Source of the DNA: a virus
Virus record (IMG/VR): IMGVR_UViG_3300010373_000010
Coordinates: 1 to 60,780 of that record
Strand: one strand, 5' to 3'
DNA length: 60,780 nt
Notes under the pieces: model-generated
Told to the model about the DNA's origin: nothing
Database searches by the model: none
Seen by the model: only the letters and a program-made list of their open reading frames with translations
Part shown: piece by piece, positions 1-60,780 of the stretch
How positions within the stretch are numbered: the stretch's first letter is position 1
Layout: every line of letters begins with the position of its first letter
Translations under genes and position numbers: made by a program

Positions 1-123
1 ACACTGCAAACCACGTATACAGCAAACGGGTCTTTCCCTGCACCGGATTCAGGTGTTACACAGATTGAAGTTCAGGCTCTTGGAGCCGGCGGCGGCGGTG
101 GCGCGGGACCTGCCGCTAGCGGG
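1..123. repeat. Terminal direct repeat, left copy (circle junction)
   Basis: These 123 bases are identical to the last 123 bases of the window (60658-60780). Both copies fall in the same reading frame of one glycine-rich gene, so the natural reading is that a circular assembly was cut open with a short overlap, not that there are two genomic copies. The unique length is 60,657 bp. A true short terminal redundancy cannot be excluded from sequence alone. Confidence 0.95.
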
Positions 124-957
124 GAAGGATACGCCGGATACGGGGGTGCTTATGTTGACGCTTTTTTCTCGCCATCGAATCTGGCATATCCGGTAGCGAT
201 TGTTATAGGAGTCGGAGGAGTCGGAGCTACTGGACCAACCTGGAGTTCCACAGGCACAGCAGGTACTGACACAACGTTCGGAACGTATATAACAGCCCAA
301 GGTGGTAGCCACTATAATGCAGCCCTTGCCACATATGCCGTTACGAACGCTTCTTCGTATACTGGCGAAGATGGTGGCTACCAAGAGACGGGTGGTAGCA
401 GTGGTGATACGACGCATGCAGGCGCAGGCGGTGGATCAACACAGGGAACTGGTCTTCCGCCGCAAACAGTGCGAGGAGGAATATGTTCTTCTGGACCCGG
501 TGGCACCGGTGGTAACGCCCCTGGCCCATATGGCAACGGCGGGAACGGTACCGGTTACGGCTCTGGCGGCGGCGGTGGCACAGGAAGCCCGACATTTAAC
601 GGCACCGGTGGCAACGGTGCCGGCGGATGGATGCAGATCACGCAGACCTACGGATCGCCGGCTGATTCATATAATGTATACCACAATGGAGTTCTAATAG
701 GGAACACGACTTCTACATCATTCGATGACCCGAATCCTCCCACGGGTGCTGTGACGTATAAAGTAGTCGCAGTCTTGGGTGGAGTGGAGCAAACGAATGG
801 CTCTCAGCAGATCATCGTGAATGTGAGCCCGGTCTTGATTAATATTGGTGGAAAATTCGTGCAATCTGCTGTATACAAAGCCGTAGAACTCGCTCAAGTC
901 GGGGACATCAAGCCCCGCATCTGGCCGCCGAAGAAGAACAACACGGTGCAGGCATGA
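1..957 (+). CDS. Glycine-rich tail fibre protein, 3' part (gene begins at 60580)
   Basis: Continuation of the gene whose ATG is at 60580; across the circle junction it encodes about 344 aa. Frame +1 is open from base 1 to the TGA at 955-957. After a short N-terminal beta-type segment the protein is dominated by Gly/Ala/Thr/Ser runs (for example AGGGGGAGP, GVGGVG, GSGGGGG), then a compact C-terminal domain from about position 610 with a fibronectin-III-like feel (YNVYHNGVLIGNT). Glycine-rich phage fibres often form collagen-like or polyglycine-II receptor-binding tips. The stop overlaps the next ATG (ATGA). The exact role in host binding is inferred from family resemblance and position. Confidence 0.75.
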   Translation, partial: TLQTTYTANGSFPAPDSGVTQIEVQALGAGGGGGAGPAASGEGYAGYGGAYVDAFFSPSNLAYPVAIVIGVGGVGATGPTWSSTGTAGTDTTFGTYITAQGGSHYNAALATYAVTNASSYTGEDGGYQETGGSSGDTTHAGAGGGSTQGTGLPPQTVRGGICSSGPGGTGGNAPGPYGNGGNGTGYGSGGGGGTGSPTFNGTGGNGAGGWMQITQTYGSPADSYNVYHNGVLIGNTTSTSFDDPNPPTGAVTYKVVAVLGGVEQTNGSQQIIVNVSPVLINIGGKFVQSAVYKAVELAQVGDIKPRIWPPKKNNTVQA

Positions 958-1277
958 GTACGTACAGCGCTGTTTTCACGCAAGCTCCGGAAGAGAAGCG
1001 CCGGTACATTTTGGATTACACGCTCACCCTCTCGGCTGGCGAGACGGTGACCAGTATTTCGTCGCCAATCAACATCACGCAGACCTTCGGGACCAACCCT
1101 CCCGTGGCGGCGTTCCAGATCACCAGCGTTGTAGTCGGCCCGGGTGGTCTTCAGGTTGTGTTCTACGCGAATGGCGGAGACGATGGGGATGAGTTCGAGG
1201 TTCAGTTCCTTGCCAATACGAGCGCTGGCCAGATCATCGAAGACGTAGTCAAGTTCACTATCGAGTCCGATCTATGA
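954..1277 (+). CDS. Putative fibre-tail adaptor-like protein
   Basis: A 107-aa protein whose start overlaps the previous stop (ATGA) and whose stop overlaps the next start, so it is coupled between two fibre genes. It contains YILDYTLTLSAGETVTSIS followed by a predicted all-beta Ig-like fold and ends in GQIIEDVVKFTIESDL. The pattern (initial D-Y/L-x-L-x-AGET strand, then alternating strands with GG turns and a closing TxxGQ strand) resembles small phage fibre-to-tail adaptor proteins. No catalytic motif is visible. The adaptor role is inferred from this resemblance and from its place between fibre genes. Confidence 0.6.
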   Translation: MSTYSAVFTQAPEEKRRYILDYTLTLSAGETVTSISSPINITQTFGTNPPVAAFQITSVVVGPGGLQVVFYANGGDDGDEFEVQFLANTSAGQIIEDVVKFTIESDL

Positions 1278-2326
1278 GCAGCATCATACTTTTCAATGAC
1301 AACGCATCGTCGTTGCTGGCCTCTGCGATTGGCACTGGAGATACGAGCCTCACTGTCACGCCGGGTGAAGGTCAGTTGTTCTCCAACCCAGGCGCGGGGC
1401 AGGTCGCATACGGCACGCTCGAAGACGTGAACGGCAACATCGAGATCGTCCAGATCACGAGTCGCACTGTTGATGCTTTTGTGATCGTGCGCGGGCAGGA
1501 CAATACGACTCCGCTGCCGTTCGCCTCCGGGACCCGATTCGAGCAGCGCCTCACCGCTGGGATGCTCCAGGCACTCCTCCAGAAGAACGGCGGCGACACC
1601 CTCAGCGGCACGACGAATGTCACCGGGGTACTCCAGCTTGGTGCCGGCGGATCTATCCAGGGCGGTGAGTACGCTGGTGGCTACGTCCGGTCGCAGCCCG
1701 GCGATACCAGCAACCAGATCCATGTCCCCATCGGCTCCGCGGCGACGGCTGCCGGCAGCCCCATCCTCACGACGGCGAATCTCCTCAACAATCTGCCCAG
1801 TGGTGTAGGTGTCGCGCTCACAGGCATGATCGTTATTTGGAGCGGCGCAAGCTCCTCCGTGCCGGCCGGCTGGGTCATCTGCGATGGCAATAACGGTACT
1901 CCCGACTTGCGCGACCAGTTCGTGCTCGGCGCTGGCGGTGCTCTCCCTACTGCTGGGGGATCGAGCAGCACCACCACCGGGTCCACGTCTCTCGGTTCCC
2001 TGTCCGTGGGCAATACGGCGCTGACGATCGACCAGATCCCGTCGCATAGTCACCGGTGGTGGTCGAGCGGTTTGACCTACAGCTCGAACGGTCAGCCCGC
2101 GGTGCTCGGCATCCAAAATGGTGCCGGGTCCTACCACACCAACCTCAGCGAACTCGGCGGCGGTCAGTCCGCCGTGGATTTCATCGAGACGACCGGCGGC
2201 AGCGGGGGTCCTGGCTCCAACACGGCTGCCAATCCGCACTCGCATTCGCTCAGTGGGACAACTGCTCACGCGCATTCGTATACTCTCCCGCCGTATCGCG
2301 CGTTGTTCTACATCATGAAGACGTAA
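1274..2326 (+). CDS. Tail fibre with C-terminal tail-collar domain
   Basis: 350 aa. The N-terminal third (GDTSLTVTPGEGQLFSNP, IVQITSRTVDAFVIVRGQD) resembles the particle-proximal part of fibres; the C-terminal part has the collar-domain signature PAGWVICDGNNGTPDLRDQFVLGAG, histidine pairs (IPSHSH, PHSHSLSGTTAHAH) and the closing PPYRALFYIMKT. Such domains form trimeric fibre tips in which histidines can coordinate metal ions. The gene overlaps its upstream neighbour by 4 bases and is followed after 11 bases by another fibre gene with its own AAGGAT ribosome-binding site. Likely a structural receptor-binding protein. Confidence 0.85.
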   Translation: MSSIILFNDNASSLLASAIGTGDTSLTVTPGEGQLFSNPGAGQVAYGTLEDVNGNIEIVQITSRTVDAFVIVRGQDNTTPLPFASGTRFEQRLTAGMLQALLQKNGGDTLSGTTNVTGVLQLGAGGSIQGGEYAGGYVRSQPGDTSNQIHVPIGSAATAAGSPILTTANLLNNLPSGVGVALTGMIVIWSGASSSVPAGWVICDGNNGTPDLRDQFVLGAGGALPTAGGSSSTTTGSTSLGSLSVGNTALTIDQIPSHSHRWWSSGLTYSSNGQPAVLGIQNGAGSYHTNLSELGGGQSAVDFIETTGGSGGPGSNTAANPHSHSLSGTTAHAHSYTLPPYRALFYIMKT

Positions 2327-2337
2327 GGATTGCTACC

Positions 2338-3510
2338 ATGGCTCAGACCACCGCAATCCGGGCGCCAACCAACGATACCGAAAACCATACTATTATTTTA
2401 CGGCAGCTCAAGGAAGCGGCCGAAGTCGGACGTCGTATCCGCGGGAACCCCCTGGATAGCTTTGCTCAAGTAGGCGAATTGGTGAACGCCGGCATTGTTC
2501 GATTGGTGAATAACCAGCTCGTTGCCCCCAGCCCGTCCAGTCTCCCCGCATCTGCTGTTCCTAGCACGCGCAAAGTGAGTACCGCTGGATCGCTTACTGG
2601 CGGCGGTGCTCTCGCTACCGACTTAACGTTGCAGTTGGTGAATGACACTGCAGCGCCGGGTAATAGCATGGTGTACGGCACGAATGCAAGCGGTGTTAAA
2701 GGATGGTACGCGTCGAGCGGTGGAGGAGGAGGATCAAGCACTCTCGCTGGTTTATCCGACGTATCTATCAGCAGCCCGTCGAATGGGCAAGTGCTTACCT
2801 ACAACTCTTCCACTTCAAAATGGGATAACGCCAATAGCGGCACTACTGTAGCTACCCCCGGCACTATCTCCGATTTAGTTTTCTGGTGGGAGAGTGACAA
2901 TATTCTGGCGACTACGGGCCAGGGCATTTACGCCTTTCAGGACCGAACTCCATGGTATGGAGTAGGCGCTCCGTGCGGAACTGCGGGTATGGCGCTGGCA
3001 AACTCGTCTGGTTTGAACGGTCTTCCGACTGTGAATTTTGGCACCGGCGGTGCATGGTACACGATCCCAGGAAGCGCGGTTCTAACAGGGGTCACAATTT
3101 TTTCGGTATTCAACACGTCGGCTCCAGCAGGACCGGTGTCTATCATTGGCTCAACCGGCGGTAGTGGTATCGTTTTCCGCATATGGTCCAATCACATGAA
3201 CGTGCTGGTGGACTTGGTCGGAGGCGGCGGTTCGTCTAGTGCGACGGTGTCCGCGAACACATGGTACCAAGGCAATGTAACGTATGTCCCGAGCACTGGG
3301 GTGTATGCTTTCCGCCAAGGTCGTGCCGCCGCGGGCAGCGGAACGGGTCCCACTGCTAGTGCAACTGCGACGATGAACAGGATCGGATCTGGCGCCTCGG
3401 GAGAGAATTTTCAGGGGCAGCTCGCGGCCGTGATAGTCTACAATCGTGTTCTCACCACGACTGAGATCACGAACGTGGAAAACTACCTGAATGCAAAGTG
3501 GGGCGTCTGA
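2338..3510 (+). CDS. Tail fibre/appendage with C-terminal LamG-like lectin domain
   Basis: 390 aa from the ATG at 2338, chosen because AAGGAT lies 8-9 bases upstream and the frame extension further upstream (to 2056) runs inside the previous gene. The N-terminus (MAQTTAIRAPTNDTENHTII) is helical. The middle has the fibre-repeat signature KVSTAGSLTGGGALATDLTLQL. The C-terminal roughly 210 residues form a concanavalin/laminin-G type jelly-roll module (FWWESDN, FSVFNTSAPAGPVSIIGS, LAAVIVYNRVLTTTEITNVENYLNAKWG). The closing ExxNVENYLNAKWG motif is typical of this lectin class. Probable carbohydrate-binding receptor-recognition protein. Confidence 0.8.
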   Translation: MAQTTAIRAPTNDTENHTIILRQLKEAAEVGRRIRGNPLDSFAQVGELVNAGIVRLVNNQLVAPSPSSLPASAVPSTRKVSTAGSLTGGGALATDLTLQLVNDTAAPGNSMVYGTNASGVKGWYASSGGGGGSSTLAGLSDVSISSPSNGQVLTYNSSTSKWDNANSGTTVATPGTISDLVFWWESDNILATTGQGIYAFQDRTPWYGVGAPCGTAGMALANSSGLNGLPTVNFGTGGAWYTIPGSAVLTGVTIFSVFNTSAPAGPVSIIGSTGGSGIVFRIWSNHMNVLVDLVGGGGSSSATVSANTWYQGNVTYVPSTGVYAFRQGRAAAGSGTGPTASATATMNRIGSGASGENFQGQLAAVIVYNRVLTTTEITNVENYLNAKWGV

Positions 3511-5747
3511 TGGCTACGCTCAAGATCGAGAACTTCACTGGCATCGCGCCGCGCTGGTCGAACCGCCTCCTGGCGAACTCGGCAGCGGTGACGGCTGCCA
3601 ATGCGAAGCTGCTCTCCGGCGAGCTGCGTGGCTTGCGCGAAACTCAGTTGCTCTACAACTTCGGGAACGTGAGCCCCGAGATCGCCCGCGCGTACCGGCT
3701 GCCGGCCACCGTAGGCGCTCCGCTGCCGATCAGCGGCTCGGATTACTGGGTCGGCTTCACTGATCCGCAGGTGGACTTCGTTCGCACACCGGTGTTGGAG
3801 GATAGCTTTGAGCGCTATTACTGGACCAGTGATTCTACCCGCCTCGGTGGGGTTCCTCAGTACAACACTCGCGCCCGTATCCAGGGCGGTTCTGGCAGCT
3901 TCGTCCTCGGCATCCCTGCTCCTACAGTCGCCCCAACGGTCGTACCGCCTGCTGGCACTGATGTTGAGAGGGCATACGTATACACTTTTGTCAGTGCATA
4001 CGGCGAGGAAGGAGCGCCAAGTCCGCCTACGACTGCTACAGGAACGAGTGGGAGCTGGGCCATCAGCGGAATCCAAACTACTGTCCCTAGCCAGTCCAAC
4101 TATAACTTGGCCACGACGCGGATCTACCGCACTGTGGCCGGCACGACTGCGACCGAGTATTACTGGGTAGCTGACATCGCCTTCGGAACCGCGACCTACA
4201 CGGACAACGCCGTCGATGCCACGGTGGCGCTGAACTACACCATGCAGTCTCTGACCTGGGACCCGCCGCCGCAAACGCTCAAAGGTCTTGTGGCGCACCC
4301 GGGCGGCTTCCTGATCGGATTCACCGGTCGCGATCTTTACATGTCGGTGCCGTACCAGCCGCACGCGTGGCCCGTGCAGAACATTCAGACGTGCCAAACG
4401 GAGATCGTCGGTGTCAGCATCTACAACAACGTCATTATCGTTGCCACTACCAGCCATCCGTACTGGGCAGACGGTATGTCGCCGGACGCTGTCACACTGG
4501 AGAAAATCGAGTCTATCGATCCATGTGTCAGTCGCCGCGGTATGGCCACGACAATCGATGGGGTTTACTACCCCAGCCCGCAGGGTATTGTTCTTGCGAC
4601 CGGAGGGCAAACACAACTCGTCACTCGATGGCTTTTCACTCGCGAGGAGTGGCAGCTTTATTTTTCGCCCACCACGGTGAATGCTGTTCCTTACGGGGTT
4701 CAGTACATTGCGTTTGATTCGACAGCCACGGGCTTCATCTACACTCCCCAGGATTACGACACTGCACCTGAGACGAGCCCCTACGCGCAGTACATGAGCA
4801 CAATGTCGCTGACGACGTTGGATCGCTTCACGGACGTCCAGACCGTTCAGATCGACCAGTACAGCGGCGACGTCTACATTGTGCAGGGCAATCAGGTGCG
4901 ACTGTGGGACCCGCCCACTTCGACGCCGTACACCTACACGTGGACGAGCAAGGAGTTCGATCTTCCGAAGCCGGTCAACTTCGGCGCCATGCGCGTGAAG
5001 TTTCAGGGCTCGCCAATCAAGATCCCGGTACAGTTCCTGGCTGACTACACGACATATAATACGTACCGTTATGCGCTTGGCCCTGTCGCGCATACGCCTC
5101 CTGTTCTCGGAGCGCCAGGAACTAGCACAACCGGTGGCACGTTGGCGGCCAACACATACTACTACGTGGTCGAGGCGATTTTGAGCAACGGGGTGTCGGT
5201 GCGCTCGAATGAAGTTTCGATTACAACGACCGGTTCTACTTCCAGCAATACGCTCAATTGGACAGCGTATTCCAACGCCATCGGCTACTACGTTTTCCGC
5301 GGCACCAGCGCGAAGGGTGAGAATGTCTATTACGCCCCGGGTAATGTTACATCATACATTGATACCGGCGCTGCGGCTACGAATGGAACACCGATGGGCA
5401 ATCTCGGGCAGCTCGCGCCCATCAATAGCCGACCGATCAACGGCGCCCGCAAGCTCACCGTGACGCAAAGCCCGCTGGACCCGCAAAACCGTGCTGCAAT
5501 CAACGGCAGTACCCTGTATCCTGTAGGAGCCCTGGAGAACCCAGGCGGTGGCGTGCAGGTGAATGTCTACGCTCGTGACGAGGCCCAGGATTGGAACCTC
5601 GTGTTCAACTGGTCCGTCAAGGACGAGAAGATCAAGCGCCTTCCGTCGGGCTTCAAGTCGGATGGTTGGCAGATCCAACTCATCGGCAACGTGCCGGTGT
5701 ATTCCGTTGTCCTGGCAGAAACAGGCGAAGAACTCGCCAAGGTATAA
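3510..5747 (+). CDS. Large virion structural protein with fibronectin-III-like repeats
   Basis: 745 aa from the ATG at 3510, which shares a base with the preceding TGA (TGATG), a common coupling arrangement; the in-frame ATG at 3498 is less likely. The N-terminus (IENFTGIAPRWSNRLLANSAAVTAANAKLLSGELRGL) matches a recurring phage virion-protein pattern. Two repeats of about 90 residues look FN3-like: RAYVYTFVSAYGEEGAPS...TRIYRTVAGTTATEYYWVAD near residue 150 and YYYVVEAILSNGVSVRSNEV...GYYVFRGTSAKGENVYY near residue 550. Between them is a beta-rich, possibly beta-propeller region. It sits between fibres and the lysis genes, so a tail hub or tail-tube-like role is likely; the precise function is unknown. 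Confidence 0.75.
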   Translation: MATLKIENFTGIAPRWSNRLLANSAAVTAANAKLLSGELRGLRETQLLYNFGNVSPEIARAYRLPATVGAPLPISGSDYWVGFTDPQVDFVRTPVLEDSFERYYWTSDSTRLGGVPQYNTRARIQGGSGSFVLGIPAPTVAPTVVPPAGTDVERAYVYTFVSAYGEEGAPSPPTTATGTSGSWAISGIQTTVPSQSNYNLATTRIYRTVAGTTATEYYWVADIAFGTATYTDNAVDATVALNYTMQSLTWDPPPQTLKGLVAHPGGFLIGFTGRDLYMSVPYQPHAWPVQNIQTCQTEIVGVSIYNNVIIVATTSHPYWADGMSPDAVTLEKIESIDPCVSRRGMATTIDGVYYPSPQGIVLATGGQTQLVTRWLFTREEWQLYFSPTTVNAVPYGVQYIAFDSTATGFIYTPQDYDTAPETSPYAQYMSTMSLTTLDRFTDVQTVQIDQYSGDVYIVQGNQVRLWDPPTSTPYTYTWTSKEFDLPKPVNFGAMRVKFQGSPIKIPVQFLADYTTYNTYRYALGPVAHTPPVLGAPGTSTTGGTLAANTYYYVVEAILSNGVSVRSNEVSITTTGSTSSNTLNWTAYSNAIGYYVFRGTSAKGENVYYAPGNVTSYIDTGAAATNGTPMGNLGQLAPINSRPINGARKLTVTQSPLDPQNRAAINGSTLYPVGALENPGGGVQVNVYARDEAQDWNLVFNWSVKDEKIKRLPSGFKSDGWQIQLIGNVPVYSVVLAETGEELAKV

Positions 5748-5752
5748 TAACA

Positions 5753-5911
5753 ATGAAACTCAAGGCCCTGTCAGCAGAGACGCGCTCCAAGTTGCAGCGC
5801 GACGTTGCTGAGATTCGTCGGCAAGTCACTCCGGTGCAGCCTTCGGCTGCCTCGAAGACCACCACGGAACGGAGGGTGTCATGGCTTCGCCGTCCCTTCT
5901 CGCACGCCTAG
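5753..5911 (+). CDS. Small basic hypothetical protein (52 aa)
   Basis: ATG at 5753, five bases after the upstream stop; the 3' end overlaps the next gene by 31 bases in another frame. The product begins MKLKALSAETRSKLQRDVAEIRRQ, a predicted amphipathic helix rich in Lys/Arg, followed by a Pro/Ser/Thr linker and a basic tail. No known domain was recognised. Its position immediately ahead of the lysis cassette suggests a minor virion or lysis-associated role, but this is only contextual. The ribosome-binding site (AAGG) is weak and somewhat distant. Confidence 0.5.
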   Translation: MKLKALSAETRSKLQRDVAEIRRQVTPVQPSAASKTTTERRVSWLRRPFSHA

Positions 5912-6210
5912 ATGCGCAGTACGCGCGCTTCCGCGGCTCGTGGTGGTTCGTCGGGATCTTCCTGGCCTACACCGGGATATGGTTCGTCCTGCGTCACGTC
6001 TACCATATCGACCCGAACCTCGATGAGCTGAATACTCAGTATTCCATCGAGGCGACTTTGGCCGGTGCTATGATTTCGATGGAGCTGAACAAAGCAGAAC
6101 AGGCACGGCGAGTTGCCGCGAAGCGCCATGAAGAACTCCTCCAGTACATCGCCGACGTGGCAGAAGCTATTCTGGAGGCAACTGGTGTTGATTCGGAGGA
6201 TACGGAATGA
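5881..6210 (+). CDS. Small membrane protein, DUF1003-like; possible holin
   Basis: 109 aa. A clear transmembrane segment (WWFVGIFLAYTGIWFVLRHV, residues about 21-40) and a second hydrophobic stretch (ATLAGAMISMEL, about 58-69) precede a charged helix (NKAEQARRVAAKRHEELLQYIADVAEAIL). The order TM, short loop with an acidic/asparagine patch, second TM, then basic coiled helix resembles the DUF1003/low-affinity-iron-permease-like group often carried by phages. It overlaps the endolysin start by ATGA, so a holin or holin-modulator function is plausible, but the similarity is from memory and would need a profile search. Confidence 0.6.
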   Translation: MASPSLLARLDAQYARFRGSWWFVGIFLAYTGIWFVLRHVYHIDPNLDELNTQYSIEATLAGAMISMELNKAEQARRVAAKRHEELLQYIADVAEAILEATGVDSEDTE

Positions 6211-6725
6211 GCTTCTTTACCGACGTGGCGTTCCCTTGGGTGATCGGGATCGAGAAGGGATTCCAGAAAGACCCGAAGGACCCGGGCAACTGGACCGGCG
6301 GAGCTGAAGGCGTCGGCGATCTGAAGGGCACCAAGTATGGTGTCAGCGCTCGCGCGTACCCGAATCTCGACATCGAGAACCTGACGCTCGAAGACGCGCA
6401 GGCCATTGCGAAGCGCGACTACTGGGACAAGTTCTACGGAGATCACTTGCCGCCTGGAGTAGCACTTTGCGTGTTTGACATGGGATACAACTCCGGTGTA
6501 CATGAGGGCGTGAAGATCCTTCAGCGCTGCTTGGATGTCCAGGAAGACGGTGTTATGGGGCCGATTACGCTTCGGCTCGCCGAAGTGAAAGATCCGTCCT
6601 GGCTCATCAAAACCTACTACATGGAGCGGATGATGGCGTATCGCCAGATGAAGGAATGGGCGCACGATGGTAACGGGTGGGCTGCACGCGCCCAGGAAAC
6701 TCGCGACAAAGCTCTGGCGGTATGA
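6207..6725 (+). CDS. Endolysin, glycoside hydrolase family 108 (N-acetylmuramidase)
   Basis: 172 aa. The N-terminal catalytic domain carries the family signature IEKGFQKDPKDPGNWTGG with the presumed catalytic glutamate at residue 16, then TKYGVSARAYPNLDIENLT and DYWDKFYGDHLP, all typical of GH108 lysozymes. The C-terminal part (GVHEGVKILQRCLDVQEDGVMGPITLRLAE) matches the peptidoglycan-binding domain usual in this family. It cleaves the glycan backbone of the host cell wall at lysis. There is no signal peptide, so export depends on a holin; candidate holins flank it on both sides with ATGA overlaps. Confidence 0.92.
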   Translation: MSFFTDVAFPWVIGIEKGFQKDPKDPGNWTGGAEGVGDLKGTKYGVSARAYPNLDIENLTLEDAQAIAKRDYWDKFYGDHLPPGVALCVFDMGYNSGVHEGVKILQRCLDVQEDGVMGPITLRLAEVKDPSWLIKTYYMERMMAYRQMKEWAHDGNGWAARAQETRDKALAV

Positions 6726-6922
6726 ACAAGCTCGACATTCGTGACTGGTTCGTGATGATCCTGGCCGGGTTGCTCTGGGGGATTGCTACTTTCTTCCTTT
6801 TCAGGCATCCTACTGAGGCCAACTTCGCCACGTGGGCGACGCTCAGCGGCACGATGTTGGGTGCATATCATTGGATGGTCATACGCGACCAGAAGGTGCC
6901 AGATGCTTGCGCTTCTCAGTAA
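6722..6922 (+). CDS. Putative holin (two transmembrane segments)
   Basis: 66 aa from the ATG at 6722, which overlaps the endolysin stop (ATGA). Two hydrophobic segments are visible: WFVMILAGLLWGIATFFLF (about residues 9-27) and TWATLSGTMLGAYHWMVI (about 37-54), with a charged N-terminus (MNKLDIRD) and a short polar tail (RDQKVPDACASQ). Size, topology and its place between endolysin and spanins are what is expected of a class II-type holin. It overlaps the Rz start by 20 bases. Confidence 0.75.
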   Translation: MNKLDIRDWFVMILAGLLWGIATFFLFRHPTEANFATWATLSGTMLGAYHWMVIRDQKVPDACASQ

Positions 6923-7382
6923 GCTGGTCCCGATCCGAGACTGGGTCTACTTCGGCGTCTTTGTGGCGCTGATTGCCGGCTTCGCCTACTACACGCATCA
7001 CGAGCGCGTCATCGGCGAACAGAAGATCGAGGCCCTTGACTCCAAACTTGCAGCGGCCCAGGCCGCGCACGTCCAGAAGGTGGAATCCGATGCGAATGTC
7101 GATGTTGGCAAGGCTGTTGCCCAGTACAGCGCTGCTGTTTCTGTCCCTCTGCTTCCTGCTCCTGTGCTCGTGTGCCACGCCGCCCCGAGCGGTTCCGGCG
7201 CAGTGCGTAGTGATGCCTCCGCCGCCGGCTCAGGCGATGGCGCTCCCGGCGTACCAGCAGAGAGTACGGTCCCATTTGACCCCGCCCCAGCGGTGATTGA
7301 AGACGGCCGAGATGCTGATGCGCAGGTGACGCTGCTACAGGCGTACATCCGGGCATGTCAAAAAGCCGGTGCGTGCAGGTGA
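6903..7382 (+). CDS. i-spanin (Rz-like inner-membrane lysis protein)
   Basis: 159 aa from the ATG at 6903; the in-frame extension upstream lies in the holin gene. An N-terminal signal-anchor (WVYFGVFVALIAGFAYYTHH, about residues 14-33) is followed by a periplasmic helical/coiled-coil stretch (EQKIEALDSKLAAAQAAHVQKVES), then a Pro/Ala-rich region and a C-terminal helix (AQVTLLQAYIRACQKAG). This is the usual i-spanin plan. With the embedded o-spanin it would fuse inner and outer membranes in the last step of lysis, which implies a Gram-negative host. Confidence 0.88.
   Translation: MLALLSKLVPIRDWVYFGVFVALIAGFAYYTHHERVIGEQKIEALDSKLAAAQAAHVQKVESDANVDVGKAVAQYSAAVSVPLLPAPVLVCHAAPSGSGAVRSDASAAGSGDGAPGVPAESTVPFDPAPAVIEDGRDADAQVTLLQAYIRACQKAGACR
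7090..7296 (+). CDS. o-spanin (Rz1-like lipoprotein) embedded in Rz
   Basis: 68 aa read in another frame wholly inside the Rz gene, with AAGG at 7077-7080 nine bases before the ATG at 7090. The signal peptide (MRMSMLARLLPSTALLFLSL) ends in a lipobox-like LCSC with the acylated cysteine at about residue 28. The short mature protein is proline-rich (TPPRAVPAQCVVMPPPPAQ), the hallmark of Rz1 outer-membrane lipoproteins. Two other ATGs (7096, 7102) are possible starts. Nested Rz/Rz1 architecture is known from lambda-type phages. Confidence 0.85.
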   Translation: MRMSMLARLLPSTALLFLSLCFLLLCSCATPPRAVPAQCVVMPPPPAQAMALPAYQQRVRSHLTPPQR

Positions 7383-7386
7383 GGCG

Positions 7387-7575
7387 ATGCCCAGCGTCAG
7401 CGGAAAGCAGCATCGATTCTTCGGCTTCCTGAAGTCCCATCCGGAGGCGGCCAAGGCTCGTGGCGTCAGCATGGGCGTCGTGAGCGAGTTTTTGGACGCC
7501 GACCGCGGCCGGCATTTCGGACCGCCCGCGCTGCCTCAGCGCAAGCCTGCCTTCATGCGACCGAGGCATGGATAG
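7387..7575 (+). CDS. Small conserved phage protein (62 aa), DUF3008-like
   Basis: Starts at the ATG at 7387 just after AGGTGAGG. The sequence MPSVSGKQHRFFGFLKSHPEAAKARGVSMGVVSEFLDADRG follows a pattern seen in many short phage proteins: M-P-x-x-S-x-x-Q-x-R-x-x-x, then a Gly/Val-Ser turn and xxEFxxAD(K/R)GRxF. Their function is unknown; they usually lie near head, tail or lysis genes, as here. The C-terminus is basic and proline-rich. Confidence 0.65.
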   Translation: MPSVSGKQHRFFGFLKSHPEAAKARGVSMGVVSEFLDADRGRHFGPPALPQRKPAFMRPRHG

Positions 7576-7993
7576 AATTATCGCCGATGGCCCGCGCATC
7601 CAGGCGTGGCTGCACGAGCAGTCCGGGCTGCCGCTGAAGGGGGACTTCCACGGCGTAGCCCGCGAAGTGGACGGGGAGATCGTATCAGCGTTTGGCTATG
7701 ATAATTTCACGGATGGCGGCTGCGCCCTGCACGTCTCTACGATTCGGCCTCTGACCAGGACCCTGCTGTGGTGGGCGTTCCATATCCCGTTCGAGCAGTG
7801 GGGCTTCCGCTTCCTTATGGGGTGTGTCTCTGCCAAGAACTTGAAATCCTTGAACCTCGCGACTAAGCTGGGGTTCACGGAAGTGGGCCGCATCCCGGGT
7901 GAGGTCCACTTCTTCGCCCTACAAAGACAAGACTGTCGGTGGATACAGCATGAGCAGCGGCGGCGGATCAGTCCCCAAGGCCCCCGATCTTAG
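7568..7993 (+). CDS. GNAT-like acetyltransferase fold protein
   Basis: 141 aa, overlapping the previous gene by 8 bases and the next by 44. The order of elements (VDGEIVSAFGYDNFTDGGCALHV strand pair; WWAFHIPFEQWGFRFLMGCVSAKNLKSLNLATKLGFTEVGRIPG) matches the C-terminal half of GNAT acetyltransferases, where N-x-x-S/A-x-x-L-A-x-x-x-GF-x-E precedes the last strands. Phage virion operons often hold such a protein, sometimes linked to modification of virion or host proteins. The acetyl-CoA loop is not clear-cut, so substrate and activity are unknown. Confidence 0.7.
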   Translation: MDRIIADGPRIQAWLHEQSGLPLKGDFHGVAREVDGEIVSAFGYDNFTDGGCALHVSTIRPLTRTLLWWAFHIPFEQWGFRFLMGCVSAKNLKSLNLATKLGFTEVGRIPGEVHFFALQRQDCRWIQHEQRRRISPQGPRS

Positions 7994-9059
7994 CGGCAAC
8001 ATCAACAACGCCAACCAGACCTTTGGTACGGCGACGAGCAGTGCTGCTCAGACGATGAACACTGCCCAGGCGCTGAACAAACAGGCGCAGAGCAATCTCG
8101 GCAACGTCGTTAACCAGTCGAACTCGATGGCTCAGAAGATTGGCGACACGGCCAATCAGAACCTCAGCACTTACGGCTCGACCTTCAGCCCGCTTCAGAA
8201 GACCGAGGCGCAGGCTGCGCAGAACTACGGCTCGACCGCCAACATCCAACGCTTGCAGGGTCAGGCAGTGGCCGACCAGGGCGCTGCGTCGGCGGCAGCC
8301 CGCGCCAACTCCGCGCACGCTCTGGCTGCCGAAGGTGTCGATCCGGCGTCAATTCATGGCGCTGCGCTCGACCGTCAAGCGGCTGTCGCTGGCGCTGCGA
8401 ACGCGGCGAGCGCCGGTACGCAGGCGTCGATCAATGCGCAGAACGAGGCTTTCAACCGCGAGAACGCGGCCAATCAGCTAGGCTTGCAGGTGGGCAATGC
8501 CGGTACGGCTGGTGCCGAGACCGCTGCGCAGACGGGTATCGCTGGGCAGGAGGCCGAGAACTCGACCAACGCGGGCAACGTCAACAACCTGACGGCATCC
8601 AACACGTTCCTGAACACCGGCATCAACGCCAACAACAGCGGTGAAAAGGCCGCCAACGACCAGTTCGGCGATCAGATGCAGGCGTATCAGGCGCAGCAGG
8701 CCGCCAGCTCCAGCGCGATGTCGTCGATCGGCAGCATCGCCGGTGCGGCCATGATGTTCATGGAGCGCGGTGGTGTTGTGCCGCACGGCCCGCGTGGTAT
8801 CCCCGTGGCTCGCGGCGTGCATGACTACGCCGCTGGTGGCTCGGTGACGTCGAAGGGCGCGTTCACTCGCAGCCCGATCCCCGGCTCGACCGACACAAAG
8901 CCGGCGCTCCTCACCCCCGGAGAGTTCGTCATCCCGAAGGATGTCGTAGACTATCTGGGTCAGGAGCACTTCCATAAGCTCATCGACAAGACCCGTGTCC
9001 AGTCCAATACTCGCCGGGCGATCCCGGTTCAACACTCTCCTCATGTGAGCATGCACTGA
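7950..9059 (+). CDS. Internal/virion protein with TPGEFVIP C-terminal motif
   Basis: 369 aa from the ATG at 7950 (GGTGGA 7-12 bases upstream); the frame extension into the GNAT gene is unlikely to be translated. Residues 1-250 are Ala/Gln/Asn-rich and predicted almost entirely helical (NNANQTFGTATSSAAQTMNTAQALNKQ). The C-terminal part has MERGGVVPHGPRGIPVARGVHDYAAGG and PALLTPGEFVIPKDVVDYLGQEHFHKLID, a motif widespread in phage virion proteins encoded beside ejection proteins. Probably an internal core or DNA-ejection component. Confidence 0.75.
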   Translation: MSSGGGSVPKAPDLSGNINNANQTFGTATSSAAQTMNTAQALNKQAQSNLGNVVNQSNSMAQKIGDTANQNLSTYGSTFSPLQKTEAQAAQNYGSTANIQRLQGQAVADQGAASAAARANSAHALAAEGVDPASIHGAALDRQAAVAGAANAASAGTQASINAQNEAFNRENAANQLGLQVGNAGTAGAETAAQTGIAGQEAENSTNAGNVNNLTASNTFLNTGINANNSGEKAANDQFGDQMQAYQAQQAASSSAMSSIGSIAGAAMMFMERGGVVPHGPRGIPVARGVHDYAAGGSVTSKGAFTRSPIPGSTDTKPALLTPGEFVIPKDVVDYLGQEHFHKLIDKTRVQSNTRRAIPVQHSPHVSMH

Positions 9060-9060
9060 A

Positions 9061-11481
9061 ATGGCCAATCTGAATGCAATCCTCGGAGGCGTCGCCGCCG
9101 CAGCTCCCGGCGCTGCTCAAGGTATTCAGGCCCTACAAGCGAAGTACGGCACTGCTGGACAGGCTGCTGCGGATGGCGTCAAAGCCGATCAGGCTGTGAA
9201 CCAGCAGTTGGGTGTAACTGCGATGTCGCCCGCGCAGCTCGACGCTGGGCAGACTGGCGCGATTCAGGGCGCTGGCGCTGGTACGGATGCGAACGCCGCT
9301 GCGACTATGCAGCAGCATCCAATGGCGCAGGCAAACCATCCGTTCTGGAACGTGCTGTCGAATCTCACCGGCGGTGGGGGCGCGGCGCCCGCGGCTCCGG
9401 CCGGCGGAGCAATCCCGGCCATGGAAAACGGCGGTGTCGTGCGCGAGAACTATGGCAAGCCGGTTCGCGCGCCCGGCTTCGAGGGTGACGGTCGCGGGGT
9501 CATCCCGTCGTTCACGCAGGCCCCCGGACTCCAGAGCGGCGGCGTGATGCGTGAGACCCCCACCCAGGTCGGCGCAGGACGCGATATGACGGGCATTGGC
9601 GCGGGGGTCATCCCAGCATCGACCGAAGGCCAGATCCTTACCATGGCCGGCGGCGGTGCCGTGCCGGACGGTTTCGTGCCGAACAGCGAGAGCGTCCAGG
9701 CGCCGATGACTGGCGGCCCGGCCGGGTTCGTCTCGGGATTCGCTGAGGGCCAGAACATTGGCCACAACATCGAATCTGCGATCCTTCAGCGCCGCGCCCG
9801 CGAGGCGAATGCCGAGGGCGCCGATGCCGCAATGATGGACCCTTCACAGATTTCTGGTCAGGATCAGTCGCAGCAAGCTCAGCAGCCGTCCATGCTCGAC
9901 AAGGCGCGCGATGCCGTAGAGGGCTTCTTCCAGCACCTTCATGAGCACACGCTTGGGGAGAACGGCAAGCCGAACGGCCCCGCTGCGCTCCCGACGACCA
10001 CCCAGACCCCTGACAATATGGCGCCTCCGGATACGGCTGCTGCGACGAAGGCGGCCACGGTGGCCGGTCAGCAGACCGCGCAGCAGGCCGCTGCTTCTGG
10101 CGCCCCGCCCGCGCAAGCTCAGCAGGTAGCTCAGCAGGCCGGACAGAAGGCGGCCGGCGTCACGGCAATGGCCGTTGGTCAGCAGCAGGCTCAGCAGGAC
10201 GCTGCATCCGGCGGCCCGCAGCCCATCCAACCGCACAGCCAGACGACCGACTACTGGGAAGAGTCGAACCAGCGCATAGCGAAGGCGGTGCATGCCGCTG
10301 CGATGGCCGGCGAAGATCCGTCGCAAGTTTTCCAGGCGCTCAACGCCATGCGGACGGCTCACTACCAGGGGCAGATCACTCGGTATCTGAGCGGTGCCTA
10401 TACGTCGCTGATGAACGGCGACGAGAAGGGTGTACAGACTGCCCTCAAGAACGTGAACTACTACTTGCCGAACGGGCAGGACATCGCATTCCGGAAGGCG
10501 ACCGCTGCCGACGTGAAGGCGGGGCTCGCCGCGGAGCCCGGCGCGCTGATGTTCCGCAACCCCATGGCGTCGCTGACCGGTCCCAACGGTGGCGGCCCGG
10601 AGTGGCAGGAAGTCACCGCGCAGCATCTTCAGCTTCTCGGACAGGCTGCGCTCAATCCGCAGACCGTACAGCAGACCATCCTCTCGACGTACAGCGCCGA
10701 GGCTGCTGCGCAGGCGAAGCTCGCCGCCGCGAGGGGCACGGAGCTTACCGGCGAGGGTCGGTACGAGTGGGGTCTCGGAATGCGTACCAAGGCGCAGGCC
10801 GACGCGCAGCTCGTGCCGGTGCGCAAATATCTGTCCTTCGCTCTTGGCAAGAAGGCCGAGGCGGAGGCGAACTGGTTCAACGACCGTGCTGCCACGACCC
10901 GCGGGATGATGGGTCCGAAGGTCACGTTCCCTGCGCTTCAGACCGCGCAGCAGAACGCAATCAAGGCCGTGGACAGCCAGATCCAAGGCGCGGAGATGCC
11001 GCAGCCTGCGATGGTTGCTGGCCCGAACGGCACTATGATGCCCAACCCCAACGCCGGGAAGTCTCTGCACGACCCTGGCACCGTGGGCTCTCTGTTCAAG
11101 GGTCTGTCCAATGACCAGCGAGTTGCCACCGAAAGGTTGGCTGCTACATTCGCTGGTGCCAATGTCGGAGTCATGAACTCGGTTGAGGCTGCCGAGCTGG
11201 CCGCGCGTGTTGTACGCATGCAGGGTGCGCGCGTGATGCCGACGCACATTGACCCGGCGACGCACAAGCCGGCGAACGACATCATCTTCGACCCGAAGCA
11301 GAACACCGTTCACGTCTGGGTAGGCAACGGCTGGCAGAATGCGTATATTCAGCCGAACGTCTCTGAGGCAGCGATCAGCAGTGACCAGATGCCCAGTACG
11401 TCGGACGGCGCGACCGCGTTCGCTCTTGGTGGGGGCGGCGGCAGCGAGCCGGGCGAAGCCTCACCAATGAACGGACAGTGA
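9061..11481 (+). CDS. Ala/Gln-rich internal virion (ejection) protein
   Basis: 806 aa, starting one base after the previous stop. The first 350 residues are low-complexity (Ala, Gln, Gly, Pro) with at least three degenerate GGVV-type repeats (MENGGVVREN, LQSGGVMRET, MAGGGAVPDG) that echo MERGGVV in the upstream protein. The middle and C-terminal parts are helical (DYWEESNQRIAKAVHAAAMAGEDPSQVFQALNAM; MNSVEAAELAARVVRMQGARVMP). Size and position before a giant protein match the internal core/ejection proteins of podoviruses, which enter the host with the DNA. No enzymatic motif was seen. Confidence 0.7.
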   Translation: MANLNAILGGVAAAAPGAAQGIQALQAKYGTAGQAAADGVKADQAVNQQLGVTAMSPAQLDAGQTGAIQGAGAGTDANAAATMQQHPMAQANHPFWNVLSNLTGGGGAAPAAPAGGAIPAMENGGVVRENYGKPVRAPGFEGDGRGVIPSFTQAPGLQSGGVMRETPTQVGAGRDMTGIGAGVIPASTEGQILTMAGGGAVPDGFVPNSESVQAPMTGGPAGFVSGFAEGQNIGHNIESAILQRRAREANAEGADAAMMDPSQISGQDQSQQAQQPSMLDKARDAVEGFFQHLHEHTLGENGKPNGPAALPTTTQTPDNMAPPDTAAATKAATVAGQQTAQQAAASGAPPAQAQQVAQQAGQKAAGVTAMAVGQQQAQQDAASGGPQPIQPHSQTTDYWEESNQRIAKAVHAAAMAGEDPSQVFQALNAMRTAHYQGQITRYLSGAYTSLMNGDEKGVQTALKNVNYYLPNGQDIAFRKATAADVKAGLAAEPGALMFRNPMASLTGPNGGGPEWQEVTAQHLQLLGQAALNPQTVQQTILSTYSAEAAAQAKLAAARGTELTGEGRYEWGLGMRTKAQADAQLVPVRKYLSFALGKKAEAEANWFNDRAATTRGMMGPKVTFPALQTAQQNAIKAVDSQIQGAEMPQPAMVAGPNGTMMPNPNAGKSLHDPGTVGSLFKGLSNDQRVATERLAATFAGANVGVMNSVEAAELAARVVRMQGARVMPTHIDPATHKPANDIIFDPKQNTVHVWVGNGWQNAYIQPNVSEAAISSDQMPSTSDGATAFALGGGGGSEPGEASPMNGQ

Positions 11482-11484
11482 TCC

Positions 11485-14400
11485 ATGCCTGACCTTTCGG
11501 TCCCGCTCCCCGCACCGCTTCCGGGTCCCGGAGCCGCGCCTGACGCGCCCCTTGGCGACATCTCCGCGGCGAAGGCCGACGCGTTGTCGTCGCTCAAGCA
11601 ATCGATGCCCGGCTACACGCCGCTGGCGGATGGCGCGCGTCAGACGCAGGTTACCGGCGGGGGAGGCGGCAGCATGGAGGTCATGCCCAACTCCGCGCCT
11701 GACCCGACTGCCGACCAGATCAAGGGTGCCGGCGCGCAGATCCCGGGCATCCCTGCGGCTCCGCCACCGCCGAAGCAGGCGGTCACGGATGCTGCTCCAG
11801 AAGACAACACTCACTATGGGATGTCGTCGTTCCTGCATTTCATACGAGACGCGACGGTTGGTCCGACGGCGGAAGCACGTCAGCAGTCTGAGCGGGAGAT
11901 CAAGGACGCCGTCCCGCGCGGCGCGCTCCAACTTTGGAAGTTGTTCAACTCGGCCGCAGCCGGCGGTATCTTCCTTGGTGAGAAGGCGTTTGGCTCGAAG
12001 CAACACTACGAAGACGCGCAGTTCAATTACATCAAGAACCACATCCAGCCAGCGATAGACAATTGGACCCCGAAGCGTGGTATGACCGGCGACCAGAACG
12101 CAGCGGCCCCTGTTGCGTCTGCTGTTGGTGGTGCGCTCGAATTTGCACCTAGCATGGTCATGGGCGGCGGCGCTGGTACTGCTCTCTCTACCCTGCAAGC
12201 TATTGCTGGCGGAAATACGTCTGCGCAGGATGACATCGACGCCGACAAGAATGTCACGCAATCGATTGCTGATGGAACGATAGATACTGTCGCCACAATG
12301 CTCATGGCGAAAGGATTCTCCCCGTCCAAGTTCATGCTGCGTCGCGTTATCCGCGGTGCCAAAGTTGGCGCCCTGGTGCAGCTCGGGTCCAACATAGCAA
12401 AGGTGATTGTTGGCCACACTTTTGGAGGTAACAAGAATGCCCCCACAGCACAAGATTTTCTCAAGGACATCCCAGAGTCGGCAATCCTCGGCGGTCTCTT
12501 CGGCGTCAAGCGGCACGCGGCCGAGCATTCGGAAGGAAAAGCCAAACCAGGGAGTGAACGTGTTGAGAGCACTGAGGGAGCGGGCGCCCCTCCGCCGAGT
12601 CCTGCCGCCGTCGCAGCAGCCTCTGCCGACACCGCCAGCTCGGTCAACCCACCCGGCGAGGTCAAACTCCCGGGCGAGCCAGCCGGCGTCATCCCCGGCC
12701 CCAAGTCCGCCGTCCCTGACCAGCCCAGCCCCGAGCCGCTGAAGGACATCAAGGCGCAGTTCAAGGACATGAACGATAAGTCAACTCCTCGGACCGGGGT
12801 GTTGGTTACGCCTGAGACCGGCAAACACCTGGAGAGCCTGGGCGACAAGACGCTTGCGCAGGCGAAGGCGCAGGGGCGTACTGTCGATTTCCCACAAGGG
12901 ACGTTGGTGTTGAAAACCAAGGGTGATGTCATCAAGGTCAAACAGAGGATGAAAGCCGGTGAAGACCCGCAGGCCATCATTGGTTCCGTTACCGGCGCTG
13001 GGTCTGGAAAGTCCCCAGACGCGACCGCCGTGGTGCAGGGCCGGGACGCCACGGGCGCCGTGGCATCTGAGACCACTGTCCACCCAAATGACGTTCCTCT
13101 GGCCGTTGCCAAGATGCAGGACCAGGGCAAGACCCCCGTTGTCACGACGCCAGAAGAGGCCGTGGCTCGTCGGGTAGCAGAGCGTTCCCAAGAAGCAGCG
13201 CAGCCGGCGCCCGCGGAGCCCGTAGCGAAAACCGAGGCTATGCCCGAGCACGAGAGCGACGAGACGCCGGCCGCGCCTGCCCCGCGCATGGGTCTGTTCA
13301 AGCCGGAGAAGGGCGATGAAGTTGCCGTCCATATTGAGGATGGGGCACCCCCCGGAAAGGTCCGCGTTCGCCCCATCGATGCGAGCACTGGCGAAGCGTC
13401 GGATCGCACTATTGACGTCCCGGCGGAGCGAGTGCGACAATCCCAACCCCCGGCCCCTGAGCAAGCTACCGCGACTCTGAATCGCGAGGAAGCCGCCAAG
13501 CCGGTGAGTGAGGTTCCGCCTGAGAAGCTGGCGACTGCTCCTGGAGAGCAGCCAAAAGTGACTGACACTTCCGGGCGGGATTCTCGTGCCCACGAGCACA
13601 GCGTCCGCCGCCGCAAGGTTGTTGCCCGCGCGCACGTCCAGGACAAAGCTGTTGCTGCCGCTCACCACGTAGCGGTTCACTCCGTCGAGGCCGGGCTGGT
13701 CCAAGAACAGAACCAGGACGACGCCTACACCAAGGCGCTCCGTGACGCACTCGCGTTCCACATGGAACAGGAGCAGGTGCAGCCGGGCTATGCGCACGCT
13801 GGCAAGCTGAGTGAGCGACAGGACAATGCTGTTGCATTCGCCAAGGTTCTGCGCACAGCCGCGAAAGCCAAGCAGGGCAAGATGGATGATCGCATCGTCA
13901 ACCGCGCCAACAAGGCTGCGGCTGCGACCATTAAGCAACTCGGCAGGAAGTCGGCTGAGCAGACGCAGGCAGGTCAGGGAACGAGCCACACGCGCGTCGA
14001 TGCGCTCAACGACGAGATGCACCGATCGGCGCGGGAGCTGCTGGGGACAGCCACCGAAGCGGACAAAGAGCCGGCCATGGAGCCCAAGGCGGCTGAACTC
14101 AATCGCCGGATAACTCGGGAGAAAACCGGCGTCGCGGGATCGGCCAGGAAACCGGCCAAAGAGGTCCGCGTCGCCAAGAAGACCGGCATGCCCCCGGCTG
14201 AAAAGCTCCGCACGCAGAAGCTCGTCAACGACTACATCGCGTCGGACTTCGATGAGCACCCGAAGGCGCACCAAGCGCTGCTCCAACATCTTCACGAGCT
14301 GGCCGACAAGTACGATGACTTCCCGCGGGATCAGATCGACCAGTACATGCGGTTCCTTTCTGAGCAGCGCGACGAGCAGCAGGGCGAGCACACCGGCCGC

Positions 14401-17400
14401 ATGTCCGACACGATCGAGCCCGAGAGCCACGAGTTCGAGCAGCCCGAGGAGGGTTTCTCGCGCACGTCTCGACCGCTGATCGACGAGGCACCGGGCGGTA
14501 AAGTCCGCACGAAGATCGCTCGCAATAGGCTCAAGGAGGAGTGGAAGGCGCTGGGCGACGCGCTGCTCAACAACCACTTCTTCGCTCACATGGATAAGTT
14601 CCGCGACACGGGTGAGCCGCTGGGCACGCACTTCCTACTCCAGCATTTCATTGAGCATGCGACGCAGTCTCCGACGGTGAAGGCCATCCTGTCAGCCGTC
14701 CGCGCCCGCGTCCCCGACGCGCCTGTGTACAACCGCAGCGCCCTGGTGAACCCGAAGATCGGGGATACCACCAGGGTGCCATCTGGGGCTGTTGGCATCG
14801 CGAGCTTCGCGCACAACGTACCAAGCGTGCAGATCAACTTCGACTCCAACCGCTGGAAGCCGGCGTTCCTGGCGCGGGCGTTGGTACACGAGGCCATCCA
14901 CACTGGCACCGTCAATGAGCTGGCAGCCAACCCCAACGGTGAGCTGGCGACTCGGATGAAAGCCCTCCACAACATCCTGCTCCGTAGGCTGGAGAAGCAG
15001 TATGGAGCCGAAGCCATCCGTCAGCATATCTCTTACTGGGACGGCGGCGGACCCAAGCCTGCGACCTACAACCGGGCGTTGTACGGCGCGCACAATCCGC
15101 TGGAGATGATGTCGGAGGTTCTGTCGAACCCGGACTTCGTCGATGAGATCAATGCAACAGAAAAGTTCGCGAGCCCAGACGAGAACTTCGATGGCACAAA
15201 GCAGACGCTGTTGACCCGGATCTTCAAAGCTATCGGGCATTTCTTCGGCCATAAGGAAGCACCGCTGCTACAGCACATTCTTGACACGACCTACGATGTC
15301 ATGGATGCGCAGAACGCCCATCGTCCGGATCTTGCTGCCATGCGGCACACTGACATTCACGAGAAGCTGCCGAGCAACACTCGGGCCGCTCTCGGGCTCA
15401 CGCCGATGGAGAACATCGCGCTCGACCATGTAGCGCGGATGCTCGATGAGGACCCCGAGCCGCTTCGCGGAAACGACCGCGAGATGGCGGAGCTGAGCGC
15501 CGGCAGCGGCATGCACACAACGGCCAAGGAGTTTGCCCACACCGTCAAGTCAGGTGTCATCGACGGCCTGCGCAAGTCCATCACCGCGCTCAAGACCGTC
15601 AACCAGATTTACCGGGACCACATTCGGGACTTCGGTCACGACACGTCGTCCAACCCGCTGCGCCGTCTCCAGGATGCTGATTCCAAGAAGGAGACCATCA
15701 TCCATCACTTGCGGGAGATCAGCGATCCTGTCGCTCGCAAATGGGCGCGGCTGTCTCGCGAAGACGATCTCGCTGTGTCGAAGCTCATGATCGACACGAC
15801 CATGTACAAGCTCGATCCGCGGCTGAAGATCGATGAGCAGTCGCTCGTTGCTCGATCGGCCAAGGGCGCCGAGGCGCGGCTTGCCGAGTTCAAGACTCGC
15901 TACGACAAGCTGTCGCCGGAGGCGCGGGAGGTCTACGATGGGGCGACCGACGCGAACCGCAAGCTCGTCCGGGCTCAGCGCCGAGCAGGAGTTGACACTG
16001 CTATCGATGCACTGGAGGCTGATCTTTCACCCGCCCAGCGCGGACTCCTCTACGGTGCCAAGAACCCCGCGGCTTACGATGCCATCATCGGGAAGGGGAA
16101 GCTCATCGATCTCGGCGATGAAGGCAAGAACGAAAAGCTCAAGTCGTCCCTCCGAGACTTCGCCGGCTTCACAGAGCTGGACGGCCCGTACCATCATCTC
16201 GGGCGCCAGGGTGATTTCGTTGTCGCTGCTACACCCGAGGGCACGCGAGAGTTCGATGATCGACCCGCCGCAGAGGAATTTGCCCAGCGAGTTTCCGGCC
16301 TATCGCCGCGTTCTCGCGCGAAGGTGGTCGAACGCGGTGGCAAGTTCGCTGTTGATTACCGCGCCGAGTATGTTTCCATGCATCGGACCCAGCGGGAAGC
16401 TGAGCGCGTCCGTGACCAGATGGAGGCGGCTGGGCTTGAGGTAGGCCACGTCACCCGCAAGACCATGGGTACAGCGTATGGTGCGCTGACCCACGGCATG
16501 CAGGAGTTGGTCACCGAGGCCACGCGCAAGATGACCAAGGGCGTGAAGTCGGACGAGGAGCAGGAAGACGTCAAGGCGCAGGTGAACTCTCTACGATCGG
16601 CGTTCCTACAGATCCAAGCAGCCCGCTCAGCGTTCGCCGGCTCTCGCCTCGCTCGTCGCAACATCGGTGGCGTCAAGCCGCTCGACATGCGGCAGAACTT
16701 CGCTGAGCACGCGCTCTCCGCGGCGTGGCATACGGCCCAGATGTCCACCGTGTTCGATCACGCAGATGCAATGGCGAAGCTGCGCTCGATGGCGCGCGAC
16801 CGGCTCGACGAGAACGCCAGTCAGGCGACCATGTACCGGCGCGGCGAAGCCGTGAAGGCGCTCGCCGACCACACGGTCGATGACGTCAACACCATGGGAC
16901 AGAAGGCTCCCATGAACGCCATGCTCGCGAAGCTCGGGTTCATGGGGTACCTCGCGTCCACGTCTCATGCCGCGATCTGGCTGACACAGAATTTCACGAC
17001 TGCGATCCCGACCGCCGGCCCACGCTGGGGATATGGGAAGTCGCTGGCGGCGTTCGGTCGAGCGATGGCTGCCGTGGCGAGTCCGGTGGTCCGCGCACAC
17101 ATGCAGGAAGTGCTGAGCAAAGGGGGTGACAGTGAATCCGTCCACCAAGCCCTGCTGGCGGCTATCGCCAAGCACCCCACCCTCGGCCACTGGGCTCAGG
17201 GCGATAACTCTCCACTTCGCCAGTTGTTCGATCGCGGCGTCATTTCACACGGCTACGCGGACGAACTCACGAATATGGCGAAGGGGCCGTCGGTGTTGGG
17301 CCGAGCAATTCACGGGTACGACCGAACTATCGATCGCATCTTTAGCTGGGCCAGGGTCCTACCTGCGATGGCGTCGAGTTTTAACCGGCTTAGCACAGCA

Positions 17401-18462
17401 CTGGCGGCCCTGGAGCTGACCGGAGGAGACATCCGCAAGACGTCGGACTTCGTGGATGAAACCCACGCTGACTATTCGCAGGCCAACAAGCCGCTGCTGT
17501 TCAAGAAGTTCGGCCACATCCCCGGTGGCAACTCGATCACGATGTTCAAGACCTACACGCAGGCGATGATCCACCTGCTATACGGCAACTTGAAGGCCAG
17601 CTTCGTGGGAGACAACAAGGCCGAAGCCGCCAAGACATTCGCGGGACTCGTCATCGGCAACGCGCTCTTTGCCGGCGCCGCGTCTGCAATTGGCCTGGAG
17701 CCGCTGCGCCTCGCGCTGTATGCCTACCACAAGATTGCGGACAAAGATGGCGACGTGTGGGACTTCCGAAATGCAGTCAACCGGTTCCTGGTAGAGCACT
17801 TCGGCAAGACGGTAGGCAACGCGCTCGCAACCGGCCCGATCCCTCGTGCGCTCAACATCGACGTCAGCAAGCGCATGGGGCTGTCGGATCTGTTCTTCCA
17901 CGATCCGCCGGATCTGCTCAGTGGCGGCCAGGATGCCTGGAAGAACTTCTTCTGGGATGAACTTGGTCCGATGCCACAGCTCCTCGCCAAGAACGTGTCA
18001 TCGTTCTCGGGCAAGTTCCAGCGCGGCGATCTCGGCGGCGCGTTCGGTTCGATCGTGCCGGTGAAGCAGTGGCAGGACGCGCGACAGGCGCTGGATCTAC
18101 TCCAGGCCGGTGATACCAATTCGTCCGGCGCATCGCTCACCCAGCCGTCGGGCGCCGACGCGGTCACGCGGTTCCTCGGGTTCACGCCGACGGATGTTGG
18201 CGATGAGCGTGAGAAGACGCGGGTGAAGATCGAGTACGCGGACGCCGCGAAAGCAGCCCGCACCGACATCCTCAAGCAGATCACGTCAGCCCGCACAGCC
18301 GGCGAACAGGCTGCGGCCTACGGTCGCATGGATCGTTGGAACCGGAACAACCCGACGATGGCGATTGGCGCTCGTGACATTGAACGTCAATACAAGTACC
18401 GGGCTTACGATCAGGCGGGCGTCGAGCGCAACGCCAAGGCCCAGGCAGCCACGAGCTACTAG
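11485..18462 (+). CDS. Giant internal virion (polyvalent/PLxRFG-like) protein with HExxH motif
   Basis: 2325 aa, by far the largest gene. Hydrophobic stretches near residues 200-320 are followed by a long Pro/Ala/Glu/Lys-rich linker. ARALVHEAIHTGTVNELAANP contains HEAIH (residues 1135-1139), the zinc-metallopeptidase signature. Near residue 1832 WLTQNFTTAIPTAGPRWGYGKSLAAFGRAMA matches the N-x-Q-x-x-x-T-x-P-x-x-G-x-x-G-x-x-K-A segment of giant PLxRFG-type phage proteins; a hydrophobic stretch (AGLVIGNALFAGAASAIG) follows. Such proteins are packaged in the head and injected with the DNA. It ends the late block, its stop overlapping the opposing primase-helicase stop. Protease activity is inferred from the motif only. 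Confidence 0.82.
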   Translation: MPDLSVPLPAPLPGPGAAPDAPLGDISAAKADALSSLKQSMPGYTPLADGARQTQVTGGGGGSMEVMPNSAPDPTADQIKGAGAQIPGIPAAPPPPKQAVTDAAPEDNTHYGMSSFLHFIRDATVGPTAEARQQSEREIKDAVPRGALQLWKLFNSAAAGGIFLGEKAFGSKQHYEDAQFNYIKNHIQPAIDNWTPKRGMTGDQNAAAPVASAVGGALEFAPSMVMGGGAGTALSTLQAIAGGNTSAQDDIDADKNVTQSIADGTIDTVATMLMAKGFSPSKFMLRRVIRGAKVGALVQLGSNIAKVIVGHTFGGNKNAPTAQDFLKDIPESAILGGLFGVKRHAAEHSEGKAKPGSERVESTEGAGAPPPSPAAVAAASADTASSVNPPGEVKLPGEPAGVIPGPKSAVPDQPSPEPLKDIKAQFKDMNDKSTPRTGVLVTPETGKHLESLGDKTLAQAKAQGRTVDFPQGTLVLKTKGDVIKVKQRMKAGEDPQAIIGSVTGAGSGKSPDATAVVQGRDATGAVASETTVHPNDVPLAVAKMQDQGKTPVVTTPEEAVARRVAERSQEAAQPAPAEPVAKTEAMPEHESDETPAAPAPRMGLFKPEKGDEVAVHIEDGAPPGKVRVRPIDASTGEASDRTIDVPAERVRQSQPPAPEQATATLNREEAAKPVSEVPPEKLATAPGEQPKVTDTSGRDSRAHEHSVRRRKVVARAHVQDKAVAAAHHVAVHSVEAGLVQEQNQDDAYTKALRDALAFHMEQEQVQPGYAHAGKLSERQDNAVAFAKVLRTAAKAKQGKMDDRIVNRANKAAAATIKQLGRKSAEQTQAGQGTSHTRVDALNDEMHRSARELLGTATEADKEPAMEPKAAELNRRITREKTGVAGSARKPAKEVRVAKKTGMPPAEKLRTQKLVNDYIASDFDEHPKAHQALLQHLHELADKYDDFPRDQIDQYMRFLSEQRDEQQGEHTGRMSDTIEPESHEFEQPEEGFSRTSRPLIDEAPGGKVRTKIARNRLKEEWKALGDALLNNHFFAHMDKFRDTGEPLGTHFLLQHFIEHATQSPTVKAILSAVRARVPDAPVYNRSALVNPKIGDTTRVPSGAVGIASFAHNVPSVQINFDSNRWKPAFLARALVHEAIHTGTVNELAANPNGELATRMKALHNILLRRLEKQYGAEAIRQHISYWDGGGPKPATYNRALYGAHNPLEMMSEVLSNPDFVDEINATEKFASPDENFDGTKQTLLTRIFKAIGHFFGHKEAPLLQHILDTTYDVMDAQNAHRPDLAAMRHTDIHEKLPSNTRAALGLTPMENIALDHVARMLDEDPEPLRGNDREMAELSAGSGMHTTAKEFAHTVKSGVIDGLRKSITALKTVNQIYRDHIRDFGHDTSSNPLRRLQDADSKKETIIHHLREISDPVARKWARLSREDDLAVSKLMIDTTMYKLDPRLKIDEQSLVARSAKGAEARLAEFKTRYDKLSPEAREVYDGATDANRKLVRAQRRAGVDTAIDALEADLSPAQRGLLYGAKNPAAYDAIIGKGKLIDLGDEGKNEKLKSSLRDFAGFTELDGPYHHLGRQGDFVVAATPEGTREFDDRPAAEEFAQRVSGLSPRSRAKVVERGGKFAVDYRAEYVSMHRTQREAERVRDQMEAAGLEVGHVTRKTMGTAYGALTHGMQELVTEATRKMTKGVKSDEEQEDVKAQVNSLRSAFLQIQAARSAFAGSRLARRNIGGVKPLDMRQNFAEHALSAAWHTAQMSTVFDHADAMAKLRSMARDRLDENASQATMYRRGEAVKALADHTVDDVNTMGQKAPMNAMLAKLGFMGYLASTSHAAIWLTQNFTTAIPTAGPRWGYGKSLAAFGRAMAAVASPVVRAHMQEVLSKGGDSESVHQALLAAIAKHPTLGHWAQGDNSPLRQLFDRGVISHGYADELTNMAKGPSVLGRAIHGYDRTIDRIFSWARVLPAMASSFNRLSTALAALELTGGDIRKTSDFVDETHADYSQANKPLLFKKFGHIPGGNSITMFKTYTQAMIHLLYGNLKASFVGDNKAEAAKTFAGLVIGNALFAGAASAIGLEPLRLALYAYHKIADKDGDVWDFRNAVNRFLVEHFGKTVGNALATGPIPRALNIDVSKRMGLSDLFFHDPPDLLSGGQDAWKNFFWDELGPMPQLLAKNVSSFSGKFQRGDLGGAFGSIVPVKQWQDARQALDLLQAGDTNSSGASLTQPSGADAVTRFLGFTPTDVGDEREKTRVKIEYADAAKAARTDILKQITSARTAGEQAAAYGRMDRWNRNNPTMAIGARDIERQYKYRAYDQAGVERNAKAQAATSY

Positions 18463-20885
18463 ACCGTCTTCAGCTCGGTGCGAATCTCGTCATTGCTGGC
18501 GTTCGCCCACTGAGAGTGGTTCCTCCACACCCACGGTCGGAGCTGTGCCATCGACGAGCGAATCTGCTTCAGAGCTTGTGCATCTGGGATTGCCCGGATG
18601 ATGTACTCACGCACCTGCACGCCGCTGTAGGTCTTGCCAGTCTCGGACTGGAGCATCTGTCGCACGGTCTCTGTCAAGAAGACATCCTTGGCAAATGGGC
18701 CGCTCGCATTGTCTGCCCACTCCTTCAGGATCTGAACCTCGAATGCTTGCGAGCGCTGGATCATCCTGCGCTTGGCAGCGGTCAGCGGCGGGGCAGCCTG
18801 GGGGTCAAACCCTGAAAGATCCACCTGCGAGAAGTACCACCGAAGTTTCCCTGGCCCGCTGGGCGAAGTGATGAGCGCGTGAATGGCGCGAAAATACGCT
18901 GCTTTTTGTCCAAGCGTAGGAAATGATGGAGGGTTGAGGTAATAAACACCCCAACGTCGCTCATCGTCTGACGGGAGGGAGATGGCGTCTTCATAGTTAG
19001 ATGTCGCTGTTATGAACAACCTGTTAGGAATGTTGAAGGTCTTCATGCCTTTGGGGTGAACTTCCACCATCTTACCTGTGATGAGGTTCTTGAGGGAGTT
19101 AGCCGTATCATCGGAGTCCCACTTCCCATTGATATGTACCTCATCGAAATGGACGAAGTGGGTCCCATTGATATAGTCAGAAAATGTGGAACGGAGAACT
19201 TTGTTCGAGACGAGCTTGCTAACATGTACTCCGGCAAGGGCGCGCGGAATGTCATACATCACCGTTGTTTTTCCAGTCCCGAACTCTTTGCTGACCATGA
19301 CAGGCGCCGAAGCGATCTTAACATCAGGGTGCTGTACCAAGTGCCCATAACACCCCATGAGGTATTCTCCGAAAGGGCGATCCTCCTCGCGAGGGAACAG
19401 GTACTGCCACCAGAAGTGTTCGATGAGTTTAACTTCAGCGGGCGACATGGGAACGAGCTGTTCCGGCGCAAGATACTGGTTGACGTAGCTGAGGCCGTTC
19501 TCCATGTAGACGCTGGGAGCGCCAGGGTGAAACCCGAGGCTGTTGACAGCGTGAACGGTTCCATACCGGCGCATGATGGCAGTCGCATTGATGGGTATCC
19601 CATTGGCGTTGAGGGGCATGTAGCGAGTCAACATGTCGTCGATGACACGGCTCGCCATTGGCATCCTGTTGGTGATCGAGTAGAAGATCCCCTCCTGATC
19701 TCCGACCAACACGAACTCGTTGGCCAGCCAGTGGACGGCGTCGTTCAGCTCGAAGCGCGGCTTGCCGAGAGCCTTCGCTGCGTGGTCCGCGGCGAGCATC
19801 AGCTTGCTCGCAACGATGCCCTGCTGGATGGCTGGCGCCGCAGTGCTCGCTGCGTTCGGCGCGGCCGGGGAGATCAGGGTAGCGAGGGACGGCCCGGCAA
19901 CCGGCGTGACTGGATCAGCCGGCTGCATGGGAGCCCAGCCCGCCTCGGTCGCCTTCTTCACCAGGGTGGCGACGGTGATCCCGCCGCCGGGCTCGAAGCT
20001 GTCCCAGGTCTTGCGGCAGTCGGCGCGATCGACGTACCCGGGCTGCCCGCTCGACCAGTCGTGGAAGACCTCGAAGCTGGCTTCGGACTTCTTGCCCCAA
20101 TCCTGTATAGCATTGAGGATCGTGATCCACTCGTCCCGGCCGCCCATGGGTGGGAGCTGAATAAAGTCGAGCATGTCCCGGACGTCGTCTTCGGGCAGGG
20201 CGGCGAACTCGCGACGGCTGGCCAGATCGTCCTGGCCGACGAGCGCCGCGAGCTTGCCAGCGGCCGACGTGGGAACGGTCTCCACGCGCAGCGCCGAGGC
20301 CATGGCTTCGAGGCTGACGGTTTGGCCACTGTCTGACAGCACCCGGCACGGCAGCGGCTCTGATCCCTTCCTATTGAGCGTGCCAGGGCATCTGAGAATA
20401 CGCGCCGGGTCTGCGGTAGCCGTGGGATCGGCCGCGAAGTCCAGCTCCCTGCACTTCTCTTTTAAAGCCTTAGCAACAGGAAGCCATTCATCGAGAGAAG
20501 CATCCTGGTCGAGAACCCAGTAGACATGCGCTCCACGCCCCGAGTGTACGAAGATGCTTGGGGGAGGCAGACCCGTCGCCTTCACGAACGCTACGAAAGC
20601 GCGGAGCGCATTAGGAATCGTCCCAAAATCTTTGCTATCAAGGTCAAGGAACAAACATCGCTTCGCGACAGGGTCCTTCCGATTCTTACCGGCGTAGGAC
20701 CCCGTTGCGTAGAAGACGTTCACAGGAAGCTGTGACAACTTCTGAACTTGGGCTTCCAAATCCGCAACGGTCTTTATGCCGTTGAAATGCCGCTGCTCAG
20801 ATAATTTGCCGTCTGGACCGGTCACTCCCGACATCAAACAGTATGGCCCTGTTGATGGCAACACTCTTTCGTAGAAGCTACCCAT
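18459..20885 (-). CDS. Primase-helicase (PrimPol-like N-terminus, SF3-type ATPase)
   Basis: 808 aa. The N-terminal archaeo-eukaryotic primase-like domain shows FLDLDSKDF with acidic residues D81/D83 and the SGRGAHVYW signature near 115-123. A PriCT-2-like segment (DEWITILNAIQDWG...FEVFHDWSSGQPGYVDRADCRKTWDSF) spans about 250-300. The C-terminal helicase domain (DUF5906-like) has Walker A KEFGTGKTT at 533-541 and Walker B FVHFDEVH at 577-584, then an ITATSN sensor. This architecture both primes and unwinds at phage replication forks. It is the last gene of the leftward block. Confidence 0.9.
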   Translation of the reverse strand: MGSFYERVLPSTGPYCLMSGVTGPDGKLSEQRHFNGIKTVADLEAQVQKLSQLPVNVFYATGSYAGKNRKDPVAKRCLFLDLDSKDFGTIPNALRAFVAFVKATGLPPPSIFVHSGRGAHVYWVLDQDASLDEWLPVAKALKEKCRELDFAADPTATADPARILRCPGTLNRKGSEPLPCRVLSDSGQTVSLEAMASALRVETVPTSAAGKLAALVGQDDLASRREFAALPEDDVRDMLDFIQLPPMGGRDEWITILNAIQDWGKKSEASFEVFHDWSSGQPGYVDRADCRKTWDSFEPGGGITVATLVKKATEAGWAPMQPADPVTPVAGPSLATLISPAAPNAASTAAPAIQQGIVASKLMLAADHAAKALGKPRFELNDAVHWLANEFVLVGDQEGIFYSITNRMPMASRVIDDMLTRYMPLNANGIPINATAIMRRYGTVHAVNSLGFHPGAPSVYMENGLSYVNQYLAPEQLVPMSPAEVKLIEHFWWQYLFPREEDRPFGEYLMGCYGHLVQHPDVKIASAPVMVSKEFGTGKTTVMYDIPRALAGVHVSKLVSNKVLRSTFSDYINGTHFVHFDEVHINGKWDSDDTANSLKNLITGKMVEVHPKGMKTFNIPNRLFITATSNYEDAISLPSDDERRWGVYYLNPPSFPTLGQKAAYFRAIHALITSPSGPGKLRWYFSQVDLSGFDPQAAPPLTAAKRRMIQRSQAFEVQILKEWADNASGPFAKDVFLTETVRQMLQSETGKTYSGVQVREYIIRAIPDAQALKQIRSSMAQLRPWVWRNHSQWANASNDEIRTELKTV

Positions 20886-21252
20886 TTCGCCTCAGATAAT
20901 TGACCGCCCGTTGGAGACCTTCTAGCGAGTCTCCTAAAAGCCCTATGCCTGCGTTACATCGTGTACACACCCAACCGCGGAATCTTCCGTCGCCATGGGA
21001 GTGATCCAGACAAAGGGACCGTGACGCCTTTCTCCCGCAGCATTCGCAGTGTTCTGGCTTTGGCCGTGACGGGGTGACTCCCAGTGCGGCATATCGCCTG
21101 AGCTGCCTTTTGTGAGACCGGCTACGGATTCTTCGACCATTGCAGCTTACACAGTGGCGATCTGATGTAAAGCGAAGGCACCCCTTACAAACACCACAGG
21201 TCCTGCCATGATAGGTAGAAGAACCCGCAGCCACTGCCTGACTGCGGGTCAT
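20878..21252 (-). CDS. Recombination endonuclease VII-like HNH nuclease (copy 1)
   Basis: About 124 aa from the ATG at 21252; a GTG at 21258 overlaps the upstream stop and is an alternative. Two zinc-binding CxxC pairs (CGVCKGC, CVSC) precede the nuclease signature CECCGRK...CLDHSHGDGRFRGWVCTRCNAGIGLLGD, the H-x-x-x-x-x-x-x-R-G-W/L-x-C-x-x-C-N core of the endonuclease VII/HNH family. T4 endonuclease VII resolves branched DNA; small free-standing relatives in phages also act as homing-type endonucleases. It overlaps the primase-helicase start by 8 bases. One of four related genes in this genome. Confidence 0.88.
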   Translation of the reverse strand: MTRSQAVAAGSSTYHGRTCGVCKGCLRFTSDRHCVSCNGRRIRSRSHKRQLRRYAALGVTPSRPKPEHCECCGRKASRSLCLDHSHGDGRFRGWVCTRCNAGIGLLGDSLEGLQRAVNYLRRNG

Positions 21253-21254
21253 TA

Positions 21255-22610
21255 TCACTTACCGCCCATGAAGTCCCCGAGACCAGACAGGATGTTCTCG
21301 ATCTCGCCTTCGAGCTGCCCTGGAGTGGCCGGGGCGGGCTCGGCGGCGGGAGGGGCGGCCACGGGCGCAGCCGGCGGCGCGACGGGAGCTACGGGCTTCC
21401 GGCGCTGCGCAGGGGGCTTCGCCGGGGTCGCCGGTGCAGCGGCTGCCGCGGGCGGCGGGGCGAACGGATTGCCGGCCGGTGCCGGCGGCGCTGCCTGGGG
21501 CTCATCATCCGGCTGAACGACGACCGCCGCTGGCTGAGCCTGCACGGGGGCGTGCATGACAGCCGGCGGGGGCGGCGGCGGTGCAGACGGACTGAACGGC
21601 TGGATCGCCACGGTGCCCGGGGCGGCCTGCGCGAGCGGCGTCCCATCCGGCTGGTTGAGCATCGCCTGGGGCCGCTGCGGAGCCGGCGCCGCGGGCGGCG
21701 GGGGCGGTACCGTGCTGGGGTCGATCCGCGGCGCGGGCGTGCCGGGCACCCAGTTGTGAGTCGCCACGGTGGGCGCGGCCGACGGGGCTGCGACCATGGG
21801 CTGCGGCTGGGCGAACTGCGCCGATGCCGGGATCTCCGGTGTCTTCGCCTCGTCGCTGTCGGCGAGCACGTTGGCTACGGAGTCCGACTGGAACATCTCC
21901 AGCACCTGATCCGCCTCATCGTCGTTCAGCGGACGCAGAGCCTGGAAGGTCGGCTTGGGATGGCTGACCGTGGTGTCGAATCCGATGCGGACCGCGACCG
22001 AGTTGTACGGGTACCCGCGGCCCTTCAGCGCATCGGACATCACGCTCAGATCCTTGAGCGCAGACGGCGGTACGCGGAACAACATCGCTCCGCCCATCGT
22101 CTCGTTCTTGATGTCCACCAGCGGGACGATCGCGAGCTTCTTCGTGTCACGGCATGCCTTCTGCTTCTGACCGTTGTCACCGATCTTCGAGCCGAACTGG
22201 TTCTTGGGGCACAGCGCGCAGTTGGTGTGCTGCGGGCGGGGCGCGTTCGGGGACGGCACCTTGCCATCCAGAGAGTAGCAGTCCGGCGCCTCCGTGGAAC
22301 CCTCCACGTAGTTGCCTTCGTAGAACTGCTTGTTCAGGAACGGGTTGGCCTTCACGATCACCACGTCGATGAACGACAGTGGCAGCCGCTGGCTCGGGTC
22401 CTGGGGATGGGGCATGTCGAGGATGCGCTCCTCGCCCTTGTACTTGATGCGGAACTTGCCGCCCTTGATCGATACGATGGCGTAGCTGCTGCGGATGCCG
22501 TCTCCCAGATCCATGCCGACGCCGGCCTGTACCAGCGCGCCGAACTTGTTGGAGAGAGCGGGAACGCTGCCGTTGCCGCCGAAAAGAACCATGGAATTGG
22601 AAGTGCTCAT
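21255..22610 (-). CDS. Putative single-stranded DNA-binding protein with proline-rich linker
   Basis: 451 aa. The first 230 residues look like a globular core (GMDLGDGIRSSYAIVSIKGGKFRIKYKGEE; PLSFIDVVIVKANPFLNKQFY) containing a cysteine cluster DCYSLDG...HTNCALCPKNQFG...KACRDTKKL that could bind zinc. Residues about 250-430 are a Pro/Ala/Gln/Val linker, and the C-terminus is short and acidic (LEGEIENILSGLGDFMGGK). Globular core, long disordered linker and acidic tip is the usual SSB plan, and the gene sits between two nuclease genes beside the primase-helicase. The call rests on architecture and context; no OB-fold was proven. Confidence 0.6.
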   Translation of the reverse strand: MSTSNSMVLFGGNGSVPALSNKFGALVQAGVGMDLGDGIRSSYAIVSIKGGKFRIKYKGEERILDMPHPQDPSQRLPLSFIDVVIVKANPFLNKQFYEGNYVEGSTEAPDCYSLDGKVPSPNAPRPQHTNCALCPKNQFGSKIGDNGQKQKACRDTKKLAIVPLVDIKNETMGGAMLFRVPPSALKDLSVMSDALKGRGYPYNSVAVRIGFDTTVSHPKPTFQALRPLNDDEADQVLEMFQSDSVANVLADSDEAKTPEIPASAQFAQPQPMVAAPSAAPTVATHNWVPGTPAPRIDPSTVPPPPPAAPAPQRPQAMLNQPDGTPLAQAAPGTVAIQPFSPSAPPPPPPAVMHAPVQAQPAAVVVQPDDEPQAAPPAPAGNPFAPPPAAAAAPATPAKPPAQRRKPVAPVAPPAAPVAAPPAAEPAPATPGQLEGEIENILSGLGDFMGGK

Positions 22611-22918
22611 AAGTGCCTCTGTAGGTAAGATTTTAACCGTTTAACCAGCTCTAGGCTGTCGCCTAGAAATCCGAGTGCCATGTTACATTGACCGCAAAGC
22701 CATCCGCGAAACTCTCCTGTGTTATGATCGTGATCTAGATTCAAGCTACGTTTGCCTGGGGGCCTTCCACACGCTTCGCACCGATCAGGACACGGACGTG
22801 TGGGGATCGGAAGATTGAGTCTGCGGTATCGGTCTCTTGCATACGTCCGTATCTGTTCACGATTGGCCGCTCGTCTTCGTCGCCCGTATTCTCGATGATA
22901 TTTTGTCCGTGTTCCCAT
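22607..22918 (-). CDS. Recombination endonuclease VII-like HNH nuclease (copy 2)
   Basis: 103 aa from the ATG at 22918, which has AGGAAAAG upstream and avoids overlapping the neighbouring gene (an in-frame start at 22942 is possible). A basic N-terminus (KYHREYGRRRRAANREQIRTYARDRYRR) leads to CEACGRPPGKRSLNLDHDHNTGEFRGWLCGQCNMALGFLGDS. The two CxxC pairs and the LDHDHxTGxFRGWLC core place it in the endonuclease VII family. Its stop overlaps the start of the SSB-like gene. Confidence 0.88.
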   Translation of the reverse strand: MGTRTKYHREYGRRRRAANREQIRTYARDRYRRLNLPIPTRPCPDRCEACGRPPGKRSLNLDHDHNTGEFRGWLCGQCNMALGFLGDSLELVKRLKSYLQRHL

Positions 22919-22920
22919 GC

Positions 22921-23304
22921 TCAACTTTTCCTGATGTGACAAGTAATCTCGCTTGTCACTTTGAGGCCCGGCGGTATCTCACCTGTGGCCTCAATATATT
23001 CCTGGACAACGCCTTTCGATGCTCGTTTCTCCAGCATTGCGAACATGTCGTTTTCCTTCACGAATCCCTGAAACTCATCCCAGTCGCTGACTGTAACAGA
23101 TGTGTCAGTTTGAAGGAAGCACGTGCCGGAGTCAACACGCGCGTTCTTCTGTCCCTGTGACTGAAGCTGTTGCTGACACCACGATTGCAGCTTCAACAGC
23201 TTGTCGTTGATCGGGGCCATTTCCTCGGCCTGCTTCTTCTTCAGCTCGTCTCGTTGCTGCCGCAGTTGAAGGTAGGCAGCTACTACCTGATCCATCGTTG
23301 CCAT
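22921..23304 (-). CDS. Conserved phage protein, Gam-like coiled-coil type, function unknown
   Basis: 127 aa from the ATG at 23304 with AGAGG upstream. A long N-terminal helix (VVAAYLQLRQQRDELKKKQAEEMAPINDKLLKLQSWCQQQLQ) is followed by a short beta segment (RVDSGTCFLQTDTSVTVSDWDEFQGFVKEND) and the recurring motif ASKGVVQEYIEATGEIPPGL. Proteins of this length and pattern are common in phage replication regions, and the helix resembles Gam-type nuclease inhibitors. That relation is only suggestive. Encoded between an HNH gene and the helicase. Confidence 0.65.
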   Translation of the reverse strand: MATMDQVVAAYLQLRQQRDELKKKQAEEMAPINDKLLKLQSWCQQQLQSQGQKNARVDSGTCFLQTDTSVTVSDWDEFQGFVKENDMFAMLEKRASKGVVQEYIEATGEIPPGLKVTSEITCHIRKS

Positions 23305-23308
23305 TTGA

Positions 23309-23458
23309 CTACGCCTCTGTTGGTTGAAAATAACGCGGCACGGGGGCCGTGGCTTTAAGCTCGGCTTGGCCAGTGACTCCCCGCACGGCGGTCTGCTCCG
23401 AGGGCGAGGAGTTGACACCCCCTAGCAAACTGACACGGTTTTTCTGTGGGGCACTCAT
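23309..23458 (-). CDS. Small hypothetical protein (49 aa)
   Basis: The ATG at 23458 follows GGGGATCAGG, and the stop lies 4 bases before the next gene start, so the reading frame fills the gap between helicase and coiled-coil gene. The product (MSAPQKNRVSLLGGVNSSPS...) is polar, probably unstructured, ending in RYFQPTEA. No domain was recognised. Support is the ribosome-binding site and tight packing. Confidence 0.5.
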   Translation of the reverse strand: MSAPQKNRVSLLGGVNSSPSEQTAVRGVTGQAELKATAPVPRYFQPTEA

Positions 23459-23474
23459 GCCTGATCCCCCGTGT

Positions 23475-25049
23475 TTACGCGGCGAGTGCCGCACCGAACA
23501 CGCCGGTGGTTAATTCGCCTGCCTCGAAGAGATCCAGCAGCGCACCCTGTAAGGATTCTTTACGCCGCAGTCTCGTGTAAACCTGTTGCTCCGCTCGTGT
23601 TGCCGCAATGTGGACTATGAACGTGTTCTGACCCTGCCCGGATCGTGTGATCCTGGCATTGGCCTGTTGATAAAGCTCAAGTGAGTTGGTCGGGCTCGCC
23701 CAGATGATGGTATTGGCGCGAGTAAGCGTAAGACCATGAGCCATCGTGGCAGGATGAGCGACAAGAACTCTGATCTGGGGAGTTCGCTGAAAGTCGCTAA
23801 AGATCCGAGTTCGATCCGCGGCCGACACGTCGCCGTGTATAACGGCTGTGTCGTACTTCTTGGATAGGACAGCGCCAAGTAGCTCCACAAAATACCGGAA
23901 GGGAGCGAAGACGATGACCTTGCCACTGGCTGCCTCTATGGTCTGGAAAATCTCGCGTATCCGATCGACACCGCCGATGTACCGGCCGATGCCGTCGGCA
24001 TCATAAGCGAAGCCCGCGCTGATCTGCAAGAGCTTCGAGAGCTTTACCCCCTCGTTCGCCGCCGTGATTTCGTGGTTGCGGATCTGCGTGGCGAGGTCGG
24101 TGGCCATTTCTTTGTAGGCCGCCGCGGCTTCTTTGCTGAGCCCGCAGGAGAGCGTCGTGTACGTGGTCGGGGGGAGGTCGAGGCACTGCTCGCGGGTGAA
24201 TCGCACGGCGGGCTGCATGGCTGCGTGGACAACGCTGATGGCCTCGGGTCGCTCGATCCATCGGAAGGTTCCGACCTGCCGCATGGTTCGATCTTTGAAG
24301 GCTTTGAAGGAGAATCCGACAGACTCAGGAGTAAGGAGCTTCGCTTGCCCATATGCGTCAGTTGGTGCATTAGGTGTTGGACTTCCTGTAAGTCCCCAAG
24401 CAAACTCACTACGCTTAATAATTGGTGCCAAGTTCTTCCATCGAAGTGACCGGTTGTTGCGATAGCTCGCAAGTTCGTCAACGACGACAGCGTTGATGTC
24501 AGTGCGTCCAAAGAGTTCTCCATGGACAACTTCAACTCCGTCATGGTTGATAATATAGATGTCAGCTTCGTCACCCAATAAGCGTTTCCGCTTTCGCTTG
24601 TCGCCATACAAAACCTTTGCTTTCAGGTGCGGGAAGCACTCGAAGATTTCGTTTTCCCACACCGTTGATAGAGTGCTCAGTGGGGCGACCACGAGCAGCT
24701 TCTGGACTTCGCCCATCTGGCGGAGATAGTCGTAAGCCCACAAGACCGCTCTGGTTTTGCCAACACCCATCTCGCTAAGCACATACGCTCGTCTATGAAC
24801 ACTGCACATATCCGCCGTGATTTTCTGAGACTCAAACGGCATCCCACCGTTCCAATCATACTGATGATGAATCGGAGACGGGGCATCGAGCCCGAGATTC
24901 CGCAGCATCCTCACCACTCCCAAACTGTGCGGGAGAGCTAGGTGCCATTGACCGCCATGCTCGAACCGTTTACCCGCCGGCTGGAGGATCGCCTCCACAT
25001 CGGCCCTGTAGGGAATGACAATAGCGTTATGCGCTGGGTAGATTTTCAT
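23475..25049 (-). CDS. SNF2-type superfamily 2 helicase/ATPase
   Basis: 524 aa. Motif I SEMGVGKTR (residues 92-100), motif Ia VVAPLSTLSTVWENE, motif II VVVDELAS (about 188-195, DEAH-box variant DELA), motif III LTGSPTPN, and in the second RecA-like domain KVIVFAPFRYFVELL, VLVAHPATMAHGLTLTRANTIIWASP and motif VI ANARITRSGQ. This is the full SNF2-like set found in phage DNA-remodelling helicases, which process forks, promote branch migration or strip proteins from DNA. The start overlaps the stop of the upstream HNH gene (ATGA). Confidence 0.92.
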   Translation of the reverse strand: MKIYPAHNAIVIPYRADVEAILQPAGKRFEHGGQWHLALPHSLGVVRMLRNLGLDAPSPIHHQYDWNGGMPFESQKITADMCSVHRRAYVLSEMGVGKTRAVLWAYDYLRQMGEVQKLLVVAPLSTLSTVWENEIFECFPHLKAKVLYGDKRKRKRLLGDEADIYIINHDGVEVVHGELFGRTDINAVVVDELASYRNNRSLRWKNLAPIIKRSEFAWGLTGSPTPNAPTDAYGQAKLLTPESVGFSFKAFKDRTMRQVGTFRWIERPEAISVVHAAMQPAVRFTREQCLDLPPTTYTTLSCGLSKEAAAAYKEMATDLATQIRNHEITAANEGVKLSKLLQISAGFAYDADGIGRYIGGVDRIREIFQTIEAASGKVIVFAPFRYFVELLGAVLSKKYDTAVIHGDVSAADRTRIFSDFQRTPQIRVLVAHPATMAHGLTLTRANTIIWASPTNSLELYQQANARITRSGQGQNTFIVHIAATRAEQQVYTRLRRKESLQGALLDLFEAGELTTGVFGAALAA

Positions 25050-25387
25050 GCGCCAGTCTCCAGATACCGAAGCGCTGCTTTCACAGACGCGGCGGTATCC
25101 CCGAGTAATCCTAGCGCAGTGTTACATCTATGGCAAAGCCAGCCACGGAATTTTCCAGTGGCATGGTCATGATCTACAGCGAGAACTCTCTTGATGCTTG
25201 GTGGCCTCCCGCAAAGTTCGCAGACATCAGGACATGGCCGAGTTGGGTCAGGAACGCCATCGGCTCTGCGCTTAGACTCTCTATTAAGCTGCTGGCTACG
25301 TGATTTATTTCGCGCACGCCATGCACGGCTGTAGGCGCGGATACGCCCAGCGTTCTTCTGCCGCCAAAGACGCCGGGCTTCGCTCAT
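25046..25387 (-). CDS. Recombination endonuclease VII-like HNH nuclease (copy 3)
   Basis: 113 aa. A basic N-terminal helix (MSEARRLWRQKNAGRIRAYSRAWRARNKSR) precedes CPDVCELCGRPPSIKRVLAVDHDHATGKFRGWLCHRCNTALGLLGDT, nearly the same core as copy 2. Both ends are coupled: its start overlaps the exonuclease stop and its stop overlaps the helicase start by 4 bases, so it sits exactly at the gene junction, as expected for an intergenic (homing-like) nuclease. Confidence 0.9.
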   Translation of the reverse strand: MSEARRLWRQKNAGRIRAYSRAWRARNKSRSQQLNRESKRRADGVPDPTRPCPDVCELCGRPPSIKRVLAVDHDHATGKFRGWLCHRCNTALGLLGDTAASVKAALRYLETGA

Positions 25388-25992
25388 CGCAGGATCTCCG
25401 GACGGTGCAGCCCGCGGATGAACTGCCGGGCGGCGATGACTACGCGGGCTTGGCTGGCGGCGTCATCGATTGGGTTGTGGGCCACGTAAACGCCGCGGTC
25501 GTATTCCGGATCGTAACCCAAGGCCCGAGCCTCGTTGACCAGCGTTCGATACGAACGGGGTTGTCGGTAGCTGACCGGGAAATCGCCCACGTGAAGCGAT
25601 GAAGATCCGCGCACCATCGCAGCGGCGTTGATACGATGCCACCAGTTCTCCGCGATCGTGTGGTCAAAGTGAGGATCATTGGACCATACCTCGTTGGAGC
25701 TGTCCTTGCCAGTCTCGATGCCGTACATCGCGAGCATCGACTTGAAGTTCATCGCGGCAACAGCGTTGGTGATCTGACCTTGCCAGGAGAACTCGCGAGC
25801 TGCTGGCTCTTGCTCCATCCACCACTTGACTGTCTTCCAATCGACGTGGCCGCCTACGTCGTCATCGAGCTTGATTGCCCAGCCGTCGGTAGCGAGCACC
25901 GAGGTCTCGTTGAAGATCGCCACTCCCAGGCTCAGCACCTTCGCGTCGCTCCGTGTGCTCAAGGTCTCCAGATCCAACATTGCGTGATTCAC
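25384..25992 (-). CDS. DnaQ-like 3'-5' exonuclease (Rv2179c/exonuclease VIII-type)
   Basis: 202 aa, GTG start at 25992 with GGAGATGAAAA upstream. The N-terminus MNHAMLDLETLSTRSDAKVLSLGVAIF holds exonuclease motif I (DxE); SNDPHFDHTIAENWW (about residue 105) fits motif II, and YVAHNPIDDAASQARVV near the C-terminus the H-x4-D motif III. This arrangement characterises the RNase H-fold 3'-5' exo(ribo)nuclease family common in phages. It may trim nucleic acid ends during replication or recycle host nucleic acid. The upstream VRR-NUC gene overlaps its first 131 bases. Confidence 0.85.
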   Translation of the reverse strand: MNHAMLDLETLSTRSDAKVLSLGVAIFNETSVLATDGWAIKLDDDVGGHVDWKTVKWWMEQEPAAREFSWQGQITNAVAAMNFKSMLAMYGIETGKDSSNEVWSNDPHFDHTIAENWWHRINAAAMVRGSSSLHVGDFPVSYRQPRSYRTLVNEARALGYDPEYDRGVYVAHNPIDDAASQARVVIAARQFIRGLHRPEILR

Positions 25993-26338
25993 TTTTCATC
26001 TCCTGGATTTTGAACTCTGTGATAACAGCCGGACTCAAGCAGCGGGACGTCGGCGCCTTCAGCCAACCTCGCAGGCATGCAAAGTCCAGGCCATCCTTTC
26101 CGTCGATCAGAAAGACGCTTCCGCCTGCCGCGTGTACGTCCCGCATCGTGCGGACCTGACGGGGCGTTGGGTGTTTGCCCAGCGCCTTCGTCTCGATCGT
26201 CGCATACTGACCCTGATGACATACATGGAAATCAAGAGCGGGCTCGCCCATGCCGTTTTGAACGGGCATGTGCTTGTACGCGCCGTGCTCTTTGAGGAGC
26301 GCCTTGACGGCGTCTTTTACTCGGCCTTCGGGTGTCAT
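25862..26338 (-). CDS. VRR-NUC domain nuclease
   Basis: 158 aa. The PD-(D/E)xK-type VRR-NUC core is readable: KHMPVQNGMGEPALDFHVC with D36, ATIETKALGKHPTPRQ with E49-x-K51 and Q61, then VFLIDGKDGLDF. VRR-NUC proteins act as structure-specific nucleases on flaps and junctions. The core ends near residue 110; the remaining residues are read in a second frame over the first 131 bases of the exonuclease gene, an unusually long overlap that may be a neutral C-terminal extension. Confidence 0.85.
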   Translation of the reverse strand: MTPEGRVKDAVKALLKEHGAYKHMPVQNGMGEPALDFHVCHQGQYATIETKALGKHPTPRQVRTMRDVHAAGGSVFLIDGKDGLDFACLRGWLKAPTSRCLSPAVITEFKIQEMKSESRNVGSGDLEHTERREGAEPGSGDLQRDLGARYRRLGNQAR

Positions 26339-26771
26339 GGATAGTGTACTGGTGTGGGTTGTGGGATTTGAACAGCGCCTTCAGAAAGGCCACATTGACC
26401 GTTTGGCCGTCAATGAGCCGAGCCATCGCATCGGGATCGGGTACCGGCGGCCGGTCGTCGTTGAGCTTCCCATAAACCTCGGCGTCGAGGATGATGGCAA
26501 TACACGCGAGTGCATTTGCCAGATGGTGGACGCGTGTCTGTGGGTCTCGATCCTGACCATTCCACCATTTGGCAAGGTGACGTTTGAGAGCAGCGTGGTA
26601 GATCGAGGCACGGACACCAGCGACGCGCCAGTTATACCGGCCATACTTCAATGCTCCTTCGAGGAAGGCGTTGGAAATATAGGCGATCAGGCTGTCGGGT
26701 ACGAGCCCCAGATCGATCTTCGTGGACCCGACGATGTCTTTTGGATTCGACGGCTTCATTCCCTTCCTCAT
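26232..26771 (-). CDS. dATP/dGTP diphosphohydrolase-like (DUF5664, MazZ-like)
   Basis: 179 aa. Residues 5-115 match the all-alpha NTP-pyrophosphatase-like family PF18909: NPKDIVGSTKIDLGLVPDSLI, AFLEGALKYGRYNWRVAG, YHAALKRHLAKWWNGQDRDPQTRVHHLANALACIAIILDA. Characterised relatives (MazZ) convert dGTP to dGMP in 2-aminoadenine-genome phages; others occur in ordinary phages. The likely role is shaping dNTP pools. The basic C-terminus from about residue 142 is read across 107 bases of the VRR-NUC gene. No PurZ-like gene was found here, so a modified-base pathway is not supported by gene content. Confidence 0.82.
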   Translation of the reverse strand: MRKGMKPSNPKDIVGSTKIDLGLVPDSLIAYISNAFLEGALKYGRYNWRVAGVRASIYHAALKRHLAKWWNGQDRDPQTRVHHLANALACIAIILDAEVYGKLNDDRPPVPDPDAMARLIDGQTVNVAFLKALFKSHNPHQYTIHDTRRPSKRRRQGAPQRARRVQAHARSKRHGRARS

Positions 26772-27232
26772 GACGCCACCGCCTGCTGCGTGTAAACGTC
26801 AGCCCACTTCGCATCGCCGATACCGTCAAATATCTTACGCGCGACACTCTCGCGTTCCAATCGGATGACTGACCCGTCGGTCTCGTATTGGAAAAAGCTA
26901 AAGTTCTTTTGGAGTAAACCTACAAAGGCTTCTAGGCGGGCTCCGCGGGATCTCCACCAGTCCTGGAGGAATACAATCCCCTGCACTTTGTCCGCGATGA
27001 GCTTGACGTCACGAGCCAAGAAGTCGGCCCAGGTTTTGCCACCCATGTGGTCGCGGTTGTTGGGATCTCCATCGGGCGACGACATCGCCGCGCCCTTGTC
27101 TTCCTGGTCGTCCAGCTCGGCTGGTGACACGACGTCCCACCCGCGCTCGCGCAGCTCGGCTGCGACTTTGTAGAACAGAGGAAAGTTGAACTGCGGGATG
27201 TTGCTCATCGGCCCCGCTAGATAGACGCGCAT
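26768..27232 (-). CDS. DUF4406/nucleoside 2-deoxyribosyltransferase-like protein
   Basis: 154 aa beginning MRVYLAGPMSNIPQFNFPLFYKVAAELRERGWDVVSPAEL, the hallmark of the DUF4406 branch of nucleoside 2-deoxyribosyltransferase-like proteins. DFLARDVKLIADKVQGIVFLQDWWRSRGARLEAFVG carries the D-x-x-x-I and S-x-G-A-x-x-E elements that bind the deoxyribose moiety (GARLE here). It probably acts on nucleosides or nucleotides and fits with the adjacent MazZ-like enzyme, which it overlaps by 4 bases. The C-terminus (residues 105-154) is extra and unassigned. Confidence 0.78.
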   Translation of the reverse strand: MRVYLAGPMSNIPQFNFPLFYKVAAELRERGWDVVSPAELDDQEDKGAAMSSPDGDPNNRDHMGGKTWADFLARDVKLIADKVQGIVFLQDWWRSRGARLEAFVGLLQKNFSFFQYETDGSVIRLERESVARKIFDGIGDAKWADVYTQQAVAS

Positions 27233-27483
27233 GTATAGACCTCACCGTTTTGCTGGATCTTCTTGTCTTCGTATGGAGCCGCGATCCGGCGGTACAACTC
27301 CAACTTAGCGCACTCGATTGCGCCGATCACGTCATTGATCTTGTCGTACTTGAGCCCATTGCGCTTCAAATACTCGTCACAGATTTTTGTCAGGACGTAG
27401 TTCAGCTCACCGGGATTCGTTGGGAAGATGTCAAGCGACGGGTCTTCGTATGCCTTTCGCAAAGCGGGCGTGATGTAGGGCAT
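27217..27483 (-). CDS. Conserved phage protein, DUF6899-like
   Basis: 88 aa. MPYITPALRKAYEDPSLDI...TNPGELNYVLTKICDEYLKRNGLKYDKINDVIGAIECAKLELYRRIAAPYEDKKIQQNGEVY follows a pattern very common in phages: MPYI, a PGELNY helix, and the INEVIGALECAKLELYRR-x-x-xPYE-x-x-K signature ending NGDVY. Function is unknown, but the family is usually found among nucleotide-metabolism and replication genes, as here. A good ribosome-binding site (GAAAGGA) precedes the ATG. Confidence 0.82.
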   Translation of the reverse strand: MPYITPALRKAYEDPSLDIFPTNPGELNYVLTKICDEYLKRNGLKYDKINDVIGAIECAKLELYRRIAAPYEDKKIQQNGEVYTCASI

Positions 27484-27484
27484 T

Positions 27485-27589
27485 TTACGATCCTTTCAGA
27501 ATAGCGATAGTTGAGAGCAGCGTTCCAATAAACAGAAAGATGCTACCGATCATGAATGCGATATTGGCAACAAGGTAGAGACGCCCCAC
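27485..27589 (-). CDS. Possible 34-aa membrane peptide
   Basis: A GTG at 27589, just after the phosphoesterase stop, opens a frame that ends one base before the next ATG. The translation is one hydrophobic segment (NIAFMIGSIFLFIGTLLSTI) flanked by GRLYLVA and AILKGS, a plausible single-pass membrane peptide. GGAGA lies about 12 bases upstream. It fills an otherwise empty 109-base gap, but non-ATG start and small size leave doubt. Confidence 0.35.
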   Translation of the reverse strand: MGRLYLVANIAFMIGSIFLFIGTLLSTIAILKGS

Positions 27590-27592
27590 GAC

Positions 27593-29161
27593 TTACATTC
27601 TCCAATGCCCGTCGATGATGAAGACGAGCTGTCGTTTTCCATCGGCGTGGACCAACGCATGAGCATTGAGCCACGAGCTGGGACCGCCATTATATTCGAG
27701 TCGAAGATGGGTAGAAGTCCCAACCTGCATAGCGCCCTCATCGATGCCAGGGACGTGCGAATGGCCGATAATCGATCGCGCTCCGATACGGCGAAGATTC
27801 GTAATCGATCCCCGCGCCCCGTTAGGTCCCAGCTCACCATGTTGCCCAAGATCAACTCCGCCAAGCTGATATGGTTCATCCACTCCGAGAACTCGGATGG
27901 CTGGATGGTTAGCTCTGGAGATCCAATAAGCGAACGGGTCAGGGGTCCTGGTTCCAGAATCATCGAGCTGTGTCTCCTGTACCATGTGGAGAGCAGTACG
28001 CAGATAGAACTCTGCGTTCACCGGGTCGTCGCGCCAATCCGTACCGACGATCCATCTTCGCAGAAAATCATTGTGGTTGGATGCGACCACCACGGATTTT
28101 CTGTCGCCCGTCGTATGCGACGTAACGAACCTAACCGCTCGTCGCACTTCAGCTCCAACGTCATCTCGATCTGCTTGCCGCTTGGCAATGCGATTGAAGG
28201 GGTTCTTCCCGTGATGCGGATTGCATGAATACCCGTCGAGGAGATCATGCCATACGAGCGTGTGAGGATTGAGAGCATCGATGATACCGCCGTGTCCGAA
28301 GGTCGCTCTCTCAACTTTCGGATCGATAAAATCCACGTGAGTGTCGCCCATAACAAGCGCGAGGGGCCGGGGAGCTTTGACTCGGCCAGTCGGGGTGTAA
28401 CGATGTTCCAGATCCGTGAACTCGCCTGTCTTTGCGTCTGCACTGACATGCCTCATGTGAAAAATCTTGTCTTCCAACTCTACGATGACAGCCCCGAGCA
28501 TGTGGTGGAACTCACCGATCTTGCCAGCTTTGCTGTCTGTGTAGTTGGGCACAGTAACGGCACCGGTAGTCGTGAGTATCTTCGGGAGCTTGTTGGATGG
28601 CGTCGGTACCACTTTAAGTTGGAGCTTCGTGTGCCCGAGGATCGCAGACTCAGCGCCCGAAATTGCATCGAACCCGGTGAGGGGCGATGAGGCAGTCGGC
28701 ACGGTTTTGATGTCACCAAGCAGGACAAGGTTCGCGTTGAGCTTGCGCCGGCCGTTGTAAAGGTACGGCTGAAGTGCGCCGTCCCATTGCTCTGCGTTCG
28801 CTTGGGAAAGAGTCCAGCGGGAAGTGGGGTTCTTATACCGAATCGGTATGACAAGAAGCTCCGCGCCGAGTGACCTTGAGGCAGCCAGTAACGACTGGAG
28901 GAAAGCCTCATGTACCGGCGTCCCGTTCTGCGCCGCCGTCACGATGTATCGCTTCGTGTGCGGGCTGATCGGGCGATTGAATACCAACTTCTGGTTGGCG
29001 TTCCCGTTGCTGCTCAGCGCCAGCTTCTGCGGGTTGGTCGTGGTGTAGCAGTGGACGCCGTTTTGCTCGCACCGCCAGCGGGTCTTTCCGGCTGGTGACT
29101 TTCCGCGGGCGTGCATCGGACTCTGACACTTGGGACACAGGGGGGCTTTCTTTGTTGGCAT
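27593..29161 (-). CDS. Metallophosphoesterase-like protein with N-terminal zinc finger
   Basis: 522 aa. An N-terminal CPKCQSPMHARGK...WRCEQNGVHC zinc ribbon is followed by a second unit (FNRPISPHTKRYIVTAAQNGTPVHEAFLQSLLAASRSLGAELLVIP). The C-terminal half has calcineurin-like phosphoesterase motifs: ALVMGDTHVDFIDP (GDTH at 272-275), VVVASNHNDFLRRW (GNHD variant) and IIGHSHVPG (GHxH). T5 protein A1, linked to host DNA degradation and DNA transfer, has related phosphoesterase motifs. A nuclease role is therefore plausible but unproven. Confidence 0.75.
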   Translation of the reverse strand: MPTKKAPLCPKCQSPMHARGKSPAGKTRWRCEQNGVHCYTTTNPQKLALSSNGNANQKLVFNRPISPHTKRYIVTAAQNGTPVHEAFLQSLLAASRSLGAELLVIPIRYKNPTSRWTLSQANAEQWDGALQPYLYNGRRKLNANLVLLGDIKTVPTASSPLTGFDAISGAESAILGHTKLQLKVVPTPSNKLPKILTTTGAVTVPNYTDSKAGKIGEFHHMLGAVIVELEDKIFHMRHVSADAKTGEFTDLEHRYTPTGRVKAPRPLALVMGDTHVDFIDPKVERATFGHGGIIDALNPHTLVWHDLLDGYSCNPHHGKNPFNRIAKRQADRDDVGAEVRRAVRFVTSHTTGDRKSVVVASNHNDFLRRWIVGTDWRDDPVNAEFYLRTALHMVQETQLDDSGTRTPDPFAYWISRANHPAIRVLGVDEPYQLGGVDLGQHGELGPNGARGSITNLRRIGARSIIGHSHVPGIDEGAMQVGTSTHLRLEYNGGPSSWLNAHALVHADGKRQLVFIIDGHWRM

Positions 29162-29633
29162 TGGGCTTGAGCCTCATGGTGACCACCGGTGGTGCCGTGT
29201 AGGGGTCGCGTCGGCATGCGATCTCGACCGCCTTCTGTGCGCTGGCACCTGCTTCCATCGCGCCCATGGCCAACTTGGAGCCCGAGCCGATGGCGTAGAA
29301 CGGCTCGTATACTGGCTCCAAAACGCACCACCTGTCAACCTCAAAAAGCCCTTTCGGGCTCACCACGAGGATAGTAAAATCTGGCTCTGAATATGCGAAT
29401 AGCTCCCGGATCTCGGCAAGAGATTTACCGGTGCCCCACGCCTCCACGAACAGCGAGCCCGGCGCGGACTCGCCAGCCGTCGCGAGGATAACGTCTGTAG
29501 GCTGACCGTCTATCTGCACGGTCTTGCGGAACAGCTTCTTGGTATCGAAGTTCCTGGCACCACCGCCCTCTGACTCGACGGTCACCCGTGAGTCAGCGGC
29601 GATGACACCGTTCTTGTACGCGATCGTGGTCAT
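28908..29633 (-). CDS. Proteasome/HslV-like Ntn hydrolase
   Basis: 241 aa. The N-terminus MTTIAYKNGVIAADSRVTVESEGGGARNFDTKKLFRK has the Ntn-hydrolase layout: threonine right after the initiator Met, the G-V-I-A-A-D-S/T-R strand-turn and the catalytic-type Lys in FDTKKLFR. YAIGSGSKLAMGAMEAGASAQKAVEIACRRDPYTAPPVVTMRL matches the later AxGSGxxxAxGAMxxGASAxxAVxxAxxxDxxTGGPV region. Phages carry single proteasome-like subunits whose substrates are unknown. The last 84 residues are basic, unlike the family, and read across 254 bases of the phosphoesterase gene, suggesting a C-terminal extension. Confidence 0.82.
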   Translation of the reverse strand: MTTIAYKNGVIAADSRVTVESEGGGARNFDTKKLFRKTVQIDGQPTDVILATAGESAPGSLFVEAWGTGKSLAEIRELFAYSEPDFTILVVSPKGLFEVDRWCVLEPVYEPFYAIGSGSKLAMGAMEAGASAQKAVEIACRRDPYTAPPVVTMRLKPNANKESPPVSQVSESDARPRKVTSRKDPLAVRAKRRPLLHHDQPAEAGAEQQRERQPEVGIQSPDQPAHEAIHRDGGAERDAGT

Positions 29634-29845
29634 GTGTCTTCCCGAGCGCCCAGGAATGTCTTGTTCGACTGGATGCGGACGGTGAACTCCAGCGGCTCGC
29701 CTGTCATGGTCATTGTCGTGTTATACGGGTTCACGAGTACACCGGTGACCACGGGCGAGTCGGCGGTCCATCTCCGATCTAGCCATTCCTGGAGCGCCTG
29801 CTTCAGCACTTCCTGTCTGAGATTGATGGACCCGTTGCCGATCAT
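29630..29845 (-). CDS. Hypothetical protein (71 aa)
   Basis: The ATG at 29845 overlaps the upstream stop (ATGA); an upstream in-frame ATG at 29872 is less likely. The protein (MIGNGSINLRQEVLKQALQEWLDRRWTADSPVVTGVLVNPYNTTMTMTG) has one helix, then beta strands. No domain was recognised. It overlaps the Ntn hydrolase start by 4 bases, implying coupled translation. Confidence 0.6.
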   Translation of the reverse strand: MIGNGSINLRQEVLKQALQEWLDRRWTADSPVVTGVLVNPYNTTMTMTGEPLEFTVRIQSNKTFLGAREDT

Positions 29846-30378
29846 ACGAGGATCAACCAGCAGCACAGCCACGAGACGAACAGCTTCTCAGCCGCCGGGC
29901 TCGGGGCGACCGTCACCCCCTGGATGACGGTCGGCCGGTAGGTGAAGAACAGGTACGCCGCCAGTGGAAACGCCGCGGTCAGCCCGGACACCGCCCATAA
30001 CCAGCCGTGGTCATTCACGAGCTGGAGCGCGAACGCCGAGATGAACACGGAGATCGTCGCAGACGAGTGGACGACAGAGTGATCCACGAACTTGTCGAAG
30101 AAGTCCGAGAACGAGTTGCTGGCGCCGACCACGAGCAACGAAAGCGCGGCGATGACGGCGAGCCCTGTACTCCAGAAGCCTGTGCCGGCAAACGCCAGCA
30201 CGAGCGACGTGGACAATGCAACGTAGGACAGATCCAGTACGCGCCAGTCAGCCATTTTCTGGTACAGGCCGGCGCTGATGGTGTTGTTGCGCAGGGATGG
30301 GACCAGGAAGTCCTGCCATGCGATGACGATTGGGAGAGCAAGCGCTGCGAGCGCAAGAGCCAGATGATGTGCGAGCAT
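29842..30378 (-). CDS. Multi-pass membrane protein, unknown function
   Basis: 178 aa from the ATG at 30378 with AGAGGTC 8 bases upstream. Four or five hydrophobic segments are visible: HHLALALAALALPIVIAWQ, YVALSTSLVLAFAGTGFW, TGLAVIAALSLLVVGASNS, ATISVFISAFALQLV and GWLWAVSGLTAAFPLAAYLF, separated by a polar loop (DFFDKFVDHSVVH). It ends with LFVSWLCCWLILV. It is too large for a typical holin and lies in the metabolic block, so superinfection exclusion or membrane remodelling can only be guessed at. Confidence 0.65.
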   Translation of the reverse strand: MLAHHLALALAALALPIVIAWQDFLVPSLRNNTISAGLYQKMADWRVLDLSYVALSTSLVLAFAGTGFWSTGLAVIAALSLLVVGASNSFSDFFDKFVDHSVVHSSATISVFISAFALQLVNDHGWLWAVSGLTAAFPLAAYLFFTYRPTVIQGVTVAPSPAAEKLFVSWLCCWLILV

Positions 30379-30389
30379 GTTAGTGACCT

Positions 30390-31052
30390 CTATGATCTTC
30401 TCGGTTGCCAATACTGACAGGTCTTGACGACACAGCCTTTACAAAAGGGATTGGGGCGCGGTGGGAAGTCCTGGCGGTCGTGCATCGATTGATAGGTTTG
30501 GACCCGCTTCAACATCGCACCCCAAAACTCGGGCAGATCGGCTCGAACCATCTTGTCGCTGGTGATCTGACGTGTCTTCGTCCAGTAGTAGTTCATGCGT
30601 ACCTGCTCGACCTCGGGAGCAAGGTGCATGGTCACCGCGGCGTTGAGCCGGAGCTGCGTAAAATCATCTTTCGGCTTGCCCGTCTTCCAGTCCCAGACCA
30701 GGGCTGCCGAGCCGTTGAGCTGCGTCAGGTCCGAGATCACCCGGAGCCATGCGTCTCTGGCGAACCAGTCCACCACCTGCCAGTTGGCGTTGAGCGCGAG
30801 CTGCTGCTCAACAATCTTCTCGCCTGGAAGGGCCGCGATCTTCGTCAGCATCGGGCCATGATGTCGTAGGTGTAGCGGTAGCGGGATGCCGTTCTTCACG
30901 AGCTTCGCGAAGGCTATGTGGGTCTCCTTTCCCTCGATCTGGTACGAGGTCTCTTCTTCCTTGAGATCCTTGGCAACACTCAGATGGAAGAACTTGCGCG
31001 GGCAAGTCTCACTCGATTCGATCCGGCTGAAGCTCCAGGCTGCGTTGGCCAT
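30390..31052 (-). CDS. RecB/Cas4-like PD-(D/E)xK nuclease
   Basis: 220 aa. FSRIESSETCPRKFFHL (residues 8-24) matches the S-x-L-x-x-Y-x-x-C-P-R-x-F entry motif of RecB-family nucleases, GKETHIAFAK contributes the G-x-x-x-H element, VISDLTQL and ALVWDWKTGK (D108, D121-x-K123) form the catalytic core, and PNPFCKGCVVKTCQYW supplies C-terminal cysteines that, with C17, could hold an iron-sulphur cluster as in Cas4/AddB-like exonucleases. Likely a DNA exonuclease for recombination or host DNA breakdown. The start overlaps the upstream stop by one base. Confidence 0.85.
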   Translation of the reverse strand: MANAAWSFSRIESSETCPRKFFHLSVAKDLKEEETSYQIEGKETHIAFAKLVKNGIPLPLHLRHHGPMLTKIAALPGEKIVEQQLALNANWQVVDWFARDAWLRVISDLTQLNGSAALVWDWKTGKPKDDFTQLRLNAAVTMHLAPEVEQVRMNYYWTKTRQITSDKMVRADLPEFWGAMLKRVQTYQSMHDRQDFPPRPNPFCKGCVVKTCQYWQPRRS

Positions 31053-31261
31053 TACTGTTGTCTCTTGTGTCGGTAGATCGCTTTATGCCGTCGCTTGAAC
31101 ACCAGCTCTGGCTGGCACCAACAGCTAACGTCGTCTACGTGTGGGATGGGTGGGTGGTCTGCTGGCATGGCGTGAAGCTCACCCTGTTGCTTCCTCATAA
31201 CTAATTCGATCCTGGCCTGCCGTGTTATCTCGTCGAGTGAGTCGTCGGGTATATTCTTCAC
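31052..31261 (-). CDS. Small conserved phage protein with CWC motif
   Basis: 69 aa, GTG start at 31261 with a strong GGAGG six bases upstream. MPADHPPIPHVDDVSCWCQPELVFKRRHKAIYRH contains the CWCxP...H motif seen in many short phage proteins, possibly a small metal-binding element. Unknown function. The first 83 bases are also covered by the C-terminus of the gene upstream, in another frame. Confidence 0.65.
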   Translation of the reverse strand: MKNIPDDSLDEITRQARIELVMRKQQGELHAMPADHPPIPHVDDVSCWCQPELVFKRRHKAIYRHKRQQ

Positions 31262-31514
31262 GGACGGCCTCCGCGTTGATATTCAGCATGGTACAAATCC
31301 ATTCCAGGGAGCCCGCTTCACGGGACTTACTGTCGATCCAGAGACGAGCGCGCCGTTGAATCCACTGATCTTCAGTGTACAGCTCGCTTGGCCTACCCTC
31401 ATTAGGGATGGGCTCGACCGAGGAAGTAGCATCCTCAACCGCAAGGGCCAGCACAGCGAGCCAGAGCTGGCCATAAACGTCGTACTCGGGAAGGTCATTT
31501 CTATTACTTCGCAT
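31179..31514 (-). CDS. Conserved phage protein of unknown function
   Basis: 111 aa. YDVYGQLWLAVLALAVEDATSS and RRARLWIDSKSREAGSLEWICTMLNINAEAVREEYTRRL follow a pattern common in phage middle genes: W-L-A-V-L-x-x-A-(V/L)-x-D then A-x-x-W-(I/F)-x-S-x-x-x-x-x-G-S-x-x-W-(I/V)-C-x-x-L-x-(I/L)-(N/D)-x-x-x-V-R. It may be a DNA-associated accessory protein. The start overlaps the polymerase stop by 11 bases. Confidence 0.68.
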   Translation of the reverse strand: MRSNRNDLPEYDVYGQLWLAVLALAVEDATSSVEPIPNEGRPSELYTEDQWIQRRARLWIDSKSREAGSLEWICTMLNINAEAVREEYTRRLTRRDNTAGQDRISYEEATG

Positions 31515-33498
31515 CGCCGTATGTCGGACCGTCGTGGATCTCCACTGCGATGGGGAGGTCTGGGAGGAAGTCTACCTTGCGGGTCATCACATTGGCAACA
31601 GCCTTCTTCACCTGCGGAACAATCGTCGTCGGGACCTTGAATACGAGTTCGTCGTGGACCTGGAGAGCCGCAGGGAGCCCATGACGAGCCAGAGTGATCT
31701 CGGCGCGCGTAAGTATGATCCTTGCAAGGGCTTGAGCAATGTTTTCTGTGAATGCTCCTCCCCAGATGTTTTGACCAGCCCCGACCACCACTGTGACTCC
31801 AGCCCGCAGAGCTGTTGCTGCGTCTGGCCCGTCTTCCACATCGGGTGTAAGAATGGTAGCGCCATATCGACTCCTGAATTTAAGACCGTCCCCTGTTCGT
31901 GTCAGAGACGGGTATACGATCGGCATCCCGTTGGGCAGGATGATCCTCTCGTGGGCAAAGATCAGATCAGCAACCGGGCTCGGGAACATCGAGCCGGGCA
32001 CTGTGACATACGTCGCCGCAAGCTGCTCTAGATATCTCCAGAGCTTGGGTATGTTGGGGTAGGTGTCACGGTAAAGCTGGACAATACGCATGGCTTCGCG
32101 CTCGTCCATGATGACGCCTTCCTGCATCATCTTCAGGTGGAACTTCTTCCACCCCATGCCATAGCCAAGTCCCAGGATGCAGGTTTTACCCACGAATCTC
32201 TGGAGTGGGTGATCGTGTTTGTTGACAGCAAAGCCGTAAATCTTCGACGCGAACTCCGAGTATATGTCACGCCCTTCCGCGAATGCGCGGACCAAGTCCC
32301 ACTGGCGGGCCAAGGTGGCGACCAAGCGGGCTTCAATGTTGCTAAGGTCAGCAGCAACAATTGAGTACCCATCATCCGCTGTGACGGCGAATCGGAGATG
32401 ACCTTTTGTAAGGGTGACCTTGTCCTTCGCGTACTCGACACGAGGAAGGTTTTGAAGGTTGATACCGTGGTCACCACTGAATCTCCCGGTGTGCGCGCCA
32501 TAGTAAACAATCGGGACGGGCAGCTTGCCGCCCATGGTCGTACACAGCTCGATCAGCTTCTTCGTGCGCGACTCTTCGATGGTGCTGCTAAAGGCGATCT
32601 TGGATTGAACCAGCACTCGCACCTTCTCACTGGGGTGCGCAAGTAACTGTTTGAATCCGAGATCGTCCTTGGCGAATGCGTATGTCAGCTTGCCCTGCTT
32701 GTTGACCTTCGTCGGTATCAGCTTCTCGTCGCCCAGAGCGGACCCAAGTAGAGCGGCGAACTTGGTCCGCGAACGTATGCACTCAAGAGTTTTCTCTGCG
32801 CCATCTCCGATACCATATGCGCTCGCCAATACTTGAAGTGCGGCCTGTTTCTTACGTTGCAGGTCTTCGAGCCGTCTGGTAAGGGCGTTGTAGTTGAGAT
32901 TGAGGGTAGGCCGAACATACTTCTTGATCGTGAGATCGATGAGGTACTGCTCGTCCAGCGGGAGAATGCGACTAAGCTCTGTGCCAATTGCGGCGGAGTT
33001 TTCAGAGTCGCGGTTACAGTAAAGCCCGTAGTCTCTAAGTTGTTCCGGAGTGAGATCAACACGGTGGACACCTGAGACGTTGTGGACATAATCGCCTTTA
33101 GGTGCGAGACCGAGATACCGGCTGATGTCGTCAAGACCCTGGCCTCCAGCATACGGAACGAAGTGCGGCCGAGACCCGACCATCGTGCAGAGATATGCCG
33201 CAGGTCTGAATCCCAGCCGCCACTCCAGAATGCTCCCCTCGAACCGCGCGTTGTGCGCGACGACACGGACGCGGCTCCAGTCAATCTTTGCCAGCTCGGT
33301 GTGGATCTCGTCGATCGTTCCCGAGATCCACTGAGCGGGCTTGTCGGGCCACTTCAGTGACACCCCAACGATCTCGAACCGCGGGTCCATTACGTACTCC
33401 GCGTTCTCCATCTTCTTGAGGCTGTACTCGCCGTCGTAATACGTCTCGAAGTCAACACCGAGATCGATGCAGACTTGTTCGAGGGGAATGTCTTTCAT
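31504..33498 (-). CDS. polA: DNA polymerase I family (family A)
   Basis: 664 aa. The N-terminal 3'-5' exonuclease domain shows VDFETY (D16, E18), AHNARFEGS (81-89) and YCNRDSENS (D164). The polymerase domain has motif A VAADLSNIEARL (from 381), motif B RFVGKTCILGLGYG (434-447) and motif C VHDEL (614-618). There is no 5'-3' exonuclease domain. In motif B the position equal to E. coli Phe762 is leucine (L442), the class common in environmental phages. With the primase-helicase and helicase it forms the phage replisome. Confidence 0.95.
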   Translation of the reverse strand: MKDIPLEQVCIDLGVDFETYYDGEYSLKKMENAEYVMDPRFEIVGVSLKWPDKPAQWISGTIDEIHTELAKIDWSRVRVVAHNARFEGSILEWRLGFRPAAYLCTMVGSRPHFVPYAGGQGLDDISRYLGLAPKGDYVHNVSGVHRVDLTPEQLRDYGLYCNRDSENSAAIGTELSRILPLDEQYLIDLTIKKYVRPTLNLNYNALTRRLEDLQRKKQAALQVLASAYGIGDGAEKTLECIRSRTKFAALLGSALGDEKLIPTKVNKQGKLTYAFAKDDLGFKQLLAHPSEKVRVLVQSKIAFSSTIEESRTKKLIELCTTMGGKLPVPIVYYGAHTGRFSGDHGINLQNLPRVEYAKDKVTLTKGHLRFAVTADDGYSIVAADLSNIEARLVATLARQWDLVRAFAEGRDIYSEFASKIYGFAVNKHDHPLQRFVGKTCILGLGYGMGWKKFHLKMMQEGVIMDEREAMRIVQLYRDTYPNIPKLWRYLEQLAATYVTVPGSMFPSPVADLIFAHERIILPNGMPIVYPSLTRTGDGLKFRSRYGATILTPDVEDGPDAATALRAGVTVVVGAGQNIWGGAFTENIAQALARIILTRAEITLARHGLPAALQVHDELVFKVPTTIVPQVKKAVANVMTRKVDFLPDLPIAVEIHDGPTYGDAK

Positions 33499-34274
33499 CA
33501 GTGTTTTATATCACGGATGATCGCCCAGGAGAATCCCTCGCCGCCGAAGTGCCACCCGCTGGTGTCATCGCCGACGAGACCCTTGACCAGATCGCACTTG
33601 CCCAGCGTCACCAGGGCTGCGTCCACCTTCGAGCGGTCATACGCTGCCCATTCATAGGGCACCTGACTCGCTCGCTTCTGGTCACCCAGAGCCTCGCGCT
33701 GCTCGGGCGTCACGAACCGCATGAGATCCGGCACCATCCGCTGGAGCTGGCCGGCAGTCTTCACCATGTCCAGCAGCTCGGTGGTGACATCGAGCGCCAC
33801 TGCGACCTCCCGGCTCATAGTGTCCGCCGCCATCGCCCAGTTCCAAAACTCATCAAACTTGGCCTGTCCCATCCGCTTGATGCATTCCTCACGCGATAAT
33901 GCGGGCCACGCTTCGGGTTGACCGCCCGCGTCTGCCAACATAACCTTGGGGTGGTCTTTCGCCATGGCGCGAGTAAGGTTAATGAAGCCTCCGTTTCCCC
34001 CCGGGATTGTAAGACGCACCGACATCGCGTGTATCGAATCAATCGGAATAGCGAACCCGACGCTAGAACTGACTGCGTGATACTCAATCCCAACGCCATG
34101 TGATGCCAGTACGGTGTATGCGTCCAAGAGTTCATCGGGGAAACCTCTGTGCCAGAACTCGCCCATCTCCTCCGGCGTCATGTTGAGCTTGGTGAATCGG
34201 ACACCGGCGTCGAGCAACTTGCCGATGTGGTTCTTGATCTCTTCGATCTGTGTCTTGCTGATCTTCGTACTCAT
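33498..34274 (-). CDS. Conserved hypothetical protein (258 aa)
   Basis: The stop shares a base with the polymerase ATG (TGATG). The N-terminus is helical (MSTKISKTQIEEIKNHIGKLLDAGVRF), followed by a mixed alpha/beta core (YTVLASHGVGIEYHAVSSSVGFAIPI, MSVRLTIPGGNGGFINLTRAMA) and a helical C-terminal half (TTELLDMVKTAGQLQRMVPDLMRFVTPEQREAL). No family was recognised. Tight coupling to polA suggests a replication-linked role, but no motif supports a specific one. Confidence 0.65.
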   Translation of the reverse strand: MSTKISKTQIEEIKNHIGKLLDAGVRFTKLNMTPEEMGEFWHRGFPDELLDAYTVLASHGVGIEYHAVSSSVGFAIPIDSIHAMSVRLTIPGGNGGFINLTRAMAKDHPKVMLADAGGQPEAWPALSREECIKRMGQAKFDEFWNWAMAADTMSREVAVALDVTTELLDMVKTAGQLQRMVPDLMRFVTPEQREALGDQKRASQVPYEWAAYDRSKVDAALVTLGKCDLVKGLVGDDTSGWHFGGEGFSWAIIRDIKH

Positions 34275-34588
34275 GACGACTTGTGATCCTCGTTGGAAGG
34301 AGCGGCCACGACTTCGTGCTTGCCGGTCTGCTGGTCGATACGCACCAGCTTCATGCCAGCAGCGGCGCAGCGGGTGAAGAACTTGGCACGCGCCTCGTCT
34401 TCGTTGAGCTTGTAGTCTTCGACCATGGTGCCCATGGCCGCGGCGTGCATGCGGGTGATCGATTCCACGTTGGTCGAGAACGCGGTGTGCTGGATAGCGC
34501 GAATCTGTTTGGCGTACTTCTGCGCAGCGCCGATGAACCCAACGGCGACTGAGACTCCAACCATACCTGCGAGTTGTAATAGATCCAT
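34271..34588 (-). CDS. Membrane-anchored hypothetical protein (105 aa)
   Basis: An N-terminal hydrophobic segment (LLQLAGMVGVSVAVGFIGAA) is followed by a soluble helical domain (KYAKQIRAIQHTAFSTNVESITRMHAAAMGTMVEDYKLNEDEARAKFF) and a charged tail. It looks like an N-terminally anchored protein facing the cytoplasm. Start and stop overlap neighbours, one by ATGA. Function unknown. Confidence 0.6.
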   Translation of the reverse strand: MDLLQLAGMVGVSVAVGFIGAAQKYAKQIRAIQHTAFSTNVESITRMHAAAMGTMVEDYKLNEDEARAKFFTRCAAAGMKLVRIDQQTGKHEVVAAPSNEDHKSS

Positions 34589-34595
34589 GTGCGAA

Positions 34596-34754
34596 TTACC
34601 TCATGAAGTTCTTGGAACGGGGATAGACACCGACCCGCGGGCGGCGCGGGCGGCGCGGTTTGAATAAAGCCAGAATCGGATACGCCAGCCCGCAGGTAGC
34701 TACGAGCAGCACCCACCCTACCCAGGTGAGTTTGGGTTCTTCACGAATAGGCAT
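34596..34754 (-). CDS. Tiny membrane protein (52 aa)
   Basis: ATG at 34754 with AAGGCAA a few bases upstream; stop TAA at 34596-34598, eight bases before the next start. The peptide has one transmembrane segment (WVGWVLLVATCGLAYPILALF) followed by a strongly basic stretch (KPRRPRRPRVG), a positive-inside single-pass protein. It overlaps the upstream gene by 37 bases. Confidence 0.65.
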   Translation of the reverse strand: MPIREEPKLTWVGWVLLVATCGLAYPILALFKPRRPRRPRVGVYPRSKNFMR

Positions 34755-35002
34755 AGCGTTGCCTTGAAAAACTCCCAGTCGATGCGGGCAAGCACACCCT
34801 CCGGGTCACCGCACCAGAATGTCACCACAGTTTTGGTCTTCTGCCAGTGCTTCTGAGTGGTCTTGCGGACATTCCAACTCTGAGTGTGGCGGCGGAGGAA
34901 CTTCGTCCTGAAGTTCCGCCAGTTCTTGCCATCGATCTCGCCAGCAAACTCCATTCGATACTCAGCCAGGAAGCCCTCCGTCTTGAGCCGGCTGTACCTC
35001 AC
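34718..35002 (-). CDS. Hypothetical basic protein (94 aa)
   Basis: Start taken as the GTG at 35002, which overlaps the VWA gene stop (GTGA) and follows GGGAGG; the longer frame upstream lies inside the VWA gene. The protein RYSRLKTEGFLAEYRMEFAGEIDGKNWRNFRTKFLRRHTQSWNVRKTTQKHW is Lys/Arg/Trp-rich with predicted beta strands (KTVVTFWCGDPEGVLARIDWEFF). It could be a small nucleic-acid-binding protein; nothing specific was recognised. Confidence 0.5.
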   Translation of the reverse strand: MRYSRLKTEGFLAEYRMEFAGEIDGKNWRNFRTKFLRRHTQSWNVRKTTQKHWQKTKTVVTFWCGDPEGVLARIDWEFFKATLCLFVKNPNSPG

Positions 35003-36204
35003 GCGGCCTCCCGCATGTCGGCTTCCTTGATGTCCACGTGGACGGTCGTTCCCCACGGAGCCTCGATCCCGTCCGTGGTGATGCACCAGACGGTCGGGAT
35101 GCCGTCATCCTCGCCGAACGGGGTGTACCCATCGGTGAAGACGATCCGGTTCTCGATCGGCAGGTCCAGCTCCTTGAACTTCTCGAAGCCTACGGGCAGG
35201 TTCGTGCCACCACCGCCGCCGGCTCGCTGCGCCACGGCCTCTAGCTCGTTCACGTCATCGAACGTGATGACGTCCCCATGGACCTCGTCGTCCACGTAGG
35301 CCAGATGTACCGCCTTGGGCTCGACGTCGGACAGGATGCCCTTGACCTCGCCCATGAACGTGCTCAGCTCGTCCTGGCCAATGGAGCCGCTGGTATCGAC
35401 GATGATGCCGATCTCGGGGCCTTCCCGTCCGCTACGGCCGGGCCAGTACGCGTGCGGCGGGGCTGCCAGCTTGCGCCGGTTCGGCCGCGCCCAGGTCATC
35501 TCATCGCGCCCCCGGGTCTGGTTGATGATGGTCTTGCGTAGATGCTCCTGCCACGGGACCTCGGGCTCGCATATCTGGTCGATCAGGCGCTCCAGTCCGC
35601 CGGCTCCCTTGCCCTGCATCTTGGCGATCTCCTGCGCCTTCTTCAGCGCAGCGGCCATGACGGGCTGAGAGGTAGGAGACTGGCCATCGTCGCCAATGTG
35701 CTGGTCTGGACCATCCGGCTTGTCTTCCTCGTCGTCTGGGAGCTTGAGATAAACCTCGTCCACAATGTCGTCGCCGGTGACCTGGGAGTTTTGTAGGCTG
35801 CCAAGTGGGAGTTTGTAGCCCTGAGAAGTGAGATGCGCGTTGATGATGTAGTCACAGGCGTGATCGAACCGCTTCGTGCTGAAGGTCTTGAGATCAGGAC
35901 CGACCCCGAGCTGGAGATAGTTGTGCTTGCGGGCCGCATGTTGAAGAATGACATGCATGATCTCATGAGCGAGCATCCCACGGCGCTCCCCGATCGAGAG
36001 CTTGCCGAACTTCTCCGGGTTGATCCAGAGGATCTTCCCGTTGGTCGCGCAGGTCTCTAACTGGGAGCCATCCGGGAGCTGATTGCTCTCGACGACCTCC
36101 ATCAGATCGAGTAGAAGCGACGCGAAGAACGGGTCCTGCACCAGCAGCGCGCTAATGCCTTCGGTGACGCACGCGCTACGCTGCGCGCTGTTGTGTGCCG
36201 ACAT
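34999..36204 (-). CDS. VWA-like protein with DUF2201 metallopeptidase domain
   Basis: 401 aa. The N-terminal domain has GERRGMLAHEIMHVILQHAAR with the zinc motif HEIMH (80-84) and FDHACDYIINAHL, a probable third-ligand helix. After an acidic linker (LPDDEEDKPDGPDQHIGDD) the C-terminal VWA-like domain shows the MIDAS motif DTSGS (270-274), AYVDDEVHGDVI and GGGGGTNLPVGF plus VFTDGYTPFG. DUF2201-type VWA proteins pair with MoxR AAA+ ATPases, and such an ATPase lies two genes upstream (37491-38585). Possibly a chaperone or remodelling system acting on a phage or host protein; the target is unknown. Confidence 0.88.
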   Translation of the reverse strand: MSAHNSAQRSACVTEGISALLVQDPFFASLLLDLMEVVESNQLPDGSQLETCATNGKILWINPEKFGKLSIGERRGMLAHEIMHVILQHAARKHNYLQLGVGPDLKTFSTKRFDHACDYIINAHLTSQGYKLPLGSLQNSQVTGDDIVDEVYLKLPDDEEDKPDGPDQHIGDDGQSPTSQPVMAAALKKAQEIAKMQGKGAGGLERLIDQICEPEVPWQEHLRKTIINQTRGRDEMTWARPNRRKLAAPPHAYWPGRSGREGPEIGIIVDTSGSIGQDELSTFMGEVKGILSDVEPKAVHLAYVDDEVHGDVITFDDVNELEAVAQRAGGGGGTNLPVGFEKFKELDLPIENRIVFTDGYTPFGEDDGIPTVWCITTDGIEAPWGTTVHVDIKEADMREAA

Positions 36205-36490
36205 GTGTTAGCTCTCCTACAGTTCGAGCAAGCCGCTTCGAGCGGATGTTGCCCTCGTTGACCCACTGGAACCGCCAGCCCGGGAAGACGCACAGCTTGT
36301 AACTCTTACCGTGCTCTATCTTACTCTGTCTGGTAATTTCTACCGTGACGCCCCTCACAGTATGGATGTAGTTCTCCTCACGATTCAAGGGGCCATAGCT
36401 GGCCACTAGCGCGAGGATGTCGCCATCCACCTGGGACACGGGGCGAGTCGAGAGCGCCGCGAACTGGTGTTTGGTTACAGTACCTTCCAT
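36176..36490 (-). CDS. Hypothetical protein (104 aa) in the MoxR-VWA cluster
   Basis: Overlaps the DUF3150-like gene by 16 bases and the VWA gene by 29. Sequence is mostly beta (GDILALVASYGPLNREENYIHTVRGVTVEITRQSKIEHGKSYKLCVFPGWRFQWVNEGNIRSKRLARTV). No family was recognised. Its place inside a conserved gene trio suggests a small accessory subunit, purely by context. Confidence 0.55.
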   Translation of the reverse strand: MEGTVTKHQFAALSTRPVSQVDGDILALVASYGPLNREENYIHTVRGVTVEITRQSKIEHGKSYKLCVFPGWRFQWVNEGNIRSKRLARTVGELTHVGTQQRAA

Positions 36491-37395
36491 ATATCTTCCA
36501 CCGCGGCAGCGACCGCGATCTCGTTGGCGCGGGATGCGATCTCCGCGGCCTTCTTGTTGTCGTTCCGATAGACCTCGACGGGCTGGTGCAGGAGTTCCTT
36601 CTCGATGCGATCGGCCAGCTCGCTGATCTCCGGCTTGCCGGCCACGTTCATGGTACGAGTCAGCCCGACCAGCGCCTGGAGGTTGGTCACGAGCGAGTCG
36701 TAGAGCCGGGTCTTCTCACCAGCACCGGCCTTTCCGAGCTGCGTGGCCATGCGATTGATGCACGTCAGCAGCCGTTCCTTCAGCTCACCCATTGCGACTT
36801 CCACGTGGACCTGGGCAGCTTGCGCATGGCGCTGGCCCAATGCCTCTGCGAGTGCCGCAGGCACATTAACTCGGGTGAAGTCCGTTTGAGAGGGAACCGG
36901 TAGCAAGCCGACAGTAACTCCGAACAGTCCGACCACGGCAGCCGCATCAGGGTAGTCGTCGGTCTTAGCGAGGGTACCCAGGCTGGATAGGGCCTGTTGT
37001 TTTCGTGCGTCCCAGACGGCGGCCAATGCGGCAACGGCATTGTCGTACTCCTGCTTGATCTGGTTTAGTTCCCGCAGGAACTCAATCGACCGAGTGGCCG
37101 GGAGCAGCCGCGGGCCGCGCTTCACGCCCTCGACGTTACCTGACCATGGCAGCGTGTTCGAATATACGAACTCCCTGATCGCCTGCGCGAGCTTGTTGAC
37201 TGCGGTGAGTTCCGCATCCGCGCCAGCGAACAGGTACTTGATGAACTTGCCGGCGTTCCCTGCCGCTTGGTGAGAGTTGATGACCTCGTTGGTCGCGTCC
37301 TTGTCGGTACGCTTCGCGGACCACGAGCGAATTTCGAGATCCACCAGCAGATAGTTTGCTGACAGGGCCTCGTTCAGTTGAGCAGCATCGGTCAT
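36475..37395 (-). CDS. DUF3150-like protein, partner of MoxR and VWA
   Basis: 306 aa from the ATG at 37395 (GGAGATC upstream); the 48-codon extension to 37539 is rejected because it crosses a structured intergenic element. ALSANYLLVDLEIRSWSAKRTDKDATNEVINSHQAAGNAGKFIKYLFAGADAELTAVNKLAQAIREFVYSNTLPWS, DYPDAAAVVGLFGVTVGLLPVP, and a long C-terminal helical bundle ending ISELADRIEKELLHQPVEVYRNDNKKAAEIA match the pattern (L-x-I-x-x-W-S/T-x-x-K, N-x-L-P-W) of phage DUF3150-like proteins that co-occur with MoxR ATPases and VWA proteins. Function unknown. Confidence 0.72.
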   Translation of the reverse strand: MTDAAQLNEALSANYLLVDLEIRSWSAKRTDKDATNEVINSHQAAGNAGKFIKYLFAGADAELTAVNKLAQAIREFVYSNTLPWSGNVEGVKRGPRLLPATRSIEFLRELNQIKQEYDNAVAALAAVWDARKQQALSSLGTLAKTDDYPDAAAVVGLFGVTVGLLPVPSQTDFTRVNVPAALAEALGQRHAQAAQVHVEVAMGELKERLLTCINRMATQLGKAGAGEKTRLYDSLVTNLQALVGLTRTMNVAGKPEISELADRIEKELLHQPVEVYRNDNKKAAEIASRANEIAVAAAVEDIWKVL

Positions 37396-37410
37396 GTTGA
37401 TCTCCGCTAA

Positions 37411-37477
37411 ACCCCCGGGTCCTACACCACGTTGCGCATCGGGGGAGACACAGCGCGTGGCATCAGAACCCGGGGGC
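37411..37477 (-). promoter_or_regulatory. Long inverted repeat between moxR-like and DUF3150-like genes
   Basis: CCCCCGGGT (37412-37420) pairs with ACCCGGGGG (37468-37476); inside, CCAC (37427-37430) pairs with GTGG (37457-37460) and GCGC (37434-37437) with GCGC (37453-37456), giving a branched, GC-rich stem-loop. It fills most of the 95-base gap between the ATPase stop and the next start, in the same transcript. No poly-T follows on the coding strand, so a processing or differential-expression element is as likely as a terminator. Confidence 0.6.
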
Positions 37478-37490
37478 CAGCCTTCGGTTA

Positions 37491-38585
37491 CTACTTCCCG
37501 GTAGAGGAAGTAATCAATGCCTTGTTGGAGTGAATCCACTTCACCAACGAAGGGCTATTCAGCAGCACGCTGCCGCTGCGCTCCAGCAGCGACTTGGCCA
37601 TTGACACCTGGACCTCCTTCGGAAGCCGCTCGGTATACTGCCAGAGCTTGTCGATGTTGCCCGGCTTGGCGTAGTGGATGCACATCTGGCCGGCGGCCCA
37701 CCCCGCGGACATGTCGGTCGGGCACTTTGCCTTCTTGGGGTCTGCCTCGATCTCTTCCAGCGTGGGCAGCTTGTCATAGACCTTCAAGAAGCCGAACAGA
37801 TCCGCGGTCGCACCTTCGCCGATGTCGCCCATCACGGCCAGCATGCTCAGCTCGTCCATGGGCAGCTCCAGATCCACCAGCATGCCGTCGGCATCGCGCT
37901 CTTTGCCCACCTGCAAGAAGTTGGCTGCGCGGGCCAGGGACCGGGCGGTGCTGAACGGCTTGTCCGTGGATGGAACCTCGTTCACGAACGCGACGGTCGG
38001 ATGCGACTTCGCCCAGGCAATGATGAGCGGATGCACACCATGCCTCTCCGCCCAGACGGCCCAGCTCAGCGCGTCGTTTTCGAGCGGAATTTCGCGAACA
38101 CGATTGCGGACGTGAGACGGCTGACGAACAACACCAGCCCGATCCGACATGCGATTGGACGCAGCCCAAACCTGCCACCCGGGCGGTAGAGTCTCATTAC
38201 CAAACCGTTTGGATAGCAGAACCGGGGCGAGAGCCTTCTGTGTAAGCATCTCGGCAGACGACAGCTCGTCAACCAAGTAAATCCCGCGGGGGTGCTGTGC
38301 CAGATATTCACGGCTGGGCAACTCCGGTGACCGAGTGAACGCTGAGCCTGCGGTGCCGTCCGGATTCTTGATCGGCAGCAGGAAGCCCTTGTAATCCGGC
38401 GCGTCGAGCGTCGGCGCGAGCGAGTCGTGGAAGCCGAACTTCTCGCCGTAGGCATCGGACAGAATCGAGACGATCTCGTTCTGAATCACCTGCGACTTGC
38501 CACAGCCCGGCGGTCCGATGAGATGGATGGTATCGCCGCTCTCATAGAGCGGGCGGGCCAGCTTCGTCAGATCCAGAATACGCAT
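37491..38585 (-). CDS. MoxR-family AAA+ ATPase
   Basis: 364 aa. Walker A GPPGCGKS (24-31), Walker B GIYLVDELSS (102-110) and AASNRMSDRAGVVRQPSHVRNRVREIPL (sensor 1 and arginine region) are present, followed by a helical lid (LIIAWAKSHPTVAFVNEVPS; ARSLARAANFL). MoxR ATPases work with VWA proteins in chaperone-like or cofactor-insertion roles; here a VWA metallopeptidase is encoded two genes downstream. It overlaps the upstream gene by 44 bases. Confidence 0.88.
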   Translation of the reverse strand: MRILDLTKLARPLYESGDTIHLIGPPGCGKSQVIQNEIVSILSDAYGEKFGFHDSLAPTLDAPDYKGFLLPIKNPDGTAGSAFTRSPELPSREYLAQHPRGIYLVDELSSAEMLTQKALAPVLLSKRFGNETLPPGWQVWAASNRMSDRAGVVRQPSHVRNRVREIPLENDALSWAVWAERHGVHPLIIAWAKSHPTVAFVNEVPSTDKPFSTARSLARAANFLQVGKERDADGMLVDLELPMDELSMLAVMGDIGEGATADLFGFLKVYDKLPTLEEIEADPKKAKCPTDMSAGWAAGQMCIHYAKPGNIDKLWQYTERLPKEVQVSMAKSLLERSGSVLLNSPSLVKWIHSNKALITSSTGK

Positions 38586-39135
38586 CGAGTGGACTCCTAA
38601 CTTTGGTTGGTTTCAACAACGTGGGGATAAGCTCCCCATCGGCTCGGGGGACCAAGACGAGTTGCTTCATCTGGTCCCAGAACTCTCGTATCTCGCCTTC
38701 GGGGACGATGGCGGGGTTGTACCCTGTGCGGGCTTTGATCGCGTCGCGCATCGCGCCTTGCGATGGGTTGGCGCCGAATACCGCGTACACGGGGCTGGTC
38801 TCCAGCCGCTCGATCCGCCACGAGAAGGACTTCCAGGCAAGCGGGAACTGTGCGTACCCGTTGAGCGCAGTGACTGCGCGGTGGTATTCGATGTCGATCT
38901 CATCGCCTGGATAGCACCACGGAAGAACGGTCGTAACCTTGAAGTAGCTGTCACGAAACGTGGGGCGATTCGCCACGTGGAAGATATGAAGCCATCTGCG
39001 AAACTCCCCGTTCGGTAGCTTGAACTGCGATAGGTCCACAGTATGAACCTGAAATATAGGCGCAGTCAATATCTCGCGTGTGACGTCCTCATCAAAATCC
39101 TGCTCCAATACCGTGAAGCCGGTCCGGGTCTGCAT
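38542..39135 (-). CDS. Hypothetical protein (197 aa) upstream of MoxR ATPase
   Basis: ATG at 39135 with GGAGAAGTGAG directly upstream. Mixed alpha/beta content: FTVLEQDFDEDVTREILTAPIFQVHTVDLSQFKLP, HIFHVANRPTFRDSYFKVTTVLPWCYPGDEIDIEYHRAV, then MRDAIKARTGYNPAIVPEGEIREFWDQMKQLVLVPR. No known family. Coupled to the ATPase by a 44-base overlap, so it may belong to the same module. Confidence 0.6.
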   Translation of the reverse strand: MQTRTGFTVLEQDFDEDVTREILTAPIFQVHTVDLSQFKLPNGEFRRWLHIFHVANRPTFRDSYFKVTTVLPWCYPGDEIDIEYHRAVTALNGYAQFPLAWKSFSWRIERLETSPVYAVFGANPSQGAMRDAIKARTGYNPAIVPEGEIREFWDQMKQLVLVPRADGELIPTLLKPTKVRSPLDAYSGSDEAGPPAL

Positions 39136-39136
39136 C

Positions 39137-39682
39137 TCACTTCTCCGGGCCGTGCTCGCTCGCCGCTGCGATGAACAGCAGGTCTTTGAACTTGGCGTTG
39201 TCCTTCGCGAGCATCTTCATCAGGTTGGCTTGTAGCTCGCTGATCGCCTCGTGTTTGATCTGCTTGGCACCAGCGCCGATATTCTCATCGGTAACTTGCT
39301 GCCGAGTCTCTTTCAGGATCTTGGCAAGCGCCGTGTAATGCTGTTGTGTGAACATGGTGAAAAGACTCTCCTCATCAGAATAGGTGCTGGCATTCATCAA
39401 ATCGTTGTTGAGCCAGCCTTTCGCTTGCTTGTACTGCTCCTCACCGAGAGTCTGCATCAGGTACAAGCGGCTCAGAATGTCCGTCATCCGTCCGTGGTGG
39501 TCTTTCATCCTGGCCTGTGCGCTCTGCACTTCTCTAGCTGCTATACCAACTCGGTGGTCGGCGGCCCGACGAGCATCCGCGATTGCCCCCTCGGCCGCCG
39601 CGACCTTCTGCCGCATGATGACCAACTCTTCGCGTCCACGCCGCAGGTTGGCCTGGGTATTACGGTCGCGTTTACTTCCCAC
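39137..39682 (-). CDS. Coiled-coil hypothetical protein (181 aa)
   Basis: GTG start at 39682, overlapping the upstream stop by 11 bases. The N-terminal 70 residues are basic and heptad-like (RRGREELVIMRQKVAAAEGAIADARRAADHRVGIAAREVQSAQARMKDHH), the rest helical (SRLYLMQTLGEEQYKQAKGWLNNDL; HYTALAKILKETRQQVTDENIGAGAKQIKHEAISELQANLMKMLAKD). No family recognised; possibly a structural or DNA-binding accessory factor. Confidence 0.6.
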   Translation of the reverse strand: MGSKRDRNTQANLRRGREELVIMRQKVAAAEGAIADARRAADHRVGIAAREVQSAQARMKDHHGRMTDILSRLYLMQTLGEEQYKQAKGWLNNDLMNASTYSDEESLFTMFTQQHYTALAKILKETRQQVTDENIGAGAKQIKHEAISELQANLMKMLAKDNAKFKDLLFIAAASEHGPEK

Positions 39683-39965
39683 GATATACCCTCCAAGCCG
39701 GATTGTTGCTCATGTATTGACGATAGATCCTGGCATATGGGTCAGGATGCTCCTTGAGATACTTGTCGTGTTGGCTCTGTAAGAAGCGGCGATACCGACG
39801 CCCCCACTTCGGCTTGAGGCCATAAGACGGCGGCGCTCCGGTTGCGACCCATAGCAGTTCGTGAGTCGCGCAGAACAATGCCTTGTCGATAGAAACCTCA
39901 CGACAGTGCGGGACTCGGCATTCACGCCCCTCACGTGGCATCGGTGGTGCGCCGTTGCGTGCCAT
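39672..39965 (-). CDS. Small putative zinc-binding protein (97 aa)
   Basis: MPREGRECRVPHCREVSIDKALFCATHELLWVATG contains C-x4-C-x10-C-x2-H, a plausible zinc-binding site. The rest is basic and aromatic (KPKWGRRYRRFLQSQHDKYLKEHPDPYARIYRQYMSNN). It overlaps both neighbours by 10-35 bases. A DNA-binding function can be guessed from charge and zinc site only. Confidence 0.6.
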   Translation of the reverse strand: MARNGAPPMPREGRECRVPHCREVSIDKALFCATHELLWVATGAPPSYGLKPKWGRRYRRFLQSQHDKYLKEHPDPYARIYRQYMSNNPAWRVYRGK

Positions 39966-40158
39966 CGTCGTTCCTCTTGTTGCGACCCCACCGCACGATG
40001 AAGTAACGATTGCGGGCGACCCACTTCGAGAACGTTGGGCTGCGAAGGATCTCCATCGCCAAGCCGCTGCTCTCTACATAGGATGCGATCGTCTGAATCT
40101 GCTCGTCTGTTGGATCTTCATCGACAAGCAGCTTATGAAACTCATCAAGACTGGCCAT
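39931..40158 (-). CDS. Hypothetical protein (75 aa)
   Basis: ATG at 40158 preceded by a canonical GGAGG; the longer frame to 40203 is rejected on this basis. ASLDEFHKLLVDEDPTDEQIQTIASYVESSGLAMEILRSPTFSKWVARNRYFIVRWG reads as a small helical protein. A hairpin (GGATGCC 40180-40186 with GGCATCC 40199-40205) lies just upstream of its ribosome-binding site and could modulate it. Confidence 0.6.
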   Translation of the reverse strand: MASLDEFHKLLVDEDPTDEQIQTIASYVESSGLAMEILRSPTFSKWVARNRYFIVRWGRNKRNDDGTQRRTTDAT

Positions 40159-40210
40159 GTTGCCTCCAGATGATTGAGGGGATGCCCGGTGTAACCCAGG
40201 CATCCGACTA

Positions 40211-40600
40211 TCACCCGGCGGTGCGGGTCGCGAGCTGACGCTTCAGCTCATCGATGTCTTTGCGGGCATCGCGGGCTTCGCGCTCCAGCGTCTTGATCCG
40301 CGGGCACAGATGGCCGTGCAGCGAACTGAGACCATCCTTGACGATGCTGACCAGGGTGTCCACGAACTGCTTGGGCGTCGGCTCGTCGTCCTCATCCGAG
40401 GCCGGCGAGGAGGTCTCGGAGTTCGGCGGCGTCGTCGTTGACGCTCCGTTCACGATCTCCTCGACGATCTTGAACGGGTTGCGGTCCTTCAGCTCGCTGG
40501 ACAGATCGACCTTGACTACTTCGACCCTGACTCCCTTCGCTTCCATCTTTTCCACGAACGCCCGCACTTCCGGCGGCAGCGTGCTCTTGTCGATCGACAT
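40211..40600 (-). CDS. Acidic coiled-coil hypothetical protein (129 aa)
   Basis: ATG at 40600 with AGAGGT upstream. Begins SIDKSTLPPEVRAFVEKMEAKGVRVEVVKVDLSSELKDRNPFKIVEEIVNG, followed by a Thr/Ser/Asp/Glu-rich linker (TTTPPNSETSSPASDEDDEPTP) and a C-terminal coiled coil (RIKTLEREARDARKDIDELKRQLATR). No family recognised. Its 5' two-thirds is shared, in another frame, with the zinc-finger-like gene above it. Confidence 0.6.
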   Translation of the reverse strand: MSIDKSTLPPEVRAFVEKMEAKGVRVEVVKVDLSSELKDRNPFKIVEEIVNGASTTTPPNSETSSPASDEDDEPTPKQFVDTLVSIVKDGLSSLHGHLCPRIKTLEREARDARKDIDELKRQLATRTAG

Positions 40601-40721
40601 GATTGGTAACCTCTGACTGTGTTGAGAATGCATTGACAACATCCGCCGCGTGCTTCAAGTGCGATTCCACGTTGGCGGAACGACGTGGGTCGCCATTACA
40701 AATCGGACAATAGGTGCTCAT
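40392..40721 (-). CDS. Putative C2H2-like zinc-finger protein (109 aa), overlapping next gene
   Basis: The ATG at 40721 overlaps the stop of the tiny membrane gene upstream (ATGA) and has GGAG eight bases before it. The first 40 residues (MSTYCPICNGDPRRSANVE...) hold a C-x2-C-x12-H-x2-H finger and do not overlap any other gene. The remaining 69 residues are read in another frame over the 40211-40600 gene and are polar, low-complexity. The N-terminal part is convincing; the C-terminal tail may be incidental. Confidence 0.5.
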   Translation of the reverse strand: MSTYCPICNGDPRRSANVESHLKHAADVVNAFSTQSEVTNHVDRQEHAAAGSAGVRGKDGSEGSQGRSSQGRSVQRAEGPQPVQDRRGDRERSVNDDAAELRDLLAGLG

Positions 40722-40858
40722 CGGAACAACTCCGACCAGATGCTGTACCAGCGATAGGCTTCCACCACTTCGAGCAGGAGCATCAGCGTGATGCCGATGA
40801 GACACGCGAGAAGAATGATCTCGCGTTCAGGTGGCGGTGGTTTCTGAGCATAGGCCAT
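40718..40858 (-). CDS. Tiny membrane protein (46 aa)
   Basis: ATG at 40858, stop at 40718-40720 overlapping the next ATG. One hydrophobic segment (EIILLACLIGITLMLLLEVV) lies between a proline-rich start (MAYAQKPPPPER) and an aromatic tail (AYRWYSIWSELFR), a typical single-pass membrane peptide. The ATGA coupling to its downstream neighbour supports expression. Confidence 0.65.
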   Translation of the reverse strand: MAYAQKPPPPEREIILLACLIGITLMLLLEVVEAYRWYSIWSELFR

Positions 40859-40859
40859 G

Positions 40860-41033
40860 TTAACCAACTCCTGCTGGCTCGGTCAAGAGCGCGGGGTCGT
40901 TGACAGGTATGACCCACGTCTCAATTTCGTCTGATTCTTGGTCGATAAAGCGGGTGGCTTCCTCGGTCGTATCGAACGGCCCGAAAGCCTGGAACCCGTC
41001 GATCGGGTTACCGGTAAGAATTACACTGGCCAT
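40860..41033 (-). CDS. Small conserved phage protein (57 aa)
   Basis: ATG at 41033 with GAGATC upstream; TAA ends two bases before the next start. MASVILTGNPIDGFQAFGPFD and TTEEATRFIDQESDEIETWVIPV follow a pattern found in numerous short phage proteins (V-x-x-G-N-P-x-D-G-x-x-x-x-G-P-F, then an acidic helix and a W-V/I-P strand). Function unknown. First gene of its leftward run, facing the divergent region. Confidence 0.65.
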   Translation of the reverse strand: MASVILTGNPIDGFQAFGPFDTTEEATRFIDQESDEIETWVIPVNDPALLTEPAGVG

Positions 41034-41163
41034 GATGATCTCGCTGTAAAGGTTCTAGCTAGAGCGATGCTTGGCCGGGCTGAGCGGGCTGGCACGGTAG
41101 TTGCTTATGTCACCGTGCCCGTCATGTGACGGGTTTCACAATCCTAACTAGGAGTTACCTATC
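41034..41163. promoter_or_regulatory. Divergent intergenic region with palindromes
   Basis: This 130-base gap separates a leftward and a rightward gene. GGCACGGT (41091-41098) pairs with ACCGTGCC (41112-41119), and CCCGTCA (41118-41124) with TGACGGG (41127-41133) around a 2-base centre, an operator-like near-palindrome. A GGGCTGAGCGGGCT element lies beside them at about 41078-41091. A strong ribosome-binding site (AGGAG) serves the rightward gene. No convincing -35/-10 pair was found. Confidence 0.5.
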
Positions 41164-41892
41164 ATGAACACGCTTGACAAGATCGCGAGTGCTCACTACG
41201 TCGCAAACGATGCCCAGATCGAAGCCCTGGCGCGAGAACAGTATATATCCACGGCCCAGGTCTCGGTGGCCAATGCGACATATCTCAGGGTACTCGTCGC
41301 AGGCTGCCAAGCTGAACTTGGAGGAAGACGGGGCCGCGCACCGGTGCGACCCGACGCCCAGTCAGCGGTTCTGGAGCGAGTACACGAGCGCTTCTACGCC
41401 GCAGTGCTGAGAGGGGTGACCACTGAAGATGTGGTTGCGGATGATAGTCTGGATCGAGCAGAGAAGGGACGAAGGATGCTCGAACGCAACCGTCGGTCGG
41501 GCTTCGCGCGATCCGCAGCGACCACCCTGAGAAACTATGTCCAAGCCGGGGGTGATCTCCGTGCCTTGGACGTGGAAACCACCACGAAGACGGCGTTGCA
41601 GCAGTTCGTGGCATCAAAGGCTGCTCCTGATGTGGATCGGATCGGCGCGCGGGTCGCGCGGGCTGAGCGGACGTTGCTGGCTGCGCTGAAGCGCATGGCC
41701 AAGGAAGACCCCGACCGCGCGGCCGAGGCCATGGAAGCCATTACGGAGCATCTTCAAGTGGCTCTCAGTGAGCTGGAACCGAGTCCGCAAGTGGTTGCCG
41801 GAACTCAGGCAGAGGCCGCACCCACTCCCAGGCATGCTCGGACCCGAGTAGGCGTACCGTTCATGCGATTGCCACAGGGTAGATCGCCGTGA
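41164..41892 (+). CDS. Conserved hypothetical protein (242 aa), first gene of rightward islet
   Basis: ATG with TAGGAG 10-15 bases upstream. Helical throughout: DAQIEALAREQYISTAQVSVANATYLRVLVAGCQAELGG, then VHERFYAAVLRGVTTEDVVADDSLDRAEKGRRMLERNRRSGFARSAATTLRNYVQAGGDLRALDVETTTKTALQQF, a segment resembling a recurring phage protein pattern (Y-x-A-V-L-R-G-x-T-T, N-R-R-S-x-F-A-R, D-V-x-T-x-T-K). The tail is Pro/Ala-rich. Encoded opposite to all surrounding genes, it may be regulated separately. Possible nucleic-acid-binding regulator, not proven. Confidence 0.65.
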   Translation: MNTLDKIASAHYVANDAQIEALAREQYISTAQVSVANATYLRVLVAGCQAELGGRRGRAPVRPDAQSAVLERVHERFYAAVLRGVTTEDVVADDSLDRAEKGRRMLERNRRSGFARSAATTLRNYVQAGGDLRALDVETTTKTALQQFVASKAAPDVDRIGARVARAERTLLAALKRMAKEDPDRAAEAMEAITEHLQVALSELEPSPQVVAGTQAEAAPTPRHARTRVGVPFMRLPQGRSP

Positions 41893-42137
41893 CCACGCAC
41901 GACCCGGTATCCAATATCCAGCTCAGCAGGCTCGAATGCGTGTGGCTGTTGCGCCGTATGAGGCACGACCGCGACGAGTTATACGAGACCCTGCTAGCGC
42001 TGGAGGAACGGATCAAGAGCGGGCACAACGGAGAGCTTGTCAGCGCACACCATGCGATCGATGCTGATCTCATGATCTGCGACGCAGTGATACGAGAACT
42101 CTGGAAAACCTGCGGCACAGGAGAACATCCGAAATGA
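41889..42137 (+). CDS. Hypothetical helical protein (82 aa)
   Basis: GTG start overlapping the upstream TGA (GTGA). NIQLSRLECVWLLRRMRHDRDELYETLLALEERIKSG and HHAIDADLMICDAVIRELWKTCG suggest a two-helix hairpin. No family recognised. Coupled to both neighbours in the rightward islet. Confidence 0.6.
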   Translation: MTTHDPVSNIQLSRLECVWLLRRMRHDRDELYETLLALEERIKSGHNGELVSAHHAIDADLMICDAVIRELWKTCGTGEHPK

Positions 42138-42310
42138 AGACCCGATACCGGTTGGAACCGATACCAGACAGCACGCATCAATGGAGGTTGCTAATCCTGC
42201 GTCCACGGAAAGGCGCTCGCGGCGGTAAACGCTACGTGTGCATTGCCATCGGCACAGGGATGAAGAACATGCAGGAGTTGGAACACGCGCTGCGTAGGTA
42301 TCTCGCCTAG
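42134..42310 (+). CDS. Small basic protein (58 aa)
   Basis: ATG overlapping the previous stop (ATGA), ending seven bases before a terminator hairpin. TRYRLEPIPDSTHQWRLLILRPRKGARGGKRYVCIAIG with a final helix (NMQELEHALRRYLA) suggests a small beta-hairpin plus helix, strongly basic, compatible with nucleic-acid binding. Confidence 0.6.
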   Translation: MKTRYRLEPIPDSTHQWRLLILRPRKGARGGKRYVCIAIGTGMKNMQELEHALRRYLA

Positions 42311-42316
42311 AGAAAA

Positions 42317-42345
42317 GGGGCTGGCTCACAACCAGCCCCGATTCT
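42317..42345. terminator. Bidirectional terminator between converging genes
   Basis: GGGGCTGG (42317-42324) pairs with CCAGCCCC (42332-42339), loop of 7. Rightwards it is followed by GATTCTTTACTT, leftwards by CTTTTCT, so it can stop transcription from both the rightward islet and the leftward gene ending at 42346. Confidence 0.75.
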
Positions 42346-42531
42346 TTACTTCTTGGTCGCCTGGATAACCAGAATCACCAACATGAGCAGGATGCTGATA
42401 GCAGTCCCGTTCAACAGCTCCATCGGCGTCCGGCTGAACCACTGCTGGTTGGCAGTGTACATGTGCCAGTAGTCGAGGAACTGAAGGATCGGGCATAGCA
42501 ACAGCATCCCGGCTCCGATAAGCCTCATCAT
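42346..42531 (-). CDS. Two-segment small membrane protein (61 aa)
   Basis: ATG at 42531 overlapping the upstream stop (ATGA). MMRLIGAGMLLLCPILQFL and NGTAISILLMLVILVIQ are two hydrophobic segments around an aromatic loop (DYWHMYTANQQWFSRTP). The topology resembles small holins, but it lies in the early region far from the lysis cassette. Confidence 0.65.
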   Translation of the reverse strand: MMRLIGAGMLLLCPILQFLDYWHMYTANQQWFSRTPMELLNGTAISILLMLVILVIQATKK

Positions 42532-42833
42532 GGAGTTGTCTCCTGCGGTTGTGGCAATCGATTGTAATCCAACACACGACCCAGCGCTGTGCGCCAAGTC
42601 TCGAAATCGGCATTGAGAGCAACGTGCGCCATGCACGCACCCATGTTGTTCGTGATCTGAAAGCCACCGCTGCCCTTGATGCGAGCACCGTTGATGAACT
42701 TCGGCGGCAGGTAGTCGGCTTTGTAGCCGACGAGCTGTAGCATCTCGAGCACGCCGTCCGGCAATGGCGGCCCGATGACCCAGCCGGCGCCTTCTAACCA
42801 GCCGACTGTGCGGCGTGGATTTACGGGCGCCAC
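42528..42833 (-). CDS. Hypothetical protein (about 101 aa)
   Basis: NPRRTVGWLEGAGWVIGPPLPDGVLEMLQLVGYKADYLPPKFINGARIKGSGGFQITNNMGACMAHVALNADFETWRTALGRVL is mixed alpha/beta. Start uncertain: the GTG at 42833 minimises overlap with the upstream gene, while an in-frame ATG at 42896 would overlap it by 76 bases. No family recognised. Confidence 0.5.
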   Translation of the reverse strand: MAPVNPRRTVGWLEGAGWVIGPPLPDGVLEMLQLVGYKADYLPPKFINGARIKGSGGFQITNNMGACMAHVALNADFETWRTALGRVLDYNRLPQPQETTP

Positions 42834-42964
42834 AGCTCGATGCCCGCCTCGAAGGTCGATCGAACGACATGCCACACCACCCCAGCGATGTAGCACACTG
42901 GGATAATAGGCAACGTCATGATGACAGCGAGGCGCTGCATATTACGCCGTTGTGACTTGGTCAT
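42821..42964 (-). CDS. Small membrane protein (47 aa)
   Basis: ATG at 42964 with a perfect GGAGG. A basic N-terminus (TKSQRRNMQR) precedes one transmembrane segment (LAVIMTLPIIPVCYIAGVVW) and an amphipathic tail (HVVRSTFEAGIELWRP). Its ribosome-binding site lies just downstream of a strong hairpin (42982-43009). Confidence 0.65.
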   Translation of the reverse strand: MTKSQRRNMQRLAVIMTLPIIPVCYIAGVVWHVVRSTFEAGIELWRP

Positions 42965-42981
42965 TGTGGCCTCCAAAAAGA

Positions 42982-43009
42982 CAGCCCGCTCGATGCGCGC
43001 CGCGGGCTG
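42982..43009 (-). terminator. Terminator/attenuator-like hairpin before small membrane gene
   Basis: CAGCCCGC (42982-42989) pairs with GCGGGCTG (43002-43009). On the leftward strand it is followed at once by TCTTTTTGG and then the GGAGG of the gene starting at 42964, so it could act as a leaky terminator or attenuator for that gene. Confidence 0.6.
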
Positions 43010-43304
43010 GGGTCTGTAGTGAACGAACTCTACCACAGCAAAAACAACAAGGCTAGATCGCTGTCTCGTTGCAGTTGGCCACAGAGCGTTGGATGCAGCA
43101 GAACAGGGTGCAGCAGTAAGGCCGCGTCAGCCGGTCGGTCGCGCTCCAGTCAGGTAATATACCCTCTGGGCGTTGCCCTAGCACCTTTTCGCCTTGGGAT
43201 GGGCTCAGTGAACCCATTCCAAGACGCCAGCCCGTGCAGTGCTGTTTCGCTATTCTCACGGAGTAACCCGGGAAGTCAGCAGTCGCTGCGTGGGCTGGAC
43301 GGTC
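43010..43304. other. Non-coding stretch with hairpins
   Basis: No convincing gene was found between the hairpin at 43009 and the stop of the gene at 43305. CTTGGGATGGG (43193-43203) pairs with CCCATTCCAAG (43213-43223) with one wobble. A frame on the leftward strand (43053-43259, GTG start) has no ribosome-binding site. The stretch may encode a structured leader or small RNA. Confidence 0.4.
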
Positions 43305-43766
43305 TTAGGCTATGCCTCTTCGCATCACGGCGGCCGGCAGATGCGCCGAGACCGCGCTGCGGTCACTGGGCTTGTTGCGCACGACCCGCGTGATCTTGCG
43401 CACAGCCTTCAGCTTCCGCTTGGTCTCGTGGACGCGATTGGCGAACCGGATCAGATTGCGCCAGCGACGTTTCATCATGTAATCGATGTCGTACTGGTTG
43501 TTGGTTTCGCGTCGGATGCGATGCACGACTCGCGTATCGCTCTGGTCCCAGCGCATATACGACTGGCTCTCTCGATTGATGCTCTTGCCCAGCAGCACCG
43601 CTGCGCCGCCGGTCGGACAGAACCCGTTGCGGGCGCAGTGATCGGCGAACGCCTGCGTCAGCTCGAAGCTCTTGCCACCCAGCTCGTTCTGCAATTGGAC
43701 AGCGTAGCTGGCGTAGCATCCCCTGCGTACCTTCATGCAGTACGCGTATGTGACTCGTCTTGCCAT
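43305..43766 (-). CDS. Hypothetical basic protein (153 aa)
   Basis: ATG at 43766 with GAGGTAAC immediately upstream, a ribosome-binding pattern shared with several genes nearby. ARRVTYAYCMKVRRGCYASYAVQLQNELGGKSFELTQAFADHCARNGFC and a basic C-terminal half (DIDYMMKRRWRNLIRFANRVHETKRKLKAVRKITRVVRNK) suggest nucleic-acid interaction. Several cysteines are present without a clear zinc pattern. Confidence 0.6.
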   Translation of the reverse strand: MARRVTYAYCMKVRRGCYASYAVQLQNELGGKSFELTQAFADHCARNGFCPTGGAAVLLGKSINRESQSYMRWDQSDTRVVHRIRRETNNQYDIDYMMKRRWRNLIRFANRVHETKRKLKAVRKITRVVRNKPSDRSAVSAHLPAAVMRRGIA

Positions 43767-43767
43767 G

Positions 43768-44007
43768 TTACCTCGCTTTTGGAAGGTTGGATTCCAGGTA
43801 CTCGATCAGATACTTGGCATACGCCGTGACGAAATCATACTTCACGCCGTTGATCTCGAACACGAACTGGATCTCAGAATTGAGCACGGCTTGGCGATAC
43901 CGCTCTTTGAATTTCTCCAGCAGCGGTCTCGTCCAGCCGATGGTTGTGTCAGGCATGTGCAGATACTCCAGCAGCTTACCTCGGTGACCATGAAGCGCGT
44001 AGGCCAT
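43768..44007 (-). CDS. Hypothetical protein (79 aa)
   Basis: ATG at 44007 with AGG six bases upstream (a GTG at 44013 is an alternative). AYALHGHRGKLLEYLHMPDTTIGWTRPLLEKFKERYRQAVLNSEIQFVFEINGVKYDFVTAYAKYLIEYLESN is alpha/beta with an aromatic C-terminal helix. No family recognised. Confidence 0.6.
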   Translation of the reverse strand: MAYALHGHRGKLLEYLHMPDTTIGWTRPLLEKFKERYRQAVLNSEIQFVFEINGVKYDFVTAYAKYLIEYLESNLPKAR

Positions 44008-44170
44008 GGTCACCTGGGTAGACTACTTCATAATATCACCCGTGTTTGTATCAGCGCACCCTCCGGTGACAGCATGCTCGACCTCGCAGGAGAGGTTCGC
44101 GGACGTCACTAGGTTCGATCGGTCGGCTATTCAACCGGCGAAGCGGGCTGAGGGGGTGGTGGGAAGCAGG

Positions 44171-44290
44171 TTAGAACCCTTCTTCGTCGTCAGAGTCGCC
44201 CATCCCGAAGTGGATGAACTTGCCCGTGAGCAGGCACAGCGCGGCGTCGATTACGAACACCGCGATGGTAATCAGCGTGACCTCGATCAT
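44171..44290 (-). CDS. Tiny membrane protein (39 aa)
   Basis: ATG at 44290 overlaps the upstream stop (ATGA) and has GGAG nine bases before it. The peptide (MIEVTLITIAVFVIDAALCL...) has one transmembrane segment and an acidic tail (GMGDSDDEEGF). Coupling and ribosome-binding site support it. Confidence 0.6.
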   Translation of the reverse strand: MIEVTLITIAVFVIDAALCLLTGKFIHFGMGDSDDEEGF

Positions 44291-44529
44291 GAAAGCAGTC
44301 TCCGTCTTTCCATCCGCGGGAGCATGCTCCGGCACCAGCGGATCTCGGTGAGTATCACGGCCCTCCGGACCGCGCGAGCGCTCTGGCTATCCCAGCGCTC
44401 TGGGTACGCATCGATGTAGGCTAGCTCGTTCAGCAGGTCTTCGATCGTCCGGTGAAGGGTACCCAGGCCGGGCGTCGCAGACTCAGCATTCGAGCAGCTT
44501 GGGTCTTCCACGGGCCTTGCGTGCTGCAT
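44287..44529 (-). CDS. Hypothetical protein (80 aa)
   Basis: Overlaps the upstream gene by 47 bases and the downstream tiny gene by 4. HRTIEDLLNELAYIDAYPERWDSQSARAVRRAVILTEIRWCRSMLPRMERRRLL is helical and basic. No family recognised. Confidence 0.55.
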   Translation of the reverse strand: MQHARPVEDPSCSNAESATPGLGTLHRTIEDLLNELAYIDAYPERWDSQSARAVRRAVILTEIRWCRSMLPRMERRRLLS

Positions 44530-44692
44530 CGATCATCTCCGTGAGTTTAGACTGGCGCTCTCGGGCAGCATTACGCATGTCCTCAAGAGCGTTGATATAT
44601 CTATCCCAGGTCTGCTCAAAGTCAAGCTCGGCTGCATCCCCTCCATCAGTCGGGTTATGGCTCTGAGCAGAGCCTTGTTTAAGAAGGCTCAT
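44483..44692 (-). CDS. Hypothetical coiled-coil protein (69 aa)
   Basis: ATG at 44692 with GAGGTAACGAGT upstream. A polar start (SLLKQGSAQSHNPTDGGDAAE) leads to a helix (LDFEQTWDRYINALEDMRNAARERQSKLTEMIDAARKARGR). No family recognised. Confidence 0.58.
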   Translation of the reverse strand: MSLLKQGSAQSHNPTDGGDAAELDFEQTWDRYINALEDMRNAARERQSKLTEMIDAARKARGRPKLLEC

Positions 44693-44857
44693 ACTCGTTA
44701 CCTCGCTTTGTAACCAGGATCATAGAACACAGTCACAAAGCCCGCCCAGCCGGCGAGGCTAGGTAAGCCGTATGCTATCCGGGAACTTGATGACAACATC
44801 AGCGCAGTGCCTTCTGTCTCGTCGGTCCTCGGATCTACGCGGGCTGAGCGGGCTTTG
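44693..44857. repeat. Intergenic region with distant inverted repeat
   Basis: ACAAAGCCCGC (44735-44745) is the exact inverse of GCGGGCTTTGT (44848-44858), about 100 bases apart. The right arm is preceded by CGCGGGCTGAGC, a sequence also present at 41078-41091. No gene is seen in this gap. The arms belong to the recurring GCGGGCT element family of this region. Confidence 0.55.
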
Positions 44858-45178
44858 TCACGATGATCTACGTTCTCGGAATCGTCTCTGGCGCTCGCGG
44901 TTCAGCTCTCGCGTGTGCTCGCTGAGCTTATACTTGCGCTGCTGTACGGGCGTTGCGGTTGCGTCTACGTAACGCCCATGGTTTATCAGCCAGCGGCGTA
45001 ATCTACCAAATTTCCTTTGTAATCCAAGCACTTCCATTAGCTGCTGAAGCGTGCCTACTGGCGAGTCTGGATCATCCGGATCGAGCGTAAACCTATCCTC
45101 AAGGTCTATTTTTCCTGTAACGACTAGGCGCCGGATGAATAAGTAACGCTCATAGCACTTGGTCCAATGGTCTTTCAT
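44858..45178 (-). CDS. Hypothetical basic protein (106 aa)
   Basis: KDHWTKCYERYLFIRRLVVTGKIDLEDRFTLDPDDPDSPVGTLQQLMEVLGLQRKFGRLRRWLINHGRYVDATATPVQQRKYKLSEHTRELNRERQRRFRERR. The C-terminus is strongly basic and helical, and the middle could form a helix-turn-helix. First gene after the AT-rich promoter region, so an early regulator is a reasonable guess. No family recognised. Confidence 0.6.
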   Translation of the reverse strand: MKDHWTKCYERYLFIRRLVVTGKIDLEDRFTLDPDDPDSPVGTLQQLMEVLGLQRKFGRLRRWLINHGRYVDATATPVQQRKYKLSEHTRELNRERQRRFRERRSS

Positions 45179-45185
45179 ATGAACC

Positions 45186-45210
45186 TGTAACTGTGTACCG
45201 TGTAACTGTG
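45186..45210. repeat. Two direct repeats TGTAACTGTG in a promoter leader
   Basis: TGTAACTGTG occurs at 45186-45195 and 45201-45210 (period 15). A variant TGTAATTGTG lies at 45389-45398, and the inverse core (TAGTTACA) is repeated at 45336-45343 and 45344-45351. The sites straddle an AT-rich promoter and look like binding sites of one regulator or replication initiator. Confidence 0.55.
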
Positions 45211-45257
45211 CCTCGGAATACTCGCAGATCAGAGTGAGTAACGCAATGACGCGTAAC

Positions 45258-45280
45258 GCGGGCTGAGGGGCCGAGCCCGC
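45258..45280. repeat. GCGGGCT hairpin in leader
   Basis: GCGGGCT (45258-45264) pairs with AGCCCGC (45274-45280), loop of 9. One of several GCGGGCT/AGCCCGC hairpins between 41 and 47 kb; this one lies in the leader of the gene starting at 45178, between the putative operator and the two repeats. Confidence 0.55.
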
Positions 45281-45287
45281 ATGGTGC

Positions 45288-45308
45288 TATACAGTATACT
45301 ACTGTATA
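45288..45308. promoter_or_regulatory. Operator-like palindrome
   Basis: TATACAGTA (45288-45296) and TACTGTATA (45300-45308) are perfect inverted repeats around TAC. The palindrome lies just downstream of the predicted leftward start site, a classic repressor position. Confidence 0.6.
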
Positions 45309-45323
45309 ACATTATATATAATT

Positions 45324-45352
45324 ATTCTATTTTAATAGTTACATAGTTACAA
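45324..45352 (-). promoter_or_regulatory. Leftward sigma70-like promoter in AT-rich island
   Basis: On the leftward strand TTGTAA (45352-45347) and TAGAAT (45329-45324) are separated by exactly 17 bases, within an AT-rich island (about 45283-45365) that contrasts with the GC-rich genome. It would transcribe the genes from 45178 leftward. Confidence 0.6.
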
Positions 45353-45468
45353 TAATAGCTAAGTGATTGAATCTCTTAGCCGTCACTCTGTAATTGTGCC
45401 CCTGGCAACACGCACAAGGACACAATGACAGAGCCCTGAAGCCATCCTTGGCTTCAAGACCTTGCGGG

Positions 45469-46023
45469 CTAGGCGGCCTGAGCGACCTCGGCCTTGGGCG
45501 CCTTGGGGTCGTAGCCATTGGCCCGCGCGAAGGCCACCAATGCCGCCGAGAACTTCCGAGCTTCCGGCGTGACCTTGGGAATGTCGGTCCCGTCGAAATT
45601 CTCGGAATTGGTGGACTTGGCGACCAGCGACTTGAGCAGGCCCTCCACGGTCGTGCTCTGAGGGTCGCGCTCGTCGGTCAGATCGGCGAACGTGATCTCC
45701 ATCGCGCCGGCGACGTCGAAGTCTGATTCGAGCCGCTGCTTCGAGAGCTTGGCAGCCCAGACCTTCGTGCTCTTGTCCTGAGTCAGAATCAGCTTGCTGT
45801 TGCTGAACTTCTTGAACCAGAACGCGAGCGCCTTGACGCGCTGGCCATTCGGCAACGCATTCATCAGCGCCACCACGCCAGTCGTGTCTCCGTGCGCGCG
45901 AACGTGATCCAGGCCGGAGCACGCACAGACGTGTATGCTGTCCTGGACAGTCGCGGCCACGGTCTTCAGCTCAGCAACGGCCTTCATCAGGTCGCTCTGA
46001 GTCAGGAGCTTGATAGTAGCCAT
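45469..46023 (-). CDS. Conserved hypothetical protein (184 aa)
   Basis: ATG at 46023 (GAGG about 11 bases upstream); an extension to 46062 is less likely. ATIKLLTQSDLMKAVAELKTVAATVQDSIHVCACSGLDHVRAHGDTTGVVALMNALPNGQRVKALAFWFKKFSNSKLILTQDKSTKVWAAKL is a defined alpha/beta domain; KSTNSENFDGTDIPKVTPEARKFSAALVAFARANGYD follows. It resembles a family seen in early regions of other phages but no function is known. A hairpin (TGAAGCCA 45437-45444 / TGGCTTCA 45449-45456) follows its stop. Confidence 0.65.
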   Translation of the reverse strand: MATIKLLTQSDLMKAVAELKTVAATVQDSIHVCACSGLDHVRAHGDTTGVVALMNALPNGQRVKALAFWFKKFSNSKLILTQDKSTKVWAAKLSKQRLESDFDVAGAMEITFADLTDERDPQSTTVEGLLKSLVAKSTNSENFDGTDIPKVTPEARKFSAALVAFARANGYDPKAPKAEVAQAA

Positions 46024-46100
46024 ATGACTTAATCCTCGGTAGGTGTTAGGTGCTAAATGCACCGCAAAGCCCGCGTGGTAACACGGGCGATGCGCTGAAC

Positions 46101-46283
46101 TCAGCGTGATCTGTTAAGTACTTTGCTGCTATTGCTGCGAGCCGAACGCTCCCAGCGCTGATACGTAGACTTGCCGCGTTGCGCTTCGTGAATCCGTTGC
46201 GCGAGACCGTGATTCCTGTCATCGACAGCGTATTGCCTGCCGTTGATTAAGATAACCTTGCGGCCATGTAACTCTGTCAGCAT
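46101..46283 (-). CDS. Small basic protein (60 aa)
   Basis: ATG at 46283 with GAGGTAATCAAC upstream. LTELHGRKVILINGRQYAVDDRNHGLAQRIHEAQRGKSTYQRWERSARSNSSKVLNRSR starts with a beta-hairpin and continues as a basic helix. First gene of the leftward block, preceded by a long hairpin. Function unknown. Confidence 0.55.
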   Translation of the reverse strand: MLTELHGRKVILINGRQYAVDDRNHGLAQRIHEAQRGKSTYQRWERSARSNSSKVLNRSR

Positions 46284-46298
46284 GTTGATTACCTCAGT

Positions 46299-46343
46299 GG
46301 ACGGGCTAAGCGAGCCGCGCGTCGCAGCCCGCTTAGTCCGCCC
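46299..46343. repeat. Long imperfect hairpin at the head of the leftward block
   Basis: GGACGGGCTAAGCG (46299-46312) pairs with CGCTTAGTCCGCCC (46330-46343) with one wobble and one mismatch, extendable by GT/AC. It begins 16 bases upstream of the leftward ATG at 46283 and so would fold in its leader. Confidence 0.6.
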
Positions 46344-46828
46344 ACCGAGAATTTATGCCCTCTCGCGCGCGATGATTCGCGCCTCGGCCGTAGCGCGATA
46401 GACTGTCATTGCGACAGCGACGCTACGCGGGCTTGGTTCGGGAGAGAATCACTCCCAACGCCCTGTCGCGGCCCGTCATACACAGGGCATTACCCCTGGA
46501 GCGGTTTCGGTACTCCCGTTGCCTGAGATAGACGTGCTCTGGCGCTAGGGCCAAACCCTGTGAACAAGGCTTGGACGTCACGGCTCAGCGGCTACCCTGT
46601 AAGCGGCAAACCCGGTCAGTGCGTCGCAGGTTTCATGTGTCCGGTGATTCGGCGGGCTAGGCGACTAGGTCGCTTTGCCGTCCCTGCACCCCTTGGGATT
46701 CTGTGTTATGTTCAATCCCAGATTATGTCGCCTACCGGCATGTAGTCTGGACCAGGGGGTGGGGGGTGGCCATCGCGCGTCACCGCAGCCCGCCATACTT
46801 TCTCACCAAAAACCAACATACATACGTT
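46344..46828. other. Non-coding divergent region with nested hairpins
   Basis: Between the first leftward and first rightward genes I see no convincing gene. Hairpins include CGTAGCG/CGCTACG (46389-46395 with 46421-46427) enclosing CTGTC/GACAG, GCCCTGT/ACAGGGC (46460-46466 with 46482-46488), GCGAC/GTCGC (46661-46673) and TGGGATT/AATCCCA (46694-46700 with 46714-46720). The density of structure suggests structured RNA, regulatory leader or a replication origin. A frame at 46560-46745 lacks a ribosome-binding site. Confidence 0.5.
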
Positions 46829-47110
46829 ATGACTACATCATGGCTCGACTGCATTCCTGACGACATCGCTGCTGCTTACAAGTTAGTTGGAATACACGTG
46901 TTAGGATTCAGCATTTCTGAGCAGAAGCTCGTATTGGCATGGGGCCAAGGCTGTCGCGCAGACCCCGAGTTCACCGAGATGAAAGACGGCTACGATGGCA
47001 AAGCCCGCATATGGCGCATCCCGGTGCCCTCTCCGCGCGAGGAGTTCGAGAAGCCGCTCGACGAAGTCGCCGAGATCCACAGGCGTATTGCGGCCTCGCA
47101 GGCTCGGTGA
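46829..47110 (+). CDS. Hypothetical protein (93 aa), first rightward gene
   Basis: ATG at 46829 without a clear ribosome-binding site. The protein begins TTSWLDCIPDDIAAAYKLVGIHVLGFSISEQKLVLAWGQG and ends in a charged helix (PREEFEKPLDEVAEIHRRIAASQAR). It opens the rightward block, upstream of the tRNA-like gene. No family recognised. Confidence 0.55.
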   Translation: MTTSWLDCIPDDIAAAYKLVGIHVLGFSISEQKLVLAWGQGCRADPEFTEMKDGYDGKARIWRIPVPSPREEFEKPLDEVAEIHRRIAASQAR

Positions 47111-47124
47111 TATAAACACCGTCG

Positions 47125-47200
47125 AGACGGGTAGCTCAGTGGGAGAGCGTTGGCCATGCAGGCCGAAGGTCGCCGGTTCGAGTCCAGGCTCCGTCCGCCA
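47125..47200 (+). tRNA. tRNA-like gene, anticodon probably UGC (Ala) but atypical
   Basis: A cloverleaf can be drawn: acceptor AGACGGG/TCCGTCC (first pair A-C), D-arm GCTC-AGTGGGA-GAGC, anticodon stem TTGGC/GCCGA with loop CATGCAG (47155-47161), variable AGGTC, T-arm GCCGG-TTCGAGT-CC(A)GGC with a bulged A, and an encoded CCA (47198-47200). In this fold the anticodon is TGC, but position 33 is A instead of the near-universal T. It may be a degenerate tRNA-Ala or a tRNA mimic. The encoded CCA and conserved D- and T-loop bases support a tRNA origin. Confidence 0.7.
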
Positions 47201-47224
47201 TCCTAACCAACACGAGTCTCACCA

Positions 47225-47380
47225 ATGAGCAACTTCAGTAAGCTGGAAAACAAGCTCGAAAAGAAGGGCATGAGCAAGAAGGAAGCTGGCGGTATCGCCT
47301 ACAACGCCGGCAAGGCGAAGTACGGCAAAGCCGGCATGGCCCGCAAGGCGGCGGCCGGTCGCGCGCGAAAGCGCGGCTGA
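47225..47380 (+). CDS. Small Lys/Ala-rich basic protein (51 aa)
   Basis: SNFSKLENKLEKKGMSKKEAGGIAYNAGKAKYGKAGMARKAAAGRARKRG is highly basic and helical, like short phage proteins with the K-x-L-E-x-x-L-x-x-x-G-x-S-x-x-x-A-x-x-I-A-x-x-A/N-x-G pattern. It could bind nucleic acid or be a minor virion component. A hairpin terminator follows the stop by 10 bases. Confidence 0.65.
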   Translation: MSNFSKLENKLEKKGMSKKEAGGIAYNAGKAKYGKAGMARKAAAGRARKRG

Positions 47381-47389
47381 GTCGCCGAA

Positions 47390-47432
47390 TCTCGTATCCC
47401 GCGTGGGTCACTCCCGTGGGATACGAGAATTT
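47390..47432 (+). terminator. Terminator-like hairpin after the small basic gene
   Basis: TCTCGTATCCC (47390-47400) pairs with GGGATACGAGA (47418-47428), 11 perfect pairs, followed by ATTTCTT. It separates the small basic gene from the promoter of the packaging operon. Confidence 0.7.
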
Positions 47433-47433
47433 C

Positions 47434-47462
47434 TTGACGGCCAAGCATACGCATGTTTTACT
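47434..47462 (+). promoter_or_regulatory. Sigma70-like promoter of the packaging/head operon
   Basis: TTGACG (47434-47439) and TTTACT (47457-47462) are separated by exactly 17 bases, directly after a terminator hairpin. The predicted start site falls at about 47469, at or next to the ATG of the first gene, which lacks a ribosome-binding site; a leaderless message is possible. Confidence 0.6.
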
Positions 47463-47468
47463 CTCGCC

Positions 47469-48215
47469 ATGACGTATGCATTCCAGCAGACGCAGCTAGA
47501 AAAAACTGCGCACGATTCACGGGTCTCGCCGCCCCCACCGCCGATGACCGCCCAGTCTGTACAGCAGCTCTGCGCCTCACCCGATGTTCCTGCACACATC
47601 AAGGCCCAAGCTGTACACGACTTCATGGCGAAGTCCCTGACGGACAAGGGCCTCGATCCCGGCACGTTCATGATCCCCAAAGAACGGCTCGACGAGCTGA
47701 CCCAGCGGATGCAGGCTGAGCGGGCGATGCGGGCGAGGCAGCTCGAAGATAATCTCCGGATGAAGATCGCGGAGTTCCACGAGCATGTAGGGCGTCCTCT
47801 GATGGCGCCCCCTCCGTCAGAGTCGGGCGCTGCCAATATGTCGTTCCCCCAGCAGTGGGGAGTAGGTGTTATTGGAGGGATCAACCGCACGATGGGCTTG
47901 GAGACGCCGCCTACCGCGGAGGAACTTCAGAAGACCGCACTCTCAAAGATGAACCCGATCGCTCGCGACAAGTACGAGCCGATCTTCAAACTCCTGGAGA
48001 TCCAGATCCGGTTCGTCGCCGGTCACTGGACCCTGTTCAAAGACACGCGTACCCAGAGCTGGCAGGCGCCCCTCGGAGATCCGGGGTGCTCGCTGATGAC
48101 GTGGGACGCGATGGTGTCAGAATTACTCGATGAGGTCGCTCGTGGCACAGTTTCAGGTGCAACCGGTCCTACGATCACCGGGCAGCAAGTTTGCGGCAGC
48201 GCCGGGCATACCTGA
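47469..48215 (+). CDS. Hypothetical protein at the head of the packaging operon
   Basis: 248 aa from the ATG at 47469 (another in-frame ATG is at 47544); neither has a clear ribosome-binding site. A proline-rich start is followed by helices (SVQQLCASPDVPAHIKAQAVHDFMAKSLTDKGLDPG; RLDELTQRMQAERAMRARQLEDNLRMKIAEFHEHVG) and a C-terminal domain (YEPIFKLLEIQIRFVAGHWTLFKDTRTQSW). No family recognised. The 3' end overlaps the next gene by 86 bases. Confidence 0.6.
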   Translation: MTYAFQQTQLEKTAHDSRVSPPPPPMTAQSVQQLCASPDVPAHIKAQAVHDFMAKSLTDKGLDPGTFMIPKERLDELTQRMQAERAMRARQLEDNLRMKIAEFHEHVGRPLMAPPPSESGAANMSFPQQWGVGVIGGINRTMGLETPPTAEELQKTALSKMNPIARDKYEPIFKLLEIQIRFVAGHWTLFKDTRTQSWQAPLGDPGCSLMTWDAMVSELLDEVARGTVSGATGPTITGQQVCGSAGHT

Positions 48216-48699
48216 GTTTGTCAGGACCGTCGCTCGCTTGATGAACATGGACTTCGTGTGGGTCCGGACGCGGGGTATGTACATTGCCACCGTCCACGAC
48301 ACGCGCGGAGCCCAGTCGCTCGACCACCACTTCGAGGCTGACCCGAAGATCCTGTCAGCCGATGATATATGGCTGGAGTGGCTGAAGCAGATTGCGGACT
48401 TCCTGAAAGAGCACGGCCAAGATGTCTCGAAGATCCAAACAAAAATCGCGGACTACAACGCCGTCTACTACACCGGCGAGAGAATCAGAGATGACAACGA
48501 CATTGACACCGAGCAAGCTGGCGCAGTTGGCAACACTGACGACCGAAGCAGACACGGCGGTACCGGATCAGACTCCAGCGCCGATCGCGGCGAACTTTCC
48601 CAATCCGACGGCACCCCGCCCCCAATTGCCCCCAGTTGGCCAGGGGCCGCGGACAGCGACGACGCCGGCACCGCAGCGGCCGATGCTGACGCAGGCTGA
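48130..48699 (+). CDS. Hypothetical protein (189 aa) with overprinted C-terminus
   Basis: A GTG at 48142 with AGG upstream is an alternative to the ATG at 48130. The N-terminal 115 residues look globular (PEFVRTVARLMNMDFVWVRTRGMYIATVHDTRG, DDIWLEWLKQIADFLKEHGQDVSKIQTKIADYNAVYY). The last 70 residues are acidic low-complexity (GTGSDSSADRGELSQSDG) and lie over the first 209 bases of the next gene in another frame. Function unknown. Confidence 0.6.
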   Translation: MRSLVAQFQVQPVLRSPGSKFAAAPGIPEFVRTVARLMNMDFVWVRTRGMYIATVHDTRGAQSLDHHFEADPKILSADDIWLEWLKQIADFLKEHGQDVSKIQTKIADYNAVYYTGERIRDDNDIDTEQAGAVGNTDDRSRHGGTGSDSSADRGELSQSDGTPPPIAPSWPGAADSDDAGTAAADADAG

Positions 48700-49009
48700 C
48701 CTGCTTGCTGCGAAAGAACGGCGAGCGGGCAACCCGGTCATCCGGATGACTGCGGACGATCCGGAGCTGCCGGACGACATTACGGCCATGCTCGTGATGA
48801 CTGGCCTCCACGCGCGCTGGTGTCAGAACTTCTGGCGGGTGTTCCTGCCGGACTCGGCGAACATCACCAACAGCGTTGGCGGTGGCAAGCTGCGCCGCTG
48901 GCAGACCGGCGTCCGCGCAGAGGCGTCGCCCGCGGAGTGGCTGGCGGAGATCAATCGCTTCTGGAAAGACGTTCACCCTGGCGAGCCGCTGCCCTTCGGC
49001 GAAGGCTGA
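48491..49009 (+). CDS. Hypothetical protein (172 aa) preceding RHH regulator
   Basis: ATG at 48491; an in-frame ATG at 48683 would remove most of the overlap with the upstream gene and is a real alternative. The N-terminal third is Pro/Thr-rich; the C-terminal domain (VIRMTADDPELPDDITAMLVMTGLHARWCQNFWRVFLPDSANITNSVGGGKLRRWQTGVRAEASPAEWLAEINRFWKDVHPGEPLP) looks folded. Function unknown. Confidence 0.6.
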   Translation: MTTTLTPSKLAQLATLTTEADTAVPDQTPAPIAANFPNPTAPRPQLPPVGQGPRTATTPAPQRPMLTQADLLAAKERRAGNPVIRMTADDPELPDDITAMLVMTGLHARWCQNFWRVFLPDSANITNSVGGGKLRRWQTGVRAEASPAEWLAEINRFWKDVHPGEPLPFGEG

Positions 49010-49010
49010 T

Positions 49011-49211
49011 ATGGTTCGGGCATACGAAGGCAACAGGGTTCGGGTCAACTTCTACTTCGACGAAGACGTCTTCATCGGATTGAAGCGGGTCGCGGCTCTG
49101 AAGGGCATGACGTACTCGGAGGCGCTGCGTCAGGCGGCCCGCGAGTACGTCGCCCGCCACACGTCACAGGCCCAGGCGGATCACACCAAACTCAAGGACC
49201 TCATCAAATGA
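49011..49211 (+). CDS. Ribbon-helix-helix DNA-binding protein
   Basis: 66 aa from the ATG at 49011, one base after the upstream stop. RVRVNFYFDEDVFIGLKRVAALKGMTYSEALRQAAREYVARH has the RHH layout: one beta strand with alternating residues (RVNFYF), then two helices joined by a G-x-T/S-x-S-E-A-L-R turn. Likely a dimeric transcriptional regulator of the packaging operon or early-late switch. The stop overlaps the next start (ATGA). Confidence 0.8.
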   Translation: MVRAYEGNRVRVNFYFDEDVFIGLKRVAALKGMTYSEALRQAAREYVARHTSQAQADHTKLKDLIK

Positions 49212-49483
49212 AGCTCGAAGTCTACAATGACGAGATTGCCAACCCTCCGCTCAAGCGGCATATCGGCGTTTGGTCCGATCGTCCGCGGTTCCTTGGCATG
49301 TTCGAGAGCACGCCTATCCCTCCCGGACAGGAGCACAAAGCCCCAAGGGCCGGCGTCCTGGATCACTTTGTCACTTGCCCGGGATGCGGTAACCATCCAG
49401 TGCTACGGGCGATCTGCTTATACGTGAAGGCCGCCGGCCGCGTGTACAGCGTCTCCTGGCCGTCCTGGCTCCCAGTCCCGTGA
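49208..49483 (+). CDS. Hypothetical protein with CxxC motif (91 aa)
   Basis: KLEVYNDEIANPPLKRHIGVWSDRPRFLGMFES is beta-rich; HFVTCPGCGNHPVLRAICLYVK holds C-x2-C and a further Cys, perhaps a small zinc site. Coupled by ATGA upstream and GTGA downstream. No family recognised. Confidence 0.6.
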   Translation: MKLEVYNDEIANPPLKRHIGVWSDRPRFLGMFESTPIPPGQEHKAPRAGVLDHFVTCPGCGNHPVLRAICLYVKAAGRVYSVSWPSWLPVP

Positions 49484-49800
49484 AGATGAGGCAGATGGGT
49501 ATGCGACTCATGACCGGCCGGAATCACCCGAACTTCGACCTCGACGGCGGAATGCCGCAGGGAGTCAAGACCGTGATCCGTGCGGCCAAAGACCCCATCT
49601 CCGACGTGCCACAGGACTGGTCGATCCTTCAGCTCTTGCAGCGGACTCTCTGCCGTGCGAAGCTGGATCGCGATTCCCAGCAGTGGGAGATCACCAGCGT
49701 CATCGGAACCGTCGCGTATCTGAGCTACGGGGCGGTGTACCAGGACTGGCAGGACGTGTGTGACCGATTGTTCGACGAGGCGATGAAATCCGATGGCTAA
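49480..49800 (+). CDS. Hypothetical protein (106 aa)
   Basis: GTG at 49480 overlaps the previous stop; in-frame ATGs at 49486, 49495 and 49501 are alternatives. GMPQGVKTVIRAAKDPISDVPQDWSILQLLQRTLCRAKLDRDSQQWEITSVIGTVAYLSYGAVYQDWQDVCDRLFDEAMK is helical. Function unknown. Confidence 0.58.
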   Translation: MKMRQMGMRLMTGRNHPNFDLDGGMPQGVKTVIRAAKDPISDVPQDWSILQLLQRTLCRAKLDRDSQQWEITSVIGTVAYLSYGAVYQDWQDVCDRLFDEAMKSDG

Positions 49801-50059
49801 TGTACTGCGGCTCGTCACCCGCGAGGAAAAAGACAACCAGTCTGTGTCCAAGTGCGTGGATGCCATCACGACGCTACACCAAGAGGGCAACCTCAAGCAG
49901 ATCGCGTCGGTGTACTGGACGAAGGACGGAAGGGTGAAACTTTGGGTCTCCGACAACATGACGCTGGCGGATCTTGCTTATGCCGTGAAGTCGCTCGACA
50001 TTGAACTCAACACGATGATGGGTCCGGGCGACCCGGTAGAGCCGAAAAATGGAGCTTGA
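49793..50059 (+). CDS. Hypothetical protein (88 aa)
   Basis: ANVLRLVTREEKDNQSVSKCVDAITTLHQEGNLKQIASVYWTKDGRVKLWVSDNMTLADLAYAVKSLDIELNTMMG shows a helix, a beta-hairpin (IASVYWTKDGRVKLWVS) and a final helix, a fold often seen in small phage proteins around terminase genes. Overlaps both neighbours by 8-11 bases. Confidence 0.6.
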   Translation: MANVLRLVTREEKDNQSVSKCVDAITTLHQEGNLKQIASVYWTKDGRVKLWVSDNMTLADLAYAVKSLDIELNTMMGPGDPVEPKNGA

Positions 50060-50567
50060 TCCCGAGCTGTTTCCTCCAATGCAGGTCGTCCCGGCCGGCG
50101 GGATGAACGCAATAGTTCCCGCGGGAACTGAGCCGCCGAGTTCCATCACGGACTATGACTCGCGGCTCATCGCCGACCTCGTGGCCAATATCCGGCACCA
50201 GACAGACGTGCTGAAGCAGTACGGCCTCACCCCGGAGCAGCTTGCCGCGAAGCTCCTGAATCCGGCGTTCGCAGCGCACTACCGCGACACACAGCGGCTC
50301 TGGAACTCCGACATGAATGCCCAGGAGCGCATCCGCACGAAGGCGGCGTTCCTCCTGGAAGACTCGCTGCCCGAGCTGTCACGGATCGCGAAGAACCCGC
50401 AGGTGCCCGTCGCCGCGAAGCTGGGCGCGATCGAACAACTCACGAAGATAAGCACCGTGGCGCACGTGGCAAAGGGCGCCGGCGAGCCCAGTGAACAGCA
50501 CAAGATCATCATCAACATCGGGACGGACAAACCGCCCACGATCATCGCTCAGGAAGTATCCAAATGA
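50049..50567 (+). CDS. terS: Putative terminase small subunit
   Basis: 172 aa. DYDSRLIADLVANIRHQTDVLKQYGLTPEQLAAKLLNPAFAAHYRDTQRLWNSDMNAQERIRTKAAFLLEDSLPELSRIAKNPQVPVAAKLGAIEQLTKISTVAHVAKG matches the layout of small terminase-like proteins: an N-terminal helix-turn-helix (D-V-L-x-x-x-G-L-T-P-E-Q-x-x-x-L), N-P-x-F-x-x-x-x-x-x-x-x-x-W, then a helical oligomerisation region. It would recognise the packaging site and activate the large subunit encoded about 1.2 kb downstream. Confidence 0.65.
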   Translation: MELDPELFPPMQVVPAGGMNAIVPAGTEPPSSITDYDSRLIADLVANIRHQTDVLKQYGLTPEQLAAKLLNPAFAAHYRDTQRLWNSDMNAQERIRTKAAFLLEDSLPELSRIAKNPQVPVAAKLGAIEQLTKISTVAHVAKGAGEPSEQHKIIINIGTDKPPTIIAQEVSK

Positions 50568-50938
50568 CAACGACATCCGAAGATTTGCAGGGCGCCGTCA
50601 AAGCAGGCGAGTATCTGGACGAGCAGCCCGTACCGCCGATGCCCATTCTGGAGAGAGGCAAGTTCTACGATTCCATAGCACCAAATGGCGAGAAGGTTAT
50701 CGTCATGTTGGAAGGCACATGGATCGACTTCGGTACCAACGTGCAGACGTTGCGACAGGCATTGTCGAACGCCGCGAAGAAGCTCAAAGAGGCCGAGATC
50801 GGCGAGAAGATCCTGCTCGCCCGGCTAGCTGATGTGCAGAACCGTCTGGACAACCTCCGGGCGATCCGCCGTGACGAGAAACGCCCCGAAGTCGAGGCGG
50901 CACTCGGAATGTCCCCCAACCAAGCAACACAAGGCTGA
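50564..50938 (+). CDS. Hypothetical protein (124 aa) with C-terminal coiled coil
   Basis: The start overlaps the TerS stop (ATGA). PPMPILERGKFYDSIAPNGEKVIVMLEGTWIDFGTNVQTLRQALSNAAKKLKEAEIGEKILLARLADVQNRLDNLRAIRRDEKRPEVEAAL: a beta-hairpin then a long coiled-coil helix. No family recognised. Confidence 0.6.
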   Translation: MTTTSEDLQGAVKAGEYLDEQPVPPMPILERGKFYDSIAPNGEKVIVMLEGTWIDFGTNVQTLRQALSNAAKKLKEAEIGEKILLARLADVQNRLDNLRAIRRDEKRPEVEAALGMSPNQATQG

Positions 50939-50943
50939 TTACT

Positions 50944-51357
50944 ATGTCCATCAAGGCAACACTCAACACCGTGATTTCCAAGGTCGCGGCCAATCTCGTG
51001 AACGTCGAGAACGCGCTCAAGCAGGCCGAGGCGACCGTCGTCCAGGCGGACGAGGAAGTCGTCAACGCTGCCAAGGTGCTGCTCGCCAAGTTCGAGCACC
51101 CGCAGGCGGCCATGCAGATCCTCCAGAATGTCGCTCAGCTCAGTGCGCTGGCTGACACGAAGAAGGAGATGCACGCGATGATCGCCGCCCTCGAAGTTCA
51201 CCTGACCAACGAGGATGCGGTCAACGAGTCGCAGAAGGTTCTGGACCAGAACGCGACGGTGACCAGCTCCCCTCTTTCTGAGTCCGGTGCGGAGGGTGGA
51301 GCTGATGCAGTGGCTGACGCCGGACAGACTTCGGAGGCTGCCACCCCCTCTGCGTAA
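50944..51357 (+). CDS. Hypothetical helical protein (137 aa)
   Basis: SIKATLNTVISKVAANLVNVENALKQAEATVVQADEEVVNAAKVLLAKFEHPQAAMQILQNVAQLSALADTKKEMHAMIAALEVHL is a helical bundle; the C-terminus is acidic and low-complexity. Similar helical proteins in other phages are of unknown function. The last 53 bases overlap a tiny basic gene. Confidence 0.6.
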   Translation: MSIKATLNTVISKVAANLVNVENALKQAEATVVQADEEVVNAAKVLLAKFEHPQAAMQILQNVAQLSALADTKKEMHAMIAALEVHLTNEDAVNESQKVLDQNATVTSSPLSESGAEGGADAVADAGQTSEAATPSA

Positions 51358-51439
51358 GCAGTGGATCAACCAGCGCCGTACAAGAAAGATAACAAAGGCG
51401 TGTGAAGTGCTCATCAAGAAGCATTTTGGTTTGATCTAA
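51305..51439 (+). CDS. Small very basic protein (44 aa)
   Basis: ATG at 51305 with AGGGTGGAG just upstream, ending seven bases before a terminator-like hairpin. The peptide (MQWLTPDRLRRLPPP... LRKQWINQRRTRKITK...) carries over a dozen Lys/Arg in 44 residues. Short basic proteins of this kind often bind nucleic acid. Confidence rests on the ribosome-binding site and filling of a gap. Confidence 0.5.
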   Translation: MQWLTPDRLRRLPPPLRKQWINQRRTRKITKACEVLIKKHFGLI

Positions 51440-51445
51440 CCTGGG

Positions 51446-51477
51446 CGGGGGGAGGCTGTCAACTCCCCCCGATCTTT
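51446..51477 (+). terminator. Terminator-like hairpin directly before the terminase pair
   Basis: CGGGGGGAG (51446-51454) pairs with CTCCCCCCG (51463-51471), loop of 8, followed by ATCTTT and then the ATG of the next gene at 51478. It could be a partial terminator that lowers expression of the large terminase relative to upstream genes. The only Shine-Dalgarno-like bases (GGGGAGG) are buried in the stem. Confidence 0.6.
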
Positions 51478-51747
51478 ATGAGAAAGAAACTGACGCGGCA
51501 ACTAGTGATGGTGGAATGGGGCGACGCCTGGGTACACGGTGCCTGGGATGACGAAGCCGCGTCCAAAAGCAAGGCGAAGCCGGTGACGGTGTTTACTGTC
51601 GGCTGGCTGTTGAAGAAGGATAACCGGGGCGTGCTCGTCGCGGCGCAGATCGCTGACGGCACCCAACTCGCGAACCAGAGCTTCATCCCGAAGGGTATGA
51701 TCCGCAGCATCCGCGTGCTGAAGCAGGGCACGCTGAGGCAGAGATGA
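51478..51747 (+). CDS. Hypothetical protein preceding terminase large subunit (89 aa)
   Basis: RKKLTRQLVMVEWGDAWVHGAWDDEAASKSKAKPVTVFTVGWLLKKDNRGVLVAAQIADGTQLANQSFIPKGMIRSIRVLKQG is an all-beta, SH3-like small protein. It overlaps TerL by ATGA, so it may assist packaging. Start has no accessible ribosome-binding site because of the hairpin; an ATG at 51508 is possible. Confidence 0.62.
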   Translation: MRKKLTRQLVMVEWGDAWVHGAWDDEAASKSKAKPVTVFTVGWLLKKDNRGVLVAAQIADGTQLANQSFIPKGMIRSIRVLKQGTLRQR

Positions 51748-53150
51748 GTGAACTCAACTACACAGCCCCGCCTACCCTTGCCAAATTCATGCAGTCCGAC
51801 CAGCGTGTGCGAGTCGTGCGCGGTCCTGTGGGGTCAGGCAAGTCATCGGGCATGGTCATGGAGCTGCTACGGCGTGCGTTCGAGCAGTCTCCAGATCCGA
51901 AGACTGGCAAACGGCGGACTCGATTCGTCATCGTGCGCAATACACTGCCGCAGCTCAAAACGACCTCCATGAAGACGATCCAGGAGCTGTTGCGCGGCAT
52001 CGCCCGCTTCGAGGCGCAAAGCAACACCTTCTGGATCGAGATCAACGACGTGGAGTCCGAATGGATCATGCTCCCCCTGGACACGCCGGAAAACGTGGAC
52101 CGATTGCTCTCCCTCGACTTAACGGCCGGGTGGCTGTCGGAGCTACGGGAATTGCCACCCCGGATTCTGCTCGACGTGTTGTCACGATGCGGCCGGTTCC
52201 CGAGCATGATGAATGGTGGACCTACGTGGTATGGGGTCATCGCCGAGACCAATTCCTTCTCGGAAGATTCGCCGTGGAACGAGATCCTGGAGAACAAGAA
52301 CTTAGAAGGCAAGCCTTTGCCGCCCACTTGGGGCTACTGGGTCCAGCCGGGCGCCCGCGACCCGGGAGCGGAGAACAGGGAGAATCTGGTCCCGGGATAT
52401 TACGAAGACTTGATCGAATCGAACACGGCGGACTGGGTCGAACAGTATATCGACAACAAGATCAGCCCAAGTCTTTCTGGCGAGGCGGTCTTCCGTAACT
52501 CATTCAACAGGAAGTGGCATGTCGCCCAATCTGACCTCCTCCCTATCCCCGGCACGCTCGTTGTTGTTGGGATGGACTTCGGTCGCAATCCATCCGCGGT
52601 TGTCACGCAAATTGATCCGCGTGGAAGGCTCGTCGTCCTTGATGAAGCCCATGGGGAATCTATGGGTGTCGAGCAGTTCGTCACGACTGTGCTCCGTCCT
52701 ATCCTTGCGCAACCCAAATATGCCCGACTTCCAATCGGGGTGGTGGGAGACCCATCCGGCGTCGCCCGTTCTCAGGTCGGTGAAGAGAGCGTTTTCCATG
52801 CGCTCAAGCGCCTGGGCTTTGCTTGCCAGCCTGCTCAGACGAATGCGATCGACCCGCGGCTGAGGGCGGTCGAGAAGTGGATGCTCCAGGCCCGCGACGC
52901 CGGCCCAGCGTTCCTTATCAGTCCTCATTGCACGACCTTGATAACAGCGCTGTCGTCCCGCTATCGGTACGCGCGCAAGAAAGACGGCGAACTACAACCA
53001 ACACCTGACAAGAGTCATCCTTGGAGCGATATAGCTGACGCACTCCAGTACGCCGTCCTGGGCCACAGCGGCACCGTGCTTAGCCGGCTGAACCGGGTCC
53101 GGCGTAGCTCAACCCCTGAGCGGCCCCCAAGCCCCAAGGGATGGACATGA
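51744..53150 (+). CDS. terL: Terminase large subunit
   Basis: 468 aa. ATPase domain: Walker A GPVGSGKS (27-34), FVIVRNTLPQLKTTSMKTIQ coupling region and GWLSELREL (130-138) around the Walker B/catalytic Glu region. The C-terminal nuclease domain begins with VVVGMDFGRNPSAV (D278) and continues with IGVVGDPSG and HPWSDIADALQY, giving the acidic triad of RNase H-fold terminase nucleases. It translocates DNA into the prohead and makes the packaging cut. The ATG overlaps the upstream stop. Confidence 0.95.
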   Translation: MSELNYTAPPTLAKFMQSDQRVRVVRGPVGSGKSSGMVMELLRRAFEQSPDPKTGKRRTRFVIVRNTLPQLKTTSMKTIQELLRGIARFEAQSNTFWIEINDVESEWIMLPLDTPENVDRLLSLDLTAGWLSELRELPPRILLDVLSRCGRFPSMMNGGPTWYGVIAETNSFSEDSPWNEILENKNLEGKPLPPTWGYWVQPGARDPGAENRENLVPGYYEDLIESNTADWVEQYIDNKISPSLSGEAVFRNSFNRKWHVAQSDLLPIPGTLVVVGMDFGRNPSAVVTQIDPRGRLVVLDEAHGESMGVEQFVTTVLRPILAQPKYARLPIGVVGDPSGVARSQVGEESVFHALKRLGFACQPAQTNAIDPRLRAVEKWMLQARDAGPAFLISPHCTTLITALSSRYRYARKKDGELQPTPDKSHPWSDIADALQYAVLGHSGTVLSRLNRVRRSSTPERPPSPKGWT

Positions 53151-53581
53151 GCCGATACCGGACTTCCACACGATCTGACAGGCTACGGATGACAGAGGAG
53201 CAGCGCGAGCTTGAACGAAGTCGCGCCAGAGCGAAGTACGCGAAAAACCGTGAAGCAATACTCGCTTCCAGAAAAGAATATTATCTTCGCACATTAGAGA
53301 CACGCAGAGCTGAGAGGCTTCGCTTTCATTGGAAGAATCGTGGCGTAGACGTATCCACGATACGGTGGCCGAAGCCTCTGGTCTGTGATACACCTGGATG
53401 CGGAGGCACAAAGAAGATATCCTTGGATCACGACCACGCTACCGGCCGATTCCGCGGGTGGCTTTGTGACGTGTGCAACCGGTCTATAGGGCTGCTCAAG
53501 GAGCGTCCTGATATACTCCGGGCATTGGCGGCCTATATAGAACAAAAACGAGGGCCAGATGGGTGCGATCCCAGCGGGTAG
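53147..53581 (+). CDS. Recombination endonuclease VII-like HNH nuclease (copy 4)
   Basis: 144 aa from the ATG at 53147, which overlaps the TerL stop (ATGA); AAGGG lies 6 bases upstream. A basic helical N-terminus (RDTEEQRELERSRARAKYAKNREAI-like region) leads to CDTPGCGGTKKISLDHDHATGRFRGWLCDVCNRSIGLLKE. It is inserted exactly between terL and the portal gene, the usual position of homing-type nucleases. The only copy of the four in the late block. Confidence 0.88.
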   Translation: MSRYRTSTRSDRLRMTEEQRELERSRARAKYAKNREAILASRKEYYLRTLETRRAERLRFHWKNRGVDVSTIRWPKPLVCDTPGCGGTKKISLDHDHATGRFRGWLCDVCNRSIGLLKERPDILRALAAYIEQKRGPDGCDPSG

Positions 53582-55859
53582 TGCAGGTTACGGCGGCGCA
53601 GCAGCTCTGGGCGCGATGCCCCCCGTCAATGCGGAACTTTCCAACTCTGCTCGGCAAGCCAGTCCCGTGCCTGGGGTCTATGACGGAGCGGCTGCCCCTT
53701 CGTCCAGGAAAGTGGTCAACCGTGCTGCTGAGCCGATGCGGCACCAGGGACGTGGACTTATCCGGGTCGTCTCGCATTCTGAGATGCTCGAAACCGAGCG
53801 GGCGAGTGACGATCTATCGAAGGTCTCTGCTGAAGTCGCCACTGACTTGGCCAACTACATCCGCCAGCGCTTCGAGAAAGCCGTTCGCCACCGCCGAGTT
53901 ATTCTCGTAGATGACGAGCTGATCCGCGACATGCGTGCCTACAACGGGCAGTACGACCCGGGCACGCTCCAGGCCATCGAGCAGCAGGGCGGCTCCGCGG
54001 TGTACTCGCGTCTCATGGCCATGAAGTGCCGCGGTGCCACCGCGCTCCTGCGCAATGTGTACATGAACTCCGACCGGCCGTGGTCGTTGGAGCCCACGGC
54101 GGACCCGAAGGTCCCGGATGCGATCGAGAATCACATTACCACCCTGGTTCACCAGGAAGTGGTAGCGGCCAACCAACAGGGCCAGATGCTGACGCAGGAT
54201 CTCATCCACGATCGGCTGAAGCAGTTGTTCGAGGCGACGCAGCTCGCTGAGCGCCGCAAGGCGGACGACGACGCGAAGCAGGCGGAGCGCCGCATCGATG
54301 AGATTCTGGAGGAAGGTTGCTTCTACAAGGCGCTCTCGGAGTTCCTTGCCGACCTTCCCGTCTACAAATACGCGGTCATGAAAGGTCCGGTGACACGAAA
54401 GTACACCGAGCTGAAGTGGGATGCCAAGAAAAAACTGCATGCGCACGAGAGCGCGAAGTTCTTTTGGGAGCGTGTTAGCCCTTGGGATGTTTGGTTTTCT
54501 CCTGGCGCGACCAGCATATCCAACACCGAGGTCTTCGAGCGGCAGCGTCTGTCTGTCAATGATCTCTATCAGCTCATCGGACTGCCCGGTTATCGCGAAG
54601 ATGACATCCGAGCTATCATCCAAGCCTACGAAGGTCGCGGATTCAAGGAGTGGATTCAGATTTTCGACTATGAACGGGCGCAGATGGAGGGGCGAAACAA
54701 CGTTCTGGACGACACGTTTATCAACGCGATTGAGTTTCACGGGTTCGTTCTCGGGCGATACCTCCTGGAATATAACGTTCCAGGTGTCGATGACCCTCTG
54801 AAGCCCTACTTCATCACAGCTTGGATGGTGGACAAGCGCATTTTCAAGGTGATGTTGAACCCATCACCGCGTATGCGTGTGCCGTACTACATCACGAGCT
54901 TCGACAAGCAGCCCGGGAGCCTCTACGGCAACGGCATTCCGGCCATGGCGAACGATCTCACCGACGTCATCAACGCAACTTTGCGTGCGTTGGTCAACAA
55001 CATCGCCATTTCGAGCGGTCCGCAGGTCGTTTACGACGAGGAATTGATCGCTCCGAACCAGTCGGATGCGCTGTACCCGTGGAAACGGTGGAAGTACACG
55101 GGCGATCCGCTCAATCCGAACCGCCAACCGATCAGTTTCGAGCAGCCGCAGTGCAATGCTCAGGAACTGATGAGCGTCATCAACCAGTTCAGCACGATGC
55201 TGGATGACGTTTCGACCATTCCGAGGTACCTGACAGGCTCCGGACAGCAAGGTGGAGCGGGTCGTACGGCCTCGGGCCTCTCGATGCTCATCAACAACGC
55301 CAACAAGACGCTGATGAACGTCGCGGACAACATCGACAACGATGTTTTGAAGCCGTTGCTGCACCAACTCTACGACTTCATCATGCTGACGGACAGCACC
55401 GGCATGCTCCGCGGCGACGAAAACATCCTGGTGAACGGCGTTCGGCAGGCTGCGGCACAGGAACAGGATCTCACGAAGCAACTCCAGTTCCTCCAGCTCA
55501 TCAACAACCCGCAATATCAGGCCCTCATCGGCCCGGACGAGGTTGCGAGGCTGCTCCAGGCCGTTGCGGACAATATCGGCATGGAAATCAAGGTCAAACA
55601 GCCCGGCGACATCCCCGGCGGACCGCCTCCGGGGCTTCCCCCCGGTGTTGCGCCGCCTCCTGGGTGGCCGAATGCCCAGCCGCCCCCGCTTCCTGGACCG
55701 ACTCCGTCCGGCGCGCTGCTGCCGACAGGTCCTGGAGCGAGCTACAACGCCACCGGGGCCAACCAGCCGGCGCCGTCGGGGGCCGCGCAGCCGGGCGCCG
55801 GAGGCGTGCAGGGGCTCCAAGCTGCACCACAGGTTGCACCGATGAACTCCGTGCAGTAG
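53559..55859 (+). CDS. Portal protein
   Basis: 766 aa. The core shows features of podoviral portal proteins: helical crown region (DDLSKVSAEVATDLANYIRQRFEKAVRHRRVILVDDELIRDMRAYNGQYDPGTL), WSLEPTADPKVPDAIENHI, FERVSPWDVWFSPGATSISNTEVF-type wing region, YGNGIPAMANDLTDVINATLRALVNNIAISSGPQVVYD and RTASGLSMLINNANKTLMNVADNIDNDVLKPLLHQLYDF. The tail is proline-rich. It forms the dodecameric vertex through which DNA enters and leaves. Located after terL and before scaffold and capsid. Confidence 0.9.
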   Translation: MGAIPAGSAGYGGAAALGAMPPVNAELSNSARQASPVPGVYDGAAAPSSRKVVNRAAEPMRHQGRGLIRVVSHSEMLETERASDDLSKVSAEVATDLANYIRQRFEKAVRHRRVILVDDELIRDMRAYNGQYDPGTLQAIEQQGGSAVYSRLMAMKCRGATALLRNVYMNSDRPWSLEPTADPKVPDAIENHITTLVHQEVVAANQQGQMLTQDLIHDRLKQLFEATQLAERRKADDDAKQAERRIDEILEEGCFYKALSEFLADLPVYKYAVMKGPVTRKYTELKWDAKKKLHAHESAKFFWERVSPWDVWFSPGATSISNTEVFERQRLSVNDLYQLIGLPGYREDDIRAIIQAYEGRGFKEWIQIFDYERAQMEGRNNVLDDTFINAIEFHGFVLGRYLLEYNVPGVDDPLKPYFITAWMVDKRIFKVMLNPSPRMRVPYYITSFDKQPGSLYGNGIPAMANDLTDVINATLRALVNNIAISSGPQVVYDEELIAPNQSDALYPWKRWKYTGDPLNPNRQPISFEQPQCNAQELMSVINQFSTMLDDVSTIPRYLTGSGQQGGAGRTASGLSMLINNANKTLMNVADNIDNDVLKPLLHQLYDFIMLTDSTGMLRGDENILVNGVRQAAAQEQDLTKQLQFLQLINNPQYQALIGPDEVARLLQAVADNIGMEIKVKQPGDIPGGPPPGLPPGVAPPPGWPNAQPPPLPGPTPSGALLPTGPGASYNATGANQPAPSGAAQPGAGGVQGLQAAPQVAPMNSVQ

Positions 55860-55902
55860 TATCCGATTCGACCATAACAAGATCCCCATGAGGGACATGG
55901 CA

Positions 55903-56241
55903 ATGAGCAAGACCAGCGGTACCAGTTCGATTCATGCCCAGGGCACGGGTCCGACGATCACCAAGAATGATCCGGCCAAGTTTCGCAGCGGTGGCGGACG
56001 CAAGTCTGGCACCAACGGTGTGATCGACCAGGGCACCGGCCCGGTCTTCACCGAGAACAGCACGCACATCCCGACCATGAACGCTGACAAGGCGCCCCGT
56101 GAGTCGAAGGTGATCCGTTCTGGCAAGGGCGACTTCCTCCCGACGCGCGCCAATGCGAAGGATGCCTCGACGGAGGGCACCGGCGGCGGCCTCACCAGCT
56201 CTCCCCTGAAGGCTTCCTACTCCAAGCGTGGTCGCAAATGA
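55903..56241 (+). CDS. Small basic virion-region protein (112 aa)
   Basis: ATG at 55903, with GAGGG eight bases upstream; in-frame ATGs at 55888 and 55897 are alternatives. SKTSGTSSIHAQGTGPTITKNDPAKFRSGGGRKSGTNGVIDQGTGPVFTENSTHIPTMNADKAPRESKVIRSGKGDFLPTRANAKDASTEGTGGGLTSSPLKASYSKRGRK contains two degenerate QGTGP repeats. Basic, Gly/Ser/Thr-rich, probably disordered; may be a minor head component. ATGA overlap with the next gene. Confidence 0.6.
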   Translation: MSKTSGTSSIHAQGTGPTITKNDPAKFRSGGGRKSGTNGVIDQGTGPVFTENSTHIPTMNADKAPRESKVIRSGKGDFLPTRANAKDASTEGTGGGLTSSPLKASYSKRGRK

Positions 56242-56510
56242 GCAACCCCGGCACCAAGACGCCCCCGAGCCGCTTCCCGAAGTCCGGTGAGTACGGCACC
56301 GCGCTGCCCCAGGCCGCCGGGTCGAAGCAGCTCAAGTGTGATCACCTGGATCTCCTGCGCGGACAGGTCGCGGAACTCAAGAGCGACAACGGCCCGACCG
56401 CCCCGGCGACTCGGGTCTACTCGCGCGACTACAGCAAGACCGACCCCGATGGCGACCAGGGCGACGACACCCTGAGCCCGTTCCTCGGGCGCCCGATCTT
56501 CAGGCTGTGA
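56238..56510 (+). CDS. Hypothetical head-region protein (90 aa)
   Basis: SNPGTKTPPSRFPKSGEYGTALPQAAGSKQLKCDHLDLLRGQVAELKSDNGPTAPATRVYSRDYSKTDPDGDQGDDTLSPFLGRPIFRL. No domain recognised; mixed polar sequence with a central helix. Its coupled position between portal and scaffold suggests a minor head protein. Confidence 0.55.
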   Translation: MSNPGTKTPPSRFPKSGEYGTALPQAAGSKQLKCDHLDLLRGQVAELKSDNGPTAPATRVYSRDYSKTDPDGDQGDDTLSPFLGRPIFRL

Positions 56511-56535
56511 GCATGGACAAAGGAACCAGCGACCT

Positions 56536-56751
56536 GTGAGCTACGATCGACAGCGCTTGGCGGACAGTCTCCGCCAGCTCAAAGATAATCCCCATTTTGG
56601 TCATTATGTGACCACGCTTGAGGAGCACTACTCGGATCGCGTCCGAACTCTCCTCATCAGCCCGACGCCAGACGAAGCCCTTCGCGGCGAATGCCGGGCT
56701 CTCCACATGCTTCTCCACAACATCAACAATAACAACGGGAATATCACATGA
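56536..56751 (+). CDS. Hypothetical helical protein (71 aa)
   Basis: GTG start at 56536 with AAGGA upstream. SYDRQRLADSLRQLKDNPHFGHYVTTLEEHYSDRVRTLLISPTPDEALRGECRALHMLLHNIN is helical. The pattern (RRLxxxLRxLxxNPxFxxYxxxLExxYxxxxxxLLxxxxxDxAxRGExRALxxLLxxI) is common for small phage proteins next to scaffold genes. ATGA overlap with the scaffold. Confidence 0.68.
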   Translation: MSYDRQRLADSLRQLKDNPHFGHYVTTLEEHYSDRVRTLLISPTPDEALRGECRALHMLLHNINNNNGNIT

Positions 56752-57824
56752 ACGCTCCAGCACCCGGCCATACCAATCTTCCGGCGGCCGTTCGCGCCCA
56801 GGTAGCAGAAGCCCACCGCCTCGTCGCCGAACTGAATGCCCCTCCCCCGCAGCCCGGCGCTGCCCCTGTTTCACCGGCGGCTCAGCCGCCCGCGCAGCCC
56901 GCGGCCAGTGTTCCGCCGGCGCAACCGAGCCCGCATCCCGGCGCCGCTCCCCCGCCGTCGCCCGGTGCCGTTGCCGATGCGACGCAAGACGCGGACCTCC
57001 GTGAGCAGCTACGCCGCTCCGAAGCGCGCTTCTCGACGCTCCAGGGCAAGTACAACGCCGAGACGGAGATGCTGCGTCAGCAGCTCAACCAGAACACGCA
57101 GCTCATGACCGAGATGCTGGCGCGAGACCGCGCCGCGCCGCCCCCGGCGCCCCCGGCGCCCGTGACGCCGGAGGATCGTGTGCGCTCTCTCGGAGCCACA
57201 GACAAGGAGATCGAGGAGTACGGCGACCTGCTTCCGCTTGTCGCGCGACTCGCCGAGAACATGGTGAAGCCCACCATCGAGAAGCTGAACACGGAACTGG
57301 CTAGGCTCAATCAGACCACGGTCCGTGTGGCGCAGGACGCGCGCCGCGGCTCCGTGGCCTCCCTGGAAGCGCAGCTCGACGCCGCGGTGCCGACGTGGCG
57401 TCAGATCAACGAGAGTCAAGAATTTCTTGACTGGCTGGGAATCACGGATATATTCAGTGGCGTGACCCGTCGGGTGGCACTGACGGACGCCTACAATAAG
57501 CTCGACGCCGCACGTGTCGTAGCGATATTTCAGGCATATGTACGGGAATACCCTGCACAGGCACGAGCCCCGGGCGCTGCACCAGTTGACCCGGCGACAC
57601 TCGTGGCCCCGGAAGTCCGGGGTGGACCTCCAGCGGCTCCCGAAGGTAGCGGCGGAAAAAGGATGCTGTCTGAGTCAGAGATAGCGGACTTCTACGCCAG
57701 AGTGCGGAAAAAGCAGGTGTCGCCTGAACAGTATCAGGCGTTCATGCAAGAGATCGCTCGCGCAAGCGCGGAAGGGCGGATCGTACCGACCCGTAGAATG
57801 CGACACGCGAACGAGGCGTTTTAG
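56748..57824 (+). CDS. Putative scaffolding protein
   Basis: 358 aa. An N-terminal Pro/Ala-rich segment (about residues 30-75) leads to a long coiled coil (DADLREQLRRSEARFSTLQGKYNAETEMLRQQLNQNTQLMTEMLARD), a Pro/Ala linker, and a helical C-terminal region (EEYGDLLPLVARLAENMVKPTIEKLNTELARLNQTTVRVAQD; GGKRMLSESEIADFYARVRKKQVSPEQYQAFMQEI). Basic helix-turn-helix at the C-terminus next to the major capsid gene is typical of scaffolding proteins, which assist prohead assembly and are then removed. Confidence 0.78.
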   Translation: MNAPAPGHTNLPAAVRAQVAEAHRLVAELNAPPPQPGAAPVSPAAQPPAQPAASVPPAQPSPHPGAAPPPSPGAVADATQDADLREQLRRSEARFSTLQGKYNAETEMLRQQLNQNTQLMTEMLARDRAAPPPAPPAPVTPEDRVRSLGATDKEIEEYGDLLPLVARLAENMVKPTIEKLNTELARLNQTTVRVAQDARRGSVASLEAQLDAAVPTWRQINESQEFLDWLGITDIFSGVTRRVALTDAYNKLDAARVVAIFQAYVREYPAQARAPGAAPVDPATLVAPEVRGGPPAAPEGSGGKRMLSESEIADFYARVRKKQVSPEQYQAFMQEIARASAEGRIVPTRRMRHANEAF

Positions 57825-57864
57825 AACAAGAACAACGAAGCAAACCTTCGGGCGGTAAACTGAC

Positions 57865-58959
57865 ATGGCTGGTTATCCAATTGCAGGTACCCCGTACCTG
57901 GGCTCCAATCCCTCGCCGGCTTACAGCGGCGTTTTCATCCCCGTTATCTGGTCGGGCAAGTTCGTGGAGAAGTTCTACGACGCGACCGTCCTCGGCGCGA
58001 TTGCCTCCACGGACTACGAGGGCGAGATCCGGAACTACGGCGACACCGTCAACATCCGGACCCATCCGACGATCACCATCAACGCGTACACGGCGAACCA
58101 AGCGCTGACCGTTCAGCGTCCCAGCTCGCCGCTGGTGCAGCTCCAGATCAACCAGGGTGCGTACTTCAACACCGTCCTGGACGATGTCATGGAGATCCAG
58201 GCGGACGTGGATCTGCTCAGCAACTGGGCGGACAACGCGTCCGAGCAGATGAAGGTGTACGTGGACACCAATGTGCTCCAGCTCGTGTCCCTCGGCAACA
58301 ACTCGGACCCGCACAACCTCGGGACCGCGGCCGGTCGGCTCAGCCAGAGCATCAACCTGGGCTACAGTCAGAACACCCTGACCGCGGCTGCGACGCAGGG
58401 CGTGCCTCTGTACATCGGTGCGGCGTCAGGTGCGTCGGGCAACACCGGCGTCAGCGCTGCGACTTCGCGCAAGGTGATCGACTTCATCATCGACTGCGGG
58501 CTGGTGCTCGACGAGCAGCGCGTTCCGGAGACGGGCCGCTGGATCGTGGTTCCCCCGTGGGTCGCTGCGATGGTGAAGCGCTCGCAGTTCCAGCAGGCGT
58601 ACCTGACCGGTGACGCTGTGTCCATCGCGCGGAATGGCCGCCTGGGCATGATCGACCGGTTCACGGTCTACGTCAGTAACCTCCTGCCGGTCGGCAACGG
58701 TGCGAACGTGTCAGCAACGGGTACGACTTACCCCGAGCTGGCGTCCGAGACCAACGGCGGTGGTCTGAAGACCGGCGAGTGGGCCGTGTACTTCGGTCAC
58801 AGCCTGGGCCTCACGTTCGCGTCGCAGATGACCAAGGTCGAGACGCTGCGCTCCGAGAGCACCTTCGGTACCCTCATGCGCGGTCTCCAGGTCTGGGGCT
58901 TCCAGGTCATCAATCCGACGCTGGTTGGCGAGGCCATCGTTGTGAACGGTGGAACCTGA
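57865..58959 (+). CDS. Major capsid protein
   Basis: 364 aa. The sequence has the HK97-like layout used by podoviral capsids: N-arm (GVFIPVIWSGKFVEKFYDATVLGAIASTDYEGEIRNYGDTVNIRTHPTITINAY), E-loop/P-domain region (LVQLQINQGAYFNTVLDDVMEIQADVDLLSNWADNASEQMKVYVDTNVLQL), and A-domain strands (GRWIVVPPWVAAMVKRSQFQQAYLTGDAVSIARNGRLGMIDRFTVYVSNLLP; SLGLTFASQMTKVETLRSESTFGTLMRGLQVWGFQVINPTLVGEAIV). It follows the scaffold and is followed by a strong terminator, fitting high expression. Confidence 0.9.
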   Translation: MAGYPIAGTPYLGSNPSPAYSGVFIPVIWSGKFVEKFYDATVLGAIASTDYEGEIRNYGDTVNIRTHPTITINAYTANQALTVQRPSSPLVQLQINQGAYFNTVLDDVMEIQADVDLLSNWADNASEQMKVYVDTNVLQLVSLGNNSDPHNLGTAAGRLSQSINLGYSQNTLTAAATQGVPLYIGAASGASGNTGVSAATSRKVIDFIIDCGLVLDEQRVPETGRWIVVPPWVAAMVKRSQFQQAYLTGDAVSIARNGRLGMIDRFTVYVSNLLPVGNGANVSATGTTYPELASETNGGGLKTGEWAVYFGHSLGLTFASQMTKVETLRSESTFGTLMRGLQVWGFQVINPTLVGEAIVVNGGT

Positions 58960-58992
58960 TCCGACTGACGTCCCCTTGCGGGTGTGACGATC

Positions 58993-59034
58993 AAGGGGGC
59001 CGCTCCATAAGCTGGACGGCCCCCTTTCTTCTTT
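58993..59034 (+). terminator. Strong Rho-independent terminator after the major capsid gene
   Basis: AAGGGGGCCG (58993-59002) pairs with CGGCCCCCTT (59017-59026), ten perfect GC-rich pairs, followed by TCTTCTTT. The next gene begins at 59050 with its own GGAGA ribosome-binding site. Typical for dampening expression after the capsid gene. Confidence 0.88.
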
Positions 59035-59049
59035 ACGGGAGACCTTGGA

Positions 59050-59439
59050 ATGAGCGACATCAGTGTAAAGTCTATCGACGATGCCATCTTCGAGGCGCGC
59101 TCGATCGTCAACGACCTTCAGGTCCCGTATCGCAACCCGGATACGACCCTTATCACATTCCTGAATACGGCTCTCCGCGCGCTTTATGCTGTGCGGCCGG
59201 ATGCCTTCATCGGCGACTTCAGCTCCGGCGTGATGTCCAACAACGCCGTCGAGACCTACTACGTGACCGACCTTGGCCTCACCCCGCCGACTCCTTTCCC
59301 AGTGGATGATCGGCTGTTCTTCTACCCCGTGGTGGCCTTCATCGCCGGCAGCGTGGAGATCCAGGATGATGAGTTCACCGACGCCGCGCGATCCGCTCAG
59401 CTCATGGCGAGCTTCAAACAACAGCTCCAGGGGGCATAA
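59050..59439 (+). CDS. Head-tail adaptor (DUF6682-like)
   Basis: 129 aa. DDAIFEARSIVNDLQVPYRNPDTTLITFLNTALRALYAVRPDAFIGDF and FPVDDRLFFYPVVAFIAGSVEIQDDEFTDAARSAQLMASFKQQL match the pattern of small adaptor proteins (A-x-x-x-A-R-x-x-L-x-D-x-x-x-x-R-Y-x-D-x-x-L-x-x-x-L-N-x-A-x-x-x-x-x-x-x-R-P-D). Such proteins attach below the portal and start tail assembly. Confidence 0.78.
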   Translation: MSDISVKSIDDAIFEARSIVNDLQVPYRNPDTTLITFLNTALRALYAVRPDAFIGDFSSGVMSNNAVETYYVTDLGLTPPTPFPVDDRLFFYPVVAFIAGSVEIQDDEFTDAARSAQLMASFKQQLQGA

Positions 59440-59441
59440 TC

Positions 59442-60170
59442 ATGGCAATAGTCACCCTCGACGGCGGCCAATCCTCCCAGGCACTGGGCGGTCAGGTTCT
59501 CCAGTACATCATCAACCTCGTGTTGCAGCAGATCCCGGGTGCGCCGGACCAGCTCGTCTCGACGCAGCTCACACAGGTCGCCCGAGAGTTCTACACGAAG
59601 TCCACGGCATGGCGTGAGGATGTTGGTCCGTACAACATCAAGCAGCTCCAGGACACTGTTCAGCTCAACCCGGTGGACCAGAACAAGCGTGTTCAGTTCG
59701 TGCTCGACGCGTGGTTGTTCCCCTACGAAGGAGCGAATCTGCCACAGCGGTTGATTGTGCTGACTCGCGCGCCATACGGCGGCACGCCGCAGCCGCCGAG
59801 CCGCTACTACATGAAGCTCATGGATCAGTTGCAGCTTTACCCGGTGCCGGACCAGAGCTACGGCAAGATCCTGTACGTCCGCGCCTCTCTGGTGCCTACG
59901 CCGACGGCGACCACGCTGCCCGATGTGGCGTACACCCACCACCTGGATGCGCTCCAGTATGGCGTTCTGGCGCGGCTCTATCGCATGCCGAAGAAGCCCT
60001 GGACCGACAAGGAACTCGGTCAGGACTATGAGCGCAAGTTCCGTCAGGAGATCATGATCTGGCGTGACGTGGCGCAGCGCGGCAACGGCCCGGCTGACAC
60101 CCCGGTGTTCTATCCGCGCTTCGCTGGCGTCCGCGGCGCGTCGCAGCTACTTCCGAGGGCCGGCGGATAA
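59442..60170 (+). CDS. Tail/connector protein (242 aa)
   Basis: QYIINLVLQQIPGAPDQLVSTQLTQVAREFYTKSTAWREDVGPYNIKQLQDTVQLNPVDQNKRVQFVLDAWLF and HHLDALQYGVLARLYRMPKKPWTDKELGQDYERKFRQEIMIWRDVAQRGN. The R-E-F-Y-x-x-S-x-A-W-R-E-x-x-x-P strand/helix pattern followed by A-L-x-x-G-x-x-A-R-L is found in tail tubular or head-closure proteins of podoviruses. Position directly after the adaptor supports a tail-tube/connector function. Confidence 0.75.
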   Translation: MAIVTLDGGQSSQALGGQVLQYIINLVLQQIPGAPDQLVSTQLTQVAREFYTKSTAWREDVGPYNIKQLQDTVQLNPVDQNKRVQFVLDAWLFPYEGANLPQRLIVLTRAPYGGTPQPPSRYYMKLMDQLQLYPVPDQSYGKILYVRASLVPTPTATTLPDVAYTHHLDALQYGVLARLYRMPKKPWTDKELGQDYERKFRQEIMIWRDVAQRGNGPADTPVFYPRFAGVRGASQLLPRAGG

Positions 60171-60583
60171 TGAGCGGGTACACCGACTTCCTATACAACA
60201 ACGCACGGCATCTGTTCGCCACGGCGCAGCTCAATTGGCCAACGGCTGCGGTCAATGCGATGCTAGTATCGGCATCATATTCGCCATCGTTGAATGATGT
60301 GTATGTTTCGGATATTCCATCAAGCGCGATCATCGTGCGTGATCTCCTGTGTACTAGTGTAGGTGAAAAGAACGGCGCGTGTTATTGCACGATCCCTCAG
60401 ATCCAAGCTGTGGTGTCTCCATATACGGTGGTCGCGGTTGTGTTGTATATCAAGGGGGCGAGTGATTCGGTTAGCCCGTTGGTTTATTACAGCTCGACAG
60501 GACCAGGATTTCCGTTTCTGCTACAAGGATTCTCGTACTACGTTGGGTACGATGTTGCCAGCGGCGGATTTTTTCAAGTATGA
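60170..60583 (+). CDS. Virion structural protein (137 aa)
   Basis: The start shares a base with the previous stop (TAATG). SGYTDFLYNNARHLFATAQLNWPTAAVNAMLVSASYSPSLNDVYVSDIPSSAIIVRDLLC and YTVVAVVLYIKGASDSVSPLVYYSSTGPGFPFLLQGFSYYVGYDVASGGFFQV are beta-rich and follow a common phage virion pattern (N-x-A-x-x-x-x-x-x-x-x-x-x-W-x-x-x-x-x-x-x-x-L-x-x-A-S-Y, then D-x-x-x-S-x-I-P). It probably belongs to the tail/fibre base. ATGA overlap with the fibre gene. Confidence 0.72.
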   Translation: MSGYTDFLYNNARHLFATAQLNWPTAAVNAMLVSASYSPSLNDVYVSDIPSSAIIVRDLLCTSVGEKNGACYCTIPQIQAVVSPYTVVAVVLYIKGASDSVSPLVYYSSTGPGFPFLLQGFSYYVGYDVASGGFFQV

Positions 60584-60780
60584 CTTCTCTTGTTATAACA
60601 GGACTTATAGGATCTCCGGGAAGTGGCGATGTTTTGTTGTCATGGTCTACGACATCAACACTGCAAACCACGTATACAGCAAACGGGTCTTTCCCTGCAC
60701 CGGATTCAGGTGTTACACAGATTGAAGTTCAGGCTCTTGGAGCCGGCGGCGGCGGTGGCGCGGGACCTGCCGCTAGCGGG
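60580..60780 (+). CDS. Glycine-rich tail fibre protein, 5' part (continues at position 1)
   Basis: ATG at 60580 overlapping the previous TGA (ATGA). TSLVITGLIGSPGSGDVLLSWSTT begins the protein, which then enters the duplicated 123 bases and runs into the gene fragment ending at 957 on the other side of the circle. The complete product is about 344 aa. The N-terminus probably anchors the fibre to the particle; the rest is glycine-rich. Confidence 0.8.
   Translation, partial: MTSLVITGLIGSPGSGDVLLSWSTTSTLQTTYTANGSFPAPDSGVTQIEVQALGAGGGGGAGPAASG
60658..60780. repeat. Terminal direct repeat, right copy (circle junction)
   Basis: Exact second copy of positions 1-123. Joining position 60657 to position 1 keeps the reading frame of the tail gene that starts at 60580 and ends at 957, which supports a closed circle. 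Confidence 0.95.

Follow-up and report, generated by a model that had tools for sequence, protein, structure and literature searches.

A MoxR-type ATPase, a DUF3150-like protein and a zincin-VWA fusion recur together in phages and on plasmids and may form an ATP-driven remodelling protease

What does a phage do with a MoxR-type ATPase, and with the genes that lie beside it? The 60,780-nt virus record IMGVR_UViG_3300010373_000010, which at its full length is the window analysed here, is podovirus-like and carries in one minus-strand block an ATPase, a DUF3150-like protein, a 104-aa ORF and a zincin-VWA fusion (Table 1). All four ORFs, which the initial annotation had placed in consecutive genes, are present where it put them. 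They overlap as it described (VWA and 104-aa genes by 29 nt, 104-aa and DUF3150-like genes by 16 nt, and the ATPase with a 197-aa gene at 38542-39135 by 44 nt), and the only gap in the four-ORF cluster is the interval between the ATPase and DUF3150-like genes, which is indeed structured: this one sequence folds at -49.4 kcal/mol (z -3.5), and none of 200 shuffles was as stable. An Rfam search of the 33-42 kb region, including the gap, gave no match.

Table 1. Features of the minus-strand trio locus and its polymerase anchor, in positions of the window.
Feature	Position	Strand	Remarks
MoxR-type AAA+ ATPase, 364 aa	37491..38585	-	N4 gp24 / phrog_1297 family
Intergenic 95 nt, predicted strong RNA hairpin	37396..37490	-	ends directly ahead of the GGAG and ATG that start the DUF3150-like gene
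DUF3150-like third subunit, 306 aa	36475..37395	-	ATG start behind GGAG
104-aa ORF between DUF3150-like and VWA genes	36176..36490	-	orphan; unlikely to be a core subunit
DUF2201_N zincin-like metallopeptidase fused to VWA/MIDAS domain, 401 aa	34999..36204	-	N4 gp25 / phrog_1314 family
Family-A DNA polymerase, downstream of trio	31504..33498	-	syntenic anchor, not a subunit; Pfam DNA_pol_A 8.4e-32

Family membership of the ATPase is clear, although the protein stays below the gathering score of Pfam AAA (AAA_5, E 0.046, 14.2 bits vs 22), so that the assignment relies on the match to phrog_1297 (7.6e-56 in a PHROG profile search) and on the profile of its family, which finds midasin AAA domains best (4.8e-32) and also CbbQ, NorQ and RavA. 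The protein has the Walker A motif GPPGCGKS at residues 24-31 and the Walker B acids D106-E107, both where the initial annotation had read them, together with the sensor-1 asparagine and the arginines expected of the MoxR clade, and a VWA gene lies in the same block in nearly all loci. K30, N144 and R215 are found in all 187 homologues, R162 in 186 and D106 in 184. The proposed MoxR call is supported.

The call of a metallopeptidase-VWA fusion holds equally, since the protein matches Pfam DUF2201_N (2.5e-38, 132.7 bits against a gathering score of 23.2), DUF2201 (2.6e-18, 66.8 bits against 26.4) and phrog_1314 (3.7e-71), with a VWA fold match at Z 12-13. Its HEIMH (residues 80-84) and MIDAS DTSGS (270-274) motifs are both intact, as annotated. 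Among 206 homologues the zincin site is kept at H80 in 200, E81 in 201 and H84, H89 and D118 in 202 each, and the MIDAS site at D/S/S and T334 in 205 and D358 in 204, so that the zincin and MIDAS sites, like the ATPase residues, hardly vary (kept in about 97-100% of roughly 200 homologues). We infer from this conservation that the fused zincin domain is probably a peptidase that would cut a protein presented to it.

The third protein needed more care. Its own sequence does not match Pfam DUF3150 (PF11348) at E<1, which is why we call it DUF3150-like, while 67 of 96 members of the full-length family with which it can be aligned do match that model (best 1.2e-8). Its AF2 model (pLDDT 93.5) superimposes on a viral 'DUF3150 domain-containing protein' in BFVD, A0A6J7WV52, with TM 0.80/0.83 and E 1e-15, and tblastn with the window protein reaches the middle proteins of plasmid loci at 2e-21 and weaker. 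With that caution, the original DUF3150-like reading is borne out. The same protein found no match by tblastn at E<=10 in 50,697 phage records, nor in a single-protein scan of viral contigs; these nulls mark a sensitivity limit, which was overcome with alignment-based searches (alignments A2, from genome contigs, and A4 were too diverse for use as scan queries). Carriers of the third subunit then amounted to about 80 distinct viral contigs and 22 genome contigs, plus plasmids. Profile and fold searches found no solved structure related to DUF3150; vinculin heads and designed bundles in the PDB (Z <=8.9) lie within the generic helical-bundle range and were not used as relatives. As middle-gene candidates elsewhere, phage G gp569 and Simplicispira 4447-5337 were rejected for poor alignment and other domains. 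Many DUF3150-less loci have in the ATPase-VWA gap a protein of about 220 aa (C225), and an hhalign probability of 0.6% led us to reject it as a reduced DUF3150.

Do the three genes form a unit? The initial annotation named a lack of co-occurrence elsewhere as grounds for refutation, and the neighbourhood analysis instead found the trio again in viral, genome and polymerase-anchored loci. Around the DUF3150-like gene, 53/53 viral and 17/18 genome loci have both partners co-oriented with it (counting loci with at least 4 kb on either side; six viral contigs are counted twice), and the trio stays together across three different gene orders. Across 114 non-redundant trios, the protein distances of the three subunits track one another (r 0.86-0.90); these Mantel values are inflated by common ancestry, as the polymerase correlates equally (about 0.9). 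The neighbours, in contrast, are not conserved: the 104-aa ORF has no Pfam or PHROG match and no relative among the ORFs of all loci retrieved, and since the 197-, 181-, 258- and 105-aa neighbours likewise have no relatives there, all five were rejected as module parts. The 104- and 197-aa genes, flanking genes in the earlier description, therefore fall outside the conserved module.

When contigs were anchored on the DNA polymerase, the whole trio lay upstream on the same strand in 28/28 of those that extend 7 kb or more upstream of the polymerase; at 70% polymerase identity they fall into 15 groups. Polymerase, primase, SNF2 helicase and exonuclease lie in the same minus-strand block of the window as the trio, and the structural genes for terminase, portal and major head protein occupy the plus strand. 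In Schitoviridae, too, the N4-type pair sits upstream of helicase and polymerase, and in Rhizobium phages it is upstream of DNA polymerase. A different setting is seen in lambda-type phages, where the trio adjoins terminase and portal, on the strand opposite to the terminase; the first eight trio contigs have gpA terminase and a lambda-type portal, and neither phrog_2 terminase nor VirB4 was found in them.

What could such a machine do? We consider it reasonably likely that the trio is one ATP-driven remodelling protease of the early to middle phase, directed at a replication or host complex. Judging from its family and invariant residues, the MoxR ATPase would form an AAA+ ring and supply the ATP-driven force. 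The VWA domain, by analogy with midasin, RavA-ViaA and CbbQO, would dock on this ring, its Mg-MIDAS gripping an acidic residue on a partner protein or on the substrate, and the fused zincin, with its near-invariant HExxHxxxxH and D118, may then cleave the protein presented. The DUF3150-like protein would be a third subunit, most likely an adaptor or scaffold that selects what is presented, a role suggested by its near-obligate co-occurrence and unrelated fold. A complex of replication or of the host is a likelier target than a component of the virion, given that the genes lie upstream of DNA polymerase in the replication block and that virion-less conjugative plasmids carry the trio as well. 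The same two facts speak against virion assembly or cobalt chelation as the general role and favour the early remodelling protease. The earlier idea of an ATP-driven remodelling or proteolysis module has residue conservation as its support, while action on a virion protein, which it also entertained, becomes less likely. Many N4-type phages, however, do without the DUF3150-like protein, and the conserved position beside polymerase could stem from when the genes are expressed and not from a target in replication. More tentatively, and with somewhat less confidence than in the mechanism, we can picture a dedicated three-subunit ATP-dependent protease or remodelling machine. It would be core to genome replication or to takeover of the host in a large lineage of mostly uncultivated phages, and conjugative plasmids would carry it as a module; DUF3150 would be a substrate adaptor of a new type that has no known solved relative.

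Known MoxR-VWA pairs such as RavA-ViaA, CbbQO and NorQD remodel their targets without cutting them, and the trio could likewise be a pure remodelling chaperone whose zincin domain holds a metal for structural reasons and cleaves nothing. We regard this as somewhat unlikely, since E81, kept in 201 of the 206 homologues, corresponds to the general base of zincins and not to a metal ligand. A mobile-element conflict system, in which DUF3150 would be the sensor for anti-defence, superinfection exclusion or inter-element competition, has in its favour the three-part logic of MoxR, vWA-peptidase fusion and third component described for such systems (PMC7159879, Kaur et al. 2020; PMC12839542), the sharing of the trio by plasmids and unrelated phages, and the proximity of plasmid copies to conjugation genes. 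It appears unlikely to us nonetheless, because in the polymerase lineage the trio is core and syntenic (all 28 contigs) and not patchy cargo, none of the three proteins has a significant PADLOC match, and no VMAP or iSTAND component was recognised, although DUF3150, for which no solved relative was found, may be a remote one. Quite unlikely, in our view, is a chaperone and protease for virion assembly, with the MoxR-vWA pair assembling and processing structural proteins. This has been put forward for jumbo phages with the same domain architecture, on the model of Acidianus two-tailed virus (PMC7824862), and the lambda-type placement beside terminase and portal would suit it, but the opposite strand of that terminase, the co-orientation with replication genes in the window and in the polymerase-anchored contigs, and the virion-less plasmids all argue against it. 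A CobS/CobT-like cobaltochelatase pair boosting host cobalamin, as published for similar AAA/VWA pairs of archaeal viruses, cyanophages and a Schitovirus (PMC8651126, PMC11705849), is highly improbable, as CobS and CobT models do not match the window proteins, CobN and CobT_C were found in 0/12 trio-bearing records while positive controls were detected, and a chelatase has no place for a near-invariant zincin site and a DUF3150 partner.

The matter reaches beyond this one virus, because many phages carry members of the N4 gp24/gp25 families, for which the literature searched gave no function or assay; the main text of the CRISPRi-ART paper does not contain MoxR, gp24, N4-like, phage N4 or Schitoviridae. 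A near-obligate third subunit, a fixed location beside the polymerase and a plasmid copy narrow the question to a need common to phages and plasmids. The published guesses of virion assembly and cobalamin synthesis are now testable, and less likely as general roles, and the DUF3150 family, a word not found in the literature searched, can now be given partners by name, a confidently predicted fold and a genomic setting.

How much of this was known already? The ATPase/VWA pair is not new, and the locus is not undescribed as a whole: both families are those of N4 gp24/gp25 in Schitoviridae (phrog_1297, phrog_1314), and a MoxR and metallopeptidase-vWA pair in group 2.2 jumbo phages was named by Iyer et al. 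in 2021, who proposed a chaperone and peptidase role in virion assembly (PMC7824862). The N4 genes have the order of the window, ATPase then VWA, upstream of helicase and DNA polymerase, but share only about 25-30% identity and have no DUF3150-like protein that we could find between or near them. The jumbo-phage pair has the same two-part architecture in a different phage lineage, and the available part of that report does not mention a third subunit. The closest GenBank relatives by ATPase (33%) are Rhizobium phages RHph_TM27A, TM3_14A and kin (60.9 kb), which keep the order of the window (ATPase, small genes, metallopeptidase-VWA, 257-aa gene, DNA polymerase) but have three small ORFs in place of the DUF3150-like gene. 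Plasmids of Burkholderia, Paraburkholderia, Rhodovastum and Simplicispira, several of them conjugative, carry the full trio in the order ATPase, DUF3150-like protein of about 300 aa, zincin-VWA; in the Burkholderiaceae and Simplicispira copies compared, the second Walker B acid is D. Synechococcus phage MinM2 (65,014 bp) encodes in order a 'MoxR family ATPase', a 'DUF3150 domain-containing protein' and a 'VWA-like domain-containing protein', as do its counterparts, two Planktothrix records of the same 65,014 bp, but it is a cyanophage with another replication block and the three genes are not called a module there. These three are the only GenBank phage records found with DUF3150, which would explain why the family escaped notice. 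What seems undescribed, then, is the third subunit, together with its fixed position next to the DNA polymerase gene across many uncultured phages and its occurrence on bacterial plasmids.

In the window, a virus record of 60,780 bp, the virion genes, including an SU10-like portal, the large terminase and the major head protein, are found on the plus strand, and the minus strand carries a primase, an SNF2 helicase, exonucleases and a family-A DNA polymerase, whose upstream side is adjoined by the trio of MoxR-type ATPase, DUF3150-like and zincin-VWA genes. The sole gap of the cluster, 95 nt, is filled by a strong RNA hairpin which stops directly ahead of the GGAG ribosome-binding site of the DUF3150-like gene and has neither a terminator-type U-run nor an Rfam match. 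Within the same minus-strand block sits an HslV-family peptidase gene (phrog_1040, 1.6e-36); 10 further loci fetched for comparison, including L137, L147 and L155, likewise have a phrog_1040 gene close to the trio. Elsewhere in the window, a 522-aa protein matches the phrog_1745 'DNA transfer protein' very strongly (1.6e-143; the genome is podovirus-like), a 2325-aa ORF closing the virion-gene block has only a partial PHROG match, with function unassigned there, and one tRNA gene lies in the non-structural plus-strand region.

Coordinates of the trio locus and of other features (window positions unless a comparison locus is named)
Feature	Coordinates	Strand	Remarks
ATPase	38585-37491	minus	ORF
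RNA hairpin	37396-37490	minus	-49.4 kcal/mol, z -3.5
DUF3150-like 306-aa protein	37395-36475	minus	ORF
104-aa ORF	36490-36176	minus	ORF
Zincin-VWA	36204-34999	minus	ORF
HslV-family peptidase	28908-29633	minus	
522-aa protein	27593-29161	minus	
2325-aa ORF	11485-18462	plus	
tRNA-Ala (TGC)	47126-47196	plus	
~220-aa family, examples among L128-L194	L139:2490-3146, L145:7088-7765		

The assignment of the zincin-VWA protein is unambiguous: it is Pfam DUF2201_N + DUF2201 and also phrog_1314, the N4 gp25 family. PHROGs labels this family 'HNH endonuclease', a name carried into many phage GenBank/RefSeq records and for which the window sequence gives no basis; in phage G7C a genuine HNH gene lies between gp24 and gp25, a possible origin of the misnaming. 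The ATPase is phrog_1297 (N4 gp24 family). On its own it stays under every Pfam cut-off; its family profile, compared with solved structures, finds midasin AAA domains first, followed by CbbQ, NorQ and RavA, which places it in the MoxR clade. Searched by itself, the 306-aa protein had no informative match in Pfam, PHROGs, NCBIfam or PADLOC, and its relatives were reached via gene neighbourhood, in plasmids matching both ATPase and VWA. These hold an unnamed ~300-aa gene between the two, whose products align over the full length with the window protein at 25–31% identity (tblastn E down to 2e-21), and the resulting family alignment was used to find viral and bacterial contigs. Since 67 of 96 family members match Pfam DUF3150, and the confident predicted model (pLDDT 93.5) superimposes on a viral DUF3150 protein with a TM-score of 0.80, the label 'DUF3150-like' in the initial annotation is correct, as a distant relative. 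Among solved structures the model has no convincing relative.

The co-occurrence of the three genes in other genomes, on which the proposal of a conserved module had been made to depend, was found when profiles of the three families were run across all fetched loci. DUF3150-like-anchored loci with 4 kb or more on each side contain both partners, always on one strand, in 53/53 viral and 17/18 genome cases, counts that include six contigs twice. The order is ATPase-DUF3150-VWA, DUF3150-ATPase-VWA or, rarely, ATPase-VWA-DUF3150, and therefore the association is not a single frozen ancestral arrangement. Across 114 trios (VWA identity <80%), the pairwise distances for one protein track those for the other two with correlations of 0.86–0.90, values that shared ancestry alone raises; as far as sequence distances go, they show joint inheritance. 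Of 80 loci fetched by the VWA gene, 73 include the ATPase gene and 43 the DUF3150-like gene. The core is therefore the ATPase/VWA pair, and the third subunit is specific to certain lineages and near-obligate wherever it occurs. Of the 37 VWA loci that lack a DUF3150-like gene, 23 have a gene of a ~220-aa family (weakly phrog_1965), usually placed between those for ATPase and VWA. Profile comparison shows this family to be unrelated to DUF3150, and since 14 other loci that do have the DUF3150-like gene carry it on the downstream side of the VWA gene, it is no mere substitute.

An independent anchor is provided by the DNA polymerase, a gene uninformative on trio presence. Among the best 80 matches to the window's polymerase type, all 28 contigs with at least 7 kb upstream have the trio there, on the same strand; they form 26, 15 and 3 groups at 90%, 70% and 50% polymerase identity. 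These IMG/VR contigs are uncultivated and some fragmentary, and contig-scan E-values are relative to candidates. The trio is core, not cargo, in this polymerase lineage. The two-gene form (ATPase and zincin-VWA) is likewise upstream of the polymerase in Rhizobium phages, and in Schitoviridae is followed by helicase and polymerase. Beyond this lineage, the trio occurs beside the terminase, in opposite orientation, in contigs that have a lambda-type gpA terminase and portal, and it is also found on Burkholderiaceae, Rhodovastum and Simplicispira plasmids, several of them conjugative.

Key residues were counted in about 200 distinct homologues (206 zincin-VWA, 187 ATPase). Residues H80, E81, H84, H89 and D118, the ligands and base of the zincin, are kept in 200–202/206, and MIDAS residues D270, S272, S274, T334 and D358 in 204–205/206. 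In the ATPases the lysine, the sensor-1 Asn and R215 are invariant (187/187). In zincins the glutamate corresponding to E81 does not bind the metal, so its near-invariance speaks for predicted cleavage rather than a structural metal. Many members have an acidic linker of variable length between the zincin and VWA domains, a feature shared with ChlD, CobT and midasin. In 46/187 ATPases, including those of the compared Burkholderiaceae and Simplicispira plasmid trios, Asp replaces Glu as the second Walker B acid, which suggests altered hydrolysis.

We propose that the AAA+ ring would couple to the VWA adaptor, and that a substrate recognised via the MIDAS and/or the DUF3150-like subunit would be remodelled and then cut. 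The location with replication genes, together with the presence on plasmids, suggests that the target belongs to the host or to the replication machinery. A conflict system akin to the MoxR-vWA-peptidase ternary systems (PMC7159879, PMC12839542) is still the leading functional rival, since the trio is common to phages and plasmids. Virion assembly, put forward for jumbo phages (PMC7824862), leaves both the plasmid copies and the 28/28 polymerase linkage unexplained. The cobaltochelatase reading (PMC8651126, PMC11705849) fails, as no CobS or CobT model matches and CobN was absent from the 12 trio-bearing records searched.

The literature searched contains no description of the three-gene unit, nor of DUF3150. 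DUF3150-like queries against 50,697 GenBank phage records matched three only, tblastn being liable to overlook divergent ones; these (OQ594354, OL906435, PP438419) differ in name and host (Synechococcus, Planktothrix, Planktothricoides), are all 65,014 bp long with identical match values, and are possibly one phage or a contaminant. In Synechococcus phage MinM2 all three genes had already been named by annotators. The two-gene form is already known, as gp24/gp25 of N4 and as the MoxR/metallopeptidase-vWA pair of jumbo phages (PMC7824862); what appears new is the three-gene unit with its DUF3150-like subunit.
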